Part shown: one piece after another, positions 1-64,000 of the stretch
Layout: each line of letters starts with the position of its first letter
How positions within the stretch are numbered: the stretch's first letter is position 1
Assembly: GCF_012932915.1 (NCBI RefSeq)
Contig: NZ_VCQU01000007.1
Span: forward strand, 186,001 to 250,000
Direction of reading: 5' to 3'
Length of the DNA: 64,000 nucleotides
DNA from: Antrihabitans stalactiti
GTDB lineage: Bacteria > Actinomycetota > Actinomycetes > Mycobacteriales > Mycobacteriaceae
Translations under genes and position numbers: made by a program
The notes under the pieces: generated by a model
The model's database searches: none
What the model saw: only the letters and a program-made list of their open reading frames with translations
Told to the model about the DNA's origin: nothing

Positions 1-978
1 GAAGTGGCGTTCACCAACGAGTTGTTCGGTCGCATCGAAGACGTGCTCGGCCTGCCTCGAAACACGCTCAAGGTCGGCATCATGGACGAAGAGCGCCGCA
101 CGACGGTCAACCTGTCGGCGTGCATCAAGGCCGCCGAAGCGCGTGTGGTCTTCATCAACACCGGTTTCCTCGACCGCACAGGCGACGAGATCCACACCTC
201 CATGGAGGCCGGACCGGTCGTGCGCAAGGCCGACATGAAGAAGCAGCACTGGATCCTGTCCTACGAGGACTTCAACGTCGATACAGGGCTTGCCGACGGT
301 CTCGAAGGCAAGGCGCAGATCGGCAAGGGGATGTGGGCGATGCCCGACCTCATGCACGACATGCTCGAGCAGAAAATCGCGCACCCGCGGGCCGGCGCCA
401 ACACTGCATGGGTGCCGTCGCCGACCGCCGCGACTTTGCATGCGACGCACTACCACAAGGTCAACGTGTTCGAGCGGCAGAAGGAGATCGCGAAGAGCAA
501 GCGCGCGACCGTCGACGACATTCTGGTCATTCCGCTTGCGGCCGATACGAATTGGTCCGCCGAGGAGAAGCAGAACGAGTTGGACAACAACTCGCAGTCG
601 ATCCTCGGGTATGTGGTCCGCTGGATCGACCACGGCGTCGGTTGTTCGAAGGTGCCCGACATCAACGATGTCGGCCTGATGGAAGACCGTGCAACGCTGC
701 GCATTTCGAGCCAGCTCGTCGCGAACTGGCTGCGCCACGGCGTTGTCACCGAAGCCGACGTGCGCGCGAGCCTCGAGCGGATGGCGCCCGTCGTCGACCG
801 CCAGAATGCCGGCGACCCCACCTACAAGCCGCTTGCACCGGACTTCGACACCAACATCGCGTTCCAGGCTGCGGCGGAGCTCATTCTCGAGGGCACCAGA
901 CAGCCCAACGGGTACACGGAGCCGATCCTGCATCGCCGCCGTCGCGAGTACAAAGCCGCCAACACAGCAAACGCATAG
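1..978 (+). CDS. glcB: Malate synthase G, C-terminal part (5' end outside window)
   Basis: Condenses glyoxylate and acetyl-CoA to malate in the glyoxylate shunt; cytoplasmic. The frame is open from base 1, so the start lies upstream and about 325 C-terminal codons are present of the usual ~725. The fragment carries [10 protein letters not shown] followed by [13 protein letters not shown]. The Cys-to-Asp spacing of 14 residues equals that between C617 and D631 of the E. coli enzyme, which makes the Asp at 685-687 the catalytic base. The family's C-terminal helical plug ([12 protein letters not shown] and onwards) is intact. glcB lies near gcvP in M. tuberculosis too. The identification is secure; the true start cannot be seen. 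Confidence 0.96.
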
Positions 979-1015
979 CTCCCGGCGTGTCGTTGTGGCC
1001 GGGTAGCCTAGCTGG

Positions 1016-1474
1016 GTGACTTCGTTTCCCGATGTCGTCCTCGGGCTACCCGAGCACGCCGAACGGCTCGATCTACCGTTCGGCACCTTCTTCGTACGGC
1101 TGGCGGGTGAGCGGACGGGCGGTGCGATGTCGGCGGTCCAGACCATCCTCGAGCCGGGTGCGATAGGTGCGGCACCGCACGTCCATCACGGTCACGAGGA
1201 GTACTTCCTGATCACTGCGGGCGCGGTGTCTTTCGAACTGGCAGACCGCACGCAAACGGTCGGCGAAGGCGGTGCTGTCGCGGTGCCTCGCGGTCAGGCG
1301 CATGGTTTTCGGAACGAGGGCGACGTACCTGCGGAGCTGATCATGCTGTTCATGCCTGGTGGCTACGAGAACTACTTTCGCGACGTCGCCAGAGCCGCCG
1401 AGGATGGGCAGGCAGTCACGCCTGGTCTGCTGACTCAGCTACGCAGCCGCTACCAGACGACGCCGTGGCCATGA
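1016..1474 (+). CDS. Single-domain cupin protein
   Basis: A 152-residue protein with one cupin_2 barrel. Metal-binding motif 1 is seen as PHVHHGHEE (His55, His57, His60, Glu61/62) and motif 2 as PRGQAHGF (His near residue 97). No signal peptide or second domain is present. Cupins of this size are often metal-dependent isomerases, dioxygenases or sensors, and the substrate cannot be read here. The GTG start at 1016 lies 37 bases after glcB. The stop overlaps the next gene's ATG as ATGA, so the two are probably translationally coupled. Confidence 0.8.
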   Translation: MTSFPDVVLGLPEHAERLDLPFGTFFVRLAGERTGGAMSAVQTILEPGAIGAAPHVHHGHEEYFLITAGAVSFELADRTQTVGEGGAVAVPRGQAHGFRNEGDVPAELIMLFMPGGYENYFRDVARAAEDGQAVTPGLLTQLRSRYQTTPWP

Positions 1475-3078
1475 CAGATCGTCAAGGGCACCATCGCAGC
1501 ACGGAAGGCCACCGTGGCGTCAGTAAAGGCGTGATCTTCGCCGTCATCGCGTTGATCGTCGTCGTCGCACTCGTGGTCGGCTGGTTCAGCTTGCGCGACA
1601 GGGTAAGTGACGAATCCGATGCGGCCGCGCAGACCTGCGTCGACGGCGACGCACAGCTGAACGTCACCGCGGACCCTGAAATTGCGAGTCAGCTCGAAGC
1701 TATCGCGAACAAGTACAACGAGACCAAACCTGTTGTGCGGGACAGCTGTGCGCACGTGGCGATGATCGCCAAGCCGTCCGAGGCTGTTCGCGTGGCGCTG
1801 GCTGCGAAGGACTGGGACGTCGCTGCTCTCGGACCGAAGCCCGCGCTGTGGATTCCGTCGTCGTCGCAGACGCTGAATCGTGTCGCTGCGGGCGTCATCG
1901 ACGGCGATCCGAAGTCGATCGCGTCGAGCTCGGTCGTGCTCGCGGTCCACAAGGCTTTGGCAGACGAACTGACAGGGCGGAAAGCCGGCTGGGGTGATTT
2001 GCCCGGACTGAAGGGGATTTCCGTACCGCTCGGCCCCGGGTCGGATTCGACATTGCTGGCATCGGAAGCGGTGGCTGCCGCAGTCGCGAACGCAGGGTTC
2101 GGTCCGCTGAGCGAGGAAGCCGCGCGGTCCGGGCCGGTGGTGGCTGCGTTGTCGCAACTTGTCACCAACTCGACGGGCAAGGCAACCGACACTGCGGCAG
2201 CGCTGAATGCCCTTGTGGGCGAAGCTGATTCGGTCCAAGCGGTCGCTGTCACCGAGCACCAGCTCAGCTCGGCGGGCGACAAGGTCGTCGCATACAAGCC
2301 GGTGGGTGCGACTATCGTCGCCGATTTTCCGGCTGCGACGCTGAACGGCGAGTGGGTCGACGAGACACAGAGTCGAATCGCTTCCATGTTCGTCGATTTT
2401 CTCCGGCAGCCCGAGCAGGCGAAAACGTTGTCCGACGCGGGCTTTCGGACCGGCGAGGTCGAGCGGTCACTACAACCAGCCGCCGGCCCGGTACTCGATC
2501 AGTTGGCGAACGTGTTGGCCCATCCGACTCTCGGAGCGAATACGACCGTGCTGCTCGACGTTTCGGCGTCGATGAGCAACCCACTCGTCGGTGTCGTCGA
2601 CGCACTGCATCGTTATGTGAACGGCGCTGGGGATTCGTCCGGGTTCGGCCTGTGGACCTATAGCAAAGGCCTCGACGGTCCCAAGCCCTATCACGTCGAT
2701 GTTCCGCTGGGTCCGTTGAATCGTAACGCAGCGAACTCAGCGTTGACGGCGGTGCGATCGACACCCGTCACGACCGACCAGGCGTACCCGACCTTGATCG
2801 ATGCGTACCGCGCCGCCGTCGCCGGATTCGTTGCAGGCAGAACGAATTCCGTCCTGCTCATCACCGACGGACCCGACGACGATTCGACGGTGAACGGTCA
2901 GCAACTACTCGACGCGATCGCCGCTGCCACCGACCCGAGCAAGCCCGTTCGGGTCAATGTCGTCGCACTCGGCGCTGCGCCACCGCAGACCTTGCGATCC
3001 CTGGCCGACCGCACCGGCGGCAGCGTCACCACCGGTCCGGACGCAGGCGCCGGGATTGCCAAGGCCCTTACCCCATGA
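1471..3078 (+). CDS. Membrane-anchored substrate-binding / von Willebrand A domain protein
   Basis: About 535 residues. A short basic N-terminus precedes one transmembrane segment (roughly residues 17-39). Next comes a solute-binding-protein-like region (about 60-330) containing phrases such as DVAALGPKPALW. A C-terminal VWA domain (about 345-535) has the MIDAS motif DVSASMS and a later ITDGPDD. The fold is therefore an extracytoplasmic ligand-binding module joined to a metal-dependent adhesion module; the ligand is unknown. The ATG at 1471 was chosen because it forms an ATGA overlap with the cupin gene; an in-frame GTG at 1465 is the alternative. It ends one base before the convergent gcvP stop. 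Confidence 0.75.
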   Translation: MTDRQGHHRSTEGHRGVSKGVIFAVIALIVVVALVVGWFSLRDRVSDESDAAAQTCVDGDAQLNVTADPEIASQLEAIANKYNETKPVVRDSCAHVAMIAKPSEAVRVALAAKDWDVAALGPKPALWIPSSSQTLNRVAAGVIDGDPKSIASSSVVLAVHKALADELTGRKAGWGDLPGLKGISVPLGPGSDSTLLASEAVAAAVANAGFGPLSEEAARSGPVVAALSQLVTNSTGKATDTAAALNALVGEADSVQAVAVTEHQLSSAGDKVVAYKPVGATIVADFPAATLNGEWVDETQSRIASMFVDFLRQPEQAKTLSDAGFRTGEVERSLQPAAGPVLDQLANVLAHPTLGANTTVLLDVSASMSNPLVGVVDALHRYVNGAGDSSGFGLWTYSKGLDGPKPYHVDVPLGPLNRNAANSALTAVRSTPVTTDQAYPTLIDAYRAAVAGFVAGRTNSVLLITDGPDDDSTVNGQQLLDAIAAATDPSKPVRVNVVALGAAPPQTLRSLADRTGGSVTTGPDAGAGIAKALTP

Positions 3079-3079
3079 G

Positions 3080-5896
3080 CTAGCTGCTGAACGCCTCGAT
3101 CGGCGGACACGAGCAGACGAGGTTGCGGTCGCCCTGCGCGCCGTCGATCCGACGAACGGCGGGCCACACCTTTGGGCGGCCGTGCTTGCCGCGCGGAAAG
3201 ACCGCTGTTTCACGGGAATACGGGTGATTCCACTCGTCGACCAAGCACGCCGCAGTGTGCGGAGCGCCACGCAACGGGTTGTCGTCGACTGGCCACTCCC
3301 CTGCACCGACGCGGTCGATCTCGCCGCGGATCGCGATCATCGCCTCGCAGAACTCGTCGATCTCGTCGAGGGATTCACTTTCCGTGGGCTCGACCATCAA
3401 CGTTCCGGCAACAGGGAAGCTCATCGTCGGTGCGTGGAAGCCGTAGTCCGCCAACCGCTTCGCCACATCGTCGACCGTGACGCCGGTCCGCTTCGTGATC
3501 TCACGCAGGTCGAGGATGCACTCGTGCGCAACCATTCCGGTCTCGCCGGTGTAGAGCACGGGATAGTGCTCGTCGAGGCGTCGTGCAATGTAGTTCGCCG
3601 ACGCGATCGCGGTCAGCGTCGCGCGACGCAGTCCGTCGGCGCCCATCATCCGGATGTATGCCCAGGTGATCGGCAGGATCGACGCGCTACCGTACGGCGA
3701 GGCCGAAATCGTTCCGCCCTTGCCGAGTTCCGGCATCAGCGGGTGACCCGGCAGGAACTCTGCGAGGTGTGACCGGACCCCGATCGGGCCGACCCCCGGA
3801 CCGCCACCACCGTGCGGGATGCAGAACGTCTTGTGCAGGTTCAGGTGGCTGACGTCGCCACCGAAACGACCTGGCCGGGCAAGGCCGACAAGGGCATTCA
3901 GGTTGGCGCCGTCGACGTATACCTGGCCACCGGCATCGTGCACAGCGGCGCACAACTCGCTGACTTCCTGCTCGTAAACACCGTGCGTCGACGGGTAGGT
4001 GATCATGATCGCGGCAAGGCGCTCGGCGTGGTCGGCGATCTTGGCGCGCAAGTCTTCCAGGTCAACGTCGCCGTTCGGCCGACACGCGACGACCTCGACC
4101 CGCATGCCGGCCATGACCGCCGATGCCGCATTCGTGCCGTGCGCGCTGGACGGGATCAGGCAGGTGTCGCGGTGGTCGTCGCCACGGCTGAGGTGGTACT
4201 GCCGAATCGCAAGCAGCCCAGCGTATTCGCCTTGCGAGCCTGCGTTCGGTTGCAGGCTGACAGCGTCGTATCCCGTGATAGCGGCGAGCCACGTCTCCAG
4301 GTCGTTGACGATGCGCAAGATTCCGGGGACGTCCTCGGTCGGCGCGAACGGATGCAGGCGCGAGAATTCCGGCCACGTGATGGCCTCCATCTCGGCCGTC
4401 GCGTTCAACTTCATCGTGCACGAACCCAGCGGAATCATGCTGCGGTCCAACGCAATATCTTTGTCGGACAGGGCGCGGAGGTAGCGCAGCATCGCGGTTT
4501 CGGTGCGATGGCGGGTGAACGCCGGGTGCGTCAGGTACTCCGACTTGCGCTGGTTGAGTATCGACGTCGTGTAACCCACCCACCCGTCACCGTCGGCACA
4601 GAAGGCACGAGCGACCGCACTGAGGTGGGCGGACGTCGTCGCCTCGTCGCACGACACACCGACGTGATCGGCGTCGATGAGGCGCAGGTTGATGTTGTCG
4701 GCCTTGGCTGCTGCCACAACCTCTTCGGCCCGACCCGGTACCCGGGCAGTGATCGTGTCGAAGAACTCGCCGTGCACGATCTCGATGCCACTGCGGCGCA
4801 ACATCGCCGCGAGCGCAGACGCGCGCTCGTTGACCCGTCGAGCGATCGCGGCCAACCCGTCGGCACCGTGATAGCTCGCGTACATAGCTGCCAGGATCGC
4901 CAGCAACACCTGTGCGGTGCAGATGTTCGACGTCGCCTTCTCGCGGCGAATGTGCTGCTCCCGGGTCTGCAGCGCGAGCCGGTAGGCCAAGTCACCGTCG
5001 GCATCGACCGACACGCCCACGAGACGGCCAGGAAGCTGACGCGCGTTCTTGCTGCTGACCGCGAGGTATCCCGCATGCGGACCGCCGTAGCCCATCGGAA
5101 CGCCGAAACGCTGCGTAGTTCCGAAACACACATCGGCGCCGATCTCGCCGGGCGGTGTGATGAGAGTCAGTGCGAGCAGGTCCGCGCCGATTGCGACCAG
5201 CGCCTTCTGCTCGTGCGCGGCGGCGATCATGTCCGACCAGTCGACGACGCGGCCCGACGCGCCCGGGAGCTGAGCAAGCACACCGAAGAACTCGCCGTCG
5301 GGCAAACCAGCGGTGAGATCGGCGGCGACGACCTCGATACCCAGCGGTTCCGCGCGGGTCTCGATGACGGCACGAGTCTGCGGGAACAGGTCGGCATCGA
5401 TCACGAACCGCGGCGACTTGCTCTTGCTCGCGCGTCGCAGCAACGTCATCGCCTCGGCTGCGGCAGTCGCCTCGTCGAGCATCGACGCGTTGGCTACCTC
5501 CATGCCGGTGAGGTCGGCGACCATCGTCTGAAAATTGAGCAACGCTTCTAGCCGACCTTGGCTGATTTCCGGCTGGTACGGCGTGTAGGCCGTGTACCAG
5601 GCAGGATTCTCCAAGATTCCGCGAACCAGCACCGGCGGCGTCAGCGTGTCGTAGTAGCCGAGGCCGATCATCGAGGTCGCGACCGTGTTGGTCGCTGCCA
5701 ACGCGCCGAGTTCCGCGAGCGTCTCGTGCTCGGTGGCGTGCGCAGGAAGGATGTCGAGACCCGACGCGTCGAGGATGCTGGCAGGCAGCGCCTTCTCGGC
5801 GATCTCATCGAGCGTTTGGACCCCGATCAGATCGAGGATCCTAACGAGGTCAGCAGCGTCGGGTCCGATATGGCGGTCCGCAAAAGAACGAGTCAC
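3080..5896 (-). CDS. gcvP: Glycine dehydrogenase (decarboxylating), P-protein
   Basis: The PLP-dependent P subunit of the glycine cleavage system decarboxylates glycine and passes the aminomethyl group to lipoyl-GcvH. The 938-residue length is right for the fused single-chain form: an N-terminal half with [18 protein letters not shown] and a C-terminal half holding the PLP-lysine motif [16 protein letters not shown], with the lysine at residue 689. The start is GTG at 5896, with GGAG five bases upstream. A tandem glycine riboswitch lies directly upstream. gcvH is nearby on the same strand, but gcvT is not in the window. The 3' end meets the VWA gene with a one-base gap. Confidence 0.97.
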
Positions 5897-5917
5897 GACA
5901 ACTCCAGAGGGTCGACC

Positions 5918-6100
5918 CTCCCCCTCTGTCGTGTGCGCCTGAGAGATTCAGGGCGTGAGCCCCTTTCCCCGTGGGCGGGTGGATGGCCACCGCTTTCCAG
6001 AGACGTCGAAGCCCGCACGGTCCTCTATGCCTGAGAGATTGACGGGGAGGTGCTGCTCCTTCGGCGTCCGGACAGCCGAGGCTGGCCGAAACTCTCCCGT
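5918..6100 (-). promoter_or_regulatory. Tandem glycine riboswitch upstream of gcvP
   Basis: Read on the minus strand, two glycine aptamers follow one another. The first (about 6100-6028) begins GGGAGAGTTTCGG, contains GCCGAAGGAGCA and closes with TCTCTCAGGC. The second (about 6027-5918) has the CTCTGGAAAG core and closes with TCTCTCAGGCGC followed by GACAGAGG. These are the conserved blocks of the gcvT-type riboswitch. Just downstream lie two mutually exclusive hairpins. One is the palindrome GAGGGTCGACCCTC (5907-5920). The other pairs CAGAGGG with the CCCTCTG that touches the gcvP GGAG ribosome-binding site. This suggests control of translation. Glycine should switch gcvP on. Confidence 0.93.
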
Positions 6101-6121
6101 ACGACGGCGACGCCCATCCAT

Positions 6122-6187
6122 CATAGCGGCGGAGCTTGCGGAGCCGCCATTCAGCATAGCGGCGGAGCTTGCGGAGCCGCCATTCAG
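6122..6187. repeat. 33-bp tandem repeat, two perfect copies
   Basis: Two identical 33-base units (6122-6154 and 6155-6187) lie between the riboswitch and the stop of the MerR gene at 6193. Each unit contains GGCGG and CCGCC arms around an 11-base loop, so the RNA or single strand could form two adjacent hairpins. On the minus strand these would follow the MerR stop codon and could act as a transcription boundary before the riboswitch promoter. No T-tract is present. Confidence 0.85.
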
Positions 6188-6192
6188 CACAG

Positions 6193-6783
6193 TTAACCGG
6201 TCTTGCGGCTGACCCGGTTCTTACGTCTGAATGCGAGCTCGTCCTCGGGGCGAGCTTCGCTCTCGCCGCCATCGGCGCGCTCGGCGGGGAAGTTCGCAAT
6301 AGTGCCCGTGAGCTCACGCATCGCGCCACTCACGGCGATGCCGAACACGCCCTGACCACCCTGCAGTAAGTCGACAACCTCGTCGGCAGTCGTGCACTCG
6401 TACACGGTGGTGCCATCGGAGAAGAGCGTGATCTTGGCAAGGTCGTGGACACCGCGGTCGCGCAGATGATCCACCGCGATGCGGATGTTCTGCAGCGAGA
6501 TCCCGGTATCGAGGAGCCGCTTCACGATCTTGAGAACAAGGATGTCCTTGAAGGAGTACAGCCGCTGGCTCCCAGAACCCGCGGCACCGCGGATCGACGG
6601 AACGACGAGCGACGTGCGCGCCCAGTAGTCGAGCTGGCGGTAAGTGATTCCGGCGATCTGGCAGGCGCTCGGCACTCGATATCCGACCAAATCATCGGGA
6701 AGCGAGTCGTCCGGAAACAGGCCGGGCTGGATCTCCTGCGGCTGATCTACCACGGACAACTCCCTCTTCGATCGTGGTCGCAT
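6193..6783 (-). CDS. MerR-family regulator (Rv1830/ResR-type)
   Basis: A 196-residue regulator with an N-terminal MerR winged helix: YRVPSACQIAGITYRQLDYW (about 34-53), then a wing ending GSGSQRLYSFKDI. A coiled dimerisation helix and a C-terminal region with DELLQGGQGVFGIAVS-like spacing follow (VVDLLQGGQGVFGIAVSG). Its place between gcvP and the DUF151 gene matches M. tuberculosis Rv1830 (called ResR in later work), which is linked to growth and division control. ATG at 6783 was taken as the start; a GTG 11 codons downstream behind GAGGGAG is possible. A candidate operator lies 88 bases upstream. Confidence 0.88.
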   Translation of the reverse strand: MRPRSKRELSVVDQPQEIQPGLFPDDSLPDDLVGYRVPSACQIAGITYRQLDYWARTSLVVPSIRGAAGSGSQRLYSFKDILVLKIVKRLLDTGISLQNIRIAVDHLRDRGVHDLAKITLFSDGTTVYECTTADEVVDLLQGGQGVFGIAVSGAMRELTGTIANFPAERADGGESEARPEDELAFRRKNRVSRKTG

Positions 6784-6870
6784 ACTGCGACTCTCAGGTC
6801 TGCGACCAGGTTCAGCGTACGCCCGAAACGCTATGGCGCCGACACCATTGGGTCAACGCGACTCGCCAAT

Positions 6871-6897
6871 ATCTCAACCTAAACTTGAGGGTGAGAT
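6871..6897. promoter_or_regulatory. Inverted repeat, candidate MerR operator
   Basis: ATCTCAACC (6871-6879) and GGGTGAGAT (6889-6897) form an inverted repeat matching at 8 of 9 positions. A tighter pair, CTCAA...TTGAG, is nested at 6873-6889. The site lies in the leader of the MerR gene that starts at 6783. MerR proteins bind such dyads between -35 and -10 elements, so autoregulation is plausible but inferred. Confidence 0.45.
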
Positions 6898-6923
6898 TAA
6901 AGCGTTATACAGGACGGTCGGGC

Positions 6924-6986
6924 CGCGTGATCTGGACTGAGGAGCGAGGGAGCGCAGCGACTGAGTCGACGAGGGAAGATCGCGCG
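6924..6986 (+). repeat. Dispersed hairpin repeat, copy A
   Basis: Shares with copies B and C the ordered blocks CTGGACTGAGGAG, GGGAGCGCAGCGAC and CGACGAGGGAA. Its ends pair as CGCGTGATCT with AGATCGCGCG, one mismatch apart. It fills the gap between the DUF151 gene (ends 7037) and the MerR gene. GGGCCGC precedes the core, as it does in copy B. Confidence 0.8.
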
Positions 6987-7036
6987 AAACTGCCCGGCCG
7001 GCAGGCGAGCGCAGCGAGCTAAGAAATGTCACAGTC

Positions 7037-7510
7037 CTATCCATCCGTGGCTTTGAAGTCGTCCGGAGATACCGATTCGAGGAACTCCTTGAACTTCTCG
7101 ACCTCGTCCTCGCGCTCGTCCGGCATCACCAAACCAGCCTCTGCAAGCACAGGCTCCTCGGCAAAAATCGGCACCCCGACCCGAAGCGCGATCGCCACCG
7201 AATCCGACGGGCGAGCGGATACGCGGAGATCTTGATCGAAGACGAGGTCTGCGTAGAACGTGCCCTCTTGCAGATCGACGATGCGGACCTCTTTCAACGT
7301 CCGCCCCAAGGCCGTGATCAAGTTCTTGATGAGATCGTGCGTCAACGGCCGCACCGGCTCTACTCCCTGTTGTTCCAGGACGATTGCGGTCGCTTCCGTC
7401 TGGCCGATCCAGATGGGCAGGTAGCGATCACCATCGGTCTCGCGCAGCAACAACACAGGTTGATTCTGTGGCTGCTCCACACGGATACCGATCACACGCA
7501 TTTCGCTCAT
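7037..7510 (-). CDS. Bifunctional nuclease family protein (DUF151)
   Basis: A 157-residue soluble protein with the DUF151 fold: MSEMRVIGIRVE, LPIWIGQTEATAI, then SVAIALRVGVPIFAEEPVL. The acidic tail (DEREDEVEKFKEFLESVSPDDF) is typical of the family. Plant and bacterial members have been reported with DNase/RNase activity, and the mycobacterial counterpart Rv1829 is uncharacterised as far as I know. It lies between two MerR genes on the same strand, separated from each by about 170-250 bases that hold a hairpin repeat. It may therefore be transcribed separately. Confidence 0.88.
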   Translation of the reverse strand: MSEMRVIGIRVEQPQNQPVLLLRETDGDRYLPIWIGQTEATAIVLEQQGVEPVRPLTHDLIKNLITALGRTLKEVRIVDLQEGTFYADLVFDQDLRVSARPSDSVAIALRVGVPIFAEEPVLAEAGLVMPDEREDEVEKFKEFLESVSPDDFKATDG

Positions 7511-7594
7511 CGCGACCGCCTCCCAGCTCGAAGCCCTACAAATAGTCTATGCGAGTTCATGATTAGCCGTGACGTACAGCCGCGGTTGGGCCGC

Positions 7595-7655
7595 ACGATC
7601 TGGACTGAGGAGTTGCTGGGAGCGCAGCGACCCCGCACGACGAGGGAAAGATCGG
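7595..7655 (+). repeat. Dispersed hairpin repeat, copy B
   Basis: Contains the same three core blocks as copies A and C (CTGGACTGAGGAG, GGGAGCGCAGCGAC, CGACGAGGGAA). The terminal arms are CGATCT and AGATCG. It lies between the ftsR-type gene (ends 7680) and the DUF151 start (7510). With copy A it brackets the DUF151 gene. Confidence 0.8.
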
Positions 7656-7679
7656 GCGTTCAAAGCCCAACCGCCAGTG

Positions 7680-8414
7680 TTACTGGCCTAACGCGGACCG
7701 GACCGCTGCCTTCACCAGACATGTGTGCAGTGTGAGGGATAGCGCGGCCAACTCGCGAACCATTTCTTCCGCGCGATCGCGAGCACCTGCGTCGCGACCC
7801 TTGGCGACCGGCCCGGCGATCTGGGCGATAAGGCCGGCCTCACGATCGGCGGCAAGTTTGAACGCCCGGAGATGACGGGCTTCGAGGCCGAATTCCGACA
7901 TCGCCTTCGCCGTGACGGCGAGGGCGACTGCGTCGTCGTCGAAGAAGCCCGCGGGCCCCGGCGTGATCAGCCCTGCGCGAAGCAACTCGGCGAGAAAATT
8001 GTCGTCGATGCCTGCGCGCGTGATCAGGTCGTCCCGGCTGACCCGAACTTCACGATCGGTCCGGAATTCTTCGGGCGACACTTCGCCAGGCGCGACCACC
8101 AACGTGCGTGGTCGCGACGGCGACCGCTGTGCACCGAGCGTTGCTACGCCGCTGTCGATCGCTTCGAGCTGCTCTTTGATGACCTTCAGCGGCAAATACT
8201 GATCGCGTTGGGCGGTGAGGACGAACCGCAACCGCTCGCAATCAGCAATAGTGAATCTGCGATACCCCGACGGTGTGCGCTCGGGGCTGATCAGACCCTC
8301 GGATTCGAGAAACCGAATCTTCGAAATCGTGATGTCGGGAAAGTCAGGGCGCAGGCGGTCGAGGACGGAGCCGATCGACATCCCTCCTCGTGCCCGCTCC
8401 CCGACCGCGGTCAT
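7680..8414 (-). CDS. ftsR: MerR-family regulator, FtsR type
   Basis: A 244-residue protein. The N-terminal winged helix reads MSIGSVLDRLRPDFPDITISKI-RFLESEGLI with a wing ending GYRRF. The middle is low in complexity (GVATLGAQRSPSRP). A second helical domain (DLITRAGIDDNFLAELLRAGLI) precedes a C-terminal helix bundle (RHLRAFKLAADREAGLIAQIAGP). It corresponds to M. tuberculosis Rv1828 and to C. glutamicum FtsR, which regulates ftsZ. The ATG shares one base with the garA stop (TGATG), so the two genes are coupled. The neighbouring sbp and DUF881 genes also fit a division theme. Confidence 0.9.
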   Translation of the reverse strand: MTAVGERARGGMSIGSVLDRLRPDFPDITISKIRFLESEGLISPERTPSGYRRFTIADCERLRFVLTAQRDQYLPLKVIKEQLEAIDSGVATLGAQRSPSRPRTLVVAPGEVSPEEFRTDREVRVSRDDLITRAGIDDNFLAELLRAGLITPGPAGFFDDDAVALAVTAKAMSEFGLEARHLRAFKLAADREAGLIAQIAGPVAKGRDAGARDRAEEMVRELAALSLTLHTCLVKAAVRSALGQ

Positions 8415-8878
8415 CAGTTACCCGATTCACCCTGCGAGCGCGGCCCCATGAGGAACACGAGCCGGAACTTGCCGATCTGAACCTCGTCACCGCTCGCGAG
8501 AACGGCAGAATCCACCGGCTCACGATTTACATACGTGCCGTTGAGGCTGCCGACATCGACAACCTGAAACTCGTCATCTTCCTGGCGGAACTCCGCGTGG
8601 CGACGGCTCACAGTGACGTCGTCGAGAAAGATGTCACTGTCTGGATGTCGCCCGGCCGACGTGGTCGGCTGGTCGAGCAGGAACCGCGAACCGGCATTGG
8701 GACCACGCTTGACAACGAGTAGGGCCGAACCGACCGGCAGGCCCTCGACCCCCGAAACCGGCGCTTCACCCGTTTGGACGGCCGAAGTGTCGACTTCGTT
8801 CAGGAAATCAGCACGGAAGACCGACGTGGTCTCCGCCGCGCTCTCTCCATAAGCCGAGTCATTGTCGTTCTCGCTCAC
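8414..8878 (-). CDS. garA: FHA-domain metabolic regulator GarA/OdhI
   Basis: A 154-residue protein. The disordered N-terminus carries ETTSVF, with Thr17 and Thr18 as the sites phosphorylated by PknG/PknB in this family. The FHA domain (about 52-145) has GRHPDSDIFLDD, VSRRHAEF and LNGTYVN. The unphosphorylated protein binds 2-oxoglutarate dehydrogenase and glutamate dehydrogenase, setting flux between the TCA cycle and glutamate. The start is GTG at 8878 behind a strong GAGGAGGAGAAAC site. The 130-base gap to gcvH contains no obvious gene. Confidence 0.96.
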   Translation of the reverse strand: MSENDNDSAYGESAAETTSVFRADFLNEVDTSAVQTGEAPVSGVEGLPVGSALLVVKRGPNAGSRFLLDQPTTSAGRHPDSDIFLDDVTVSRRHAEFRQEDDEFQVVDVGSLNGTYVNREPVDSAVLASGDEVQIGKFRLVFLMGPRSQGESGN

Positions 8879-9008
8879 CGTTTCTCCTCCTCAGTGGGCT
8901 TTTTGCCCCGACTGTTCAGTCCCGACTGGCACACACAGACGTTTCCCATGACCGTACCTTGCCGAGGGTAGTGCGTGTAGGCAGACTGGCGACGACACCG
9001 GGGGCTAT

Positions 9009-9413
9009 TCAGCCCTCGATGACTGCCAGGTAACCTTCGACGTCAAGCGTATCGCGCAGCGCTGCATCCAAAGTCTTCTCGTCGGCAACTTCCAGGTCGA
9101 CCAACCAGCCGTCGCCGTACGGATCCGAATTGACGACTTCTGGCTCCGCATCCAAATTCTCGTTCACCGCAACAACTTTCGCGGTCAATGGCGCGAAGAT
9201 GTCCGACACGCTCTTTGTCGACTCGATTTCGCCGAACGAATCGCCACCGACAACTTCGTCGTCGATATCGGGCAGTTTGACGTACACAACGTCACCAAGC
9301 TGTGACTGGGCGTAATCGGTAATGCCGATTCGCGCGGTCGTCGGACCGACTTTTCTGATCCATTCGTGTTCTTCGGTGTAACGCAGATCGGCGGGAATAT
9401 CGAAGTCAGTCAC
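9009..9413 (-). CDS. gcvH: Glycine cleavage system H protein
   Basis: The 134-residue lipoyl carrier of the glycine cleavage complex. Typical motifs are YTEEHEWI near the N-terminus and FGEIESTKSVSDIFAP, where Lys67 should be lipoylated. It carries the aminomethyl intermediate from GcvP to GcvT. The GTG start at 9413 follows AAAGGACC. It lies 19 bases after the second DUF881 gene and is probably cotranscribed with it. gcvP is 3.1 kb downstream with its own riboswitch. Confidence 0.97.
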   Translation of the reverse strand: MTDFDIPADLRYTEEHEWIRKVGPTTARIGITDYAQSQLGDVVYVKLPDIDDEVVGGDSFGEIESTKSVSDIFAPLTAKVVAVNENLDAEPEVVNSDPYGDGWLVDLEVADEKTLDAALRDTLDVEGYLAVIEG

Positions 9414-9432
9414 CGCTTAGGGTCCTTTCGGG

Positions 9433-10140
9433 CTAGTTACCGGGAAGAGAGTATTGGCGCGCTTTCGGATCTCGCAAGGCTGCGACCGACACGCTCGGGG
9501 ATTGCTCGACATTGAGTTTTCCGCCGTTGCGCGACACCGTATCTGCCACACCCCCGGGAATGTTGACAGCAGCAGCGAGTGTCGGCGAATCCCCTATGAC
9601 GACGAGTGTGTACGGCGCTGTCATTTCGATGCCGTCGACGACGATCTTGCCCGCGCTGCCACCCACCCACGTTTCGAGTCCGACCCGGACCGGGCCGCCA
9701 GACGCTCCCTGGACCTGCATCGCTTCCGCGCCCGCGCCACGCAACTCCTGCAGGGCAGACAGCAGCACGTCCGAACCGACGCGGCCCAGAGGGTCGTCGA
9801 TCCGCAGAACGACGCCTGGACCCACCGCGGCCACGGTTCCCACCTGGATCGACAGCGCCTGGAGCCGGGAGCGCGCCTCGTCGAGCGCCGCGCTCGACCC
9901 ACTGCGTTCCAGTGACGCGAGCGTGTTCTCCAAGGTTGTGATCTCTTCGCGCAGCGAGGCTTCGCGCCGGTTCAGGTTGTCGAGCACGACCAGCAGATCC
10001 GCAGGCCGCGCCGAATCGAGCGTGTCTCCCGATCCGGTCCCCCGCACCTGCGCGGCAATCGCAAAGCCCAGCGCCATGACAAGAACGATCGCGAAGGCTG
10101 GGAACAGCACCCTGCGCTTCGCCTCCGACACAGCCCTCAC
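9433..10140 (-). CDS. DUF881 family membrane protein (Rv1825-type)
   Basis: About 235 residues: a short basic N-terminus, one transmembrane segment (roughly 11-30), a coiled-coil stretch (LNRREASLREEITTLENTLASLE) and a C-terminal DUF881 domain with GPGVVLRIDD and VIGDSPTLAAAVNIPGG. The GTG at 10140 overlaps the sbp stop as GTGA, which fixes the start better than longer in-frame options. DUF881 proteins accompany sbp near division genes in other Gram-positives (YlxW/YlxX of Bacillus); the molecular role is unknown. Confidence 0.88.
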   Translation of the reverse strand: MRAVSEAKRRVLFPAFAIVLVMALGFAIAAQVRGTGSGDTLDSARPADLLVVLDNLNRREASLREEITTLENTLASLERSGSSAALDEARSRLQALSIQVGTVAAVGPGVVLRIDDPLGRVGSDVLLSALQELRGAGAEAMQVQGASGGPVRVGLETWVGGSAGKIVVDGIEMTAPYTLVVIGDSPTLAAAVNIPGGVADTVSRNGGKLNVEQSPSVSVAALRDPKARQYSLPGN

Positions 10141-10487
10141 GCTCCGAACAGTCGTCGACGCAGCGCAGCCGCGTTGCCGAAGATGCGAATACCGAGCACG
10201 ACGATGACTGCCGTCGACAGTTGCGTTCCCACGCCGAGTTGATCGCCGAGCCACACGATGAGTGCTGCAACCGACACGTTGAACACGAACGAGATAACGA
10301 ACACTTTCGAATCGAACAGTCCGTCCAGATACGCACGCAGGCCGCCGAAGACCGTATCGAGCGCTGCCACGACTGCGATCGGCAAATAGGGAGCCGCGGC
10401 ATCAGGCACCTGTGGGCTGACGACCACACCGATGGCAATGCCCGCGACCAGCGCGAGCAGGCCCAGGACCGCATAACGCGCCTTCAT
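10137..10487 (-). CDS. sbp: Small basic protein (Sbp, DUF1290) membrane protein
   Basis: A 116-residue integral membrane protein with about three hydrophobic segments (residues 5-24, 34-55, 65-100) and an arginine-rich C-terminus (AALRRRLFGA). The motif PYLPIAVVAALDTVFGGLRA is characteristic of the Sbp family. The gene lies between two DUF881 genes with ATGA and GTGA overlaps on either side. The family is conserved beside division genes in Gram-positive bacteria; no biochemical function is established. Confidence 0.92.
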   Translation of the reverse strand: MKARYAVLGLLALVAGIAIGVVVSPQVPDAAAPYLPIAVVAALDTVFGGLRAYLDGLFDSKVFVISFVFNVSVAALIVWLGDQLGVGTQLSTAVIVVLGIRIFGNAAALRRRLFGA

Positions 10488-11257
10488 CGGCCTCCCTCCT
10501 GTGCAACGCGTAGTTCATGCACGGGCGCTGCGGGCACGGACAGGTCTTCCGACACGTCGTAATCGAATCCGACGCCGTAGAGCTGCGACAACCCCGACAT
10601 CCGGACAAATGCCTCGCTGACGACGAAGCCGGTGTGAAGCTGCTGGGGTGGCCCGATAGCCACGATCTTGTAGGGCGAGAACACCGGTCCGTTGTCGACG
10701 AGGACCGCGCCGCCCGCGTGGCGGATCGTCACCGACGGCCCGATCCGCACCCCGCCGACCGACACCGCTTCTGCTCCGCTCGCCCACAGCGCGTTGACGA
10801 CGGCCTGAATGTCGAGGTCCAGCACGATGGACCTGCCTTTTGTCGTCCCGTCGCGCAAGGTCACTGCGAGACCTGGACCGTGCACCGCCTGCACACCTGC
10901 GGCAGCTTCGAGCGTGTCGATCTTGGTCAGCAACGCCGCCCCGTCTGCATTGCCTGCCAGTGCGCTCTCTCGTGCCGAATCGGTCTGTGCGGCGAGACTG
11001 TTGCGTTTGTCCGACAGCTCCACGCTGGCGTCCTGAGCTTCGTGAATACGGGTGACGATCTCCCGACTTTCCGCGGCACCACCAGGAACGTCGGCGTTGT
11101 TCGTCAACGCGATGCCGAAAATCAGTCCGAGCACCACGGCTCCGATCGTCAGCCACAGGACTGCTGTGCGCGGCTGACCCGCCTTGTTCTTCTCGGCAGC
11201 AATCGCATATCCGGGGTCGAGATGGTCGGTCAGCAACGACCGCAGCAGCGAGTTCAC
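10484..11257 (-). CDS. DUF881 family membrane protein (Rv1823-type)
   Basis: About 257 residues. It has a cytoplasmic N-terminus (NSLLRSLLTDHLDPGYAIAA), one transmembrane helix (about residues 33-52), a coiled region rich in Glu and Ala, and a DUF881 domain with GPGLAVTLRDG and VAIGPPQQLHTGF. GTG at 11257 overlaps the pgsA stop as GTGA, and the stop overlaps sbp as ATGA. A long upstream extension in the same frame lies inside pgsA and is not credible. It is paralogous to the 9433-10140 gene. Confidence 0.88.
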   Translation of the reverse strand: MNSLLRSLLTDHLDPGYAIAAEKNKAGQPRTAVLWLTIGAVVLGLIFGIALTNNADVPGGAAESREIVTRIHEAQDASVELSDKRNSLAAQTDSARESALAGNADGAALLTKIDTLEAAAGVQAVHGPGLAVTLRDGTTKGRSIVLDLDIQAVVNALWASGAEAVSVGGVRIGPSVTIRHAGGAVLVDNGPVFSPYKIVAIGPPQQLHTGFVVSEAFVRMSGLSQLYGVGFDYDVSEDLSVPAAPVHELRVAQEGGR

Positions 11258-11862
11258 GTCACCGGTACTGCCCGCGCGACGGCTGCTGCCTTCCAGATGT
11301 ACAAGATGCCGGTCCATACGTACACGACTGTCCCCCAGATCAGGAACGCGTACCCGAACGCACTTGCAGCCGCCGCTCCGGGCCAATCCGCTTGTCCCAC
11401 AAGGACCCACGGGAACGCGGACATCAGCGCGAACGTCGCCGCCTTACCCAGATAGATCACGTCCGGCGGCGGCAGGTTGCGTCGCCGGTACACCGGCAAG
11501 GTGAACGCGAGGACGACGTCGCGCCCGATCAGCAATACAGCCACCCACCACGGCAGCAAGCCACGAATCACGAATCCGACGATGGTCGCGACCGTGTAGA
11601 GGCGATCGACGAGCGGATCGAGCAGCGCCCCCAGCTTCGACGACTGGTCCAGTAGACGGGCGAGCTTGCCGTCGAGCCAGTCGGTGACACCACTGAGGAC
11701 GAGGATCGCGAACGCCCACCAATCGGCCTCCAGCACCAGCAGCACGTACAGAAAGATCGGCACTCCGATGAGCCGAATGATGCTGAGTACATTCGGCACC
11801 GTCAGAATGCGATCGGTCCGCAGCGGCTCCCCAGTTTCCATGCCTTGTCCTACCCCATTCAT
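11254..11862 (-). CDS. pgsA: CDP-alcohol phosphatidyltransferase (PgsA-like)
   Basis: An integral membrane enzyme of phospholipid head-group transfer, about 202 residues. The CDP-OH-P motif D-x2-DG-x2-AR-x8-G-x3-D-x3-D is fully present, starting at DWLDGKLARLL and ending LLDPLVD. The length, about six hydrophobic segments and position match M. tuberculosis Rv1822 (pgsA2). The exact product (phosphatidylglycerol phosphate or cardiolipin) cannot be read. The ATG at 11862 lies five bases after the NUDIX stop; ATG 11841 is an alternative. Confidence 0.9.
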   Translation of the reverse strand: MNGVGQGMETGEPLRTDRILTVPNVLSIIRLIGVPIFLYVLLVLEADWWAFAILVLSGVTDWLDGKLARLLDQSSKLGALLDPLVDRLYTVATIVGFVIRGLLPWWVAVLLIGRDVVLAFTLPVYRRRNLPPPDVIYLGKAATFALMSAFPWVLVGQADWPGAAAASAFGYAFLIWGTVVYVWTGILYIWKAAAVARAVPVT

Positions 11863-11866
11863 CGGT

Positions 11867-12481
11867 CTACCGCCACGCGAACACCGGCTGCTCGAGCTGA
11901 TCGATTCTGGTGTGCCGCCGGTGCAACACGACCTCACGGAACTGATAGACGATCGCGCCGGTCGGTGCGTGTATCAGGTGAGCGCGAAAAGGCCATTGAA
12001 TGACGGGTTTATCCGATTCGGGAATCGAGATGAAACGCGGTTCGGCGTCGACCTCGACCATCGTGGGCCGCAGCACGAACGCGACCTCCGCGGGATTCGG
12101 CTCGGTCGTGCGCAGTCGTTCGCCGATCCACAACACGATCGGTGTGATCACGTACCCGGACCTGGTGACGTAATCGTCGAGCCTGCCGACAACATCGGTC
12201 GGATTGGCCTCGACTCCCAATTCTTCGCCGAGTTCTCGAATCGCGGCCTCGACCACGGTTTCGCCTGCATCGACCGCACCGCCGGGTAGTGCGAACTGAC
12301 CGGGGTGCGCGCGCATCTTGGCCGGGCGAACTGTGAGCAAGCAGGCTGTCGCGCCGTCGACGTCGGTGCCGAGGGCAATCGCGACCGCCGCCCTTCGTGA
12401 ACCCGTCTCGCCGGCGTGGCGGACCTCGAACTCCGCCAGGGCAGCACCGACCGCCTCGCGGGACAGGTCCGAAATGCTCAT
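11867..12481 (-). CDS. NUDIX hydrolase, CoA-pyrophosphatase type
   Basis: A 204-residue soluble protein. The NUDIX box is complete (GGAVDAGE...RELGEELGV). It is preceded by LLTVRPAKMRAHPGQFALPG, which corresponds to the UPF0035 signature that marks CoA-pyrophosphatase subfamily members. The predicted reaction splits CoA or its oxidised forms into 4'-phosphopantetheine and 3',5'-ADP. The ATG at 12481 was chosen because upstream in-frame sequence is unlike protein and runs antisense to the DUF2252 gene. pgsA starts five bases past its stop. Confidence 0.88.
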   Translation of the reverse strand: MSISDLSREAVGAALAEFEVRHAGETGSRRAAVAIALGTDVDGATACLLTVRPAKMRAHPGQFALPGGAVDAGETVVEAAIRELGEELGVEANPTDVVGRLDDYVTRSGYVITPIVLWIGERLRTTEPNPAEVAFVLRPTMVEVDAEPRFISIPESDKPVIQWPFRAHLIHAPTGAIVYQFREVVLHRRHTRIDQLEQPVFAWR

Positions 12482-12566
12482 CGCGTCGACCCTAAGCCAC
12501 TGCCGATCGTTCGCATGTGAGGAGGCACACTGTTGACTAACATTCGCGATCGAGGAGGCGCCGAAG

Positions 12567-13952
12567 ATGGGCAACGACGACGTGCACAAGGTCGACCTGC
12601 GGGCGTTCGTACGAGCGGGCGACGTGTTCGATCGCGGTCGGGCGCTGCGCGATGTCGTTCCCTCCTCGGCGCACGACCACGACGCAACCAATCCGAACCG
12701 TCCGGGCGTGCTCGACTTCATCGAGTCGAGCAACGAAGGTCGATTGCCGGACCTCGTTCCGCTGCGGATGGGCCGAATGATCGTGTCGCCGTTCGCATTC
12801 TTCCGCGGTTCGGCGGGCCTGCAAGCCGCAGACCTCGCCGGTTCGCCTGCCAACGGCCTCAATGCGCAACTGTGCGGCGACGCCCATGCCGCGAACTTCG
12901 GGCTCTACGGTTCGCCGCACGGCGAAATCATCATGGACATCAACGATTTCGACGAGACGATCCCCGGCCCATGGGAGTGGGATCTCAAGCGCCTCGCTGC
13001 AAGCCTGGTACTCGCAGGCCGTGAGGGCGGCGTCGACGCCGAGGGATGCGTCGACGCGGCCGAAGACGCCGTGAAGTCCTATCGCCGTACCATTCGCGAT
13101 CTCGCAGAGGCGCCTTTTCTGACGTCGTGGACCGCGTTGCCGGACTCGTCGGTCATCGAAAAGGCAAAGGCGGACGCGCTGATCGACGATTTCGCCGAGG
13201 CCGCGGACAAAGCTCGCGGGAACACCAGCGCAAAGGTCGTCGCGAAGTGGACCGAACACCTCGACGACCACGCGACCGGCATTCGCAGGCACCGGTTCAT
13301 CGAGGATCCGCCGATCCTGACCCACATCGACGACGCTGAACGGGAGGCCGTCATCGACGGTCTGGAGGCTTACGTCGAATCGTTGCGTGAGTCGCGCCGC
13401 AATCTGATTGCGCGTTTCGCCGTGCAGGACGTCGCGTTCCGGATCGTCGGCACCGGCAGCGTCGGCCTGCGCAGCTACGTTGCTCTGCTGCACGGCAATC
13501 ACGACGAAGTCCTTGTGCTGCAACTGAAGCAAGCAAATCCGTCGGCGCTCGCGCCGTTCCTGCCCGCGCAGGAGCCGCGACATGAAGGTCAGCGCATCGT
13601 CTTCGGTGCAAGACTCGTACAAGCGAGCACCGACATCCTGCTCGGCTGGACGACCATCGACGGTGTGCCCTACATGGTGCGGCAATTCCGAAACATGAAG
13701 GGCGACATCGATCCGACGTTGCTGAAAGGCAATCACCTCGACGATTACGGCCGGCTCGCGGGAGCTCTGCTGGCTCGTGCACACACCCGTTCACTCGATC
13801 CCCGGCTGCTTGCGGGCTATTTCGACGGGGACAAGGAGTTGCACAAGGCGATCGGTCGGTACGCGGTGCGCTATGCCGATCAGACTCAACTCGACTACAC
13901 CGAACTTCTTGCCGCCGTCGAGTCAGGCACGATCCAGGCACAACTCGCCTGA
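12567..13952 (+). CDS. DUF2252 family protein
   Basis: A 461-residue cytoplasmic protein with the DUF2252 signature. GDAHAANFG and DINDFDETIPGPWEWDLKRL resemble the catalytic GDxHxxN and metal-binding D of aminoglycoside-phosphotransferase-like kinases. VGTGSVGLRSY and LDDYGRLAGALLARAHTRS are further conserved blocks. No substrate is known for the family. ATG at 12567 follows the site GAGGAGG. The gene is divergent from the NUDIX gene across 85 bases. Confidence 0.9.
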   Translation: MGNDDVHKVDLRAFVRAGDVFDRGRALRDVVPSSAHDHDATNPNRPGVLDFIESSNEGRLPDLVPLRMGRMIVSPFAFFRGSAGLQAADLAGSPANGLNAQLCGDAHAANFGLYGSPHGEIIMDINDFDETIPGPWEWDLKRLAASLVLAGREGGVDAEGCVDAAEDAVKSYRRTIRDLAEAPFLTSWTALPDSSVIEKAKADALIDDFAEAADKARGNTSAKVVAKWTEHLDDHATGIRRHRFIEDPPILTHIDDAEREAVIDGLEAYVESLRESRRNLIARFAVQDVAFRIVGTGSVGLRSYVALLHGNHDEVLVLQLKQANPSALAPFLPAQEPRHEGQRIVFGARLVQASTDILLGWTTIDGVPYMVRQFRNMKGDIDPTLLKGNHLDDYGRLAGALLARAHTRSLDPRLLAGYFDGDKELHKAIGRYAVRYADQTQLDYTELLAAVESGTIQAQLA

Positions 13953-14011
13953 GCGACGGCGGGCGTCAAAGCACGACCGCGCAGCGAGCGGAGCGAGCCA
14001 ATGTCACGCCG

Positions 14012-14311
14012 CTATTCGGCGTTGCAGATCCGCCATTCGGCGCGTTGCTCGAATTCGTCGGCGGTCAGCGTTCCTGCGACCAGTGCGGCAAGGTCCGCGA
14101 TTTCGCCGCGGTTGGGGTCGCTGGCAAATCCGTCCTCGGCTAGCGCTTGCGATAAGACCCAACGCTGGTGGTCGGTCAGCGGTCGCCAGAGTTCAGGCCA
14201 GCGCTGCGCATACCGGCAGGGCCTCCACACCATCTGCAACCTCCAAGGCAGGTTCGGCTCGTCGCGCCGTCCAAGGTTGCGGACCTCGATCACAACACGG
14301 CCGACAACCAC
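14012..14311 (-). CDS. Small protein with VbhA-antitoxin-like C-terminus
   Basis: A 99-residue ORF. The last 55 residues (LTDHQRWVLSQALAEDG, then EIADLAALVAGTLTADEF) resemble the helix-helix pattern of VbhA-type Fic antitoxins: a Ser/Gln helix followed by a V-x-G-x-(I/L)-T-x-(D/E)-E turn. No Fic toxin is nearby. The N-terminal 25 residues may not be translated, and a start at the ATG near 14233 is possible. The function is inferred from pattern only. Confidence 0.45.
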   Translation of the reverse strand: MVVGRVVIEVRNLGRRDEPNLPWRLQMVWRPCRYAQRWPELWRPLTDHQRWVLSQALAEDGFASDPNRGEIADLAALVAGTLTADEFEQRAEWRICNAE

Positions 14312-14374
14312 TCGCGTGAGATCTCGAGGGCCGCACCGCCAGCCTCAAATAGTAGATCGCTGCGCGTGCTTCGG

Positions 14375-15100
14375 CTACGCGGGTCGAAGCATTCCTTCCG
14401 CCACGGCGGAGCCCGCGATTGCAGTTACCTGCCCGTTCGAGCCCGCGCTACCACTCGGCGACTGCTCGATTGCATTTGCCAGAATTTGCGCATCTACCGG
14501 GGCGTACTTGATTATGTTTACGGCACCGATAGAAACACCCAGTCCGGCTAGTTTCGATTTGGCACGCAATTTCACAGCGGCAAGAACTTCTGCATCGGTT
14601 TCCATTTCTCCGACTTCTTCGGCATAAACGCTGGACCGTATTGCATTCGTAATTATCGCCATGACTGTCTCTTGCAGATCCTCCGACCGCAACGCGGCTC
14701 GCACGACGCGGAAGCCGCTCGACTGGACGCGCCAGTTGACGTCGCACTTGATGACCCATTTCTGGCGTCGGTCGTAGTCTGCGTCGCGTCGAGTCGTCTC
14801 GATATCCTCGGTCCGATTCGTGCGGACGTTGACCGATATCTTCACCAGACGCCAGATGAACGGGAACCTAACCCCTGGTCGGCCCGGTCGCAGGAGCTTC
14901 GGCTCGTCGCCGAACCAACGTTGGACGACGTTGCCGAGCCGGAGCCAGACGCCGCGCTCGTTCTTCCGAACCGAGAAGAAGGCGAACCTGACCAGACCCG
15001 CGCCGGTGATCAAGGTGGCGACGTAAACCAACCCGACCCATGGATTACCGCCTGCTCCCGGCAAGTTCCCCAAAAACCTGCTGACTGGCTCCAGCTTCAT
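14375..15100 (-). CDS. SPFH/Band 7 domain membrane protein
   Basis: About 241 residues. One N-terminal transmembrane segment (roughly 20-42) is followed by a Band 7 domain: RLGNVVQRWFGDEPKLLRPGRPG, then VNVRTNRTEDIETTRRDA, then KLAGLGVSIGAVNIIKYAPVD. SPFH proteins oligomerise on membranes and scaffold other proteins. This one is short and lacks the usual long C-terminal coiled coil. ATG at 15100 has GGAGAT eight bases upstream; a GTG at 15118 is possible. A TATACT -10 element lies about 50 bases upstream. Confidence 0.8.
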   Translation of the reverse strand: MKLEPVSRFLGNLPGAGGNPWVGLVYVATLITGAGLVRFAFFSVRKNERGVWLRLGNVVQRWFGDEPKLLRPGRPGVRFPFIWRLVKISVNVRTNRTEDIETTRRDADYDRRQKWVIKCDVNWRVQSSGFRVVRAALRSEDLQETVMAIITNAIRSSVYAEEVGEMETDAEVLAAVKLRAKSKLAGLGVSIGAVNIIKYAPVDAQILANAIEQSPSGSAGSNGQVTAIAGSAVAEGMLRPA

Positions 15101-15150
15101 CTCGAGATCTCCGCACACTACCGCCGACGCCGTTGTCCGCGACGACCTTC

Positions 15151-15158
15151 AGTATACC
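15151..15158 (-). promoter_or_regulatory. Candidate extended -10 promoter element for the SPFH gene
   Basis: On the minus strand the sequence reads TGGTATACT, an extended -10 box that predicts a transcript start about 45 bases before ATG 15100. The -35 region is weak. Confidence 0.4.
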
Positions 15159-15223
15159 AGTGGAGAGGACCCCGAGTATTTATTGATCAGTGATCTGAAT
15201 CGAGACGAAAACAATGGCTTCCA

Positions 15224-16048
15224 TCAAGCGGAATTGGCTTCGCTGGAATTCATTGAATTTGGCGGAGAATAATCGGTTTCGTCGAATTGGAACACCCGCC
15301 CGGCCTGGCCCAGCATCGTTCCAGCAAGGTTTGCACCGGACAACTTGGAACCGGACAAGGTGGCATCGGTCAAGTCGGCGCCGCTCAGATCTGCCTTGGT
15401 GAGGTCGGCACCATCGAGTACCGCGCCGCTCAGCCGAGCCCGCGTCAAATTCGCACCGACCATGTTCGCGCGGCGCAAATCGGCGCCGGTCAGATCAGCC
15501 CGGGTCAGGTCCGCACCGTCGAGCGTCGCGCCCGTCAGCCGCGCATAGCGCAACGTGGAGAAATCGAGGTCGACGTTGATGAGGATCGCACCGCGCAGGT
15601 CGGCGCCGTCGAGATCGGCGTGGGTGGGGATCGCGCGTTCGAGGTCAGCGCCGCACAGTGAGGCGTTCGTCAGTCGCGCTCGCCCGAGCCACGCTCCACT
15701 CAAATCCGCACCGCCCAACTCCGCGTTCTCCAGATTGGCGCCGCTGAGGTTGGTGCCGCTCAGGTCTGCTCCACTGAGGTCCGCATTGCGGAGGTCAGCG
15801 CCCTCGAGATTTGCCCCGATCAGTTTGGCGCCTGCCAACTCGGCGTCCGCGAGATCGACCCGCACACCGCGATACTCCTGCACGGCCTGGAAGCCCTCGA
15901 CGATCCCCCGGTCGAGTATGGCCGCCTTCTCGTCGTCCGACAGATCGTCTTCCGGATCACCCGAGCGCATCGGCTCTTGGTCTCTCCTCCACTGGTTCCA
16001 TTGCTGAACACTTCCCATGAGGAGCTTCACCTGGTTGGCGTTCGCCAT
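15224..16048 (-). CDS. Pentapeptide-repeat protein
   Basis: A 274-residue protein. After about 62 residues without repeats (NQVKLLMGSVQQWNQWRRD), about 185 residues follow the A(D/N)LxG pattern nearly without interruption (GADLSGTNLSGANLENAELGG and similar). This builds a right-handed quadrilateral beta helix. Some relatives (MfpA, Qnr) mimic DNA and protect gyrase, but many have no known role, and the N-terminal QWNQWR segment is shared with non-Qnr members. ATG at 16048 follows GGAGGAAAC. It is monocistronic or follows the LuxR gene. Confidence 0.9.
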   Translation of the reverse strand: MANANQVKLLMGSVQQWNQWRRDQEPMRSGDPEDDLSDDEKAAILDRGIVEGFQAVQEYRGVRVDLADAELAGAKLIGANLEGADLRNADLSGADLSGTNLSGANLENAELGGADLSGAWLGRARLTNASLCGADLERAIPTHADLDGADLRGAILINVDLDFSTLRYARLTGATLDGADLTRADLTGADLRRANMVGANLTRARLSGAVLDGADLTKADLSGADLTDATLSGSKLSGANLAGTMLGQAGRVFQFDETDYSPPNSMNSSEANSA

Positions 16049-16159
16049 GTCGCGTTTCCTCCTGCGGCTACCGGTCGCTCAGCGCATCGAATTTTCGTAT
16101 CACAAGACTTGACCCCAAGCCCGATTTCGCCCTCCTCGCGCCCCCAGCATCGCGATTTC

Positions 16160-16181
16160 CACAATCTGTTATCAAATTGTG
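16160..16181. repeat. Inverted repeat CACAAT-N10-ATTGTG
   Basis: A perfect 6-base dyad in a locally AT-rich patch, seven bases beyond the LuxR stop and about 115-130 bases upstream of the pentapeptide gene. It could be an operator for the downstream gene or a weak end-of-gene hairpin; the sequence does not decide. Confidence 0.4.
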
Positions 16182-16187
16182 AATAAC

Positions 16188-17231
16188 TCAGCTACCGAGC
16201 GCACGGGACAACAAGACCTGCCTCGTCCGAGCGCCGGCCTTTGCCAGCATCGCCTTGACGTGGTCGTTGACAGTGTGCTCCGAAATCACCAGCTCAGCGG
16301 CCATCTCCCGGGAATCCATGCCGGCACCGAGCAGCACAAGGACCTCGGACTCACGCGTCGACAGCGCATGCGCGCGCCCGAACAGGTCCATGCGCTCTGC
16401 AGCTGTGCTCGGCTCGATCGACACCGCGATATCGCCGCCACCGATTCGGTCCGCCTTCACCGTGACCCACCGGCTGCCGCCCAAGCAGACGCGCGACCAG
16501 GCCGGGCCGACACCGACACCGTTCTCCACCGCAATGAGGGCTGCGCCGATGTTGTACGCCGCGGCGGGGATGGGCGGCATCGGTTCGTCGGGTGGATTCA
16601 ACCGGAGAAGCGCCTCCGCGGCACCGGCGGTCTGCACTCGGACCTGAAGGTCCGGTCCGAGAATCACGATTGCCGGACCGATGGGCGAGAGGCGACGATC
16701 CGGGTCGACGAAGGTCCGCGCCAAAGCACGTCGCAGCCCCGCGGACACCGACCCGCTCAGCGCCGACAGGAACGACAGCTCCCCTGGGGTGAACGCACCC
16801 GACGACGTTCGCCACAGATCGAGGAACCCCCAGCACCCGTACCGGTCGCCGAATGCGAGCGCCGCGGTATCGACAACTCCCAGATCACGCAGGACGTTGC
16901 GCCAGAGCAGCGACTGCGACGGATCCCCCGCCGTGCTTCCCAGTAGCGAGCTGGCCCCTCTGCCCTCGTCGAGCAGATCACTCCACCGATTGATTCGGGT
17001 CAGATACCGCCAGCGGATCAAGTCGGGCAGACGCGGCCATGGCAAGCCGGGGACATCCGCCAGCGGTGACGTCGCGACGCGCGAGACGGGATCGGTGAGT
17101 GCGAAGACGTGGCCATCGAATGGAACGATGGCACGAATGTCGGCAAGTAACTTCTCCCGCAACACTTTTGCGGTGTGGTCGGCCTGACACGTGCGCTCGA
17201 TGCGATCGAGTTGCTCCCGCACGGAAGGCAT
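16188..17231 (-). CDS. LuxR-family transcriptional regulator with N-terminal sensory region
   Basis: A 347-residue protein. The C-terminal 65 residues are a LuxR helix-turn-helix: LSTRESEVLVLLGAGMDSRE, then ISEHTVNDHVKAMLAKAGA. The first 280 residues look like a GAF/PAS-type sensor (FDGHVFALTDPVSRVATSPL, then DRYGCWGFLDLWR). No receiver domain or conserved phospho-Asp is visible, so a bound ligand rather than a kinase probably controls it. It is divergent from the small gene at 17336. Confidence 0.85.
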   Translation of the reverse strand: MPSVREQLDRIERTCQADHTAKVLREKLLADIRAIVPFDGHVFALTDPVSRVATSPLADVPGLPWPRLPDLIRWRYLTRINRWSDLLDEGRGASSLLGSTAGDPSQSLLWRNVLRDLGVVDTAALAFGDRYGCWGFLDLWRTSSGAFTPGELSFLSALSGSVSAGLRRALARTFVDPDRRLSPIGPAIVILGPDLQVRVQTAGAAEALLRLNPPDEPMPPIPAAAYNIGAALIAVENGVGVGPAWSRVCLGGSRWVTVKADRIGGGDIAVSIEPSTAAERMDLFGRAHALSTRESEVLVLLGAGMDSREMAAELVISEHTVNDHVKAMLAKAGARTRQVLLSRALGS

Positions 17232-17335
17232 GAAACTCAGTCTATGGCGAAAAGATCCCCAAGATCGGGGATGTCGCCGGCCCGTCGACCGAACGAATCA
17301 TTGACTCACTACAACGACGATCCGGAAGGCCTATT

Positions 17336-17638
17336 ATGACCACCACCCTGCACTTGGAGAACACCGTCCACGACTTCGAATCGTGGAAGGCGGTGTTCGA
17401 CAAGTTCGACCGGTTCCGCGCAGACAACAAGGTCCGGTCCTACCGCGTGAGCAGGTCCGTCGCATCGCCCCAGAAGGTGATCGTCGACCTCGATTTCGAT
17501 TCCATCGCCGACGCCGAATCCTTCAGTGCGGCACTGGCCAAGGTCCGGACCACCCCGCAATCGAAGGCGCAACTGGTCGAATTCGTAGAGCCTGTTGTGC
17601 TCGAACTGGTTGCCGAACGTACTTTCACCGCAGTCTGA
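17336..17638 (+). CDS. Small ferredoxin-like-fold protein (ABM-like)
   Basis: A 100-residue cytoplasmic protein: TTTLHLENTVHDFESWKAVFDKF, then VIVDLDFDSIADAESFSAAL. The beta-alpha-beta pattern and length resemble antibiotic-biosynthesis-monooxygenase or cyclase-like dimeric alpha/beta-barrel proteins. No catalytic residue can be pointed to. GGAAGG precedes the ATG. The next gene starts two bases after its stop, so the pair is cotranscribed. Confidence 0.7.
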   Translation: MTTTLHLENTVHDFESWKAVFDKFDRFRADNKVRSYRVSRSVASPQKVIVDLDFDSIADAESFSAALAKVRTTPQSKAQLVEFVEPVVLELVAERTFTAV

Positions 17639-17640
17639 AC

Positions 17641-18099
17641 ATGAAGCTCTTCACACCCGTCGCGGTCGTGGCAACGGCGTTCGCCACGCTGATCGGTCCG
17701 AGTGGCCCACTTGGCGGATTCTGGCGCCCCTCACCGGATTTGCCGACGGCGGCGCAACCGATCCTTGGTGGCCTGATCGCGGAAAGCATGATCGAGAACG
17801 TCGCCTTCGGCATCGGCATCGCGATTGCGCTGCTGGGCTATCGCTGGTTCGCAGCGCGCACACCTGACCGATTCCATGCGCTCGCGGCCTGGCTTGCATC
17901 GGTGTGGTTGTTAGCGTCGTGGATGCCGCACGGCTCCTTGCACCGCCACATCGGGCTGGCACCTCGCGGACTTCTGCCCGTGGAGTGGATCTTTCACGGC
18001 GGCGCGATCGTCGCGGTCGCGGCGTTGCTGTGGGCGCTGCTCGCAAAACCTGTCGGTTCGGCTGTAACGCCTAGCGCTGTGCGAGGCACTACGTCATGA
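17641..18099 (+). CDS. Hypothetical four-helix membrane protein
   Basis: About 152 residues with four hydrophobic segments (near residues 5-25, 43-67, 78-98, 118-140). PHGSLHRHIGLAPRGLL is a histidine-rich loop between helices 3 and 4, facing out or in. I do not recognise the family. It follows the ABM-like gene by two bases and is followed 64 bases later by the DUF417 membrane protein. Confidence 0.7.
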   Translation: MKLFTPVAVVATAFATLIGPSGPLGGFWRPSPDLPTAAQPILGGLIAESMIENVAFGIGIAIALLGYRWFAARTPDRFHALAAWLASVWLLASWMPHGSLHRHIGLAPRGLLPVEWIFHGGAIVAVAALLWALLAKPVGSAVTPSAVRGTTS

Positions 18100-18163
18100 A
18101 TTCACGCAATGCCCGGGGCGCCATACCGAATCAGTCACCAAGACACCGAACAGGACTTCCACC

Positions 18164-18655
18164 ATGACCATCACCGCACCCCGTGTCGCAACCGATTCCG
18201 AACTCGCCCGGAAGGTAGAAAAGGCGGGATTCTTGATCGCACGCATCGGCCTCGTCGTCACAATCGGCTGGATCGGCGCAACCAAGTTCACCGTCGCCGA
18301 GTCACAAGCGATCGAACCGCTCGTCAGTCGCAGCCCGTTCCTGGGCTGGCTGCTCGATCTGGTCGAGATTCGCAGTCTCTCAGCGGTATTCGGCGTCATC
18401 GAGATCGTAGCCGCCGTGTTGATCGCGCTCGGCCTCGTTCGCGAAATCTTCGGTGTCATCGGCGGACTGATCGCGATCGGTCTGTTCTTGACGACGATCT
18501 CGTTCCTGTTCACCTCGACGGACTACGAGCACTCCGTTCCGTTCCTCTCGGCTGCAGGACCGTTCATCATCAAGGACATCGTTCTACTCGGCGCGTCGAT
18601 CATCATCTTCGCCGGCTCCTGGCTCCGACTGCTCGACAAAAGGCCTGCGGCATAG
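18164..18655 (+). CDS. DUF417 (YkgB/RclC-type) membrane protein
   Basis: A 163-residue protein with four transmembrane helices and the DUF417 pattern: RIGLVVTIGWIGATKFTVAE with AIEPLVSRSPFLGW, then GVIEIVAAVLIALGL, ending FIIKDIVLLGASI. The E. coli relative RclC/YkgB belongs to a reactive-chlorine-response operon, but the biochemical role is unknown. It is the last gene of a small rightward cluster, and a strong hairpin follows four bases after its stop. Confidence 0.85.
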   Translation: MTITAPRVATDSELARKVEKAGFLIARIGLVVTIGWIGATKFTVAESQAIEPLVSRSPFLGWLLDLVEIRSLSAVFGVIEIVAAVLIALGLVREIFGVIGGLIAIGLFLTTISFLFTSTDYEHSVPFLSAAGPFIIKDIVLLGASIIIFAGSWLRLLDKRPAA

Positions 18656-18659
18656 CCAA

Positions 18660-18713
18660 AACAACTGTGCGCGAGTCTCACCCCTGGAGGGGTGAAACTC
18701 GCGCACAGTTGTT
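18660..18713. terminator. Long near-perfect hairpin, bidirectional terminator
   Basis: AACAACTGTGCGCGAGT pairs with ACTCGCGCACAGTTGTT. The stem continues through TCACCCC/GGGGTGA with one mismatch and a TGGA loop. It lies between the convergent DUF417 gene (+) and NCS1 gene (-), with A-rich and T-rich flanks on the two sides, so it can end transcription from both. Confidence 0.88.
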
Positions 18714-18718
18714 CGTCG

Positions 18719-20401
18719 CTAGTCCGCGGGCAGGACGTGCTCCCCCGTCTTGTCGGTGCTCAGGCTCAACGAACTGATGTACTGCTTTTCACCGTTGGGG
18801 CCAGGCACCGCCGAGGCGATCATGTCGGGACGTTCGAAATCGATACCCGAGACGTGGCACAGCAACCGCGCGTCGGAGGGGTTGCCGTGTTCGTCGAACA
18901 TGGGCAGGTCGATGCCGTCGTCCGAGCGGCGCAGGTAGTACTTGCCTTTGGTCGCAATCGCGAGGGCGGGCGTGAGGACGAGCGCAATGACCACCGCCAC
19001 GATCGGCGAGTAGGGCTTGATCGCGCTGCCGAAGGCACCGAAGAAGACGAGAATCGACAATCCCGCCGACGCTGCCATCGCCCCGAAGCCGACAGGGTTC
19101 ACCGCGTAAAGCATGCCGCGACGGAATTCCGGCACCTTGGGTGACAGCTTCAGCAGGTATTTGTTGACGGCGATATCGGTCGCGACGGTGACGACCCAGG
19201 CGATACCGCAGTTCGCGTAGAACCCGAGGATCGTATTGAGGAAGTCGAACATGTTGGCTTCCATGAGAATCAACGCGATCGCCAGGTTGAACAGCACGAA
19301 GACCAGTCGTCCCGGGTAGTGCTTGGTGACGCGGGTGAACGAGTTGGTCCAGGCGAGCGAGCCGGAGTACGCGTTCGTCACGTTGATCTTGATCTGGCTG
19401 ATGACGACCAGGATTACGGCCAGGGTCATCGCGAGCCAGTGCGGCATCATGTCCTGGTAGATCTCGAGGAACTGATGCACCGGCTGATTCGCGATCGTCG
19501 CACCGTCTGCGACGTTGGCGATGATGTAGACGGCCAGGAACAATCCGACGATCTGCTTGAGCGCACCGAAGATCACCCAGCCCGGACCTGCGACGAGCAC
19601 TGCGGCCCACCACTTCCGGCTGTTCTCAGGGGTTTTCGGCGGCATGAAGCGCAAGTAGTCGATTTGCTCGGCGATCTGGGCGATCAACGAGAGGCACACG
19701 CCGGCTGCAAGCATGACCGAGCCGAAGTTCACACCCTTGCCATCGGCGCCGCCGTACGCGAAGAACGAGCTGACCGATTCGGGGTGCCGCAGCAGCAGGT
19801 AGCCGAACGGCAGGACCATCATGATCAGCCACAGCGGCGTAGTCCAGACCTGCAGCTTCGCAAGGGCTTTCATCCCGTAGATGACGAGCGGGATCACCAT
19901 GAGGGTGGAGATCAGGTAGCCCCACGCGACCGGAATTCCGAGCCCGAGTTCCAGGCCTTGGGCCATGATCGAGCCTTCGAGCGCGAAGAAGATGAACGTG
20001 AACGTCGCGAAGATGACGTTGGTCACCACACTGCCGTAGTAGCCGAAACCGCTTCCGCGAGTGATCAAGTCGAGGTCGATGTTGTAGCGCGCCGCGTAGT
20101 AGGCCAGCGGGAAGCCGGTCAGCATGATGACGACGGCGAAGATGCCGATGCCCAGCAGGGCGTTGCCAGTGCCGTACGAGATTCCGATGTTTGCGCCGAT
20201 CGCAAAGTCTGCCAAGTAGGCAATTCCGCCGAGGGCGGACACCGATACGACTCCCGCGCTCCACGTTCGGTAACTACGAGGCGCGAACCGCAGGGTGTAG
20301 TCCTCGAGGGTTTCCTTGAGTGCGGCGTTGGTGTGTGACTTCGTCTCGACGGGCCTGTCGAGAATTGCCGGTTCTTCGTCCAGCTTGGTATCGATGCTCA
20401 C
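18719..20401 (-). CDS. NCS1-family nucleobase/cytosine permease
   Basis: A 560-residue transporter with 12 predicted transmembrane helices. NCS1 features include the N-terminal YTLRFAPRSYRTWSAG, the helix-1 region ALGGIAYLADFAIGANIG and SQIKINVTNAYSGSLAWTNSF in helix 8. The likely substrate is a purine, pyrimidine or hydantoin with a cation; specificity cannot be read. The last 75 residues are a soluble tail (SGIDFERPDMIASAVPGPNG) longer than in simple permeases. A MarR gene lies 120 bases upstream on the same strand, with nested dyads between. Confidence 0.88.
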   Translation of the reverse strand: MSIDTKLDEEPAILDRPVETKSHTNAALKETLEDYTLRFAPRSYRTWSAGVVSVSALGGIAYLADFAIGANIGISYGTGNALLGIGIFAVVIMLTGFPLAYYAARYNIDLDLITRGSGFGYYGSVVTNVIFATFTFIFFALEGSIMAQGLELGLGIPVAWGYLISTLMVIPLVIYGMKALAKLQVWTTPLWLIMMVLPFGYLLLRHPESVSSFFAYGGADGKGVNFGSVMLAAGVCLSLIAQIAEQIDYLRFMPPKTPENSRKWWAAVLVAGPGWVIFGALKQIVGLFLAVYIIANVADGATIANQPVHQFLEIYQDMMPHWLAMTLAVILVVISQIKINVTNAYSGSLAWTNSFTRVTKHYPGRLVFVLFNLAIALILMEANMFDFLNTILGFYANCGIAWVVTVATDIAVNKYLLKLSPKVPEFRRGMLYAVNPVGFGAMAASAGLSILVFFGAFGSAIKPYSPIVAVVIALVLTPALAIATKGKYYLRRSDDGIDLPMFDEHGNPSDARLLCHVSGIDFERPDMIASAVPGPNGEKQYISSLSLSTDKTGEHVLPAD

Positions 20402-20411
20402 GCGCGGTTCC

Positions 20412-20444
20412 TTCCATCTGCGATATTCCCAGATGGAAATATCG
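20412..20444. promoter_or_regulatory. Nested inverted repeats upstream of the NCS1 permease
   Basis: TTCCATCTG (20412-20420) pairs with CAGATGGAA (20430-20438). Interleaved with it, CGATATT (20421-20427) pairs with AATATCG (20438-20444). Both dyads are perfect and lie within 45 bases of the permease start. They are good candidates for the site of the MarR protein encoded just upstream. Confidence 0.55.
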
Positions 20445-20521
20445 TGCCGCGGGCAATACTCGGCAGAAGGTGTGCCGAAACGATGGCACCTGAGTAACGA
20501 TCCCGTTAAACCAAGATCGGA

Positions 20522-20950
20522 TTAATCCAGCTCGGCGTCCAGACGCTCGAGTTCTGTTGTGAGAACGTGGAAGTGGTCGTTGCCGAGCCGCTCGACGATG
20601 CTCTCCTGCAGCGACATTTCCAGCCTGCGAAGGTCGTGAGCAGTGCTTTCTCCGCGCGGCGAGAGCAGCGCGATGACCTTCCGACGGTCGGTCGGATCGA
20701 TTCGGCGGATGACCAAACCGCGGTCTACCAGCCTGTCGACGTGACGGGTCAGCGTCGAACCGGCCACGATCGAAGCCTCGGCCAGTTCCGCCATGGGGAC
20801 ACCACCCGAGTCGATCATCGCTGCCATCACACGCCATTGATCCAGCGATAAATCAGCCTGTTCCAAGGCGGGAACGAGGAGCGCAGCCACCTTGCGCTCG
20901 ACCTGCCGCAGCAGCAGCGAGAGACTAAACTTCGTGTCTACGCTCCGCAA
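20522..20950 (-). CDS. MarR-family transcriptional regulator
   Basis: A 142-residue protein with the winged helix DQWRVMAAMIDSGGVPMAEL, then ASIVAGSTLTRHVDRLVDRGLV, and the wing RRIDPTDRRKVIALLSPRG. MarR proteins are usually dimeric repressors released by small phenolic or nucleobase-like ligands. It is oriented toward the NCS1 permease, which it probably controls. It starts at ATG 20950 and is divergent from the binding-protein gene at 21043, with 92 bases between. Confidence 0.92.
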   Translation of the reverse strand: MRSVDTKFSLSLLLRQVERKVAALLVPALEQADLSLDQWRVMAAMIDSGGVPMAELAEASIVAGSTLTRHVDRLVDRGLVIRRIDPTDRRKVIALLSPRGESTAHDLRRLEMSLQESIVERLGNDHFHVLTTELERLDAELD

Positions 20951-21042
20951 ATTATCTCCAGGTGCGCTCGCGGCGGGGTGATGGTCTCCGCAGTGTACGA
21001 CGAAGTAGCCGCGTTGGCGGGAGCGATGACGGCTAGGAGGGC

Positions 21043-22158
21043 ATGGTGGATGCCTCGTCTGCCGATGCCGAGCACCCCACGTCGTCCCAGTTACTTCGCC
21101 GCGCCCCGGACACCGTCACGGTCGCATTCGTCATCCCGATGAGCGGCCCGGCGGGGATTTTCGGTCCGTCGTGCGAAGCATGCGGCATTCTTGCGATGGA
21201 CGAACTCAACGCCACGAAGGGGATCAACGGCCGCGAAGTTCGCCTCGTCAACGTCGACGGCGGTAGGGATCCGGAAGTCGTTGCGCTGGAAGTGGAAGCG
21301 CTCGTATCGACGGGTTTCGTCGACGCAGTAGCCGGGTGGCACACGTCCGCTGTCCGCGTTGCGGTTGCCAAGCGGATCGGCGGCACGGTCCCGTACATGT
21401 ACGGCGCGATGCACGAAGGCGGCGACCAGACCGAAGGGGTGTTCCTCACCGGTGAACGACCGTCGAATCAGCTACTCCCAGCAATGGATTGGATGGGAAG
21501 CGAACTCGGCGCGCACCACTGGACGATCGTCGGCAACGACTACGTCTGGCCCAGAACGACCGCGGCCGTCGCACGCCGAGCAGTCCGGGGCCGGACAACG
21601 ATCATCTCGGAATCCTTTGTACCCCTTGGGACAACCGACTTCACCGCGACGATCGCCGCCATCGCCGAGGCGCCGGTCGACGGTGTCGTGATGCTGCTGG
21701 TCGGCGCCGACGCGGTGCATTTCAACCGCGCCTTCGCCGCTGCCGGACTTTCGTCCGAACTGCTGCGCGTCAGCCCGATCGTCGAAGAGAACACCCTGCT
21801 CGCCGGCGGCGCCGAGAGCAACGACGGTTTGTACTCACCCGCAGCGTATTTCGAGTCGTTGAACACGATCGAGGGCCGCGACTTCACGAACAAGTACTAC
21901 GCAAGGTTCGGTCCGCATGCTCCGCCACCCAACGCGATCGGCGAATCGTGCTACGAAGCTATCCGCATGGTCGCGCAGCTCGCGACAGTCACCGGTTCGC
22001 TCGACGTCACCGCAGTTCGCCACCTCCCCCAGGGCTATTTCTACGAAGGTCCGCGCGGTCTCATGCGAATCCGCGGCAACCAACTCAGCCAAGACGTCTA
22101 CCTATCCAAAGCCAACGGACTCGAATTCGAGGTCCTCGCCCAGATCGCCCGCACGTAG
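21043..22158 (+). CDS. Type I periplasmic-binding-fold protein, AmiC/urea-binding type, no signal peptide
   Basis: A 371-residue protein. TVAFVIPMSGPAGIFGPSCE, then MDELNATKGINGREVRLVNVD and a C-terminal GLMRIRGNQLSQDVYL are typical of the branched-chain amino acid/amide-binding (peripla_BP_6) family. No hydrophobic leader or lipobox precedes the domain: the first 25 residues are polar. It is therefore probably cytoplasmic, like the amide sensor AmiC, unless export is missed. No ABC permease genes are near. It is divergent from MarR, and a hairpin follows the stop. Confidence 0.82.
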   Translation: MVDASSADAEHPTSSQLLRRAPDTVTVAFVIPMSGPAGIFGPSCEACGILAMDELNATKGINGREVRLVNVDGGRDPEVVALEVEALVSTGFVDAVAGWHTSAVRVAVAKRIGGTVPYMYGAMHEGGDQTEGVFLTGERPSNQLLPAMDWMGSELGAHHWTIVGNDYVWPRTTAAVARRAVRGRTTIISESFVPLGTTDFTATIAAIAEAPVDGVVMLLVGADAVHFNRAFAAAGLSSELLRVSPIVEENTLLAGGAESNDGLYSPAAYFESLNTIEGRDFTNKYYARFGPHAPPPNAIGESCYEAIRMVAQLATVTGSLDVTAVRHLPQGYFYEGPRGLMRIRGNQLSQDVYLSKANGLEFEVLAQIART

Positions 22159-22163
22159 CTCTC

Positions 22164-22225
22164 GCCGAAGGGGCGGTTACGCAAGCATCGGCCCGAGTGG
22201 CGACGCACATAACCACCCCTTCGGC
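22164..22225 (+). terminator. Hairpin after the binding-protein gene
   Basis: GCCGAAGGGGCGGTTA pairs with TAACCACCCCTTCGGC with a single mismatch and a 30-base loop. It begins six bases after the stop at 22158. There is no T-tract, so its terminating strength is uncertain. The remaining 130 bases up to nuoN show nothing I can name. Confidence 0.6.
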
Positions 22226-22359
22226 AGCCTCGGACTGCGGCGGCGGGCGCGACACCTCAGCCGCACGCCGACTTGTCAACCGCAGACGAAATTGCTAGCA
22301 AATTGGCGTGTCGCTGGCGAAATGGTCTGCGGCTGAGGGGATCTACTCGTCGCAACACC

Positions 22360-23907
22360 TCAGTGCAGGAACTCCCCCGCCTTGGTGGCGAGATCGAGGA
22401 CCGGCTGCGGGAAGATTCCGAGCACCGCGGTGGTGGCGGCGGAAATCACGATGACCGTGGTGGTCAAGACACTCGACCGCGCGACGGTGGCGACGTTGGC
22501 CGGCGGCTCGGAGAAGAACATCAGCACGATGACGCGGGCGTAGAAGAACGCTGCGACTGCGCTGCTGACGACGCCGACGATCACCAGTGGGACCGCTCCG
22601 CCTTCGGCCGCCGCCTGGAACACGGCGAACTTTCCGACGAAACCGCTGGTCAGTGGAATACCAGCGAAAGCGAGCAGGAACAACGCGAAAACTCCTGCGA
22701 TGAAAGGCGATCGGCGACCGAGGCCGGCCCAACGGGCCATGTTCGTGACCTCACCGCTCGAGTCGCGAACCACAGTGACGATGGCGAAAGCGCCGAGCGT
22801 GCTGAAACCGTAGGCGAGCAGGTAGAACAGCACAGCCGACAGACCGGCGTCGTTCAGCGCGATCACGCCCGTCAAGATGAAACCGGTGTGAGCCACGGAC
22901 GAGTACGCGAGCATTCGTTTCATGTCGGTCTGGGTAACGGCAAGGACCGCGCCGACCGCCATGGTCAGGATCGCGACGCCCCACAGCACCGGCCGCCAAT
23001 CCACTCGTAGATCAGGCAACGCGACATAGAAAATTCGCAGCAATGCGCCGAAAGCCGCGATTTTGGTCGCCGCTGCCATGAAGCCGGTGATCGGCGTGGG
23101 CGCGCCTTGATAGACATCCGGAATCCAGGAATGGAAGGGAATCGCGCCGACTTTGAACAGCAGTCCCACCGCGAGCAGACCGACGCCGACCAGGGCCAGC
23201 GAGTCGTTGCCGGTATGGTCTTTGACCGCCGACGCGATTCCGGTCAACTCGACCGTGCCCGCATATCCGTAGAGCAACGCCATTCCGTACAGGAAGAATG
23301 CCGACGAAAATGCTCCGAGCAGGAAGTATTTCACCGCTGCTTCCTGCGACAGTAGTCGACGACGACGCGCCAGGCCGCACAGCAGGTACAGCGGAAGCGA
23401 AAAAACTTCGAGTGCGACGAACATCGTGAGCAGATCACCCGACGCCGGGAAGATCAGCATGCCGCAGATGGCGAACAGGCTCAGCGGGAAGACCTCGGTC
23501 TGGACGACGCCTGCCTTGGTTGCCTCCCGCTCAGCGGGACTGCCGGGCACGGCCGACGCCTGCGGGGTGAATGCGTCGGTGTCGCCACCGAGTCCACGCT
23601 CGCCGATGAGCAGAATTGCGAGAATCGAGACGAGCAGGATGGTGCCTTGCATGAACAACGTCGGCCCATCGATGGCGACCGCGCCCATCACCGCTAAGTG
23701 CCGCGTACCGGCGAGGGCGACGACCGCCACGAACGCCGCGACAAGTCCGACAAGGCTGACCACGAGCTGACACACGTACCGACCGGCGCGCGGAACGAAG
23801 GCTTCGACGAGCACTCCGACCAGTGCCACACCGAACACGACGAGCACGGGCGCAAGTTCGCCGTACTCGATAGTCGGCGCTTGCAACGTCGAGGCGTAGG
23901 TCGTCAC
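22360..23907 (-). CDS. nuoN: NADH-quinone oxidoreductase subunit N
   Basis: A proton-pumping antiporter-like membrane subunit of complex I, 515 residues with about 14 helices. The conserved Lys-containing helix appears as LLFKVGAIPFHSWIPDVYQGAPTPITGFMA. It is the last gene of the operon. The GTG start at 23907 overlaps the nuoM stop as GTGA. Confidence 0.96.
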   Translation of the reverse strand: MTTYASTLQAPTIEYGELAPVLVVFGVALVGVLVEAFVPRAGRYVCQLVVSLVGLVAAFVAVVALAGTRHLAVMGAVAIDGPTLFMQGTILLVSILAILLIGERGLGGDTDAFTPQASAVPGSPAEREATKAGVVQTEVFPLSLFAICGMLIFPASGDLLTMFVALEVFSLPLYLLCGLARRRRLLSQEAAVKYFLLGAFSSAFFLYGMALLYGYAGTVELTGIASAVKDHTGNDSLALVGVGLLAVGLLFKVGAIPFHSWIPDVYQGAPTPITGFMAAATKIAAFGALLRIFYVALPDLRVDWRPVLWGVAILTMAVGAVLAVTQTDMKRMLAYSSVAHTGFILTGVIALNDAGLSAVLFYLLAYGFSTLGAFAIVTVVRDSSGEVTNMARWAGLGRRSPFIAGVFALFLLAFAGIPLTSGFVGKFAVFQAAAEGGAVPLVIVGVVSSAVAAFFYARVIVLMFFSEPPANVATVARSSVLTTTVIVISAATTAVLGIFPQPVLDLATKAGEFLH

Positions 23908-25457
23908 TTGTCACCAGCCATGGTCGGTGCCGGATCTTCCTGGTGAATGGTGGTCAATGTGTGATCGACGGCAGGAGTGATGACGTCCAGGACCGGCTTG
24001 GGGTAGACGCCGAGGATGATCAGCAGCGCGACAAGCGGTGCGAGGACGACTATCTCACGCGGCACCAAATCTCGAATCTTCTCATTGCCCTTGGTAATCG
24101 GTCCGCCCATCACGCGTTGGTACAGCCACAGCACGTAGATCGCGGCCAGCACGAGCGCGCTCGTCGCAACGACAGCGGCGACCTGGTAGCGCGAGTACGT
24201 CCCGATCAGCACCAAGAACTCACTGATGAACGGCGCAAGGCCCGGCAATGACAGTGTCGCGAGGCCGGACACGAGGAAGACGCCCGCCAGCACGGGAGCG
24301 ACTTTCTGCACGCCGCCGTAGTCCGCGATCGCGCGAGTCCCCCGCCGCGAGACGAGGAATCCCGCGACCAAGAACAGCGCCGCGGTGGAGATGCCGTGGT
24401 TCACCATGTACAGGGTCGAGCCCGCCTGCCCCTGGCTGGTGAGCGCGAAGATGCCGAGAATGATGAAGCCGAAGTGCGAGATCGACGTGTACGCAATCAG
24501 TCGCATGACGTCGGTCTGGCCGATGGCCAGCAGCGCTCCGTACACGATTCCGATGACGGCCAGCGTGATGATCAGCGGCGTGAAGTATCGCGTCGAATCC
24601 GGAAACAGCTGCAGACAGTAGCGCAGCATCGCGAACGTGCCGACCTTGTCGACGACGGCCATCATCAGCACCGCCGTCGCCGGTGTCGATTGGACGGCGG
24701 CGTCGGGCAACCACGTGTGGAACGGCCAGAGCGGCGCCTTCACGGCGAACGCAAACATGAAGCCGAGGAAGATCGCGTTGAGCACGGTGGGACTCGCGCC
24801 GAGACCACCGTTGTTGGCAGCGGTCACGATCTCGCGAAAATCGAAGGTGCCTGCGCCGTTTCGCGCAGTCACGACGTAGAGGCCGATCACGGCGGCGAGC
24901 ATGATCAAGCCGCCGAAAAGGTTGTAGAGCAGGAATTTAACTGCCGCATAGGACCTTTGGGTACGGTCCATGCTGCCGAACCCACCGATGAGGAAGTACA
25001 TCGGAATCAGCATGGCTTCGAAGAAGACGTAGAACAGCAGAACGTCGAGTGCGGTGAACGAGACCAACACCATGGCCTCGACCATCAAGGTCAGCGCCAC
25101 GTACGTGCGTGGACCGCGCGACCCCGTCGTGTCCTCGGTGTCGTTCCAGCCCGCGAGCAGCAGAATAGGCACCAGCACCGCCGTCAACACCACGAGGACC
25201 AGCGCGATGCCGTCGACTCCCAGGGTGTAGCCGGTGCCGAACGCCGGAATCCATTCGTGTGACTCGACGAATTGGTAGCGGTCGCCGCCCGGGTCGAACT
25301 GGAACGCCAATACCACTGCAATGCCGAGGGTGACGACCGATACGCCCAGTGCGACCGACTTGGCGAGTTGACTCTTTCCCGTCGGCAGCGCAAGGACCAC
25401 CAGCGCACCGACGAGAGGGACGAGCCACAGCGTCGTCAACAAGGGAAAGTCGGTCAT
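23904..25457 (-). CDS. nuoM: NADH-quinone oxidoreductase subunit M
   Basis: An antiporter-like complex I subunit of about 517 residues. It shows [21 protein letters not shown] (the conserved Lys and the TM7/8 region), [25 protein letters not shown] (the conserved Glu) and [16 protein letters not shown] at 25457 forms ATGA with the nuoL stop and is preferred over a GTG six bases upstream. Confidence 0.96.
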
Positions 25458-27322
25458 GACCACGCCCTGACCAACAGCATCGCTGCGACCACCAGAGTTG
25501 CGCCGGTGAACATCGCGAGAGCATACGACCGGACGAAACCGGTTTGCAGTTGCCGAAGCCGGGCAGACGTGCCGCCGATAAGTGCGGCGAACCCATTCGC
25601 GATGCCGTCCACCCCTTTGCTGTCGACGAAAACCAGTGAGCGAGTGAGGTGTTGACCGGGGCGCATCAGCGCAGCCTCGTTGAGAGCATCGCCGTAGAGG
25701 TCCCGACGCGCGGCGACCGTGAGCACCGAACCGGCCGGAGCCTCCTCGGGCACCTCACGAAGCGCGTACTGCCGATAGGCAACCGCGACACCGCCGAGCA
25801 CGAACGCCAGCGTAAGCACGGTCGTCACCCATACGGGCATCGCTGGCTCCGAATGGTGATATCCGACAACAGGTTCGAGCCAATGCTGCAACGACGAGCC
25901 CATCGTGAAGAGCGCTCCGGCGGCGACCGACCCCACTGCGAGCACGATCATCGGCGCAGTCATGGTGCCGGGTGATTCGTGCGGATGCGCGTCCGCAGCC
26001 CAACGACGCTTGCCGAAGAACGTCAGCAGCATCACGCGCGTCATGTAGAACGCGGTGAGCCCGGCACCGATGAGGGCGGCCACACCGAGAATCGGGTTCT
26101 CGTCGAATGCGACCTCGATGATCTTGTCCTTCGAGAAGAAGCCCGCGAACGGAGGCAGGCCGATGATCGCCAGATAGCCGAGGCCGAACGTCACGAATGT
26201 GATCGGCATGACGGTCCGTAGACCGCCATAGCGACGCATGTTCACTTCGTCGTTCATGCCGTGCATCACCGATCCAGCGCCGAGGAACAGTCCGGCTTTG
26301 AAGAACCCGTGCGTGAGTAGATGCATGATCGCGAATGCGTAGCCCGCCGGTCCGAGACCGACGGCGAGCACCATGTAGCCGATCTGGCTCATCGTCGACG
26401 CGGCGAGCGCCTTCTTGATGTCGTCTTTCGCGCAGCCGATGATCGCCCCGAACAACAACGTGACAGTGCCGACGATGACGACGACCAACCGGGCGTCGGG
26501 TGTGAGATCGAAGATCGGGTTCGACCGGGCAATCAAGTAGACGCCTGCCGTCACCATGGTCGCGGCGTGGATGAGCGCCGACACCGGCGTCGGACCTTCC
26601 ATCGCGTCGCCGAGCCAGGATTGCAGCGGGACCTGCGCCGACTTACCGCATGCAGCGAGGAGCAGCATCAGCCCGATCGCGGTCAACGTCCCGTCGCTGG
26701 CCCTGTCCGCGTTGCCGAACACCGACGCGAAGTCGACGGCGCCGAACGTCGCGAACATGATCATCATCGCGATCGCCAGACCCATGTCACCGACACGGTT
26801 GACGACGAACGCCTTCTTCGCCGCGGTCGCAGCCGATGGCTTGTGCTGCCAGAACCCGATCAGCAGATACGACGCGAGACCCACGCCTTCCCAGCCGACG
26901 TACAGACCGAGGAAGTTATCGGCGAGGACCAGCACCAACATCGCCGCAAGGAAGAGATTCAAATACGCGAAGAAGCGACGGCGCTCCGGATCGTGCTCCA
27001 TGTAGCCGACCGAATAGATGTGGATCAGCGAACCCACACCGGTGATCAGCAGCACGAAACACATTGACAGCTGGTCCAATTGAAGGCCGAAGTCGACCTG
27101 CAAGCCCGCGACCGGAACCCAACTGAACACGTCGTTGTGCATGAGCCGGTCGGCATCGTCGCGACCGACCATGGTGAAGAACAACGCGACGCCCACGCCG
27201 AACGACGCAATCGACGCCGCACACCCGAGCAGGTGACCCCACGAGTTGGTCCGCTTGCCGCCGAGCAACAACACGACGGCGCCGAACAGCGGCAGAACCG
27301 GCAGAAGCCAGACCGTATTCAA
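25454..27322 (-). CDS. nuoL: NADH-quinone oxidoreductase subunit L
   Basis: The distal antiporter subunit of complex I, 622 residues with the long C-terminal lateral helix and final membrane anchor expected for NuoL. Motifs are [35 protein letters not shown] and [21 protein letters not shown]. The start is an uncommon TTG at 27322 behind GAGGGCGG; no nearby ATG or GTG fits better. It follows nuoK by 10 bases. Confidence 0.96.
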
Positions 27323-27332
27323 TTCGCCGCCC

Positions 27333-27632
27333 TCAGTGCTTCAGCAGATTCGCGTCGTCGACCGAAGCCGAACGTCGGGCACGGAAGACGGTCATGATGA
27401 TCGCAAGACCGACGACAACTTCGGCAGCGGCGACGACCATCGTGATGAACGCGAACATCTGGCCGTCGAGATTGCCGTGCATCCGAGCGAACGTGACGAA
27501 CGCCAGATTCGTCGCATTCAACATCAGCTCGATGCACATGAACACCACAATCGCGTTGCGACGCAGCAACACTCCCGCCGCACCGATCGTGAAGAGCAGC
27601 GCGGACAAATAGAGGTAGTTATCAGGATTCAC
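27333..27632 (-). CDS. nuoK: NADH-quinone oxidoreductase subunit K
   Basis: A 99-residue, three-helix subunit of the complex I membrane arm. Two conserved glutamates are seen in [13 protein letters not shown] and [14 protein letters not shown] at 27632 is preceded by GGGAAGG and overlaps the nuoJ end by 11 bases. Longer in-frame starts would give an N-terminus foreign to the family. Confidence 0.95.
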
Positions 27633-28404
27633 GGTGACCCTTCCCACCCAGGCGCCCCAAACCTGGCCCAGATGTATCCATGTCACGTTTCTTCAGCACC
27701 GAGCTCACGGACAGATCGGAATACGTTCCGTCCGGCAACCTGGCCGGCAGGTCGACGGCATTGTTGCGCGCGTACACGCCGGGAGTCGGCAGCGGCGTCA
27801 CCCGACCGCCCTCGCGGAAGCGCTCGACCGATTGCTCCCGCTGATCTTTGCGTTGCTCGAAACGTTCGCGGTGCGCGAGCACCATTGCTCCGATGGTCGC
27901 AACGACCAGCAATGCGCCGGTGAGCTCGAAGGCCCAGACGTAGCGCACGAAGATGATCTCGGCCAGCCCTTGCACGTTGCCGCCGGAGTTCGCCGATTGC
28001 AGTCCCTTGAAGCCCGACACCGAGGCGTTCCCGATTCCGCCGATCAGCAGCAGCCCGAACCCCAGACCTGCAGCGATGGCGGCATACCGCTGGCCGGGCA
28101 ACGTCTCGACCAGTGAGTCCGAGGAGTCGACGCCGACGAGCATCAGCACGAACAGAAACAGCATCATGACAGCGCCGGTGTAGACGACGATCTGCACGAC
28201 ACCGAGGAAAAGCGCATCCTGCGCCATGTAGAAGACCGCGAGGACGATCATCGTCATCGCGAGGAAAATCGCCGAATAGACCGCTCTGGAAGCGCCCACC
28301 ACACCGAGCGCACCGAGCACCGCGATGGTGCCGAGAATCCAGAACTGCACGCCCTCACCGGTGGAGGTGCGGGTGAACGAATCCGCCAGCAGCGTGAGTG
28401 TCAT
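27622..28404 (-). CDS. nuoJ: NADH-quinone oxidoreductase subunit J
   Basis: A membrane subunit of about 260 residues with five helices. The conserved region [21 protein letters not shown] lines the E-channel. The C-terminal 90 residues are a polar actinobacterial-style tail ([14 protein letters not shown]...). ATG at 28404 overlaps the nuoI stop as ATGA. Confidence 0.95.
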
Positions 28405-29015
28405 TCTGTACCGCTCACATTCGAGTCCATTCGCGGGCCCTTTGTGGCGGCCTCTTCCCTCGTCGCTCCAGTCGCTGCGCTCCCTCCACTCCTCAGTCCA
28501 GAGTCCGCCGGCCCGCTCACATTCCCCCGGTAGTAGTCCTCGTCCGTCGTACCGGGGGCCATGTCGTGCGGCGGCGCGACCATGCCCGGACCGAGCGGCG
28601 CGAGCAGTTTGTCCTTGCCGTAGATCAGGTCGGCGCGGTTGTCGTCGGCGAGTTCGTAGTCGTTGGTCATCGTGAGCGCGCGGGTCGGGCAGGCCTCGAT
28701 GCACAACCCGCAGCCGATGCAGCGCAGGTAGTTGATCTGGTAGACGCTCCCGTACCGCTCCCCCGGCGAAAAGCGTTCCGTCTCTGTGTTGTCGGAGCCT
28801 TCGACGTAGATGGCGTCGGCTGGGCAAGCCCACGCGCACAACTCGCAGCCGATGCACTTCTCCAGCCCGTCCGGATGACGGTTGAGTTGATGCCGACCGT
28901 GATAACGAGCTGCGGTCGGCGTCTTTTCCTCGGGGTAGAACTCGGTCATCGGCTTCTTGAACATGGTCGAGAAGGTCACGCCGAATCCTGCTACTGGACC
29001 AAGAAACTTAGGCAT
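28401..29015 (-). CDS. nuoI: NADH-quinone oxidoreductase subunit I (ferredoxin-like), with repeat-encoded tail
   Basis: A 204-residue peripheral subunit that binds two [4Fe-4S] clusters (N6a/N6b) through [12 protein letters not shown] and [12 protein letters not shown]. The final ~34 residues, after YYRGNVSG, are unusual: they are encoded by copy C of the dispersed hairpin repeat and flanked by a 12-base direct repeat. The tail reads [17 protein letters not shown] and onwards, and keeps the frame. ATG at 29015 overlaps the nuoH end by eight bases. Confidence 0.95.
28411..28524 (-). repeat. 12-bp direct repeats flanking a 90-bp insert with hairpin repeat copy C, inside nuoI
   Basis: GAATGTGAGCGG occurs on the minus strand at 28524-28513 and again at 28422-28411, an offset of 102 bases (34 codons). 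Between them, 28446-28509 holds copy C of the dispersed repeat: CTGGACTGAGGAG, GGGAGCGCAGCGAC and CGACGAGGGAA, with ends GGCGG and CCGCC. The pattern looks like an insertion with target duplication that was absorbed in frame at the nuoI 3' end. Confidence 0.8.
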
Positions 29016-30282
29016 CCGTACTCCCTTGCGTGACGACGGACTTTCGGCGAAATTCCGGAAGCGTCTGACCTGGCATCGGCGGAACCGGGAACCCGCCGGC
29101 CATCGGATCGAACGCGCCGGTTGGCGCAGGCTCGTCGGCGACGCGGGCCCGACTGCCGCGAACCAACTTCCACGCCAGCGCCAACACCAAGAGGGCGACG
29201 ACTACGCCTGCGATGACGAGCGCAATCGACTTGATCTCGTAGCCCTCGTTCCTGAACGCCCGGACCGTCGCAACCACCATGACCCAGAGCAGCGAAATCG
29301 GGATCAGGATCTTCCAGCCGAGCTTCATGAATTGGTCGTAGCGCAGCCGCGGCAACGTACCCCGGAGCCAGATGAAGAAGAAGAGGAAACCCCAGACTTT
29401 CATCGTGAACCACAACAGCCCCCACCACCCCGCGTTGGCGCCGTCCCACAGGTTGAACGGGAACGGCGCATGCCAGCCGCCGAGGAACAGCGTTGCCGAC
29501 AGCGCCGAGACGGTCACCATGTTGACGTACTCGGCGAGCATGAACATCGCGAACGGAAGGGACGAGTATTCGGTGTGGAAGCCGCCGACCAGTTCGCCCT
29601 CGGCTTCAGGCAGGTCGAACGGCGCGCGGTTGGTTTCGCCGACCATCGAGATCGTATAGATGAGGAACGACGGCAACAGCAGGAAGATGTACCAAATGCG
29701 GTCCTGCGCAGCGACAATTCCCGACGTCGACATCGTCCCGGACAGAAGAAATACCGCCGCGAACGACATCGCCATGGCGATCTCGTACGAGATGACCTGC
29801 GCGGTCGAGCGCAGTCCACCGAGCAACGGATACGTCGAGCCGGACGACCACCCGGCGAGCACGATCCCGTAGACGCCGACCGATGCGATGGCGAGGATGT
29901 AGAGGACACCGACGGGCAGATCGGTGAGCTGCAACGCGGTCTGATGGCCTGCTATCGAGACTTGACCACCGAACGGGATCACGGCGACCGCCATGAACGC
30001 AGGCACCGCTGCAATGACCGGGGCGAGCAGGTATACCGGCTTGTCGACGCCGGTCGGGATAACGCCCTCTTTCAGGGCCATCTTGACGCCGTCTGCCAGG
30101 GTCTGCAGCAGACCCCACGGACCGACCCGGTTCGGTCCGACGCGCATTTGCATGTACGCCATGATCTTTCGCTCGGCGAGCACCACCACGAGGGTCGTCA
30201 GCATCAGATAGGCGAAGATGCCGACAGTCTTGGCGATAACCAACCACCACGGGTCGTGGCCGAACAACGAGAGGTCTGTCAT
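29008..30282 (-). CDS. nuoH: NADH-quinone oxidoreductase subunit H
   Basis: The quinone-site membrane subunit of complex I, 424 residues with about eight helices plus a C-terminal helix and polar tail. Conserved segments are [39 protein letters not shown] and [21 protein letters not shown] at 30282 overlaps the nuoG stop as ATGA. Confidence 0.97.
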
Positions 30283-32651
30283 GACGCGCCTCCTCGTTCG
30301 ATTGCGACGACACTGCCTGCTGCCGCACCCAATTGCGGGTAGACCGCCGAATCCGGCGAGTTCAGCGGAAGCCAGACGACGCCGTCAGGCAGGTCAGTGA
30401 TGGCCAGTGGCAACGTGATCGAGCCGCGGTCGGTCCGCACCGTGACCGATTCGCCTTCGCCGACACCGATTTCGGTGGCGGTGCCCGCCGACAATCGCAC
30501 GACCGGCTTACGCGCCGTTCCGGCGAGATTCGGTTCGCCGTCCTGCAATCGACCCGCATCGAGCAGCATCCGCCACGTCGCGAGGACCGCCTGGCCGGGA
30601 CCTGGCTGCGCGGCCGCTTGCGCCGCAACGTCGGGCGCAGGTAGGCTCCCACCGTCCCAGCTGCCAAGCTTGTCGATCTCGGCGCGAGCCGTTGCCGCAT
30701 CCGGAAGGTTCAGCGCTGCACCCATTTCCGCAGCCAGCGCGTGCAGTACGCGCTGGTCCGGCATGGCGCCTGTATCGCGCAATGCGGCATCGAAGGTCCG
30801 TGTGCGACCCTCCCAGTTGACGAAGGTGCCCGGCTTTTCGACCACGGGCGCAATGGGGAAGACGACGTTCGCGCGATCTGTGATCGCGCTGTGCCGAAGC
30901 TCCAGACTGACAATGAAGGGCACGGCGTCGAGCGCGGCCAACGCTGCGTCCGGGTCGGGCAGGTCGTCGACCTCGACGCCGCCGACGACGAGCGCGGCGA
31001 GCTGATTCGCTTGTGCCGCAGCGAGAATGCCAGCGGTATCGCGACCTGGTGTCGCAGGCAGTTCGGCGACATTCCACAGCGTCGCCACCTGGCGCCGAGC
31101 GTCCGGATCGCTGGTCGGCCTGCCGCCCGGCAGCAATCCTGGCGCGGCGCCTGCCTCGAGCGCGCCGCGTTCACCTGCGCGACGCGGCACCCACGCCAAT
31201 CGGGCACCAGTTTTTTCGGCGAGCCGGACGGCTGCCGACAGGCCGCCCGGCACACCAGCGAGCCGCTCTCCGACCATGATCACCGCGCCCGGGTTCAACA
31301 ATTCGGCGGTCGTTGCGTCGTCGAGCGCCCGCGCCTCGCAACCAGGCGCCGTCTGAATCAGTCGACCGGACAGCTTGGTCAACCCGTTCGTCGCGAACGG
31401 CGCAATCGAGTGCACTGCCAATCCCGACTTCCGTGCGGCCTTGCGCAGCCGCAGGTAGACGATCGGCGACTCCTCTTCCGGCTCGAAAGCGACGAGCAGC
31501 ACCGCCGACGCCTGTTCGAGGTCGTCGTAGGTCACCGTCAGCCCTCGACCGGCAACCTTCGCCGCCAAGAACTCGGCCTCTTCGGCGGAGTGTGCTCGAG
31601 CGCGAAAATCGATGTCGTTGGTCTCGAGTGCAATTCGCGCAAACTTCGCGTACGCGTAGGCGTCCTCCACAGTCGCGCGACCGCCGACCAACACACCGGC
31701 GTTCCCGGTGGCCGCGATCAATGCATGCGTCGAAATGGCCAACGCCTCCGACCATGAGGCTGGTACGAGCGTACCGGTATCGTCGCGGACCAACGGGGTG
31801 GTGATGCGGTCGCGCTCGGTGGCGTAGGTGAACGCCCAACGCCCCTTGTCGCAATTCCACTCCTCGTTGACGGCGGGATCGTCGCCGGCCAACCGCCGCA
31901 GCACCTTTCCGCGCCGGTGGTCCGTGCGCTGCGCGCAGCCACTCGCGCAGTGTTCGCAGACGCTCGGGCTCGAGACGAGGTCGTACGGTCGTGCGCGGAA
32001 TCGGTAAGCCGTGCCGGTCAGCGCGCCGACCGGACACACCTGAACCGTATTGCCGGAGAAGTACGACTCGAACGGCTCGTTTCCATAGATCCCGACCTGC
32101 TGCAACGCACCACGTTCGAGAAGTTCGATGAACGGGTCACCCGCGATCTGCTGGGAGAACCTCGTGCAGCGGGCACAGAGCACGCATCGTTCGCGGTCGA
32201 GCAGGACCTGCGTCGACAACGGAATCGGCTTCGGGAAGGTGCGCTTGACGTCCTCGAACCGAGATTCCGCCTGGCCATTGGACATTGCCTGGTTCTGGAG
32301 GGGACATTCGCCACCCTTGTCGCAGACCGGGCAGTCCAGTGGATGGTTGATCAGCAGCAACTCCATCACGCCACGCTGCGCTTTTTCGGCCGCAGGCGAG
32401 GTGTGCTGCGTGCGGACCACCATGCCATCGGTGACTGTGATGGTGCACGAGGCCATCGGCTTGCGCTGGCCTTCGACATCGACCAGGCACTGGCGACAAG
32501 CTCCGACTGGGTCGAGCAACGGGTGATCACAGAACCGCGGAATCTGGATTCCGACCAACTCGGCAGCGCGGATGACCAAGGTGCCCTTGGGTACTCGCAC
32601 CTCGACGCCGTCGATTGTGACGGTCAGCAATTCTGGCAGCACCCCGGTCAT
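30279..32651 (-). CDS. nuoG: NADH-quinone oxidoreductase subunit G
   Basis: The largest hydrophilic subunit, about 790 residues. The N-terminus carries a [2Fe-2S] site ([15 protein letters not shown]) and [4Fe-4S] ligands ([15 protein letters not shown], then [13 protein letters not shown]). A molybdopterin-oxidoreductase-like domain without cofactor follows, with an MopB-type C-terminal domain. ATG at 32651 overlaps the nuoF stop as ATGA; a further-upstream in-frame ATG lies inside nuoF and is rejected. Confidence 0.96.
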
Positions 32652-33946
32652 GCCGTCACCGCCGAAAACAGTGTCGCCGCGTGTGGATCGAACGGACACC
32701 CGCCGCTGGTGAAGTGGGCGAGGTACTCGTCGCGGAAGTACTTGATGGAGGACAGGATCGGGCTTGCCGCGCCGTCGCCAAGTGCGCAGAAGGACTTGCC
32801 CAGAATGCTGTCGGAGATGTCGAGCAACTTCTCCACGTCGCCCTCGGTTCCCTTGCCTGCCTCGAGCCGTTGCAGAATCTGCGTCAGCCAGTAGGTGCCC
32901 TCACGGCAGGGAGTGCATTTGCCGCAGGACTCATGTTCGTAGAACTCGGTCCACCGAAGGACCGCTCGCACAACGCATGTGGTCTCGTCGAAGATCTGCA
33001 GCGCCTTCGTCCCCAACATCGAGCCTGCAGCGCCGACGCCTTCGTAGTCGAGGGCGACGTCGAGATGTTCGTCGGTGAAGATCGGCGTCGACGACCCACC
33101 CGGTGTCCAGAACTTCAGCCGGTGCCCAGCGCGGATACCGCCCGCGTATTCGAGCAACTCCCGCAACGTAATTCCCAGCGGCGCCTCGTATTGGCCCGGC
33201 TTCGTCACGTGGCCGGACAACGAGTACAGCGTGAATCCGGGAGACTTTTCACTACCCATCGACCGGAACCAGTCGATGCCGTTCAACAGAATTGGCGGCA
33301 CACTGGCAATCGACTCGACATTGTTGACGACGGTCGGGCACGCGTACAGACCGGCGACCGCGGGAAACGGCGGCCGCAGCCGTGGCTGGCCGCGGCGGCC
33401 CTCCAACGAATCCAGCAGCGCGGTTTCCTCGCCGCAGATGTAGGCACCTGCGCCGGCATGGACCACCAGCTCGAGGTCGAAGCCGGAATCCAGAATGTTC
33501 GTGCCGAGATAGCCGGCGGCATAGGCCTCGGCCACAGCCGCCTGCAATCGCCGCAGCACCGGAATTACCTCACCGCGGACATAGATGAACGCCTTGCTCG
33601 AACGAATGGCGTACGCCGCGATGATCACGCCCTCCACCAGCGCGTGCGGAGTGGCCATCATCAGCGGAATGTCTTTGCACGTACCAGGTTCCGACTCGTC
33701 CGCATTGACAACCAGGTAGTGCGGCTTACCGTCACCCTGCGGGATGAAACCCCATTTCATTCCGGTCGGGAACCCCGCACCGCCACGACCGCGCAGTCCG
33801 GCGTCCTTCACCGTCTGGATGACCTGGTCCGGCGTCGAGGCCAGGGCTTTACGCAGCCCCTCGTACCCGTCATGACGAAGGTAGGTCTCGAGCGTCCACG
33901 ATTGCGGCTCGTCCCAGAATCGACTGAGAACCGGAGTCAGCGGCAC
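32648..33946 (-). CDS. nuoF: NADH-quinone oxidoreductase subunit F
   Basis: The NADH- and FMN-binding subunit, 432 residues. Nucleotide-binding glycines appear in [17 protein letters not shown] and [21 protein letters not shown], and N3 cluster ligands in [12 protein letters not shown] plus a later Cys ([11 protein letters not shown]). GTG at 33946 starts one base after the nuoE stop. Confidence 0.97.
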
Positions 33947-33947
33947 G

Positions 33948-34694
33948 TCATGCTCCGTCCGTCGTCGGTGCGGTCATGCCCTGTTCGCGTGCGATCCGCA
34001 ACCCGACCAGCGTCGCATCGCCCGGGCCGCCTTCGAGCACTCCGGGACGTTCGTCGGGGAAGCCTGCAAGGATCCGGGCGGTCTCGCGGAACGTACACAG
34101 CGGGGCTCCGCGACTGGGTTGCACCGACTCGCCCGACCGCAACGAATCGACAAGCGTGCGCGCCGATTCCGGAGTCTGGTTGTCGAAGAACTCCCAATTG
34201 ACCATCACGACCGGCGCGAAGTCACATGCCGCGTTGCACTCGATGTGCTCGACCGTGACCTTGCCGTCGGCCGTCGTTCCACCGTGTCCGATGTCGAGAT
34301 GTTCCTCGAGTGCAGCCAGAATCGCGTCGCCGCCCATCACTGCGCACAGCGTGTTCGTACAGACACCCACGAAGTACTCCCCCGTTGGGTCGCGGCGATA
34401 CATCGAATAGAACGTCGCGACCGCCGTCACCTCAGCTCCGGTGAGCCCCAACTGTTTCGAGCAGAACTCGATGCCGGCGGGAGTGATATAGCCGTCCTCG
34501 GACTGGACCAGATGGAGCAACGGAAGCAACGCCGACCGCGCAACCGGATAGCGTCCGATGATCTCGGCGGCGTCGGCAGTCAGTCGCGCCTCGACATCGG
34601 GCGGATACGTCACCGGAGCGCCTGGATGAACCAGCTGCCCCTTCTCCTCGGACCGCGCACCGAACTGAATGAACACCGGCGTTGAATTGCTCAT
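33948..34694 (-). CDS. nuoE: NADH-quinone oxidoreductase subunit E
   Basis: The [2Fe-2S] (N1a) thioredoxin-like subunit, 248 residues. Ligands are seen in [12 protein letters not shown] and [15 protein letters not shown]. The C-terminal ~60 residues past the fold ([21 protein letters not shown]) are an extension common in actinobacteria. ATG at 34694 overlaps the nuoD stop as ATGA. Confidence 0.96.
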
Positions 34695-35983
34695 CGATCC
34701 ACCCCACCCATGACCGGGTCGATGCTGGCGACGGCGGCAATCACGTCGGCGACCATCCCGCCCTCGCACATCGCTGCCACTGCTTGAAGATTCGTGAACG
34801 ATGGGTCCCGGTAGTGCACCCGATACGGCCGGGTGGCACCGTCGCTGACCATGTGGACACCGAGCTCGCCTCGTGGCGACTCGACAGCGACATAAACCTG
34901 CCCGGGCGGGACGCGGAACCCCTCGGTGACCAACTTGAAGTGATGAATGAGCCCCTCCATGGAGGTGCCCATGATCTTCTTGATGTGCTGCGGCGAGTTG
35001 CCGAGCCCGTCCTCGCCCAGAGCGAGATCCGCGGGCCAGGCAATCTTGCGGTCTTCGATCATCACCGGACCGGGCTTCAAACGGTCGAGACATTGCTCGA
35101 CGATCTTCAGCGACTCCTTCATCTCCTCGACCCGAATCAAGTAGCGGCCGTAGGTATCACAGCTGGTATCCGTCTTGACCTCGAACTCGTAGTTCTCGTA
35201 ACCGCAGTACGGCTGCGATTTCCGCAGGTCGTGCGGCAGCCCGGTAGACCGCAGGACGGGCCCGGTGACGCCGAGGGCCATGCAACCGGTCAGATCCAAG
35301 TAGCCGATGCCGACCGTGCGCGCCTTCCAGATCGGGCTGTCGCTCAGCATCAACTCCAATTCGTGCAACCGGCCCGGCAGAATCTTCAGCAACTCACGAA
35401 CCTTGTCCACGCCGTCCGCAGGCAGATCCTGCGCGAGGCCACCGGGCCGGATGTAGGCGTGATTCATCCGCAGCCCGGTGATGGTTTCGAACACGTCGAG
35501 GATCTGCTCACGCTCGCGGAATCCGAAGAACATCGCGGTCAAAGCCCCGAGTTCGATCCCGCCGGTGGCCAACGCGACCAAATGCGACGAAATGCGGTTC
35601 AGCTCCATCATCATCACGCGAATGACACTGGCCCGCTCCGGAACCTGGTCTGTGACGTCCAGAAGCTTCTCCACGCCAAGGCAGAACGCGGTTTCGTTGA
35701 AGAAGGGCGAGAGATAGTCCATCCGAGTCACGAAAGTGACGCCCTGCGACCAATATCGGTACTCGAGGTTCTTCTCGATTCCGGTGTGCAGGTAGCCGAC
35801 GCCGCAGCGCGCTTCGGTGACCGTCTCCCCCTCGATCTCCAGAATGAGCCGCAAGACGCCGTGCGTCGACGGGTGCTGCGGCCCCATGTTGACGACGATC
35901 CGCTCCTCGCCGGCTTGTCTCGCGGCGCTGACGACCTCGTCCCAATCCTCGCCTGCAGCTGTATAGACGGTTGCTTCGCTCAT
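34691..35983 (-). CDS. nuoD: NADH-quinone oxidoreductase subunit D
   Basis: The 49-kDa subunit that forms the quinone cavity with NuoB and NuoH, 430 residues. It shows [29 protein letters not shown] and the C-terminal [23 protein letters not shown] at 35983 shares one base with the nuoC stop (TGATG). Confidence 0.97.
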
Positions 35984-36636
35984 CAGCGGTACGACCTCCG
36001 CTCGTCCGGCGGCGGAATGACAGCGCCTTTGTATTCGATCGGGATGCCGCCGAGCGGATAGTCCTTGCGCTGCGGGTGGCCTTCCCAGTCGTCGGGCATC
36101 TCGATCCGCGTCAACGACGGGTGGCCGTCGAAGATGATGCCGAAGAAGTCGTAAGTTTCGCGCTCGTGCCAGTCGTTGGTCGGGTAGATCGAGTACAGCG
36201 ACGGGATATGCGGGTCCGTGTCGGGTGCCGAGACCTCGACGCGGACGCGTCGGTTGTGCGTGATCGACAGAAATGGATACGCGCCGTGCAACTCCCGGCC
36301 GGTGTCTTGCGGATAGTGCACCCCATTGACGCCGAGACACAGCTCGAACCGCAGGTCCGGCTCGTCGCGCAGCCGCTGCGCAACCCGTTGCAGATACTCG
36401 CGCCGCACATGCAGTGTCAGCTCGTCGCGGAAGACGACGACCCTTTCCACCGCATCGTCGAGCTCCACGCCGGTATCCGACAATGCTGCAGCGAGTGCAT
36501 CGACGACCTCGTCGAAATAACTCCCGTAGGGACGGGGGCTGCTGGCAGGCAATGGGACCGGACGAGCCAGCCGACCGTAACCCGACGTGTCACCAGTTCC
36601 TTGCACCCCGAACATGCCGGTGCTTGTTTGGCTCAT
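35983..36636 (-). CDS. nuoC: NADH-quinone oxidoreductase subunit C
   Basis: The 30-kDa subunit, 217 residues. The signature is [40 protein letters not shown]. The N-terminal 40 residues are variable and Gly/Ser-rich. It overlaps nuoB at its start as ATGA. Confidence 0.96.
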
Positions 36637-37187
36637 CGGAGCAGACCCTTCAGCTGGAACGTGGGAGTCGCTGCAAGGGCGGCTTTTTCAGCCTCTCGCA
36701 CCACCTCGTCACGGTGCACGCCGAGCGGCATCTCCTGAATCTTTTCGTGCAGCTTGAGGATTGCGTTGAGCAGCATTTCCGGGCGCGGCGGGCAGCCGGG
36801 CAAGTAGATGTCGACAGGGACGACGTGGTCGACACCCTGCACGATCGCGTAGTTGTTGAACATGCCGCCGGACGACGCGCACACGCCCATGGCGAGAACC
36901 CATTTGGGTTCCGGCATCTGGTCGTAGACCTGCCGCAGAACAGGAGCCATCTTCTGGCTTACCCGGCCCGCGACGATCATGAGGTCGGCTTGGCGCGGAG
37001 ACGCGCGGAAGGCCTCCATCCCGAACCGCGCGATGTCGTAGCGCCCGGTGCCGGTGGCCATCATCTCGATGGCACAGCAGGCCAGGCCGAAGGTCGCCGG
37101 CCACAGCGAGCCTTTACGCATGTACCCCGCGATGCCCTCCACCGTGGTCAGCAGAAAGCCGCTCGGCAGCTTCTCTTCGAGACCCAT
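36633..37187 (-). CDS. nuoB: NADH-quinone oxidoreductase subunit B
   Basis: The 184-residue subunit holding cluster N2 next to the quinone. Ligands are the tandem Cys pair in [14 protein letters not shown], the Cys in [14 protein letters not shown], and the Cys in [14 protein letters not shown]. It follows nuoA by nine bases. Confidence 0.97.
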
Positions 37188-37196
37188 ATCAGCTCC

Positions 37197-37556
37197 TCAA
37201 TCCCAATTGAGGCCGCCACGCCGCCACACGTATGCGTAGGCGACGATGACCGTCAGAACGAAAAGGAACATCTCGACCAGCGCGAACAACCCGAACGCGT
37301 CGAACGACACGGCCCACGGATACAAAAAGACGATCTCGATGTCGAACACGATGAAAAGCATTGCCGTCAGGTAATACTTCACCGGAAAGCGACCGCCGCC
37401 CATCGGTTGCGGAGTCGGCTCGATGCCACATTCGTACGCGTCGAGCTTCGCGCGGTTGTACCGCCGCGGGCCGACGATCAGACCCATGATCACGGAGAAG
37501 ACAGCGAAACCTACGGCGAGCGCTCCGAGAACCAGGATCGGCACATAGACGTTCAA
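37197..37556 (-). CDS. nuoA: NADH-quinone oxidoreductase subunit A
   Basis: A three-helix membrane subunit of about 119 residues with YECGIEP and VKYYLTAMLFIVFDIEIVFLYPWA. It is the first gene of the nuo operon. TTG at 37556, behind GGAAGGAG, gives the family N-terminus NVYVPILVLGA; a GTG two codons further in is the alternative. The 168-base upstream gap contains GTAAGCCAAGGCAAGG-like sequence but no promoter I would defend. Confidence 0.94.
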   Translation of the reverse strand: MNVYVPILVLGALAVGFAVFSVIMGLIVGPRRYNRAKLDAYECGIEPTPQPMGGGRFPVKYYLTAMLFIVFDIEIVFLYPWAVSFDAFGLFALVEMFLFVLTVIVAYAYVWRRGGLNWD

Positions 37557-37724
37557 GCCGCCTGTTCTCCTTCCTGCGCGGACCGGCACAACATCGTCGT
37601 CGTGTGAGCCAAGTCTCAGCCTACCCAGATTTTCCCTTGCCTTGGCTTACTTTCCAGTCAGTTCCGTCCAAGGGAATTCGGCACGCCAGCCTGCAAAGTT
37701 GCAGCTAATGCGCGGCGGCGGGCG

Positions 37725-38123
37725 CTAGGCCGAAATCCGCGTCCGCAGCAACGCCACGACTGCGTTGGAAAGTTCGATCGGATCGAGCGGATGCGGTACG
37801 GCCGCTTCGGCTCTGGACCATTTCGCCAGCCACTTGTCGTCGCGCCGACCGGTCAGTACGAGGATCGGCGGGCAGTCGGCGATCTCGTCCTTCAGCTGCT
37901 TCGCGATGCCCATTCCGCCGGCCGGCGTTGCCTCGCCGTCCAGAATCGCCAGGTCGATGCCACCGGCGTCGAGGTGGCTGATCACGATCGGCTCGGTTGC
38001 AACGTCGATGTATTCGATTTCCGGTAGGTCGGGATGCGGCCGCTTTCCCAACGCCAGCCGGACCTTCTCCCGGGTGCTCGAATCATCGCTGTAGACGAGA
38101 ACACGCAGTGGCGGTGTGGTCAC
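37725..38123 (-). CDS. Receiver-domain-like protein upstream of nuo (Rv3143-type)
   Basis: A 132-residue stand-alone CheY-like domain. Acidic pair Asp13/Asp14, putative phospho-acceptor Asp62 (AILDGEA) and Thr near residue 90 (LVLTGRR) are present. The usual Lys-Pro after strand 5 is replaced by HPLDP, so the switch is atypical. No output domain or kinase is nearby. The position directly upstream of nuoA matches M. tuberculosis Rv3143. It is divergent from the WS/DGAT gene. Confidence 0.82.
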   Translation of the reverse strand: MTTPPLRVLVYSDDSSTREKVRLALGKRPHPDLPEIEYIDVATEPIVISHLDAGGIDLAILDGEATPAGGMGIAKQLKDEIADCPPILVLTGRRDDKWLAKWSRAEAAVPHPLDPIELSNAVVALLRTRISA

Positions 38124-38187
38124 ATCCGCGATGCTACGCCCGCGAAAAGCCGCTCATCTGGGAGTTCGCGGTGCAACGATACGTCTC

Positions 38188-39660
38188 ATGTCGCACCCAC
38201 TGTCGCCGCTGGACAGGTCGTCGCTGGTCGGCGAGGTCGGGCCGGTCAACATGACGATCGGCAGCCTGATCTTCGTCGAAGCCGGTCCCGGCCTTTCCTA
38301 CGACGAGATCTGCAACCGGATCAGGGAGCGTATTCACCTGGTTCCGCGGTGCAGGCAGAAGCTCGACGAGGGCCGGACCGGACTGTCGAACGCCGTCTGG
38401 GTCGATGACGACGACTTCGACGTGGAGGTGCACGTCCGCCTGGCCATGCTGCCTGCACCGGGCGGTCAGGACGAATTGATGCGCCACGTCGGCAACGAGA
38501 TGTCGCGCCGGCTCGACCGCTCGCGACCGTTGTGGGAACTGCACGTCGTAAACGGTCTCGCCGACGGCCGCATCGCGATCATCATGAAGATGCATCACGC
38601 GCTCGTCGATGGCGCATCGGCCCTCGGGATCGGCATGACGGTCCTCGATATCGAGCCGGAAGCCGAACCGTGCGAGCCAGCGCCCGAGACCGAGGAAGAA
38701 CGTCCGGGCTTGCTGCTTAGGCAGGCGAGGCGATTTGCCGTCAAGCCCTTGTCGAAAACACAGCGGCTCGTCGTCGAGGGCACGACTCGCGTGCTCGAAA
38801 CTTCGCCGTCCACCGCGGCCGCGGACCTCCGCGAAGCCGCCGACGTGCTCCGCGAACTCCTCCGCAGCAGGCCACCCGCAGTCGAAACCCCTTTCAACAG
38901 AACCATTTCGGCGAACCGCTCGTACGACTGCACGACCGCGCCCCTCGAGATCATCAAATCGATCGCCGAGGCCACCGATCGCACGGTCAACGACGTCCTG
39001 CTCGCCATTGTCACCGGCGCGCTCGCGATCTATCTGCGCGAGGCAGGCGTCGATCCCGACGCGCTGGAGCGGGATCCGACCACTCTGGTCCCGGTCAGCA
39101 TCCGTCGAGAAGGCGAAGTCGGGGGCAATCGGATCTCGGTCGTCATCGTCGAACTACCTGTCGCCGAACCTGATCCGTTGCGCAGGGTCGAGATCGTCGG
39201 CGAGCGGATGGACGAGCTCAAAAGCGCGGGCGGCGTGATGGCGGGTGCCATTTTCGTGGTCGTGGGCGGGCTCGCTCCTCCGCTACTGTCCCCCGCGCTG
39301 TCGACCGTACTGAGTGCGGGAATCGATTTCCCGTCGCACAACCTCGTGGTTTCGAACGTGCCAGGGCCCACCGCGCCGCTGTATCTCAACGGCCGTCGCG
39401 TGCTGGAGATGTACCCCATCGTGCCGCTCAATCCGGCCGATCAGGGACTCAACGTGGGGGCGTTCTCCTACGACGGCACAATGCATTTCGGATTCCATAC
39501 CGATCGCGCGCTGGACCCGCCGGTCGGTCGTCTCCGGGAGGCGTTCGATCGCGCGGTCGACGATATGGCCGCCGCTGCCGGTATCGACACTGCACCGGCA
39601 TCTATCGCGGAGCCCGCACCGCGACTAGCCTGGATTAACCGCACATTTCGCCGGACCTGA
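38188..39660 (+). CDS. Wax ester synthase / diacylglycerol acyltransferase (WS/DGAT)
   Basis: A 490-residue acyl-CoA:alcohol/diacylglycerol O-acyltransferase. The catalytic HHxxxDG is MHHALVDG (His136, His137, Asp141). PLWELHVVNGL and the C-terminal SNVPGPTAPLYLNG are family blocks. It makes storage triacylglycerol or wax esters on the inner membrane face, as expected for Rhodococcus. ATG at 38188 begins at the family-typical N-terminus (SHPLSPLDRSSL); an upstream in-frame GTG at 38116 would add 24 atypical residues. Confidence 0.94.
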   Translation: MSHPLSPLDRSSLVGEVGPVNMTIGSLIFVEAGPGLSYDEICNRIRERIHLVPRCRQKLDEGRTGLSNAVWVDDDDFDVEVHVRLAMLPAPGGQDELMRHVGNEMSRRLDRSRPLWELHVVNGLADGRIAIIMKMHHALVDGASALGIGMTVLDIEPEAEPCEPAPETEEERPGLLLRQARRFAVKPLSKTQRLVVEGTTRVLETSPSTAAADLREAADVLRELLRSRPPAVETPFNRTISANRSYDCTTAPLEIIKSIAEATDRTVNDVLLAIVTGALAIYLREAGVDPDALERDPTTLVPVSIRREGEVGGNRISVVIVELPVAEPDPLRRVEIVGERMDELKSAGGVMAGAIFVVVGGLAPPLLSPALSTVLSAGIDFPSHNLVVSNVPGPTAPLYLNGRRVLEMYPIVPLNPADQGLNVGAFSYDGTMHFGFHTDRALDPPVGRLREAFDRAVDDMAAAAGIDTAPASIAEPAPRLAWINRTFRRT

Positions 39661-39679
39661 AGGATCGGGGTGTAGCCAG

Positions 39680-40108
39680 ATGCGGATCTCTGATGTGATG
39701 AAACACAAGGGTGCCGACGTCGCGACGATCGGTCGCGACGAGACAGTGGCCGGCCTCATTGCGCAGTTGGCGTGGCGCAATGTCGGCGCATTGGTGGTCG
39801 TCGAAGGCGACGCTGTCGTCGGAATCGTGTCCGAACGCGACGTGGTGCGCCAGCTCCACGTGCGCGGTCCCGACCTACTGCAGGTTCGGGTGTCGGACAT
39901 CATGACCAAAGATGTGGTGTCCTGCTCCCCCGACGACACCGTCGACAGCCTCGCCGCGAGAATGACCGACTTGCGGATCCGACACATGCCGGTCCTCGTC
40001 GAGGCGAAGCTTGCCGGGATCGTCAGTATCGGCGACGTGGTGAAGAGCCGGATGAGCGAGTTGGAAAGCGACCGTGAGCAATTGGAGTCCTACATCGCGC
40101 AGGGCTGA
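39680..40108 (+). CDS. Two-CBS-domain protein
   Basis: A 142-residue protein made only of two CBS motifs (about 1-62 and 68-128), with VVEGDAVVGIVSERDVVRQL and ADLRIRHMPVL-like sequence (MTDLRIRHMPVLVEAKLAGIVS). CBS pairs bind adenosine nucleotides. The partner is unknown. It starts 20 bases after the WS/DGAT stop and may share its transcript. It ends on the base before the convergent GGDEF-EAL gene. Confidence 0.92.
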   Translation: MRISDVMKHKGADVATIGRDETVAGLIAQLAWRNVGALVVVEGDAVVGIVSERDVVRQLHVRGPDLLQVRVSDIMTKDVVSCSPDDTVDSLAARMTDLRIRHMPVLVEAKLAGIVSIGDVVKSRMSELESDREQLESYIAQG

Positions 40109-41860
40109 CTACCTTCGCGTCGACGCGGCAGCCGCCGCGATGAACGCGCCTGCAGGCTCCGGCCGTCCGTAGAAATAGCCCTGCGCGAATCGAAATCCGA
40201 TCGACTTGACGGCAGCATCCTGGCTCGCGGTCTCGACACCCTCGGCAATCACCGGCAATTCGAGCGCCACACCCAGCGCCGCCACTGCAGCGAGCAATCT
40301 GGGCGGTCCGGAGGTGGGCGTAATCGAGAAAACGAAGTTGGCGTCGAGTTTCAACAGGTCCGTCGGCAATTCCGCCAATCTGTTCAGCGAGGAATAGCCA
40401 CTGCCGAAATCGTCGATGGCTATTCGGATTCCGCGCTCCCGGAGCGTGCGGATATTTGCTATCGCAGTCTCCGTGTCGGCGGCGAGGAAGGTCTCGGTCA
40501 CCTCGAGTATCAATTGATCGGACGGCCAACCAGTCGCGCGTAGCGTGTCGTCGACCATGTCGGCGTAGTTCTTCTCGTTGATCTCCAGACCTGACACGTT
40601 GACGTTGAGATCCAGCCTCGTGATCACCGATCGTTGCATCTCGAGCGCGTCGAGGCACGCGCGCCGCAGGACGCTCTGGTCCAGGGCTGCGATGAGGTCG
40701 TTGTCTTCTGCGATGCGCACGATCTCGTCCGGCCGCAAGTCAGGTCGAGTCGCTGGGGCCCAGCGCAACAATGCTTCGACGCCGACGATATTGCCGCTCG
40801 CCAGCTCCACGATCGGCTGATAGTGCACGTTGATCGTATCGTCGTCGATCGCGTCGCGCAGTTCCGCGGCGAACGGCGGCCACGCGCCCGATTCGATTTT
40901 CGTCCGGTTTCGGCCCGCACGCTTGGCTCGGTACAGCGCAATGTCGGCCCTACTGACCAGCGACGACGCCGATTCGCCCGGCTGCCATCGGGTGACGCCT
41001 GCCGAGCAGCCGATGCGGATCGACATCCGGAGCAACTCCGACATCCGGATGGCCTCGTCGTCGTCGGAATTCGGCATGAGGATCGCGAACTCGTCGCCGC
41101 CGTAGCGGGCGAACAGATGCTCCGGCCGGACCAGCCGACGGCCGGTCTTGGCTATGTGCCGCAGCGCTTCGTCACCGCCTGCGTGCCCTTGCCGTTCGTT
41201 GATCTCCTGGAACCGGTCGATGTCGATCAGGACCAGCAGCAACGTCTTGTCGTCTCGCTCCGCGCGCTCGATCTCGATGTCCAGACGCCGATCGAAACCA
41301 CGCCGATTGACCAGTCCTGTGAGGCTGTCCGCCTCGGCCGCCGAGGCCAGCCTGCTCAGCACGAAGACTGTCGTGCCGACCAAAATCACGACCGAAGCCG
41401 CGGAAAGCCCCGCCCACCAAGAAAGTTCGGGGCGAATTGCAGGAAGGACCAGGCAACCGGCTACGCACGCACCGATCTGCAAGCTAGCGACGGTCAGCGA
41501 GAAGAAGAACCCCGCGAGTGCGGAGAACAGCACGTAATTCGTCGCTACTGCGACAGTCCCGATCGAAGTGGTCTGCGCGTAGGTGCCGACCGTCATGACT
41601 GCAATGCCGAACCACGTCAGAGCCTCGTAGTGGCGGCGCGTGAATCGACACCCGAACGTGAGCAACACGACGGCGAGAATTGCCGCGAGACCCGCAGTCG
41701 CATACGACAACGGGGTCGTCGCCTTCGCCGGTGCAAGGCCCGTGATGACGAATCCGATGAGCGACCCGAAGGTCGCCAGCGTGCCGGTGGTCCTCGCCAT
41801 GACCGCAGGGGTGGCGAGCGCCGCAGGCCTGAGCAACCATTCGATTCGTGAACTGGGCAT
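40109..41860 (-). CDS. Membrane GGDEF-EAL cyclic-di-GMP protein (first of pair)
   Basis: A 583-residue protein: a hydrophobic N-terminus with about six helices (20-165), a GGDEF domain (GGDEF at 254-258) and an EAL domain (EAL at 362-364). The cyclase motif is intact, but the inhibitory RxxD is RPEH. The EAL domain keeps LEVTE, DDFGSGYSS, KLD and AEGVE, so phosphodiesterase activity is possible as well. ATG at 41860 follows directly on the stop of the upstream paralogue (TGAATG), so the two are coupled. Confidence 0.93.
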   Translation of the reverse strand: MPSSRIEWLLRPAALATPAVMARTTGTLATFGSLIGFVITGLAPAKATTPLSYATAGLAAILAVVLLTFGCRFTRRHYEALTWFGIAVMTVGTYAQTTSIGTVAVATNYVLFSALAGFFFSLTVASLQIGACVAGCLVLPAIRPELSWWAGLSAASVVILVGTTVFVLSRLASAAEADSLTGLVNRRGFDRRLDIEIERAERDDKTLLLVLIDIDRFQEINERQGHAGGDEALRHIAKTGRRLVRPEHLFARYGGDEFAILMPNSDDDEAIRMSELLRMSIRIGCSAGVTRWQPGESASSLVSRADIALYRAKRAGRNRTKIESGAWPPFAAELRDAIDDDTINVHYQPIVELASGNIVGVEALLRWAPATRPDLRPDEIVRIAEDNDLIAALDQSVLRRACLDALEMQRSVITRLDLNVNVSGLEINEKNYADMVDDTLRATGWPSDQLILEVTETFLAADTETAIANIRTLRERGIRIAIDDFGSGYSSLNRLAELPTDLLKLDANFVFSITPTSGPPRLLAAVAALGVALELPVIAEGVETASQDAAVKSIGFRFAQGYFYGRPEPAGAFIAAAAASTRR

Positions 41861-43603
41861 TCAGCGTCCGAATGCGTCAGCAGGTTGCGCTTCCCCGAAC
41901 AGCGACCCCTGAGCGAATTGGTAACCGTGCGCAATCAGCGCTTCGACCTGCGCCGAATTCTCCACTCCACGAGCGATGACAGGCAAGTCCAATGCGTCGG
42001 CAAGCGCGGCGACGACGCCGATGAGCGACGGACCGGCGGACTCCTGCGTCGCAGCGGCCACGAATTTGCGGTTGACCTTGGCCATATCGATCGGCAGCGT
42101 CTCCAACTGGCTCAGTGAAGAGTAACCGCCACCGAAATCGTCGATGGCGATGCAGATTCCACGATCGCGCAAGGCCCGCAGGTTTCGAACGACAGCGGGG
42201 GTTTCGTAGTCGAACACAGCTTCTTGAACCTCGAGAACCAGTAGACCGGCAGGCCAACGTGTCCGTTTCAGTATCTCCTCGACAGTCGCCACGTAGTTCC
42301 GTTCCGCCAGTTCTCGCCCTGAAACGTTGACGTGCAGAAATGCGCGCTGACTACGCTGAGCGAATTCCGCGACCTCCCGGCACGCACGCTCCAGCACGAT
42401 GCGGTCGAGGGCTGCGATGAGGTCGTGTCCCTCGGCAACGCGGATGGCTTCAGCGGGGGTGATGCCTGGATCGGCACCGGACCTCCACCGCATCAGCGCC
42501 TCGTACCCGACGATGTCGCCATCTCCGCCGAGGCGAACGATCGGCGCATAGTGGACGGCGATGTCGGCCTGTTCGATCGCCTTTCGCAACTCCGACGCGA
42601 CAGCCGAAGCGTGCACCGGTTGCACCGCGGTCTGGCTTCCGCCGGAGTGCTTCGCCTTATAGAGAGCGATATCGGCACGACCGACCAACAGCGATCCCGA
42701 TTCACCCTGCCGCCACGACGTCACACCCGCCGAGCAGCCGGTCGAGATCGATGCGCGAAGGCGCTCGCTCAACGCGACCGCTTCGTCTTCTGTCGCTTCG
42801 GGCAACAACAACGCAAACTCGTCGCCGCCGTAGCGGGCGAGCATCATCGTTTTGTCGATGTGACTTCGCCATACGTCGGCGACCTTCCGAAGAACCGCGT
42901 CGCCGACATGATGGCCTTGCGAATCGTTGATCCACTTGAATCGATCGAGATCGAACAGGACCAGAACAGGCCGCCCGCCGGACCGCTTTGCATCCGCGAG
43001 TGCGAAGCCGAGTTGGTGGTCGAAGCCGCGCCGATTCAGCAGCCCAGTCAGACTGTCGACGTTGGCATCCGAGGCGAACCTGCTCAGAATTCCGACGGAT
43101 CCAGCGATCAGCAGTGTCCCTGCGGCTGCCACGATCCCCGCGGCCCAGGTGAGATTATGCCGCGCGCCAAGGCCGACGACGACGCACGCCACAGCAACCG
43201 CATTGATGACGACTGCGTGCGTCCACGCGAAGAACAATGCAGCGGACACTCCGATGCACACCGCAAAGCTCGCCAGGCCTACCGCTGCGGCGTCGTCGGT
43301 CACCAAAGTCAGGCCGAAGGCGAGCGAAACACAACCCAGCAACGCGAGAATCTCGTAGTGGACGAGCGACAGCCGATAGCCCCACACTGCGGTCGCGATT
43401 CCGATCGCTGTAGCCAAAGCAGCGGCCGAGTACACCACCGGCGTCGCCGAATCAGTGGCGATTTGCGACGCGATGATTGCGCCGTGGATACCGCCGACGG
43501 CGTACATCGCACCAATTACCCGGCCGATCACCGCCGGAGTCGCCAGCGCGGAGGGTGCCTGGAGCCACACCTGCTGCAGCCTCGTGACCCGCAGCCCCAC
43601 CAT
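41861..43603 (-). CDS. Membrane GGDEF-EAL protein (second of pair) with degenerate EAL site
   Basis: A 580-residue paralogue of the next gene with the same layout: about six N-terminal helices, GGDEF at 259-263 and EAL at 368-370. The GGDEF motif is intact, and no RxxD precedes it. In the EAL domain, DDFGGGYSS and LEVQE remain, but the KxD motif is KVN (Asn511) and AEGVE is ARGVE (Arg545 for Glu). These changes should harm metal binding and catalysis. It is divergent from BVMO 1 across 111 bases. Confidence 0.93.
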   Translation of the reverse strand: MVGLRVTRLQQVWLQAPSALATPAVIGRVIGAMYAVGGIHGAIIASQIATDSATPVVYSAAALATAIGIATAVWGYRLSLVHYEILALLGCVSLAFGLTLVTDDAAAVGLASFAVCIGVSAALFFAWTHAVVINAVAVACVVVGLGARHNLTWAAGIVAAAGTLLIAGSVGILSRFASDANVDSLTGLLNRRGFDHQLGFALADAKRSGGRPVLVLFDLDRFKWINDSQGHHVGDAVLRKVADVWRSHIDKTMMLARYGGDEFALLLPEATEDEAVALSERLRASISTGCSAGVTSWRQGESGSLLVGRADIALYKAKHSGGSQTAVQPVHASAVASELRKAIEQADIAVHYAPIVRLGGDGDIVGYEALMRWRSGADPGITPAEAIRVAEGHDLIAALDRIVLERACREVAEFAQRSQRAFLHVNVSGRELAERNYVATVEEILKRTRWPAGLLVLEVQEAVFDYETPAVVRNLRALRDRGICIAIDDFGGGYSSLSQLETLPIDMAKVNRKFVAAATQESAGPSLIGVVAALADALDLPVIARGVENSAQVEALIAHGYQFAQGSLFGEAQPADAFGR

Positions 43604-43678
43604 CCGGTCACAGTACCGCTCGAAACCAGCTGACCTGGCCCGATTCGCCTATGCCACCTTGCCGAACAGCCACACTTC

Positions 43679-43714
43679 TTGACGGACTGACATATCAGTC
43701 GCTTTAATATCCGC
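43679..43714 (+). promoter_or_regulatory. Promoter with operator in its spacer (BVMO 1), probably leaderless
   Basis: TTGACG (-35, 43679-43684) is followed at once by the palindrome GACTGACATATCAGTC (43685-43700), then GC, then TTTAAT (-10, 43703-43708). The ATG lies six bases beyond the -10 box, so transcription should begin at or next to the start codon. A repressor on the palindrome would block both boxes. The esterase promoter has the same layout. Confidence 0.8.
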
Positions 43715-45292
43715 ATGAGGTCAGAACAGCCCGAGTACGAGGTGGCAATCATCGGCGCAGGCGCGGGCGGCATCTGCGCTGGAGTGAAGCTCGCCGAAAT
43801 CGGCGTGACCGACGTGGTGCTCATCGACCGTGCGAACGGGATGGGCGGAACCTGGCTGTTCAACACCTACCCCGGCGTCGGTGCCGATCTGCCGACCCTC
43901 GCCTACCAGTTCTCGTTCGCCCGCAAACACGACTGGGATCGATTCTTCGCCAGTGGTAAGGAGATTCAGGAATACCACCTGGAAGTCGCACGCGCGGCGG
44001 GCCTCGACCGAAAAGTTCGACTCGGCACCGACATCGTCAAAGAAGAATGGGACGAGGCAAACCACCTGTGGCGCTTGCACATCGCCGGCGGCGGGCAGAT
44101 CACCGCTCGGTTCGTCATCAGCGCCGTCGGCGCCTATCTGCGGCCGAAAGACAAGCCGGCCATCCCTGGGCTCGACGATTTCGCGGGCGAGGTCATGATC
44201 CCGGCTGCGTGGAACCACGACTACGACTTTCGCGGCAAACGAGTCGGCATCATCGGCGTCGGATCGAGCACGGTGCAGATCGCTCCGTCGATCGCACCGC
44301 TGGTCGAGCACCTCCACATCTACCAGCGCACTACCCAGTGGTACTTCCCGAAACCCGACTTCGTGATGCCGGGCTGGCTGAAGCAAGTTCTGCGAATCCC
44401 CGGTGTGGCCGGCGTCCTCCACGACGGAATCGTCCTCGGCGTCATCGAACTCGCGTTGCGCGTCCTGGTCCACACGCCGAGTCGGCTGTTCAACGCGGCG
44501 TCGTGGCCGTTCGACTCCGTCGCGCGCAGTCTCTACAAGGGCTGGCTCCGAATCAAGGTGCGCGACCCAGAGATTCGTCGCAAGCTCGTTCCGGCCTACG
44601 GACCCGGCTGTACGAGGGGCACTCTCGGCGGCGATTACCTTCCCGTCTTCAATCGCGAAAATGTCGAGCTGGTAACCGATCCCATCGCCCGCATCACCGC
44701 AGCGGGCATCGAATGCTCCGACGGGACAACCCGCGAGATCGACGCGTTGATCTTGGCTACCGGCTACGAGGTGTTCTCCGATCCGGAAAGCTACCGCGAA
44801 GGCGCGGTCGTGGGTCGGGACGGCTTCGATCTCGGGACGTTCTTCAACGAGCAGGGCTTGCAGGCGTATCACAGCACCGCGGTGGCAGGGCTGCCCAACC
44901 GCTGGATCATGGTCGGCCCGTACTCCTGGACCGGCACCGCATTCCACTACATCCTCGAGAACGCGATGCGAAACATCAACCGCGCCATCGGCGAAGCTCG
45001 TTCACGTGGGGTCACGAAGACCGAGGTCCGCAAGTCCGCACAGGACCGCTATCACGCCGAGCTGATGAGAAAAGGCCGCAACATCGCGTACTACTTCTCC
45101 GTCCATTGCGCAGGGTCGAATACGTACTTCGTGAATTCGCAAGGTGATTCGCCGTACGTGCGCCCAGCAACGTTGCTGCAGAACCGTCGCGACAGTGTCA
45201 ACTACCCCCTCGACGACTACACCTACGAGACGTTGCCTGTCGGCGACCACAGTGAGAGGCCACTCGATGCGCTTCAAAGCCAACCCAATTGA
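43715..45292 (+). CDS. Baeyer-Villiger-type flavin monooxygenase 1
   Basis: A 525-residue FAD/NADPH enzyme. FAD Rossmann motif GAGAGG is at 14-19, then GGTWLFNTYPGVGADLP; the NADPH motif is IIGVGSSTVQI. The segment corresponding to the BVMO fingerprint FxGxxxHxxxW is FAGEVMIPAAWN (156-167), with Ile162 in place of His. The predicted reaction converts a ketone to an ester or lactone, but N- or S-oxygenation is also possible. There is no ribosome-binding site at the ATG, in keeping with a leaderless mRNA. Its 3' end overlaps the SRPBCC gene by 26 bases. Confidence 0.9.
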   Translation: MRSEQPEYEVAIIGAGAGGICAGVKLAEIGVTDVVLIDRANGMGGTWLFNTYPGVGADLPTLAYQFSFARKHDWDRFFASGKEIQEYHLEVARAAGLDRKVRLGTDIVKEEWDEANHLWRLHIAGGGQITARFVISAVGAYLRPKDKPAIPGLDDFAGEVMIPAAWNHDYDFRGKRVGIIGVGSSTVQIAPSIAPLVEHLHIYQRTTQWYFPKPDFVMPGWLKQVLRIPGVAGVLHDGIVLGVIELALRVLVHTPSRLFNAASWPFDSVARSLYKGWLRIKVRDPEIRRKLVPAYGPGCTRGTLGGDYLPVFNRENVELVTDPIARITAAGIECSDGTTREIDALILATGYEVFSDPESYREGAVVGRDGFDLGTFFNEQGLQAYHSTAVAGLPNRWIMVGPYSWTGTAFHYILENAMRNINRAIGEARSRGVTKTEVRKSAQDRYHAELMRKGRNIAYYFSVHCAGSNTYFVNSQGDSPYVRPATLLQNRRDSVNYPLDDYTYETLPVGDHSERPLDALQSQPN

Positions 45293-45803
45293 GCCCAACA
45301 GCTATGAAGCCTTCTTCGCCGAGGCACCGTTTCTCAGCTACATCGAATACGAATACGACGCCACCCCCGAAGAAATCTGGCCGGTCATCTCAGGACCACG
45401 GATGTGGTCGTGGCTGCCGACCGTGTGGGGTTGCCGCTATCCGGAAGGCGAGGAAGTCGGTCCCGGCACCGTGCGCGACTTCCAAATGTTCCTCCACCAC
45501 TGGCTGATCTTCGCCCAGCACGAGCGGATACTGCACTGGGAGAAGGGCTCCCACCTCGTCTACACAGCGGTCGACGCGACCCTCCCCGTGTTCGGCTCCT
45601 GGTGCGAGCGATACGCCATCGAGCCGATCGATGGTGGCACCCGAACGCGACTGCGGTGGACGCTGGCGGTCAAGCCGCGCTATATCGGGTGGCTGCCCGC
45701 CAAATGGTTTGCCGTAGCACTGAATCCGATACTCCGGTTCGGACTTCGAGCGCTTGTGCGCGAATTGCCGTCACGGCGCGGACCGTCGTATGCGCGCGGC
45801 TAG
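45267..45803 (+). CDS. SRPBCC (START-like) family protein
   Basis: About 178 residues, cytoplasmic. SYIEYEYDATPEEIWPVISG, then WSWLPTVWGCRYPEG and a long C-terminal helix (WFAVALNPILRFGLRALV) fit the polyketide-cyclase/SRPBCC hydrophobic-pocket fold. It probably binds or presents a lipid-like substrate. ATG at 45267 lies within the end of BVMO 1, so both genes share a transcript. A distant paralogue is at 55151. The stop overlaps the convergent TetR gene by four bases. Confidence 0.82.
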   Translation: MRFKANPIEPNSYEAFFAEAPFLSYIEYEYDATPEEIWPVISGPRMWSWLPTVWGCRYPEGEEVGPGTVRDFQMFLHHWLIFAQHERILHWEKGSHLVYTAVDATLPVFGSWCERYAIEPIDGGTRTRLRWTLAVKPRYIGWLPAKWFAVALNPILRFGLRALVRELPSRRGPSYARG

Positions 45804-46417
45804 CCGGTTCCGAACCCTGCCCGAACGAAGTCGGTCAGCCCGGCACAGACTTGGTCGGGCTCCATCCCGTCTTCGCCGTCGCGAACCGCCGACACTATGG
45901 CAGCCGTCATGATCGACAGCAGCACTTCCCCAGCGACTTGGGCGTCCAGGCTCGGATCGAGAAACCCGCGCGAGATGCCGTTGGCAACATGCTCGGTCGC
46001 CGTGGCGCTGTACGTACCCAAGCTCTGCATGATCCGCTCGATCACGTGACCGTCGATCGACGATGCTTCGAACAGCATGAAGTTCATCATGCCGGGCTCG
46101 GCGTCGTTCAGTTCGAACACGCGAGCAACCACTTGGCGGAAGTTTGCACAGAACTCGTCGAGTGTGGCAGTCGATTCGGCGGCGACGGAACCCAGCGCGC
46201 GGCGTCCGATCAAATCGAGGCAATGATCGATCACGGCGTCGAGGATGTGTCGCTTGTTGTCGAAGTAGTTGTAGAACGTGCCGTGGCTGACACCGACCCG
46301 CGCGACAATGTCGGCGACTCCGATATTGCGGTAGCCCTGGCTCAGGAACAGTCCGTATGCGGCCTGCACTAATTCGGCGCGGCGAACGGCGTTGTGGTCC
46401 AACGCAGTCGATGTCAT
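45800..46417 (-). CDS. TetR-family regulator 1
   Basis: A 205-residue protein with the N-terminal TetR helix-turn-helix RRAELVQAAYGLFLSQGYRN, then VGVSHGTFYNYFDNKRHIL. The ligand domain is unassigned. ATG at 46417 overlaps the stop of TetR 2 as ATGA, so it is the second gene of a two-regulator operon. Confidence 0.92.
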   Translation of the reverse strand: MTSTALDHNAVRRAELVQAAYGLFLSQGYRNIGVADIVARVGVSHGTFYNYFDNKRHILDAVIDHCLDLIGRRALGSVAAESTATLDEFCANFRQVVARVFELNDAEPGMMNFMLFEASSIDGHVIERIMQSLGTYSATATEHVANGISRGFLDPSLDAQVAGEVLLSIMTAAIVSAVRDGEDGMEPDQVCAGLTDFVRAGFGTG

Positions 46418-47091
46418 ACCGACACCGTCATAGGTGCGCACAGACCACGCATCATGATGTGGACGACTGCCCCGATGTAGCGCTCCCGATTCTCCGGGCT
46501 GCCCTCGCCGCGAAGTTCCTGCAACAGGCCGGGCAGGATCAGCATCAAGATCATGTGGGCGAACACCTGGGGATCGACATCGGACCGGACGAATCCGCTC
46601 TTGATCCCCCGCCGCAGCGACTTGACGAGGAAGTTCGCCGCAAGTTGCTCGAGACCCAGCACCCGATCCTTGAGCTCCTGATCGATTGCGCTCGCCTCGA
46701 CGAGGATGAGGCGCAGGAATTCCGGCTCTCGTTCGATCAGTGCAAAAGCCCGATTGGCGGCCAATTGAATCGTCTCCACCAACTCGGCAAGGGAGGTGGG
46801 CGTCGACGCCAGCGTCTCGGGATCGACCGCCTCGAACAGCCTTTCCACGCTGAAATCGAAGACGTGGTCGAGGATCTCGCGTTTGCTCGCGAAGTAGCGA
46901 TACACAGTCCCCTGGCCGACGCCCGCGTGTGCAGCAAGGTCGGAGATGCCCGTCGCCTCGTAGCCTCGCTCGGCAAAGACGACATAGGCAGACTCCACGA
47001 TCTGCCTGCGGCGTCGCTCCGCCAGGCCCGCCTCCTTCGGCCGCCCTCGGCGAGGCGCCGAATCGGCGTCCACGTTCGGATCTGCGGTCAT
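46414..47091 (-). CDS. TetR-family regulator 2 (operator in its own promoter)
   Basis: A 225-residue protein with the helix-turn-helix RRRQIVESAYVVFAERGYEA, then AGVGQGTVYRYFASKREIL. The basic N-terminal arm (PRRGRPKEAGLAERRRR) may add minor-groove contacts. The shared palindrome lies 52 bases upstream of its ATG, next to a TTGATA -35-like box on its strand. This makes it the leading candidate for the regulator that reads the GACTGA-N4-TCAKTC sites; that link is inference. Confidence 0.92.
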   Translation of the reverse strand: MTADPNVDADSAPRRGRPKEAGLAERRRRQIVESAYVVFAERGYEATGISDLAAHAGVGQGTVYRYFASKREILDHVFDFSVERLFEAVDPETLASTPTSLAELVETIQLAANRAFALIEREPEFLRLILVEASAIDQELKDRVLGLEQLAANFLVKSLRRGIKSGFVRSDVDPQVFAHMILMLILPGLLQELRGEGSPENRERYIGAVVHIMMRGLCAPMTVSV

Positions 47092-47142
47092 GAGGGGCTT
47101 TCCTGACTATGATCGGTCCCGGGGTTAATCTTTCAGGACATC

Positions 47143-47164
47143 GACTGATGTATCAGTCTATCAA
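47143..47164 (-). promoter_or_regulatory. Operator in the TetR 2 / ABC1 intergenic region
   Basis: GACTGATGTATCAGTC (47143-47158) has perfect 7-base arms. On the minus strand TTGATA (47164-47159) abuts it in the same way as the -35 boxes of the other two promoters. The -10 region on that side (TGTCCT) is poor. The site could also control the divergent ABC1 gene, whose start is 66 bases away. Confidence 0.7.
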
Positions 47165-47224
47165 GCCCGTCCTGCGCGGCGCGATACGCGAGCGCCGCTG
47201 TGTCGACCGGAAGGCGCCCATGTG

Positions 47225-48613
47225 ATGGCAGATCGCGTACCGACCTCCCGTCTCGCGCGCAGCGGCAAGATCGGCAAATTCGCGGCGCGGCAAGCGGTTC
47301 GAAACGCACGACTGCGCTTCGCCAAGTTGGCCAATCCGAAGAGCGCCGATGACGAAGCCGTCGCGCAGTCGTTCATCGACGCCGCGGACGAGTTGGTCGA
47401 CATGCTCGGCGGCATGAAGGGTGCCGCCATGAAAGTCGGGCAGATGCTGTCGATCCTCGATGTCAAAATGGTCCCGCGCGAGCACCGGGCACATTTCCAG
47501 CGGCAGTTGGCGACCCTTCGAGACAGCGCACCGACGGTGTCGTTCGACAACATGCGCAAAGTGCTGGAGGACGACCTCGGCCGCCCGATCGACGAGGTGT
47601 TCGCCGAGTTCGATCCCGAACCAATAGCCGCCGCATCGATCGGCCAGGTGTATCGGGCACGACTGCACGACGGTCGCCCCGTTGCAGTCAAAGTGCAGTA
47701 CGCAAAGATCGCGTCGGCCGTTCGTGCAGATCTGAAAAACCTTGCGCTGCTTCTCAAGTTCTCGAAGCCGATTTTGCCGACGTTCGACTCACGCGCATTT
47801 CTGGACGAGCTTCGCTATCACCTCGAAGAAGAGCTCGACTACGTTCACGAGGCACAGACGCAGCACGAGCTCGCGATGTTCTACGCCGGACACCCGAACA
47901 TCTTCGTGCCCGACACCGTGCTGGAATTGTGCCGTCGACGCGTGTTGGTCACCGAGTTCGTCGAAGGCCTGCGGTTCGACGAGATCCGCGAGCTCGACGC
48001 CGAAACGCGCAACTCGGTCGGCGAGATCGTCTACCGCTTCTACATCGGCGCAATCTATCTCGACAACCAGTTCAACGGCGATCCACATCCAGGAAATGTG
48101 CTGCTGGCCAACGACGGTCGAGTCGCGTTCGTCGACTTCGGACTTTTCAAGCGAATGGAACCCGCCGCTGTCGACTTCGAACGTGCGGCCGTACACGCAG
48201 CTATGGACGGACGGGCCGACGATTTTCGGACGCTGCTCAGCGGCTCTGCGGTCCTACGTACCGAGTCGGACATCACGGCCGACGACTTGCTGGCCTACGC
48301 GTACGACGCGTCGCCATGGACCTTCGACGACGACGAACTGCAGATCACGGCCGAACTGGCCGGCGGGGCGCTGCTGCTGATCGCCGATCCGCGGTCGACC
48401 GACTTCGAGCGCATGCACAAGGAGAACCTGCCCGCCGAGCACTTCTTCTCGCGTCGCGCGGACTTCTACACCTTCGGCGTCATCGGCCAATTGGAGGCGA
48501 CGGCGAACTGGCACAGAATTGCGCGGGAATGGGTGTGCGGTGAGCCGCCGTCCACGCCCGCAGGCATCGCGGACGCGCAGTGGCGCGAGCGAAAGTTACG
48601 TGGACTCAGCTGA
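47225..48613 (+). CDS. ABC1/UbiB-family atypical kinase
   Basis: About 462 residues. The family's N-terminal KxGQ motif is MKVGQMLS. The kinase-like core has IAAASIGQVYRARLHDGRPVAVKVQY (an Ala-rich nucleotide loop and Lys), then FNGDPHPGNVLL and VAFVDFGLFKRM. Such proteins are linked to isoprenoid-lipid and quinone metabolism and have ATPase activity in some cases. ATG at 47225 was chosen; a GTG three bases earlier is equally placed behind GGAAGG. The 3' end overlaps the convergent TetR 3 by 18 bases. Confidence 0.9.
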   Translation: MADRVPTSRLARSGKIGKFAARQAVRNARLRFAKLANPKSADDEAVAQSFIDAADELVDMLGGMKGAAMKVGQMLSILDVKMVPREHRAHFQRQLATLRDSAPTVSFDNMRKVLEDDLGRPIDEVFAEFDPEPIAAASIGQVYRARLHDGRPVAVKVQYAKIASAVRADLKNLALLLKFSKPILPTFDSRAFLDELRYHLEEELDYVHEAQTQHELAMFYAGHPNIFVPDTVLELCRRRVLVTEFVEGLRFDEIRELDAETRNSVGEIVYRFYIGAIYLDNQFNGDPHPGNVLLANDGRVAFVDFGLFKRMEPAAVDFERAAVHAAMDGRADDFRTLLSGSAVLRTESDITADDLLAYAYDASPWTFDDDELQITAELAGGALLLIADPRSTDFERMHKENLPAEHFFSRRADFYTFGVIGQLEATANWHRIAREWVCGEPPSTPAGIADAQWRERKLRGLS

Positions 48614-49264
48614 GCGAGAACGGATTCCGACGCGGACGACCTCCGCGAATTCGTAGAGCTCGGTGACGAGAACTTCCACTTCTTCGAAGGTCGGTGAATC
48701 GGACGCATCGAGCAGCCAGTCGGCAATCAGCTCGAACATGCCGCCGATCGCACCGATGGCCATCCGGCTGTAATCCTGATTCTGATCCAGGTCGTCATAC
48801 CGGCGCCACAGCGTCTCGACAAAGGCCGCCGACCAGCGCCGGTTCTCCCTGCGCTGCCGTTCGACCGCTGGGGAAATTCCCGCAGCCTCGCCGAAGGTAG
48901 CCCGCGCAACCCGCGGATCGTCGACCAAGGCGTGCGCGAAGGTGGCGACAATCCTTGGGATCGGGTCGGTGTCGTCTTTGGGCGCCGTTCGAATGGCGGC
49001 CAGGACCTTGTCTTCGATCTGCTGGGTCAAATCTTGCAGAAGAGCGATGTAGCACGCCTCTTTGCTCGCGAACACCTCGTAGAACGCCTTGGTGCCTACG
49101 TAGGCGGTCTGGCAGATCTGCTCGATCGACGTACGCGGATACCCCTCTGCCGCAAACACTTCGAGCGCCGCGTCGAGCAGCTGACGACGACGCTGCAGAC
49201 GGCGTTCGTCGGCGTTGAGCCCCCGAATCCGCCGACCGGCCGGCTCACCCTCGATTGATGGCAT
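48596..49264 (-). CDS. TetR-family regulator 3
   Basis: A 222-residue protein with the helix-turn-helix RRRQLLDAALEVFAAEGYPR, then YVGTKAFYEVFASKEACYI. It begins two bases after the BVMO 2 stop and so is the last gene of the BVMO 3-SDR-BVMO 2-TetR 3 operon. A regulator at the end of the operon it may control is a common feedback arrangement. It is the second candidate for reading the shared operator. Confidence 0.9.
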   Translation of the reverse strand: MPSIEGEPAGRRIRGLNADERRLQRRRQLLDAALEVFAAEGYPRTSIEQICQTAYVGTKAFYEVFASKEACYIALLQDLTQQIEDKVLAAIRTAPKDDTDPIPRIVATFAHALVDDPRVARATFGEAAGISPAVERQRRENRRWSAAFVETLWRRYDDLDQNQDYSRMAIGAIGGMFELIADWLLDASDSPTFEEVEVLVTELYEFAEVVRVGIRSRSAEST

Positions 49265-49266
49265 TG

Positions 49267-50871
49267 CTACACGATAATCCCATCAGGTTGCGAACCAGAC
49301 ATCGTTTTACCAACAGGCTGTCGTGTTTCCAGCCGCTCGTAGGTGTAGTCGTCGAGGGAGAAAGTCTTGCTCGCCTTGGTCGACTGATAGGCAGTTGTCG
49401 GACGCAGGAACGAGAAATCGCCGTGATGGTCGATGTAGTACGAGTTCGCGTTCGCGCATGCCCTTCCGTGCATCAGCGTGTCGGTAGACCGCGGCCTGAT
49501 GAAGTCGTAGAAGCGGTCGTTGGCCTCCTGTGTGACGGCTACGGCAGTCGCGCCGCGGCGCCGCGCCTCCGTGATGACGCGCACCGCGTGCCGAGATGCG
49601 TTCTCCACCATCACATGCCAGGAGCTACCGCTCCACGCGTACGGTCCGAAGATCATGAACGTATTCGGCAACTGCGGCATGCTGACGCCTTCGTATGCCT
49701 TGGCCCGCTCGTTCTGGTAGAAGTCGGCCAAGTCGAAGCCGTCCCGACCCTTCACTGGTCGTAGCCGGAAAACCCGAGGGCTATGCGACATCTCGAAGCC
49801 GGTAGCAAGAATCAACACATCGATATCGCGCTCGATGCCGTTGACGTCCTTGACACCGGTCGGAGTGATCTCGGCGATCCCGTCCGTAATCAACTCGACG
49901 TTGTCTCGCGTGAACGTCTTGTAGTAGCTGTTCGACACACTCGGCCGTTTGCAGCCGAACCCGTACTCGGGAGTGAGTTTCCGGCGGAGTTCACGGTCAC
50001 GTACCTGGCTGAACAGAAATATCTGTGTCGCCCACGCAGGAATCTTCGAAATCGGTGCAACCTGCTTGCCGTACACGGTGATTGCGACCAGGCCTACCTC
50101 GACGATCGCGGCGACCACGCCGCGGACAGCGGACTGCAAGCCTGGCACGTACTTCAACAACAGTCGGGCGACCCGCGGAATTGCGAAGTCCGGCTTGGCG
50201 AATACCCAGATCGCTCGGCGCTGATACACATCCAATCGCCCGGCCACTTTGGCGACCTGGGGAATCATCTGCACCGACGTCGCGCCCGTTCCGATTGCCG
50301 CCACCCGCTTTCCGGCCAGCTCGTAGGTGTGGTCCCAGTTCTGAGTTTGGATGATCTTGCCTTCGAACCTGTCCAGGCCCTCGATATCCGGCGTCTTCGG
50401 CTCGACGAACGCACCGAGTGCTGTGATGACGAAGCGTGCCGTGACGACGGACCCTGAATCGGTAGTCAGCCGCCACAGGTGGTCGGCTTCGTCCCACTCC
50501 CGAGACATCACCTCGGTCCGCAGCCGTAGGTGGCCGCGCAGTCCGTATTTGTCTGCGCAGTGATCGATGTAGGCCTTCACTTCGGCACCCTTGGGGAAGG
50601 TCCGCGACCAGTCCGGATTCTTCTCGAACGAGAATTGGTACACGATGCCCGGAACATCCACCGCCACATCGGGATAGTGGTTGTTGTACCAGGTCCCACC
50701 GATATCGTCGGACCGCTCGATGATGACGAAGTCGGTGATCCCGGCGCGTTTGAGGGCGATCGCCGCACCGAGACCACCGAAGCCGCCACCGATGATGACG
50801 ACCTCGTACTGCGGGGCTTTCGGTCCTGAGTTCGAAATCTCTTCGGTATCGATCACATTCGAGCTGGTCAT
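49267..50871 (-). CDS. Baeyer-Villiger-type flavin monooxygenase 2
   Basis: A 534-residue protein. The FAD motif GGGFGG follows a ~23-residue N-terminal extension, then GGTWYNNHYPDVAVDVP; the NADPH motif is AIGTGATSVQM. The BVMO-fingerprint segment is FEGKIIQTQNWD (from Phe169), with Gln175 in the His position. ATG at 50871 follows the SDR stop by eight bases; longer starts run into the SDR gene. The substrate is unknown. Confidence 0.9.
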   Translation of the reverse strand: MTSSNVIDTEEISNSGPKAPQYEVVIIGGGFGGLGAAIALKRAGITDFVIIERSDDIGGTWYNNHYPDVAVDVPGIVYQFSFEKNPDWSRTFPKGAEVKAYIDHCADKYGLRGHLRLRTEVMSREWDEADHLWRLTTDSGSVVTARFVITALGAFVEPKTPDIEGLDRFEGKIIQTQNWDHTYELAGKRVAAIGTGATSVQMIPQVAKVAGRLDVYQRRAIWVFAKPDFAIPRVARLLLKYVPGLQSAVRGVVAAIVEVGLVAITVYGKQVAPISKIPAWATQIFLFSQVRDRELRRKLTPEYGFGCKRPSVSNSYYKTFTRDNVELITDGIAEITPTGVKDVNGIERDIDVLILATGFEMSHSPRVFRLRPVKGRDGFDLADFYQNERAKAYEGVSMPQLPNTFMIFGPYAWSGSSWHVMVENASRHAVRVITEARRRGATAVAVTQEANDRFYDFIRPRSTDTLMHGRACANANSYYIDHHGDFSFLRPTTAYQSTKASKTFSLDDYTYERLETRQPVGKTMSGSQPDGIIV

Positions 50872-50879
50872 ATGGTTCC

Positions 50880-51752
50880 TCAATGTGTGGCGGACGGAAG
50901 CCGAACTGTCTGAGCCGTGATTCGCGATTCGTATTCCTCGCGGCTCACGCGATCGATCGGTCCCATCACGCGGTCCGCGTTGGTGAGCCGCCTGCCCAGC
51001 TGCCAGATCACGTCGGGGACGAAAGCCGCGAGATTGAGCAGGGTGACAAGTCCGGGCGGTGCCCCGATCAACGCGGGCCTGCGATCGATGGTGGACACGA
51101 TGGTCCGCGCCACCCACTCGGGCGAGATGATTCCCAAGCGTTCGACGAAGCGGAACGGGATGCCGTCGACGAGCTGCGTCTGCACCGCGGCCGGCAGCAC
51201 AGCCGTGACCGAGACACCCGATCCAGCGAGTTCCTCGCGGGCACTTCGCGACAGCCCCGTCGCCGCGTGCTTGGACGCAACATAGCTGGCCAAACCCGGC
51301 GAGTGGATCTTGCCCGCAGCAGACGTCACGTTCACGATATGACCGCGACCGCGCGCCACCATTCGTGGCGCTACGACCTTGATCGAGTGGTAATGCGCCC
51401 AGAAGTTGACGGCCATCGTTGCGGCCGCAACAGCGTCGTCCTCCTCCAACAGCGGTCCGACTGGCATGATGCCTGCGTTGTTGACCACCACATCGATGGG
51501 ACCGAGGAGAACCTCCACCGCGTCGATGAACTTCTCGTACGACACTCTGTTGCCGACGTCGCAGGCAAAGCCGGTTACGTTGGGGCCCAACGCTGCAGCG
51601 GCAGCCAACGCCGCTTCGAGGGTCAGGTCACCGATAGCAACCCGCGCGCCGTTGTCGAGAAAGCGCTTGGCAGTGGCGAGGCCGATACCCCGCGCGCCGC
51701 CGGTGACGACAACGACCGCTCCGTCGAGGTCGATGATGGGATATCTGCTCAT
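50880..51752 (-). CDS. Short-chain dehydrogenase/reductase
   Basis: A 290-residue NAD(P)-dependent classical SDR. The cofactor motif TGGARGIG is at 17-24, then CDVGN, NNAGIMPVG and the catalytic NVTSAAG...YVASK. It most likely interconverts an alcohol and a ketone, which would feed or follow the flanking monooxygenases. ATG at 51752 overlaps the BVMO 3 stop as ATGA. Confidence 0.93.
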   Translation of the reverse strand: MSRYPIIDLDGAVVVVTGGARGIGLATAKRFLDNGARVAIGDLTLEAALAAAAALGPNVTGFACDVGNRVSYEKFIDAVEVLLGPIDVVVNNAGIMPVGPLLEEDDAVAAATMAVNFWAHYHSIKVVAPRMVARGRGHIVNVTSAAGKIHSPGLASYVASKHAATGLSRSAREELAGSGVSVTAVLPAAVQTQLVDGIPFRFVERLGIISPEWVARTIVSTIDRRPALIGAPPGLVTLLNLAAFVPDVIWQLGRRLTNADRVMGPIDRVSREEYESRITAQTVRLPSATH

Positions 51753-53317
51753 AGCGCCACGATCCCGACTGCTGCGTCGACGTCGCGCAGCTCCCCGACC
51801 GAACGGCGGCTCCCGAACTCGTAGTCCTCGAACCGGACATGCTTGCTGGAGCGTTGGGCCTTGAACAGCGACGTCGGCCGAATGTAGGGCATATCCCCCT
51901 GCGAGTTCACGTAATACGTCCGCAGGCCTTTGTTGACGACGTTGAAGTAGTACGCGATGTTCGCGCCCTGTTTCCGGATCATCCGGTGGTACGTCTCATG
52001 CGCCGACGCCGACACTTCGACGACGTCACTCTCGCGACGAAGTGCCTCGGCAATCACGTTGACCGCATGATTCGCGCCGATTTCGACCAGCGCGTGCCAG
52101 CCAGTGCCGATCCACGAATACGGCCCGACGAGCATCCACCGGTTGGGCAGCCCAGGGACACTGACGCTTTCGTACGCTTGCAGACGATGCTCGGCGTAGA
52201 ACCGGCCGAGGTCGAACTCGTCGCGCCCGACGACCGCACCCTCCCGGTAGCTCTCGGGATCGGAAAACAGCTCATATCCTGTGGCGAGAACTATTGCGTC
52301 ACAGGGATGCTCGATGCCGTCTGCCGTCACGATGCCGTTGGCGCTGATCCGCTCGATTGGCGACGTGATCAGAGCGACGTTGGCACGGTTGAATGCCTGG
52401 ACGAAGTCGTTCGACAACGTCGGCCGCTTTCCGAGCACGCCGTACGTCGGCGTCAAGGCACGGCGAGTTTCTTTGTCTGACACCTGAGTTCGCAGATATG
52501 CGCGATACAGCGCCCGCCCGAGCTTGTCGAACACTCGCGAACCGGGCCGGAAGAGCACGGCAGGCGTCTGCGTGATGGTGTCCAGACCGACCTCGACGGC
52601 GAGATAGCCTGCGCCGCTGAGCGTTGCGCCGACACCGGGCATTCCCAGCAGCTTCTGCATCCACGGCCGCATCCGGAAATCGGGTTTGGGTAGGCACCAC
52701 ACCGGCGTGCGCTGATACACCTCGAGTGTCCCGACTCTCGGTGCGATCGTCGGGGTGATCTGCACCGAGCTGGCGCCTGTTCCGATGATGGCAACCCGCT
52801 TGCCGTCGAGTTCGTAGGAGTGATCCCAGCCGACCGGGCGCAGGATTTTGCCCGTGAAGTCGCGGTAGCCCGGAATGCCTGGATCTTCCTTCGGGATGAT
52901 GTAGGCACCGATGGCCGAGATGACGAATCGAGCGGTGATCGGCGTGCCGGTCGCGGTGTGCAGGAGCCAGCACTCTGCATGCTCGTCCCACACCTGGCGA
53001 AGGATGTTCACGCCGAAACATGCATGCGGGAGGAGACCGAAGCGCTGTGCGACTTCGCGGTGGTAATCGAGGATTTCCCTGCGCAGTGGAAACATTCGCG
53101 ACCATCGCGGATTCTTCGCGAACGAGTACTGGTAGGTGAAGCCGGGAACGTCGACGCCCAACCCCGGGTAGTTGTTGTCACGCCAGCTACCGCCGAAATC
53201 GTCCTCCCGCTCGAGAATCACGAAGTCGTCGATTCCAGCCTGCTTCAGGCGAACTCCTGCGCAGATGCCGCCCGGACCCGCCCCGATGATCGCGACCTGG
53301 TAGTCGGGTTTTGTCAT
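51749..53317 (-). CDS. Baeyer-Villiger-type flavin monooxygenase 3
   Basis: A 522-residue protein. The FAD motif is GAGPGG, then GGSWRDNNYPGLGVDVP; the NADPH motif is IIGTGASSVQI. The fingerprint segment is FTGKILRPVGWD (from Phe154), with Arg160 instead of His. It is the closest in style to BVMO 1 (shared phrases such as ATGYELFSDPESYREGAVVG). ATG at 53317 has GGAGG ten bases upstream. It is the first gene of the leftward operon and lies opposite the esterase across 100 bases that hold two operators. Confidence 0.91.
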   Translation of the reverse strand: MTKPDYQVAIIGAGPGGICAGVRLKQAGIDDFVILEREDDFGGSWRDNNYPGLGVDVPGFTYQYSFAKNPRWSRMFPLRREILDYHREVAQRFGLLPHACFGVNILRQVWDEHAECWLLHTATGTPITARFVISAIGAYIIPKEDPGIPGYRDFTGKILRPVGWDHSYELDGKRVAIIGTGASSVQITPTIAPRVGTLEVYQRTPVWCLPKPDFRMRPWMQKLLGMPGVGATLSGAGYLAVEVGLDTITQTPAVLFRPGSRVFDKLGRALYRAYLRTQVSDKETRRALTPTYGVLGKRPTLSNDFVQAFNRANVALITSPIERISANGIVTADGIEHPCDAIVLATGYELFSDPESYREGAVVGRDEFDLGRFYAEHRLQAYESVSVPGLPNRWMLVGPYSWIGTGWHALVEIGANHAVNVIAEALRRESDVVEVSASAHETYHRMIRKQGANIAYYFNVVNKGLRTYYVNSQGDMPYIRPTSLFKAQRSSKHVRFEDYEFGSRRSVGELRDVDAAVGIVAL

Positions 53318-53351
53318 CAATTCGATCCTCCATTTTGCCTGCCTACGCCCA

Positions 53352-53367
53352 GACTGACACATCATTC
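53352..53367. promoter_or_regulatory. Operator copy facing BVMO 3
   Basis: GACTGACACATCATTC matches the shared operator with one arm imperfect (TCATTC for TCAGTC). Its centre is 36 bases from that of the next copy, so both would lie on nearly the same DNA face spacing (about 3.4 turns). It overlaps the probable -35 region of the leftward BVMO 3 promoter. Confidence 0.65.
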
Positions 53368-53381
53368 ATTAAAAGTCGAGA

Positions 53382-53417
53382 TTGACAGACTGATACATCA
53401 TTCACTTTAATCAGCGC
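53382..53417 (+). promoter_or_regulatory. Promoter with operator in its spacer (esterase), probably leaderless
   Basis: TTGACA (-35, 53382-53387), then GACTGATACATCATTC (operator, 53388-53403), AC, TTTAAT (-10, 53406-53411), six bases and ATG. Spacing is identical to the BVMO 1 promoter at every step. Consensus-quality boxes suggest strong transcription when the repressor leaves. Confidence 0.8.
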
Positions 53418-54440
53418 ATGAAAATCGCTGCAGCGGTACATCGAAAGACACCGTCGATGATGACGGTCGAGAGCATTCCGGGTACGAGTGTGCGCTCCCG
53501 AATCCTCTCCGCACTGATCCGTGCGTTCGTGCGTCCGGTCCTCGTCGCGTTCGGGCGATGGCCCGCACTCCCCTGGCCGTACCGACTGGTCGACATTGCC
53601 GGACTGCTATTGCCCGCGTTGCGCGGAACGACGCGTGAGTGGATCGAGCTGCCCGACTGCCGCGCCGAATTGATCACCGGACCAGGCGCACAGCCACACG
53701 GCAAAGTGATTCTCTACCTGCACGGCGGCGGATTCATCACCTGTGGGCTGCGCACACATCGACGACTCGTGTCGCGACTCTCGGCGAATGCCCACGTACC
53801 GGCACTCAGCGTCGACTACCGGATGCTGCCCAAATCCCCCATCAGCGCAGCGGTAGACGATGCGCTCGCCGCACACGCGTGGCTGGTCGAACAGGGCTAC
53901 AGTCCCGCGAACATCGTGCTGGCGGGCGATTCCGCAGGCGGCTACCTAGCCCTCGCCACCGCACTAGCACTGGCAGAACGAGGCTTCGGCAAACCGGCTG
54001 GCGTGCTGTGCTTTTCGCCGGTCGTCGACCTCTTCCTCGCCCGGAGCGAGAGCCCTGATCGACGTTCCCGCGATCCACTCTTCCCGTTGGGTGCCATCGA
54101 GGCAGTGGCAGACATCGCGGCTGCCGCGCAAGCGCTGACAATGGTCGCCGGCGGGGGCGTCGCAACGAAAGACATTCTGGGCGCCGACCTTTCGACACTA
54201 CCGACAGTCTTGATCCAAACGGGTTCCGACGAGCTGCTCGCCGCCGATTCGCATGCACTCGCCGACAAGCTGGCGATATCGGGAGTTCCCGGCCGACTCG
54301 AACTGTGGGCCGGGCAGTTTCACGTTTTTCATGCGGGCGCAGATTTCGTCCCGGAGGGTAAGGCCGCTCTCCGACGCAGTGGCCACTTCATCCGCTCCCT
54401 GCCCTTCGCAAGCCAAGACCGCGAAGCGGAGTCCGCATGA
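53418..54440 (+). CDS. HSL-type alpha/beta-hydrolase (esterase/lipase)
   Basis: A 340-residue protein of the hormone-sensitive-lipase family. The oxyanion motif HGGG begins at His102, the nucleophile elbow GDSAG has Ser172, and acid and base are seen in GSDELLAADS and QFHVFHAG. It would hydrolyse the ester or lactone product of the monooxygenases, as LipR is thought to pair with MymA in M. tuberculosis. The start is the leaderless ATG at 53418. The next gene overlaps as ATGA. Confidence 0.92.
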   Translation: MKIAAAVHRKTPSMMTVESIPGTSVRSRILSALIRAFVRPVLVAFGRWPALPWPYRLVDIAGLLLPALRGTTREWIELPDCRAELITGPGAQPHGKVILYLHGGGFITCGLRTHRRLVSRLSANAHVPALSVDYRMLPKSPISAAVDDALAAHAWLVEQGYSPANIVLAGDSAGGYLALATALALAERGFGKPAGVLCFSPVVDLFLARSESPDRRSRDPLFPLGAIEAVADIAAAAQALTMVAGGGVATKDILGADLSTLPTVLIQTGSDELLAADSHALADKLAISGVPGRLELWAGQFHVFHAGADFVPEGKAALRRSGHFIRSLPFASQDREAESA

Positions 54441-55117
54441 GCAGCCCTTTCCTCGACCCGTCGATCAGCGACGGCGAGAAGTCGGTCTACATCCTCAGAG
54501 TCGACGGCGTCGACGGTGGCACGGAAGTCACCAGCCTCATCGAGCACGAGGACGACACCTACGTCTCCTCGATCTCAGCGAGCAGGGGCACCGAGTTCGC
54601 ATTCCTCGTCGAGCAGACCTTCCGTCGCAACGGCGCCACTATGGCCGCGCACTCTTATAAGGCGGAGACCCGCAGCGACGGCGATGTCGTGAGCCGCGAA
54701 GAGGGCTACTTCAGCCATACCAAACACATCCAGTTCGGCGGCAACGTCGCCGCGTTTCCTCGCGAGGTCATGCCTGTGATCGGCGGCCTGACGTTGCTGC
54801 GCGGCCTCGACTTTCGCAAGGGAACCAAACAGACCGTCGAGGTGTGGCTTGCCTTTTCGATCTGCTGGCCGCTGGAGGTGAAAGTCGAGAAGCACACTCG
54901 CGTAGATGTACCAGCAGGCAGCTTCGACGTGTGGCAGGTCCGAGTCCGACCGAGTTTCAGTCAGATCAGTGGACTCCTCGACAAGGTTGTCGCGGGGTTC
55001 TTGCCACCGTTCATCGCGCACTTCGAGACTGCGCAGGGCCACCGAATGGTGCGGTTCAGTTTTCCCAGCGGCCCGATGCCATGGAATCCGCGAGGCGTCC
55101 TCGAACTCTCGACATAG
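54437..55117 (+). CDS. Uncharacterised beta-rich protein (DUF3108-like pattern)
   Basis: A 226-residue protein without signal peptide or transmembrane segment. Alternating strands and phrases such as EEGYFSHTKHIQF, VDVPAGSFDVWQVRV and the C-terminal VRFSFPSGPMPWNPRGVLEL resemble DUF3108/LolA-type lipid-binding beta sheets, but I cannot confirm the family. It is coupled to the esterase gene by an ATGA overlap and followed by an SRPBCC gene, which suggests handling of a hydrophobic compound. Confidence 0.75.
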   Translation: MSSPFLDPSISDGEKSVYILRVDGVDGGTEVTSLIEHEDDTYVSSISASRGTEFAFLVEQTFRRNGATMAAHSYKAETRSDGDVVSREEGYFSHTKHIQFGGNVAAFPREVMPVIGGLTLLRGLDFRKGTKQTVEVWLAFSICWPLEVKVEKHTRVDVPAGSFDVWQVRVRPSFSQISGLLDKVVAGFLPPFIAHFETAQGHRMVRFSFPSGPMPWNPRGVLELST

Positions 55118-55150
55118 CCGGCGCTTTTCCCAAAGAGAGCAAATACACGA

Positions 55151-55756
55151 ATGGAATCAATGAAAATGCTGATGAAAGTCTTGCTTGTCGCGACCGTTCT
55201 GGCCGCTTTCGGCGTCATCGCCGCACCGGTGCTCGCCTACGTTTTGGCATCCGGCGGGCCGAGGTCCTCCGCCCGGTTCCGCGTGAAACCGGTGACGCAA
55301 GCCCACCTAGGAATGTTCGTCGACACCTTGGCGTCGTTCTCGGTGACGAGCCAAGTCGCATTTCCCGACTCACCGGAACGGCTGTGGAAGGCTTTGCTCC
55401 ACGAACGCGCGTACTCCTGGCTACCGTTCATGAAAGGTGTTGCGTACCTTGATGATCAACAATCGGTAGGCTCGCGTCGCGCAATCCTCGGCACTTTCCT
55501 GGCGCTACAAGAACAAATCATCGCGTTCGAGGAAGGTAAGCGGATCGCGTTCTCGGTGACCGGCGCTTCGCTCTACGGACTCGACGCAGGCATCCAGGAG
55601 TACGTCATCACGCCGACATCGAACGGCGGCAGCTTGCTCACCTGGACTGTTGCCGGATCACCCAAATTCGTCGGGTTCCTACCGCTGCGCCTCACAACGC
55701 CGTTCGTCCGACCGTTCATGAAGCGCAGCATCAAAGGCGTAGGCCGGCTCACTTAG
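55151..55756 (+). CDS. Membrane-anchored SRPBCC family protein
   Basis: A 201-residue protein. A hydrophobic N-terminal segment (about 6-32) may anchor or export it. The rest fits the SRPBCC fold (VAFPDSPERLWKALLHERAYSWLPFMKGVAYL, FLPLRLTTPFVRPFMKRSI). It is related in pattern to the 45267 gene. It is the last gene of the esterase operon. Its 3' end overlaps the convergent Mce-associated gene by eight bases. Confidence 0.8.
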   Translation: MESMKMLMKVLLVATVLAAFGVIAAPVLAYVLASGGPRSSARFRVKPVTQAHLGMFVDTLASFSVTSQVAFPDSPERLWKALLHERAYSWLPFMKGVAYLDDQQSVGSRRAILGTFLALQEQIIAFEEGKRIAFSVTGASLYGLDAGIQEYVITPTSNGGSLLTWTVAGSPKFVGFLPLRLTTPFVRPFMKRSIKGVGRLT

Positions 55757-56330
55757 GAGCCGGAGTACCGATCAGCGCGTTGCCACCGTCCTGCGGCCCG
55801 AAGTCCGACACGAGAAACGTTCCGTCCTTCTTGATCACCGAAACATTGAGAAGGATCGGCATCGTGGCGGGCTCGGGCTGCTGAATGTTCTGGACCTTCT
55901 GCGTGGCGAAGACCGTCACCTTGAACGAGCCGTCGTCACCGTTCTCCACGGCCTCGCGGACCGACTCCCCCGATGACACGACCTGCGCCTGAATGATGAC
56001 TTGGCGCACCACATCGGACACCGACTTCCACTTGGTCGCAAGTTGGTCGGCCGCACCCTCCTGCACGGCAGCAAGAAACGGATCGACGTTGTTGTAGTTG
56101 TAGGTCAGTGACCGCGTCACATAGCCCCGCGCGACCTCGATCGCTTTGCTCTTGTCTGCCGCGTCGGCCTGCAGGACGGCAAGCTGGTCGGCTTTGTCGC
56201 TCGCTGCCGAAAGCTTCACGCCCAGGACGCATGTGGCGGCAGCGCCCCCGATGGCCACTGCGGCCAAACCTGGAACGACGAAGCGCCGCCAGCGCGCTGT
56301 GGTCACTTCTGGATCATCGTCGGTTGTCAT
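55749..56330 (-). CDS. Mce-associated membrane protein
   Basis: A 193-residue protein with a short cytoplasmic N-terminus, one transmembrane helix (about 16-40) and an extracytoplasmic NTF2-like domain (YVTRSLTYNYNNVDPFLAAV, then VVRQVIIQAQVVSS). Mce-associated (Mas) proteins end most actinobacterial mce operons and stabilise the transporter. ATG at 56330, behind AGGAAAG, lies 34 bases after mceF. Confidence 0.88.
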   Translation of the reverse strand: MTTDDDPEVTTARWRRFVVPGLAAVAIGGAAATCVLGVKLSAASDKADQLAVLQADAADKSKAIEVARGYVTRSLTYNYNNVDPFLAAVQEGAADQLATKWKSVSDVVRQVIIQAQVVSSGESVREAVENGDDGSFKVTVFATQKVQNIQQPEPATMPILLNVSVIKKDGTFLVSDFGPQDGGNALIGTPAPK

Positions 56331-56364
56331 ATTCTTTCCTGCCTTCTCATCGACACTTGTTGGC

Positions 56365-57309
56365 TCACTTGGGAATCGAGACGGCAACTCGGGCCGGTCC
56401 GTCGGCGGGAAAGGCCCGCAACAGGATCTCCATCAGCGATCCCAGATCGAGCCGCAGCGGCCGAAGTTGCGCTGTCGCGGGCTTGACCACCGTCGCGATG
56501 AACGCGAGGTCGGGTGACAGGGTCGTGATGTATTCGTTCAGCTTGTCGACGACGTGGCCGATAGGTTCTTGCCAGACGCCGTCGCTGACGTCGGCGTACG
56601 GCTTCAGGGCCCGAAGGAAATGCAGCAGCTCCGGCGTGGCATTCACGATGTCGCTGGACAACTCGGTCAGCACGGGTCCGTAGCCTGCGACGTTCGCACC
56701 GAGAGTCTGGGCGTTGACGTAGATGCGAACGATCTCGTCGCGCTTGTCCTTCAGGGTCTGGGCGATCAACAGTCCCGCATTCGCGACATTGGCAATCTCG
56801 GGCCCCGCGTCTGCAATTCCCTGTGTCAGTGCGTCGACGATGCTCTGCAGCGCATCAGGTTTGATCTGCTCGGTCAGCGCGTTCACCTTCGACAGCACGT
56901 CGCTCACGGTCACCGTGCTCTTCACCTGACTCGACGGGATGACCGTGCCGTCTGTGACGAACGGCCCTGATGCGCTGACCGGCCTGAACTCGAGGTACTG
57001 CTCACCCGCCGCCGACAGATTCGCAATCCGTACTTCGCTGTCCAGCGGGATGTCGTAGGCGGCATCGAGTTTCAACGTGGCGGCGAGCCCGTGCTCGGTG
57101 ACCGCGATAGCGGCGACTTTGCCGACTTTCAGTCCCCGCAGCAAGACTTGCGACGTATCCATCAGACCGCCCGAGGTGGTGAGCTCGACGGTCACCTCGT
57201 TGTAGTCCTTGCGGGGGTCGATATCGAGAACGCCGACGGTCAGGTAGCCGACCTCGACCACCGTCGTGACCGCAAGCAGCGCAAGGGAAACCGACGCGGG
57301 AATCTTCAC
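56365..57309 (-). CDS. mceF: Mce family protein MceF
   Basis: A 314-residue protein with an N-terminal signal anchor (about 5-27), an MCE domain (VTVELTTSGGLMDTSQVLLRG, then GEQYLEFRP) and a helical tail. It forms part of the periplasm-spanning lipid-import channel. ATG overlaps the mceE stop. Confidence 0.93.
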   Translation of the reverse strand: MKIPASVSLALLAVTTVVEVGYLTVGVLDIDPRKDYNEVTVELTTSGGLMDTSQVLLRGLKVGKVAAIAVTEHGLAATLKLDAAYDIPLDSEVRIANLSAAGEQYLEFRPVSASGPFVTDGTVIPSSQVKSTVTVSDVLSKVNALTEQIKPDALQSIVDALTQGIADAGPEIANVANAGLLIAQTLKDKRDEIVRIYVNAQTLGANVAGYGPVLTELSSDIVNATPELLHFLRALKPYADVSDGVWQEPIGHVVDKLNEYITTLSPDLAFIATVVKPATAQLRPLRLDLGSLMEILLRAFPADGPARVAVSIPK

Positions 57310-58337
57310 CGAAGCATTCCGATCGATCGAAGCGTAGCGATGAGGTTGTCGACGTACTGAGTGCTGTCCTGGCGACCGTTACCGGGATCGATCCAGTGAA
57401 TGCGGACGTTCGGTGAACCGGCGTTCAGGAATGGGATCAGTCTGTCGCGAAACAGTCCGATCGCGCTGTCGACATTCTCTCGTACGGTGATGTCGGCCCG
57501 AGATACCGCCCGCAACAATGGAGTTGCCACCGAGATGATGTCGTGGAGGTCCCCCTCGATCGGGACGAGGAGGTCACCGACATGGCGGGTCAGGTACCCG
57601 ATATCGAGAATCAGGTCGACGATGTCGAGAGAGACCTCTGCCACCGCACCGAAACGCGCGGGCCCGTCAGCGAGGACGCGGTCGACGTCGGACCGGTTGG
57701 CGACCAACGTATTCGAGATCGTCGCAGCTGTGTCGAGTATGCGGTCGAGCGCGTCGGTGTTCGCGCTGAGATCGTGCAGCGCTGTTACTCCAGCTTTACG
57801 TATGCGCTCGAATTCGGCCGCATCAGGAAATGCCCGGTTCGCGGTATTCACAAGATCGGTCAGTGTGGCGAACGAACTTCCGGTCACCAGAGTCGAGAGA
57901 CTACGCAGAACATTCTCGACGTTGTTGGCCGGAATGGTCTGCCGCTCTGGAATGACATCGCCGTCGGCGAGGAATGGGCCTGGACTGTTCTTCGGCGGTT
58001 GCAAAGAGATGTAGATATCACCGAGGATCGTGGATTGTCGCAGCTCAGCCGTGGTGTCGACAGGCAGCTGAACCTGGCTCTGCAGGTCGATCGTTGCCAC
58101 CGCGAGCTGATTCTTCAATTCGACTCCGGTCAGCACGCCGACACCGACACCATCGACGACAACTTTGGCCTTCGCCGGCAGCTGAAGCACGCTGGCAAAT
58201 TCAATCGAGACCGAATACTTCTCCCCCGCAACATAAGTGCCGGGAATCGGGATGTCCGTCGGATCGGCGCTGCAACCGGCTACGAGTGCGACAGCTGCGA
58301 GTCCAACAATCGATCGAAGCCACACCGCCCGGTTCAT
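57306..58337 (-). CDS. mceE: Mce family lipoprotein MceE
   Basis: A 343-residue protein. The lipobox LVAGC gives a lipidated Cys22, the mark of the E position (LprK-like). The MCE domain follows (ISIEFASVLQLPAKAKVVV-like sequence, VSIEFASVLQLPAKAK), with the helical region NAVPxx-type NNVENVLRSLSTL. ATGA overlaps occur on both sides. Confidence 0.94.
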   Translation of the reverse strand: MNRAVWLRSIVGLAAVALVAGCSADPTDIPIPGTYVAGEKYSVSIEFASVLQLPAKAKVVVDGVGVGVLTGVELKNQLAVATIDLQSQVQLPVDTTAELRQSTILGDIYISLQPPKNSPGPFLADGDVIPERQTIPANNVENVLRSLSTLVTGSSFATLTDLVNTANRAFPDAAEFERIRKAGVTALHDLSANTDALDRILDTAATISNTLVANRSDVDRVLADGPARFGAVAEVSLDIVDLILDIGYLTRHVGDLLVPIEGDLHDIISVATPLLRAVSRADITVRENVDSAIGLFRDRLIPFLNAGSPNVRIHWIDPGNGRQDSTQYVDNLIATLRSIGMLR

Positions 58338-59356
58338 CGAGATCCTGCCGATCCGAGCAGGAGCGTGAAGAGGCTCGGTGCCCGGTAGGTCAGTTGCGCA
58401 GCACCGAGGCCGGGGTTGAGTAGGGCCGACAACCCACCCGTCACCTTGGGTAACTGATCGAGAATGTCTTTGATGTCGCCTGCGCGACTCAGAATCGCAT
58501 GGGTGATCGGCACTGCCTGGTCGAGCAGACCGAACACTTGGTTCTGATACTTCCGGAAGTTCCGGACAATGACGGGGAGAAAGTCGACCGCGATGTCGAC
58601 AGCTGTCGCGAATTCGCGGGCAAATCCCTCGACTGTTTTCATCGTCTCGGTGATGTTGTCGAGGGTCGTCTGGAAGTCGGCGAAGTTCGTCACGAACATA
58701 CTGGTCAGAGAATCGACGTTGTCGATCATTCGCCGCATCACCGAGTCGCGTGAAGCCGGGTCCCCGATCATCGCCGACGCTTGCTTGATCGCCTGATTGA
58801 TCTGCGGCCCGGTGCCTTCCAGCACTCGAGCGGCCGTGTCGACGGTCTCACCGAGAACCGCAGCGCTCGCGGAGTCGCCCATCGGCTCACCATGGCCGCC
58901 GAGCAGGTCCGACGCGAGCGTGTCGATCGCGTCGAACGCTTCGCTGATCCCTTTGGGCGTTCGGGTCCGCTCCAACGGAATACAGTGGGAAGTATCGTAT
59001 TTCGGTCCGTCGGTATATGCCTGCGTCAGCTCGAGCCGACGATCGGTGACTATAGAACTGGCGACGGTCACCGCGCCCACATCGGCGGGGACGGCGATGT
59101 CGGCGTCGATGTGGAAGTCGACGCGCATTCGGTCGCCGAGCGGGGTGATGGCATCCACCGCACCGATGTCGATCCCGAGAAGTGACACGTTGTTTCCGAC
59201 ATAGAGTCCGATCGTGTCGGACAGCTCGGCACACATCGCGACAGCCGGGGCCACGTGCCGGTAGGCAGCTCTACCTGCCACTACAGCGGCGATCGCAACA
59301 ATGACCACGACGATTGCCGCACCCACCGTCGTGATTACTCGCTTCGAGTTCGACAT
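58334..59356 (-). CDS. mceD: Mce family protein MceD
   Basis: A 340-residue protein with an N-terminal signal anchor (about 8-30), an MCE domain (CAELSDTIGLYVGNNVSLLG) and a long helical tail (FREFATAVDIAVDFLPVIV-like, EFATAVDIAVDFLPVIV). The ATG at 59356 was chosen; a GTG nine bases upstream is possible. It lies between mceC and mceE. Confidence 0.92.
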   Translation of the reverse strand: MSNSKRVITTVGAAIVVVIVAIAAVVAGRAAYRHVAPAVAMCAELSDTIGLYVGNNVSLLGIDIGAVDAITPLGDRMRVDFHIDADIAVPADVGAVTVASSIVTDRRLELTQAYTDGPKYDTSHCIPLERTRTPKGISEAFDAIDTLASDLLGGHGEPMGDSASAAVLGETVDTAARVLEGTGPQINQAIKQASAMIGDPASRDSVMRRMIDNVDSLTSMFVTNFADFQTTLDNITETMKTVEGFAREFATAVDIAVDFLPVIVRNFRKYQNQVFGLLDQAVPITHAILSRAGDIKDILDQLPKVTGGLSALLNPGLGAAQLTYRAPSLFTLLLGSAGSR

Positions 59357-59358
59357 CG

Positions 59359-60363
59359 CTAGCACCCCTTGCCCGGTGTCGGAATACAGAACGCAGGCCC
59401 TGGAATGACGGCGTGCGACTGGTCGATCGTCACACCGTTGCCGAGTCCTATTGCGTCGCTGAGCTTGTGAATGAATCCCTGCAATTGGGTGATCACCGAG
59501 TCGATCCCGGCTTGGTCGGCAACGAGCTTGTTGAACAGCTGCTCGACCTGGTCGACCGACGGTTCGATTCCCTCGGCGTAGGCCAGCACCGGCCGATGAA
59601 TGAAGGCGAACAGTCTGCGCAGCAGGTTGAAGACCTGGACTACTTCGACTCGGCGCTGCCCGAGCTCGACGGTCACGACACCGAGTTCTCGAAAGACCTG
59701 CGCCAATTGGGCTTTGTCGCTGTCGACGGCGGCCAGGTATTCGTCGGAGATGTCGAGACCCTTCTGGAGCTGGTCCGATCGTTTCGCAACGATGTCCGTC
59801 AACGACGTGGCGTTGTCGAGCAATTGCCGAATTGCGTCGGGCTGCCCACTGATCGCACGATTCACTTCGTCGACCGTCGCCCGCAGCGTCGCTGCGTCCA
59901 CCTGTTGGAGAACGGGCGTCCCCTTTTCGAGGACGTCGCCGATCTCGAAAGGTAGCGCAGTCCGCTCCGCGGGAATGTGCCGCTCACCCAGCGCTTCGTC
60001 GCCCGCGGTCGTCAATGCTATGTAGCGCCCGCCGATCGGGGTCAGCAACTTGATCTCGACGGCGGCCATGTCGCCAACGTGCACATCGTCATCCACGGCG
60101 AACTCGAGGTACACGCGATTGCCGTGTAAGGAGACCGAGGTGACCTTGCCGACCTTGATGCCTGCCACCCTGACCTCGTCACCGGCGCGTGCTCCACCCG
60201 ACGACCGGAGTTCGGCGGTGTAGCTGTGCTGCCCGAGCGGAAAGACGAAGAGTGCCGCCGCTGCGAGCAGGCCAACGACGCATGCGAACACACCGACGAC
60301 ACCGAGCAGTAACTGCGTTCGGTTCTGCGTGTGCTCGTCGCGCGACCGCCACCGCAGCTTCAT
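59359..60363 (-). CDS. mceC: Mce family protein MceC
   Basis: A 334-residue protein with a signal anchor (about 16-40), an MCE domain (YTAELRSSGGARAGDEVRVAG, then LTPIGGRYIALTT) and a helical tail ending in Cys residues (AFCIPTPGKGC). ATG at 60363 overlaps the mceB stop as ATGA. Confidence 0.93.
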   Translation of the reverse strand: MKLRWRSRDEHTQNRTQLLLGVVGVFACVVGLLAAAALFVFPLGQHSYTAELRSSGGARAGDEVRVAGIKVGKVTSVSLHGNRVYLEFAVDDDVHVGDMAAVEIKLLTPIGGRYIALTTAGDEALGERHIPAERTALPFEIGDVLEKGTPVLQQVDAATLRATVDEVNRAISGQPDAIRQLLDNATSLTDIVAKRSDQLQKGLDISDEYLAAVDSDKAQLAQVFRELGVVTVELGQRRVEVVQVFNLLRRLFAFIHRPVLAYAEGIEPSVDQVEQLFNKLVADQAGIDSVITQLQGFIHKLSDAIGLGNGVTIDQSHAVIPGPAFCIPTPGKGC

Positions 60364-61367
60364 CTGCACACCACCAGCCGCTGATTGCCGAGGACCACGT
60401 TTCCGATTCCTGGGACATCGACATTGCCTGCACTACAGGTGTATTGCGTGCCCGGTCCGCCAGCGGTAAGGCCCTGGTTCAGCGCAACGAGCAAGCCGGG
60501 CAACAAGGTCAACACATCCACGATCTGGCCCGTCTGCGGCAGTAGTCGGCGGAGCAAGCCATCGATCGGCAGATAGTTGTCGTCGTAAACGGCTTGCGCT
60601 TCTTCGAGGAGCGACATCCCAGGCACCAGCGCACGATTCGCTTGTTTCACCGCGTCGACGATTCCGCCGATTTGCGACGTGAACTTCGACAACACTCCCT
60701 CGAGTTGGTGGATCAAGTCGCCGACCTGTTGTGATTTCCCGCCGATTTGATCCGATATCGCACCGAGGTTGTCGATGAGCACGACGATCAGTCCCTCTCG
60801 GTCCTTGGCGAATGTGCTCAGCTTTTCGATGTCGGTGAGCGCGGGAGCAATGCCGGACGGGTCACCTTGGACGACTCGCAACATGTTCTGCGCGAACAAA
60901 TTCAGTGCCGACGGATCCAAAGTGTCGAACAGGGGCCCGAATCCGTTGAACAGTTTCGTCACGTCGAACGAGGCAGTCGTTCGATCGACGGGAATCTCGG
61001 TCCCCACTGCCACTACCGAGCCGAGCGGCGCGGGGTTTGCCAGCCCGACATAGCGCTGACCGACGAGGTCTTGGTACAGCACGGCCGCTCGAGTGTTGGA
61101 GTACACGGGCTGCGAATCGACGACCGTAAAGGTCACCTTGGCGTACGGGTCCTCGAGATCGATGGCGGTGACCTTGCCAACCGGAACGCCCGCAATTCGA
61201 ACGTCGTTTCCGACGAACAGACCGGACACATCCGAAAAGACGGCGCTGTAACTGTGCGCGGTCCCCTGCACGGGAGAACGCAGAGCGGTGACGATGACGT
61301 AGGTGCAACCCGCGATCACCAAGAGAAAGACACAGAAGCGGACCGCTGCGCCGCGCCACGCCGCCAT
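60360..61367 (-). CDS. mceB: Mce family protein MceB
   Basis: A 335-residue protein with a signal anchor (about 8-28), an MCE domain (YSAVFSDVSGLFVGNDVRIAG, then LYQDLVGQRYVGL) and a helical tail. The start shares a base with the mceA stop (TAATG). Confidence 0.94.
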   Translation of the reverse strand: MAAWRGAAVRFCVFLLVIAGCTYVIVTALRSPVQGTAHSYSAVFSDVSGLFVGNDVRIAGVPVGKVTAIDLEDPYAKVTFTVVDSQPVYSNTRAAVLYQDLVGQRYVGLANPAPLGSVVAVGTEIPVDRTTASFDVTKLFNGFGPLFDTLDPSALNLFAQNMLRVVQGDPSGIAPALTDIEKLSTFAKDREGLIVVLIDNLGAISDQIGGKSQQVGDLIHQLEGVLSKFTSQIGGIVDAVKQANRALVPGMSLLEEAQAVYDDNYLPIDGLLRRLLPQTGQIVDVLTLLPGLLVALNQGLTAGGPGTQYTCSAGNVDVPGIGNVVLGNQRLVVCR

Positions 61368-62395
61368 TACCGCGCTCCTGCCGGCAGCGAATCGAGCAAG
61401 TACGGCATGTCGGTGAGAATTATGTCCAATTGCAACTGCACGTTCCCATCGACAACAGGAAATGCGCCCTTGACTCGGTCGAGTAGCGTGCCGAGCTTGT
61501 TGTAGGTAGGCGCAATGGTCGCAGCGGAAGCAAATATTGGCACAGCAACGTCCAATGCTGCATCGATAACGGTGGCGAGGTTTGCGTTGTTCACGCTGAG
61601 CAAGTCGCCGACTTTCTTGACCAGTTCCTTGTCGAGACCGGAAATCGCGCGCCTGACCTTGTCCTTGGTTGCAGGATCGGCAAGATAGTCGGCGCTGTCC
61701 AAAATCCCCTGAACAAGAGCAATCGTCGGCTCCGTGACGTCCGACGCGCCATCGAGAACCGACGCTCCGGCCTGAATGAGGTCGGCGAGTGGCCGCTGCT
61801 GGTTGTCCGCGATCAACGATGCCGTATCGAAGAACGACGTCAGGATCGGACCGATTGCTTGGGCGTTCGAGGCGAGCGTATCGAGCAGCGCTCGTGCCGA
61901 GTCCGAGTCGAACAGTGCGGTGAGTTGGGAGGCACGCCTGAGCACTCCGGTGACGGTCGCGTTGGTGCTGTTCTCCCCGATGATCAGGGTCTTCCCCTCG
62001 CGCAGCGGCGCCCCGCCGCCGGTATTGACAAGCTCGATTGCCGTGCTCCCGAACACATTCGACGACGTGAACCTGGCCGAGACATTGTCGGTGAGCGCGC
62101 TCGCCTGATTGCGGTCGATCGCGAGATCCAGCAGCTGGTGCCCGTAGCCGAGTGTCTCGATCTTGGTGACTGTGCCGATGCCCAGGCCCCGAAACTTCAC
62201 CTCGGCACCGGCGGCGAGACCTTCGCCGAGTGTGGCGGCATCGATCTTCAATTCGAAGTCGTCTCGAAAGTAACCTTTCGAGTAGGAGAACAACAGGCCG
62301 GAGACCAACAGCAGTGCGACGGCGGCGACAGCTCCACGAATTCGAAGTGCGCGCGTACTCGCCGCTCGTCCGGATAGATCTTGGAATAGGGGCAT
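61367..62395 (-). CDS. mceA: Mce family protein MceA
   Basis: A 342-residue protein with a signal anchor (about 20-38), an MCE domain (AGAEVKFRGLGIGTVTKIE, then TSSNVFGSTAIEL) and a long helical tail. It is the first substrate-binding gene after the permeases, with a gap of three bases from yrbEB. Confidence 0.93.
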   Translation of the reverse strand: MPLFQDLSGRAASTRALRIRGAVAAVALLLVSGLLFSYSKGYFRDDFELKIDAATLGEGLAAGAEVKFRGLGIGTVTKIETLGYGHQLLDLAIDRNQASALTDNVSARFTSSNVFGSTAIELVNTGGGAPLREGKTLIIGENSTNATVTGVLRRASQLTALFDSDSARALLDTLASNAQAIGPILTSFFDTASLIADNQQRPLADLIQAGASVLDGASDVTEPTIALVQGILDSADYLADPATKDKVRRAISGLDKELVKKVGDLLSVNNANLATVIDAALDVAVPIFASAATIAPTYNKLGTLLDRVKGAFPVVDGNVQLQLDIILTDMPYLLDSLPAGAR

Positions 62396-62398
62396 CGC

Positions 62399-63256
62399 TT
62401 ATCCGGAAATCTTGATGCCGGAGTCGAAACCCCAGAAGATTATCGTGAGAATCATGTCGATGATGACAACAAGAATCAAACTCGCTCTGATTGCGCGTCC
62501 CGATGATCGACCCAAACCCTCCGGACCACCGGTCGTGTAAAAACCTTGGTACCCATGGACCAAGATAATCACGACAACGAAAATCGACGCCTTGACGACG
62601 GAAGCAACTACGTCCGTTGATCTAATGAAGGCATCGAAATAGTGGTAATAGGTTCCGGCCGATTGGCCGTGCAACACGTTCACGACGAATACGCACGATA
62701 GATAGCTGACGATGAGGGTCAGCAGATAGAGGGGAATGATGGTGATCAGTCCGGCGACGACGCGCGTCGTGACAACGAACGGAATCGGGTGAATCCCGCT
62801 CGCCTCCAGCGCATCGATCTCTTCCGATATGCGCATGGCGCCGATCTCAGCGGTCATTCGACAGCCGGCCTGCGCAGCGAATCCGATGGCCGCCACCATC
62901 GGTGCGAACTCGCGCGTGTTCGCGTATGCGGAGACGAAGCCGGTGAGCGGCCCCATCCCAACCATGTCGAGGGCGTTGAAACCCTCCACACCAATCGATC
63001 CACCGACCGCCACCCCGAGGAAGGCCAGCACAGCGACCGTGCCGCCGCCGACGATGATGGACCCGCTCCCCCACGTGATATCGGTCAAAGTCAGCATCAT
63101 CTGTCGGCGATAGTGCTTCAGCGTGTGCGGCACTGCGCGCAGCACCAAGTAGGCAAAAGTGAATTGATGACCGAGATTGTCGAACAGCGCTAAAGGCTTG
63201 GTGCCGATGTCGCGGACCCTTCGGATGGCCAAAGGATCATGTTCCGACGCAACCAT
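62399..63256 (-). CDS. yrbEB: MlaE/YrbE-type ABC permease B
   Basis: A 285-residue permease with about five helices and the MlaE coupling region AEIGAMRISEEIDALEASGI. With YrbEA it forms the membrane channel, powered by an MceG-type ATPase not present here. The ATG shares one base with the yrbEA stop (TGATG). Confidence 0.95.
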   Translation of the reverse strand: MVASEHDPLAIRRVRDIGTKPLALFDNLGHQFTFAYLVLRAVPHTLKHYRRQMMLTLTDITWGSGSIIVGGGTVAVLAFLGVAVGGSIGVEGFNALDMVGMGPLTGFVSAYANTREFAPMVAAIGFAAQAGCRMTAEIGAMRISEEIDALEASGIHPIPFVVTTRVVAGLITIIPLYLLTLIVSYLSCVFVVNVLHGQSAGTYYHYFDAFIRSTDVVASVVKASIFVVVIILVHGYQGFYTTGGPEGLGRSSGRAIRASLILVVIIDMILTIIFWGFDSGIKISG

Positions 63257-64000
63257 CAGCCGACCTTGGTCGGGAGGAACATCGAAACCAGTTGGGTCAA
63301 AACGAGGTTTACACCGAACGCGGCCACGACCCCGATGACGACCGACGCATTCACCGCGTCCGCAACGCCTTTCGGTCCGCCTTTGGCTTCCAACCCGCGC
63401 TGACAGGCCACGACGATGACGATGACCCCGAAGATCATCGACTTGGCGAGGGCCACATACAGATCGGTCAGGGACGCGAACGACGAGAAGGACGAGATAT
63501 AGCTGCCCGGCGTACCGCCCTGGAAGACGACGTTGATGAAGTAGCCCGCGGACAAACCCATGAAGATGATCAGCATGCAGAGCAGCGGTGCCAGGATGGC
63601 CATCGCCGCGAGCCTCGGCGCAACGAGCCTGCGGCTGGGATCGATTCCCATCGTGCGGAGCGCTTCGATTTCCTCACGGACGGTCCGCGCACCGAGATCT
63701 GCGGCGACCGCCGACCCGGCGGCGCCTCCCAGCAGCAATGCCGCCACGATCGGCGCTCCCTGCCGAATGACGCCGAGTCCGCCAGCTGCACCTGCGACCG
63801 AGGATGCCCCGACCTGCTGGGTGAGACTGCCGACCTGAACGGAGACGATGACGCCGAACGGGACTGACACGAGTACTGCCGGTATTGCCGTCACCGTGGC
63901 AATGAACCAGCACTGCACGACGGTCTCTCGCCACGGATGGCGTAGCCGAACGACGTCGACCACCAGGTAGCGAATCGAAGATGTGGCCAGTTGCAGTGAA
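63256..64000 (-). CDS. yrbEA: MlaE/YrbE-type ABC permease A (5' end outside window)
   Basis: At least 248 residues. The frame stays open to the window end (SLQLATSSIRYLVVDVV before the first internal GTG), so the start lies beyond 64000. It has the coupling motif ADLGARTVREEIEALRTMGID and about five helices. It is the first gene of the yrbE-mce operon in the usual order. Confidence 0.94.
   Translation of the reverse strand, partial: SLQLATSSIRYLVVDVVRLRHPWRETVVQCWFIATVTAIPAVLVSVPFGVIVSVQVGSLTQQVGASSVAGAAGGLGVIRQGAPIVAALLLGGAAGSAVAADLGARTVREEIEALRTMGIDPSRRLVAPRLAAMAILAPLLCMLIIFMGLSAGYFINVVFQGGTPGSYISSFSSFASLTDLYVALAKSMIFGVIVIVVACQRGLEAKGGPKGVADAVNASVVIGVVAAFGVNLVLTQLVSMFLPTKVG

Follow-up and report, generated by a model that had tools for sequence, protein, structure and literature searches.

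A repeated 16-base sequence as the candidate operator of a conserved switch for a lipid importer and Baeyer-Villiger monooxygenases, shared by Antrihabitans with several related genera

Results

Genes and candidate operators at the locus

The window, a 64,000-nucleotide stretch of the Antrihabitans stalactiti genome (contig NZ_VCQU01000007.1, positions 186,001 to 250,000), contains a cluster of monooxygenase, importer and regulator genes. On the forward strand, a Baeyer-Villiger type flavin monooxygenase (BVMO 1, 43715-45292) is followed by a Polyketide_cyc2-type SRPBCC gene (SRPBCC 1, 45267-45803), with a putative start at MRFKANP. Two TetR genes lie behind them on the reverse strand: TetR 1 (45800-46417; the list of open reading frames gives it a GTG start at 46441) and TetR 2 (46414-47091), with the ATG of TetR 1 and the stop of TetR 2 overlapping by four nucleotides (ATGA). 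A gene for an ABC1/UbiB-type atypical kinase (47222-48613) runs divergently from this pair on the forward strand. The next operon, on the reverse strand, comprises BVMO 3 (51749-53317), a short-chain dehydrogenase (SDR, 50880-51752), BVMO 2 (49267-50856, with an inferred start at MTSSNV) and, as its last gene, TetR 3 (48596-49264), which is not conserved with the rest of the module. All three TetR proteins exceed the Pfam cut-off for the TetR_N DNA-binding domain (PF00440). Forward-strand genes then encode an alpha/beta hydrolase of the hormone-sensitive-lipase type, annotated as an esterase (53418-54440), a DUF3108-like protein scoring under the Pfam cut-off (54437-55117) and a second Polyketide_cyc2 protein, SRPBCC 2 (55151-55756). 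The remainder of the window is occupied on the reverse strand by an mce-associated gene and six MCE-type genes, mceF to mceA (55749-62395; two of the six were scored against NCBIfam), and by two yrbE permease genes (62399-64000), the second of which extends to 64137, past the window end.

The original prediction placed four copies of a palindromic motif, GACTGA-N4-TCAKTC, in this region, and all four were found where it had located them. These predicted operators, none of which is assigned to a strand, are site 1 (GACTGACATATCAGTC, 43685-43700) before BVMO 1, site 2 (GACTGATGTATCAGTC, 47143-47158) between the divergent TetR 2-TetR 1 and ABC1 genes, site 3 (GACTGACACATCATTC, 53352-53367), which reads GAATGA-TGTG-TCAGTC in the direction of BVMO 3, and site 4 (GACTGATACATCATTC, 53388-53403) before the esterase gene. 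Sites 1 and 2 each consist of two exact inverted half-sites around four central bases that are not palindromic. The first in-frame ATG of BVMO 3, at 53365, would make the gene overlap site 3; with the start moved to the ATG at 53317, which stands behind GGAGG, all four sites are intergenic, as originally described. A fifth predicted site, GAATGAGATATCAGTC in the yrbE direction, lies just past the window end at 64173-64188 (C24:250173-250188) and is followed by TG-TTAAAT. On the side of site 1 that faces away from BVMO 1, a GGDEF-type open reading frame starts 82 bp from the site.

The exact motif is clustered in the genome

Within the window, the exact form (no mismatches) yields six oriented matches at four places against 0.03 expected, and none of 100 shuffles reached at least six. 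When two mismatches were allowed, the 11 matches in the window showed no excess over the 9.6 expected from shuffles; only the exact form is thus informative, and looser matches were set aside. In the whole genome, the exact form occurs at five places (seven oriented matches), compared with four oriented matches for a reversed-pattern control. As this count alone is not far above chance, the distinctive feature is that all five places fall within 20.5 kb. Allowing one mismatch in GAMTGAN4TCAKTC added 14 further places in the genome, none on the contig that carries the window, which is about equal to the 16 places given by the reversed control. A genome-wide scan for occurrence at a random rate had been proposed as a way to refute the motif: the total is indeed low, yet every exact place is clustered, which is not the picture of a randomly scattered sequence. 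A scan of 301 genomes of the family for two exact GACTGA halves returned a match in 56, many of which are probably unrelated to this system, and such genome-wide counts were therefore dropped as evidence.

Inverted repeats of this kind may also be RNA hairpins acting as terminators or attenuators, or members of a repeat family, and site 1, with its 6-bp stem, does score as terminator-like. The asymmetric sites, in which GAGTGA or GATTGA is combined with TCAGTC, disrupt the stem without compensation, promoter-like boxes are located at or past the sites, and a repeat family would have to be reconciled with only five places in the whole genome. We rejected the hairpin reading on these grounds and give it and the repeat family almost no credence.

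Sites occupy putative promoter spacers

A putative -35-like TTGACG (43679-43684, forward strand) adjoins site 1, and a putative -10-like TTTAAT (43703-43708, forward strand) begins two nucleotides past it. Because this putative -10 box ends only 6 nt before the BVMO 1 ATG, it suggests that the BVMO 1 transcript is leaderless, and relatives carry an A+T box at the matching position. Site 4 is flanked similarly, by TTGACA (53382-53387) and TTTAAT (53406-53411), the latter 6 nt before the esterase ATG. A sigma-70 consensus scan around sites 1, 3 and 4 reported no promoter. Wherever both boxes are readable, the site occupies the spacer between -35 and -10, so that a bound repressor would keep RNA polymerase off.

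The same arrangement bears on whether the regulator activates instead of repressing, given that the -35 boxes of mce promoters are poor and the site lies just upstream of the -10 box. A -35-like TTGAC abuts the site in several BVMO promoters and in both DUF3108-like promoters of Antrihabitans, and in none of the yrbE promoters displayed. The promoter spacer is, however, the classic location for repressors. Activation is further disfavored by the predominance of repressors among the TetR proteins studied, as stated in the abstract of PMC3511530, and we consider it unlikely.

The motif is conserved before the same types of genes

The scan of related genomes that had been suggested was carried out, and relatives carry the motif before the same gene types. 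Among the 53 sites found in relatives, four (loci L126, L127, L146 and L150) lie more than 700 bp from any cluster homologue. One site in a sister genome is unexplained. The single regulon originally proposed is supported insofar as one operator links BVMO 1, TetR 2/ABC1, BVMO 3 and the esterase operon; it was incomplete, as the fifth site adds the mce importer operon.

In sites that could be oriented, TCAGTC usually lies on the gene side, by 17 to 1, and with one mismatch allowed the 36 sites divide into 25 to 4, with four symmetric and three neither. These counts cover loci that contain TetR 1 and, in them, sites that lie outside cluster genes and have such genes within 560 bp on one side only; genera were taken from record titles, three records labeled 'Mycobacterium sp.' being grouped with Mycobacteroides, and nine of the 17 polar sites come from Mycobacterium, so the polar sites are not independent of one another. 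The exceptions include site 4 of the window, which is opposite to the general rule relative to the esterase gene, a site in Amycolatopsis (L100) and one site in T. ocularis.

A search for GANTGAYRYRTCAGTC in 26 genomes found it absent from 23 genomes of Williamsia, Rhodococcus and Tsukamurella, all of which carry the TetR pair; the pair alone therefore does not predict the operator. T. ocularis, which lies outside this set, has sites. De novo searches for palindromes in the approximately 930 bp up to TetR 2 found none common to half of either eight Williamsia-type or eight Tsukamurella loci, and in four Rhodococcus loci returned six, each in two of the four and mostly G+C-rich. Of the loci examined later, four (L174, L175, L176 and L179) repeat earlier ones; among the others, a site is present in G681 and none was seen in G577, G434 (7 kb only) or one locus of G167. 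A plasmid search gave a single distant Tsukamurella match.

A pair of TetR proteins is the probable regulator

The original prediction assigned the sites to a single TetR repressor, with TetR 3 among the candidates. This is probably wrong, as TetR 2 and TetR 1 occur together in 73 of 77 related loci (79 less L164 and L165, which are short matches from Acidimicrobiales). TetR 3 is encoded within the cluster, probably on one transcript with BVMO 2, whereas a relative of it is present in none of the 77 loci, 39 of which carry sites; TetR 3 was rejected on this basis, and its use of the sites, or use by a regulator encoded elsewhere, is very improbable.

A closer contest is whether an ordinary TetR 2 homodimer, bound to an inverted repeat, accounts for the sites by itself, with the co-inherited TetR 1 binding elsewhere or modulating TetR 2. 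Two exact GACTGA halves, as an ordinary homodimer would read, are found in sites 1 and 2 and in 16 of the 23 exact sites of paired Nocardia loci; similar GAnTGA-type sites precede TetR 2-like genes that lack TetR 1 (L141, L161 and L073); and the top phmmer match of TetR 2 among PDB chains is Bacillus subtilis FadR, whose operator has a similar form, TGAnTGA-N4-TCAnTCA. Against a homodimer stand the half-site polarity, the four-nucleotide overlap of the paired genes in 42 of 59 cases, their fusion into one open reading frame in 14 of 73 pairs, and the predicted fold of one such fusion, which appears Mce3R-like. On balance, we regard action by TetR 2 alone as possible and rather doubtful. The conserved switch is probably worked by the pair of neighboring TetR proteins, and a two-partner TetR 2/TetR 1 repressor acting on these operators in five units is, taken whole, the explanation we favor as reasonably likely.

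Discussion

Comparison among relatives shows the sites, their targets, the TetR pairing and the polarity. The repeated 16-base sequence is genuine and signals a conserved switch of a lipid importer and Baeyer-Villiger monooxygenases, with a candidate operator that spans Antrihabitans and several related genera. From this comparison we infer DNA binding by a heterodimer, repression, and a ligand and substrate as follows. TetR 2 and TetR 1, made from one operon, would be the partner proteins of a TetR-type repressor that binds GAnTGA-YRYR-TCAGTC or a near form, mostly with TCAGTC on the gene side; the strict TCAGTC half would sit beside the -10 box and the loose GAnTGA half towards the -35 box. 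Five transcription units would be controlled: BVMO 1-SRPBCC 1; TetR 2-TetR 1 with the divergent ABC1 kinase; BVMO 3-SDR-BVMO 2-TetR 3; esterase-DUF3108-SRPBCC 2; and yrbE-mce. The pair would let go of the DNA in response to a hydrophobic ligand, probably either the compound that is imported or its CoA derivative. The Mce system may import a lipid-like ketone or alcohol, after which the SDR would oxidize alcohol to ketone, a BVMO insert oxygen and the esterase split the resulting ester.

Several known systems resemble parts of this scheme. Bacillus FadR (YsiA), also of the TetR family, is a single-gene homodimer with beta-oxidation targets, and TetR 2 scores 58.9 against a cut-off of 200 for the corresponding NCBIfam equivalog. 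KstR and KstR2, the TetR repressors of cholesterol genes, likewise govern a regulon of lipid catabolism genes with an mce operon (mce4) among them, but their operator differs from the one described here and the KstR equivalog score is 37.9 against a cut-off of 280. In EthR-ethA and other TetR-BVMO pairs the TetR gene also adjoins the BVMO gene, with the difference that one regulator serves a single divergent target. A further parallel is Mce3R of Mycobacterium tuberculosis, a double-TetR repressor of mce3 (PMC11667970), whose two unequal TetR halves control an mce operon together with lipid-metabolism genes, as proposed here for the pair. The modeled fold of one fused relative of the window pair agrees with that of Mce3R across both halves. 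Unlike Mce3R, where two TetR units form one chain on a 25-bp non-palindromic operator (PMC11667970), the window pair is encoded by two genes, its predicted operator is a 16-bp near-palindrome with polarity, and its predicted targets include BVMO, SDR and esterase genes. A fused relative has Mce3R as its top PDB match, but the N-terminal half of Mce3R aligns with the C-terminal half of the fusion, which corresponds to TetR 1; the sequence alignment is thus not collinear and does not support direct orthology with Mce3R.

The motif had not been recognized as a published one, and no report of it was found in the open-access literature searched. The EthR motif is larger than that of the window and present in multiple copies according to PMC4482099, the main text of which, motif figures apart, contains neither GACTGA nor TCAGTC; the main text of PMC1810536 mentions neither TetR nor monooxygenase. 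With the motif letters as a query of the open-access literature, the matches listed look irrelevant by title. The same literature yielded no named regulator, operator or target list for these mce operons and no programme that links an Mce importer with Baeyer-Villiger oxidation.

We see an even chance that a two-gene TetR repressor, active only as a heterodimer on a polar operator, is the unfused form of Mce3R-like double-TetR regulators and governs a widely conserved programme in which Mce import is coupled to Baeyer-Villiger oxidation. For a group of mce operons, the analysis provides a candidate regulator with its operator and targets, and it predicts a type of chemistry in which an alcohol would become a ketone, the ketone an ester, and the ester an acid plus an alcohol. 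It would also offer a way to test the path by which TetR dimers turn into obligate heterodimers and later into fused double-TetR proteins. In Nocardia, Gordonia and several mycobacteria, the operator may allow the regulon to be read straight off the sequence.

Candidate operators cluster in one region of the genome

The original prediction placed four 16-base palindromes around the monooxygenase genes, at 43685, 47143, 53352 and 53388 (sites 1 to 4), and these positions agree with the sequence. The exact form, GACTGAN4TCAKTC, yields six oriented matches in the window versus 0.03 expected, and throughout the Antrihabitans stalactiti genome (6.76 Mb, 26 contigs) it occurs at five places in total, all on contig C24 and inside 20.5 kb; the fifth (site 5, 64173-64188) lies 173 bp past the window end. 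Taken alone, the genome total is not striking (seven oriented matches versus four for the reversed pattern). What stands out is the clustering, the chance of five random places sharing one 20.5-kb stretch being about 4 in 10^10 by an arithmetic estimate. A stricter form, GANTGAYRYRTCAGTC, is found at four places in this genome, all within the cluster; site 5 departs from its strict center. As predicted, the sites lie between genes. When those of relatives (matches to GAnTGA-N4-TCAnTC, see below) are counted too, 0/58 exact sites fall inside a cluster-homologous gene.

Site 1 lies upstream of BVMO 1 (a Baeyer-Villiger type flavin monooxygenase) and SRPBCC 1, and site 2 between TetR 2-TetR 1 (minus strand) and an ABC1 kinase (plus). 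Sites 3 and 4 separate BVMO 3-SDR-BVMO 2-TetR 3 (minus; SDR, short-chain dehydrogenase) from esterase-DUF3108-SRPBCC 2 (plus), and site 5 lies upstream of yrbE-mce (55749 to 64137, minus). Among proteins of solved structure, BVMO 1 is similar to cyclohexanone monooxygenases and further Baeyer-Villiger enzymes, and yrbEA to YrbE1A of an Mce1 importer. Despite 32 BVMO homologues (E up to 1e-40) and 12 yrbEA-type copies (identity at least 41%) genome-wide, a complement that looks rich, exact sites are confined to this cluster.

On the far side of site 1 from BVMO 1, a GGDEF-type ORF starts 82 bp away in the opposite direction; no relative of it was found in 73 pair loci. By our reading, 40109-43603 holds two tandem GGDEF-EAL type ORFs, of which the second, divergent from BVMO 1, could share site 1 as a candidate operator. 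Upstream of the cluster, ORFs at 29008-37187 read to us as a complex I (nuo) operon.

Two adjoining TetR genes are the candidate regulators

Named genomes of relatives were scanned with a TetR 2 alignment, and 77 of the 79 loci found were used. The idea of a single TetR regulon holds in that one operator precedes several units, and is probably wrong on the single regulator: TetR 1 lies next to TetR 2, in the same orientation, in 73/77 loci. TetR 3, with a relative in 0/77 loci, was rejected as the regulator. At 48596-49264 it comes directly after BVMO 2, a few bases away, and it is probably a target of the regulon rather than its master.

Among 59 unfused pairs, 42 show a 4-nt gene overlap, as does the pair in the window (ATGA); in 14/73 pairs the two genes form one reading frame (seven Tsukamurella records and seven of Mycobacteroides type, three of the latter titled Mycobacterium sp.). 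Because these genes adjoin, overlap and fuse, we infer that they may encode partner subunits made in fixed ratio. The recognition helices of TetR 1 (HGTFYNYF) and TetR 2 (GxGxxTxYRY) are invariant among 13 aligned relatives of each protein. The ABC1/UbiB-type kinase (47222-48613) is a frequent neighbor of the pair (37/73 related pair loci), even where mce or BVMO homologues are missing, as at locus L142.

The sites recur beside cluster homologues in relatives

Across the 77 loci, GAnTGA-N4-TCAnTC gave 53 matches in 39 loci, versus a maximum of 8 and a median of 0 for 179 alternative arrangements of its half-site symbols, and four is the sole spacer length that works. Of the 53, three belong to two loci that lack TetR 1, and four are more than 700 bp from any cluster homologue. 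Exact sites precede yrbE in Nocardia, Amycolatopsis, Antrihabitans, Mycobacterium, Mycolicibacillus and Mycolicibacter records, BVMO 1 and BVMO 3 in Gordonia and Mycobacterium, the esterase in Mycobacterium, ABC1 and a DUF3108-like gene in Antrihabitans, and TetR 2 in two Nocardia; in Nocardia the pair immediately follows the mce genes in 23/26 loci. The one-mismatch form GAATGGCATGTCAGTC precedes the esterase in 7/7 Mycobacteroides-type loci, and one-mismatch forms widen the range to other Gordonia, Tsukamurella ocularis and Williamsia faeni. No site was found in the later loci of genomes G577 and G434 (7 kb) or in one G167 locus.

Matches also lie just upstream of unpaired TetR 2- or TetR 1-like genes (L141, 9860 and 9919; L161, 9873; L073, 9341 and 9395; L077, 7256). 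Since such genes carry these sites outside the pair, the half-site may predate it. Two records look mislabelled or contaminated: L107, titled Kitasatospora arboriphila, has the gene order of Williamsia muralis and matches a Williamsia genome (G105), and L147 is a Bifidobacterium breve MAG contig with TetR 2-like genes.

The strict form was then sought in 26 whole genomes, comprising three Antrihabitans and 23 Williamsia, Rhodococcus and Tsukamurella genomes with the pair (W. faeni, with a one-mismatch site, is within this set; T. ocularis, with exact sites, is outside it); the reversed control gave 0 matches in all 26. Both sister Antrihabitans genomes have two strict places in the cluster and another upstream of an esterase homologue elsewhere, 343 kb off in G002 (40% identity; four places in total) and on another contig in G003 (39%; three in total). 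These sites outside the cluster speak for a regulator that would act in trans, while the lack of the strict form in the 23 non-Antrihabitans genomes counts against it. The fourth place in G002 (C1:901763-901778; L008, L076 8764) has no cluster homologue nearby and, by our ORF reading, sits where an MFS-type ORF ends, upstream of a methyltransferase-like ORF.

Half-sites tend to be polar and sit in putative promoters

In 17/22 distinct exact sites the gene-side half is a strict TCAGTC and the distal half GAGTGA, GAATGA or GATTGA, with one site reversed and four symmetric (two-sided sign test, 1.4e-4); these sequences are related rather than independent, and Mycobacterium supplies nine of the 17. 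Counting each genus-gene group once gives 10 to 1 with three ties (p 0.012). With one mismatch allowed, the ratio is 25 to 4, with four symmetric and three neither (n = 36), or 14 to 3 with three ties by group (p 0.013). Site 4 runs contrary to the rule relative to its esterase, the T. ocularis exact sites include one obeying, one symmetric and one reversed, both exact sites of genome G681 are symmetric, and 16/23 exact sites in paired Nocardia loci have two GACTGA halves.

Sites 1 and 4 are flanked on the left by TTGACG or TTGACA and on the right, after 2 nt, by TTTAAT, with ATG 6 nt further. As this spacing places the start of transcription at the start codon, the messages are predicted to be leaderless. 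A simple consensus scan lists neither promoter, since it requires A as the second base of the -10 box. Across 22 distinct contexts from own and related loci, A+T accounts for 82-100% of the bases at positions 4-8 past the operator, and TTGACA directly adjoins it in five Mycobacterium BVMO promoters (L118, L138, L146, L149 and L150).

Discussion

TetR operators, TetR control of mce and double-TetR proteins are already known. The system described here would be a double-TetR regulator encoded by two genes, with a polar candidate operator, and as far as our searches of the open-access literature reach, this form, the operator and the regulon are new. Comparison among relatives points to the candidate sites, their targets and the TetR pairing; we infer a heterodimer, repression, a ligand and a substrate. 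TetR 2 and TetR 1 would form one repressor that sits between the promoter boxes of five transcription units until a ligand releases it; the products of these units would take up a hydrophobic ketone or alcohol and degrade it by Baeyer-Villiger chemistry.
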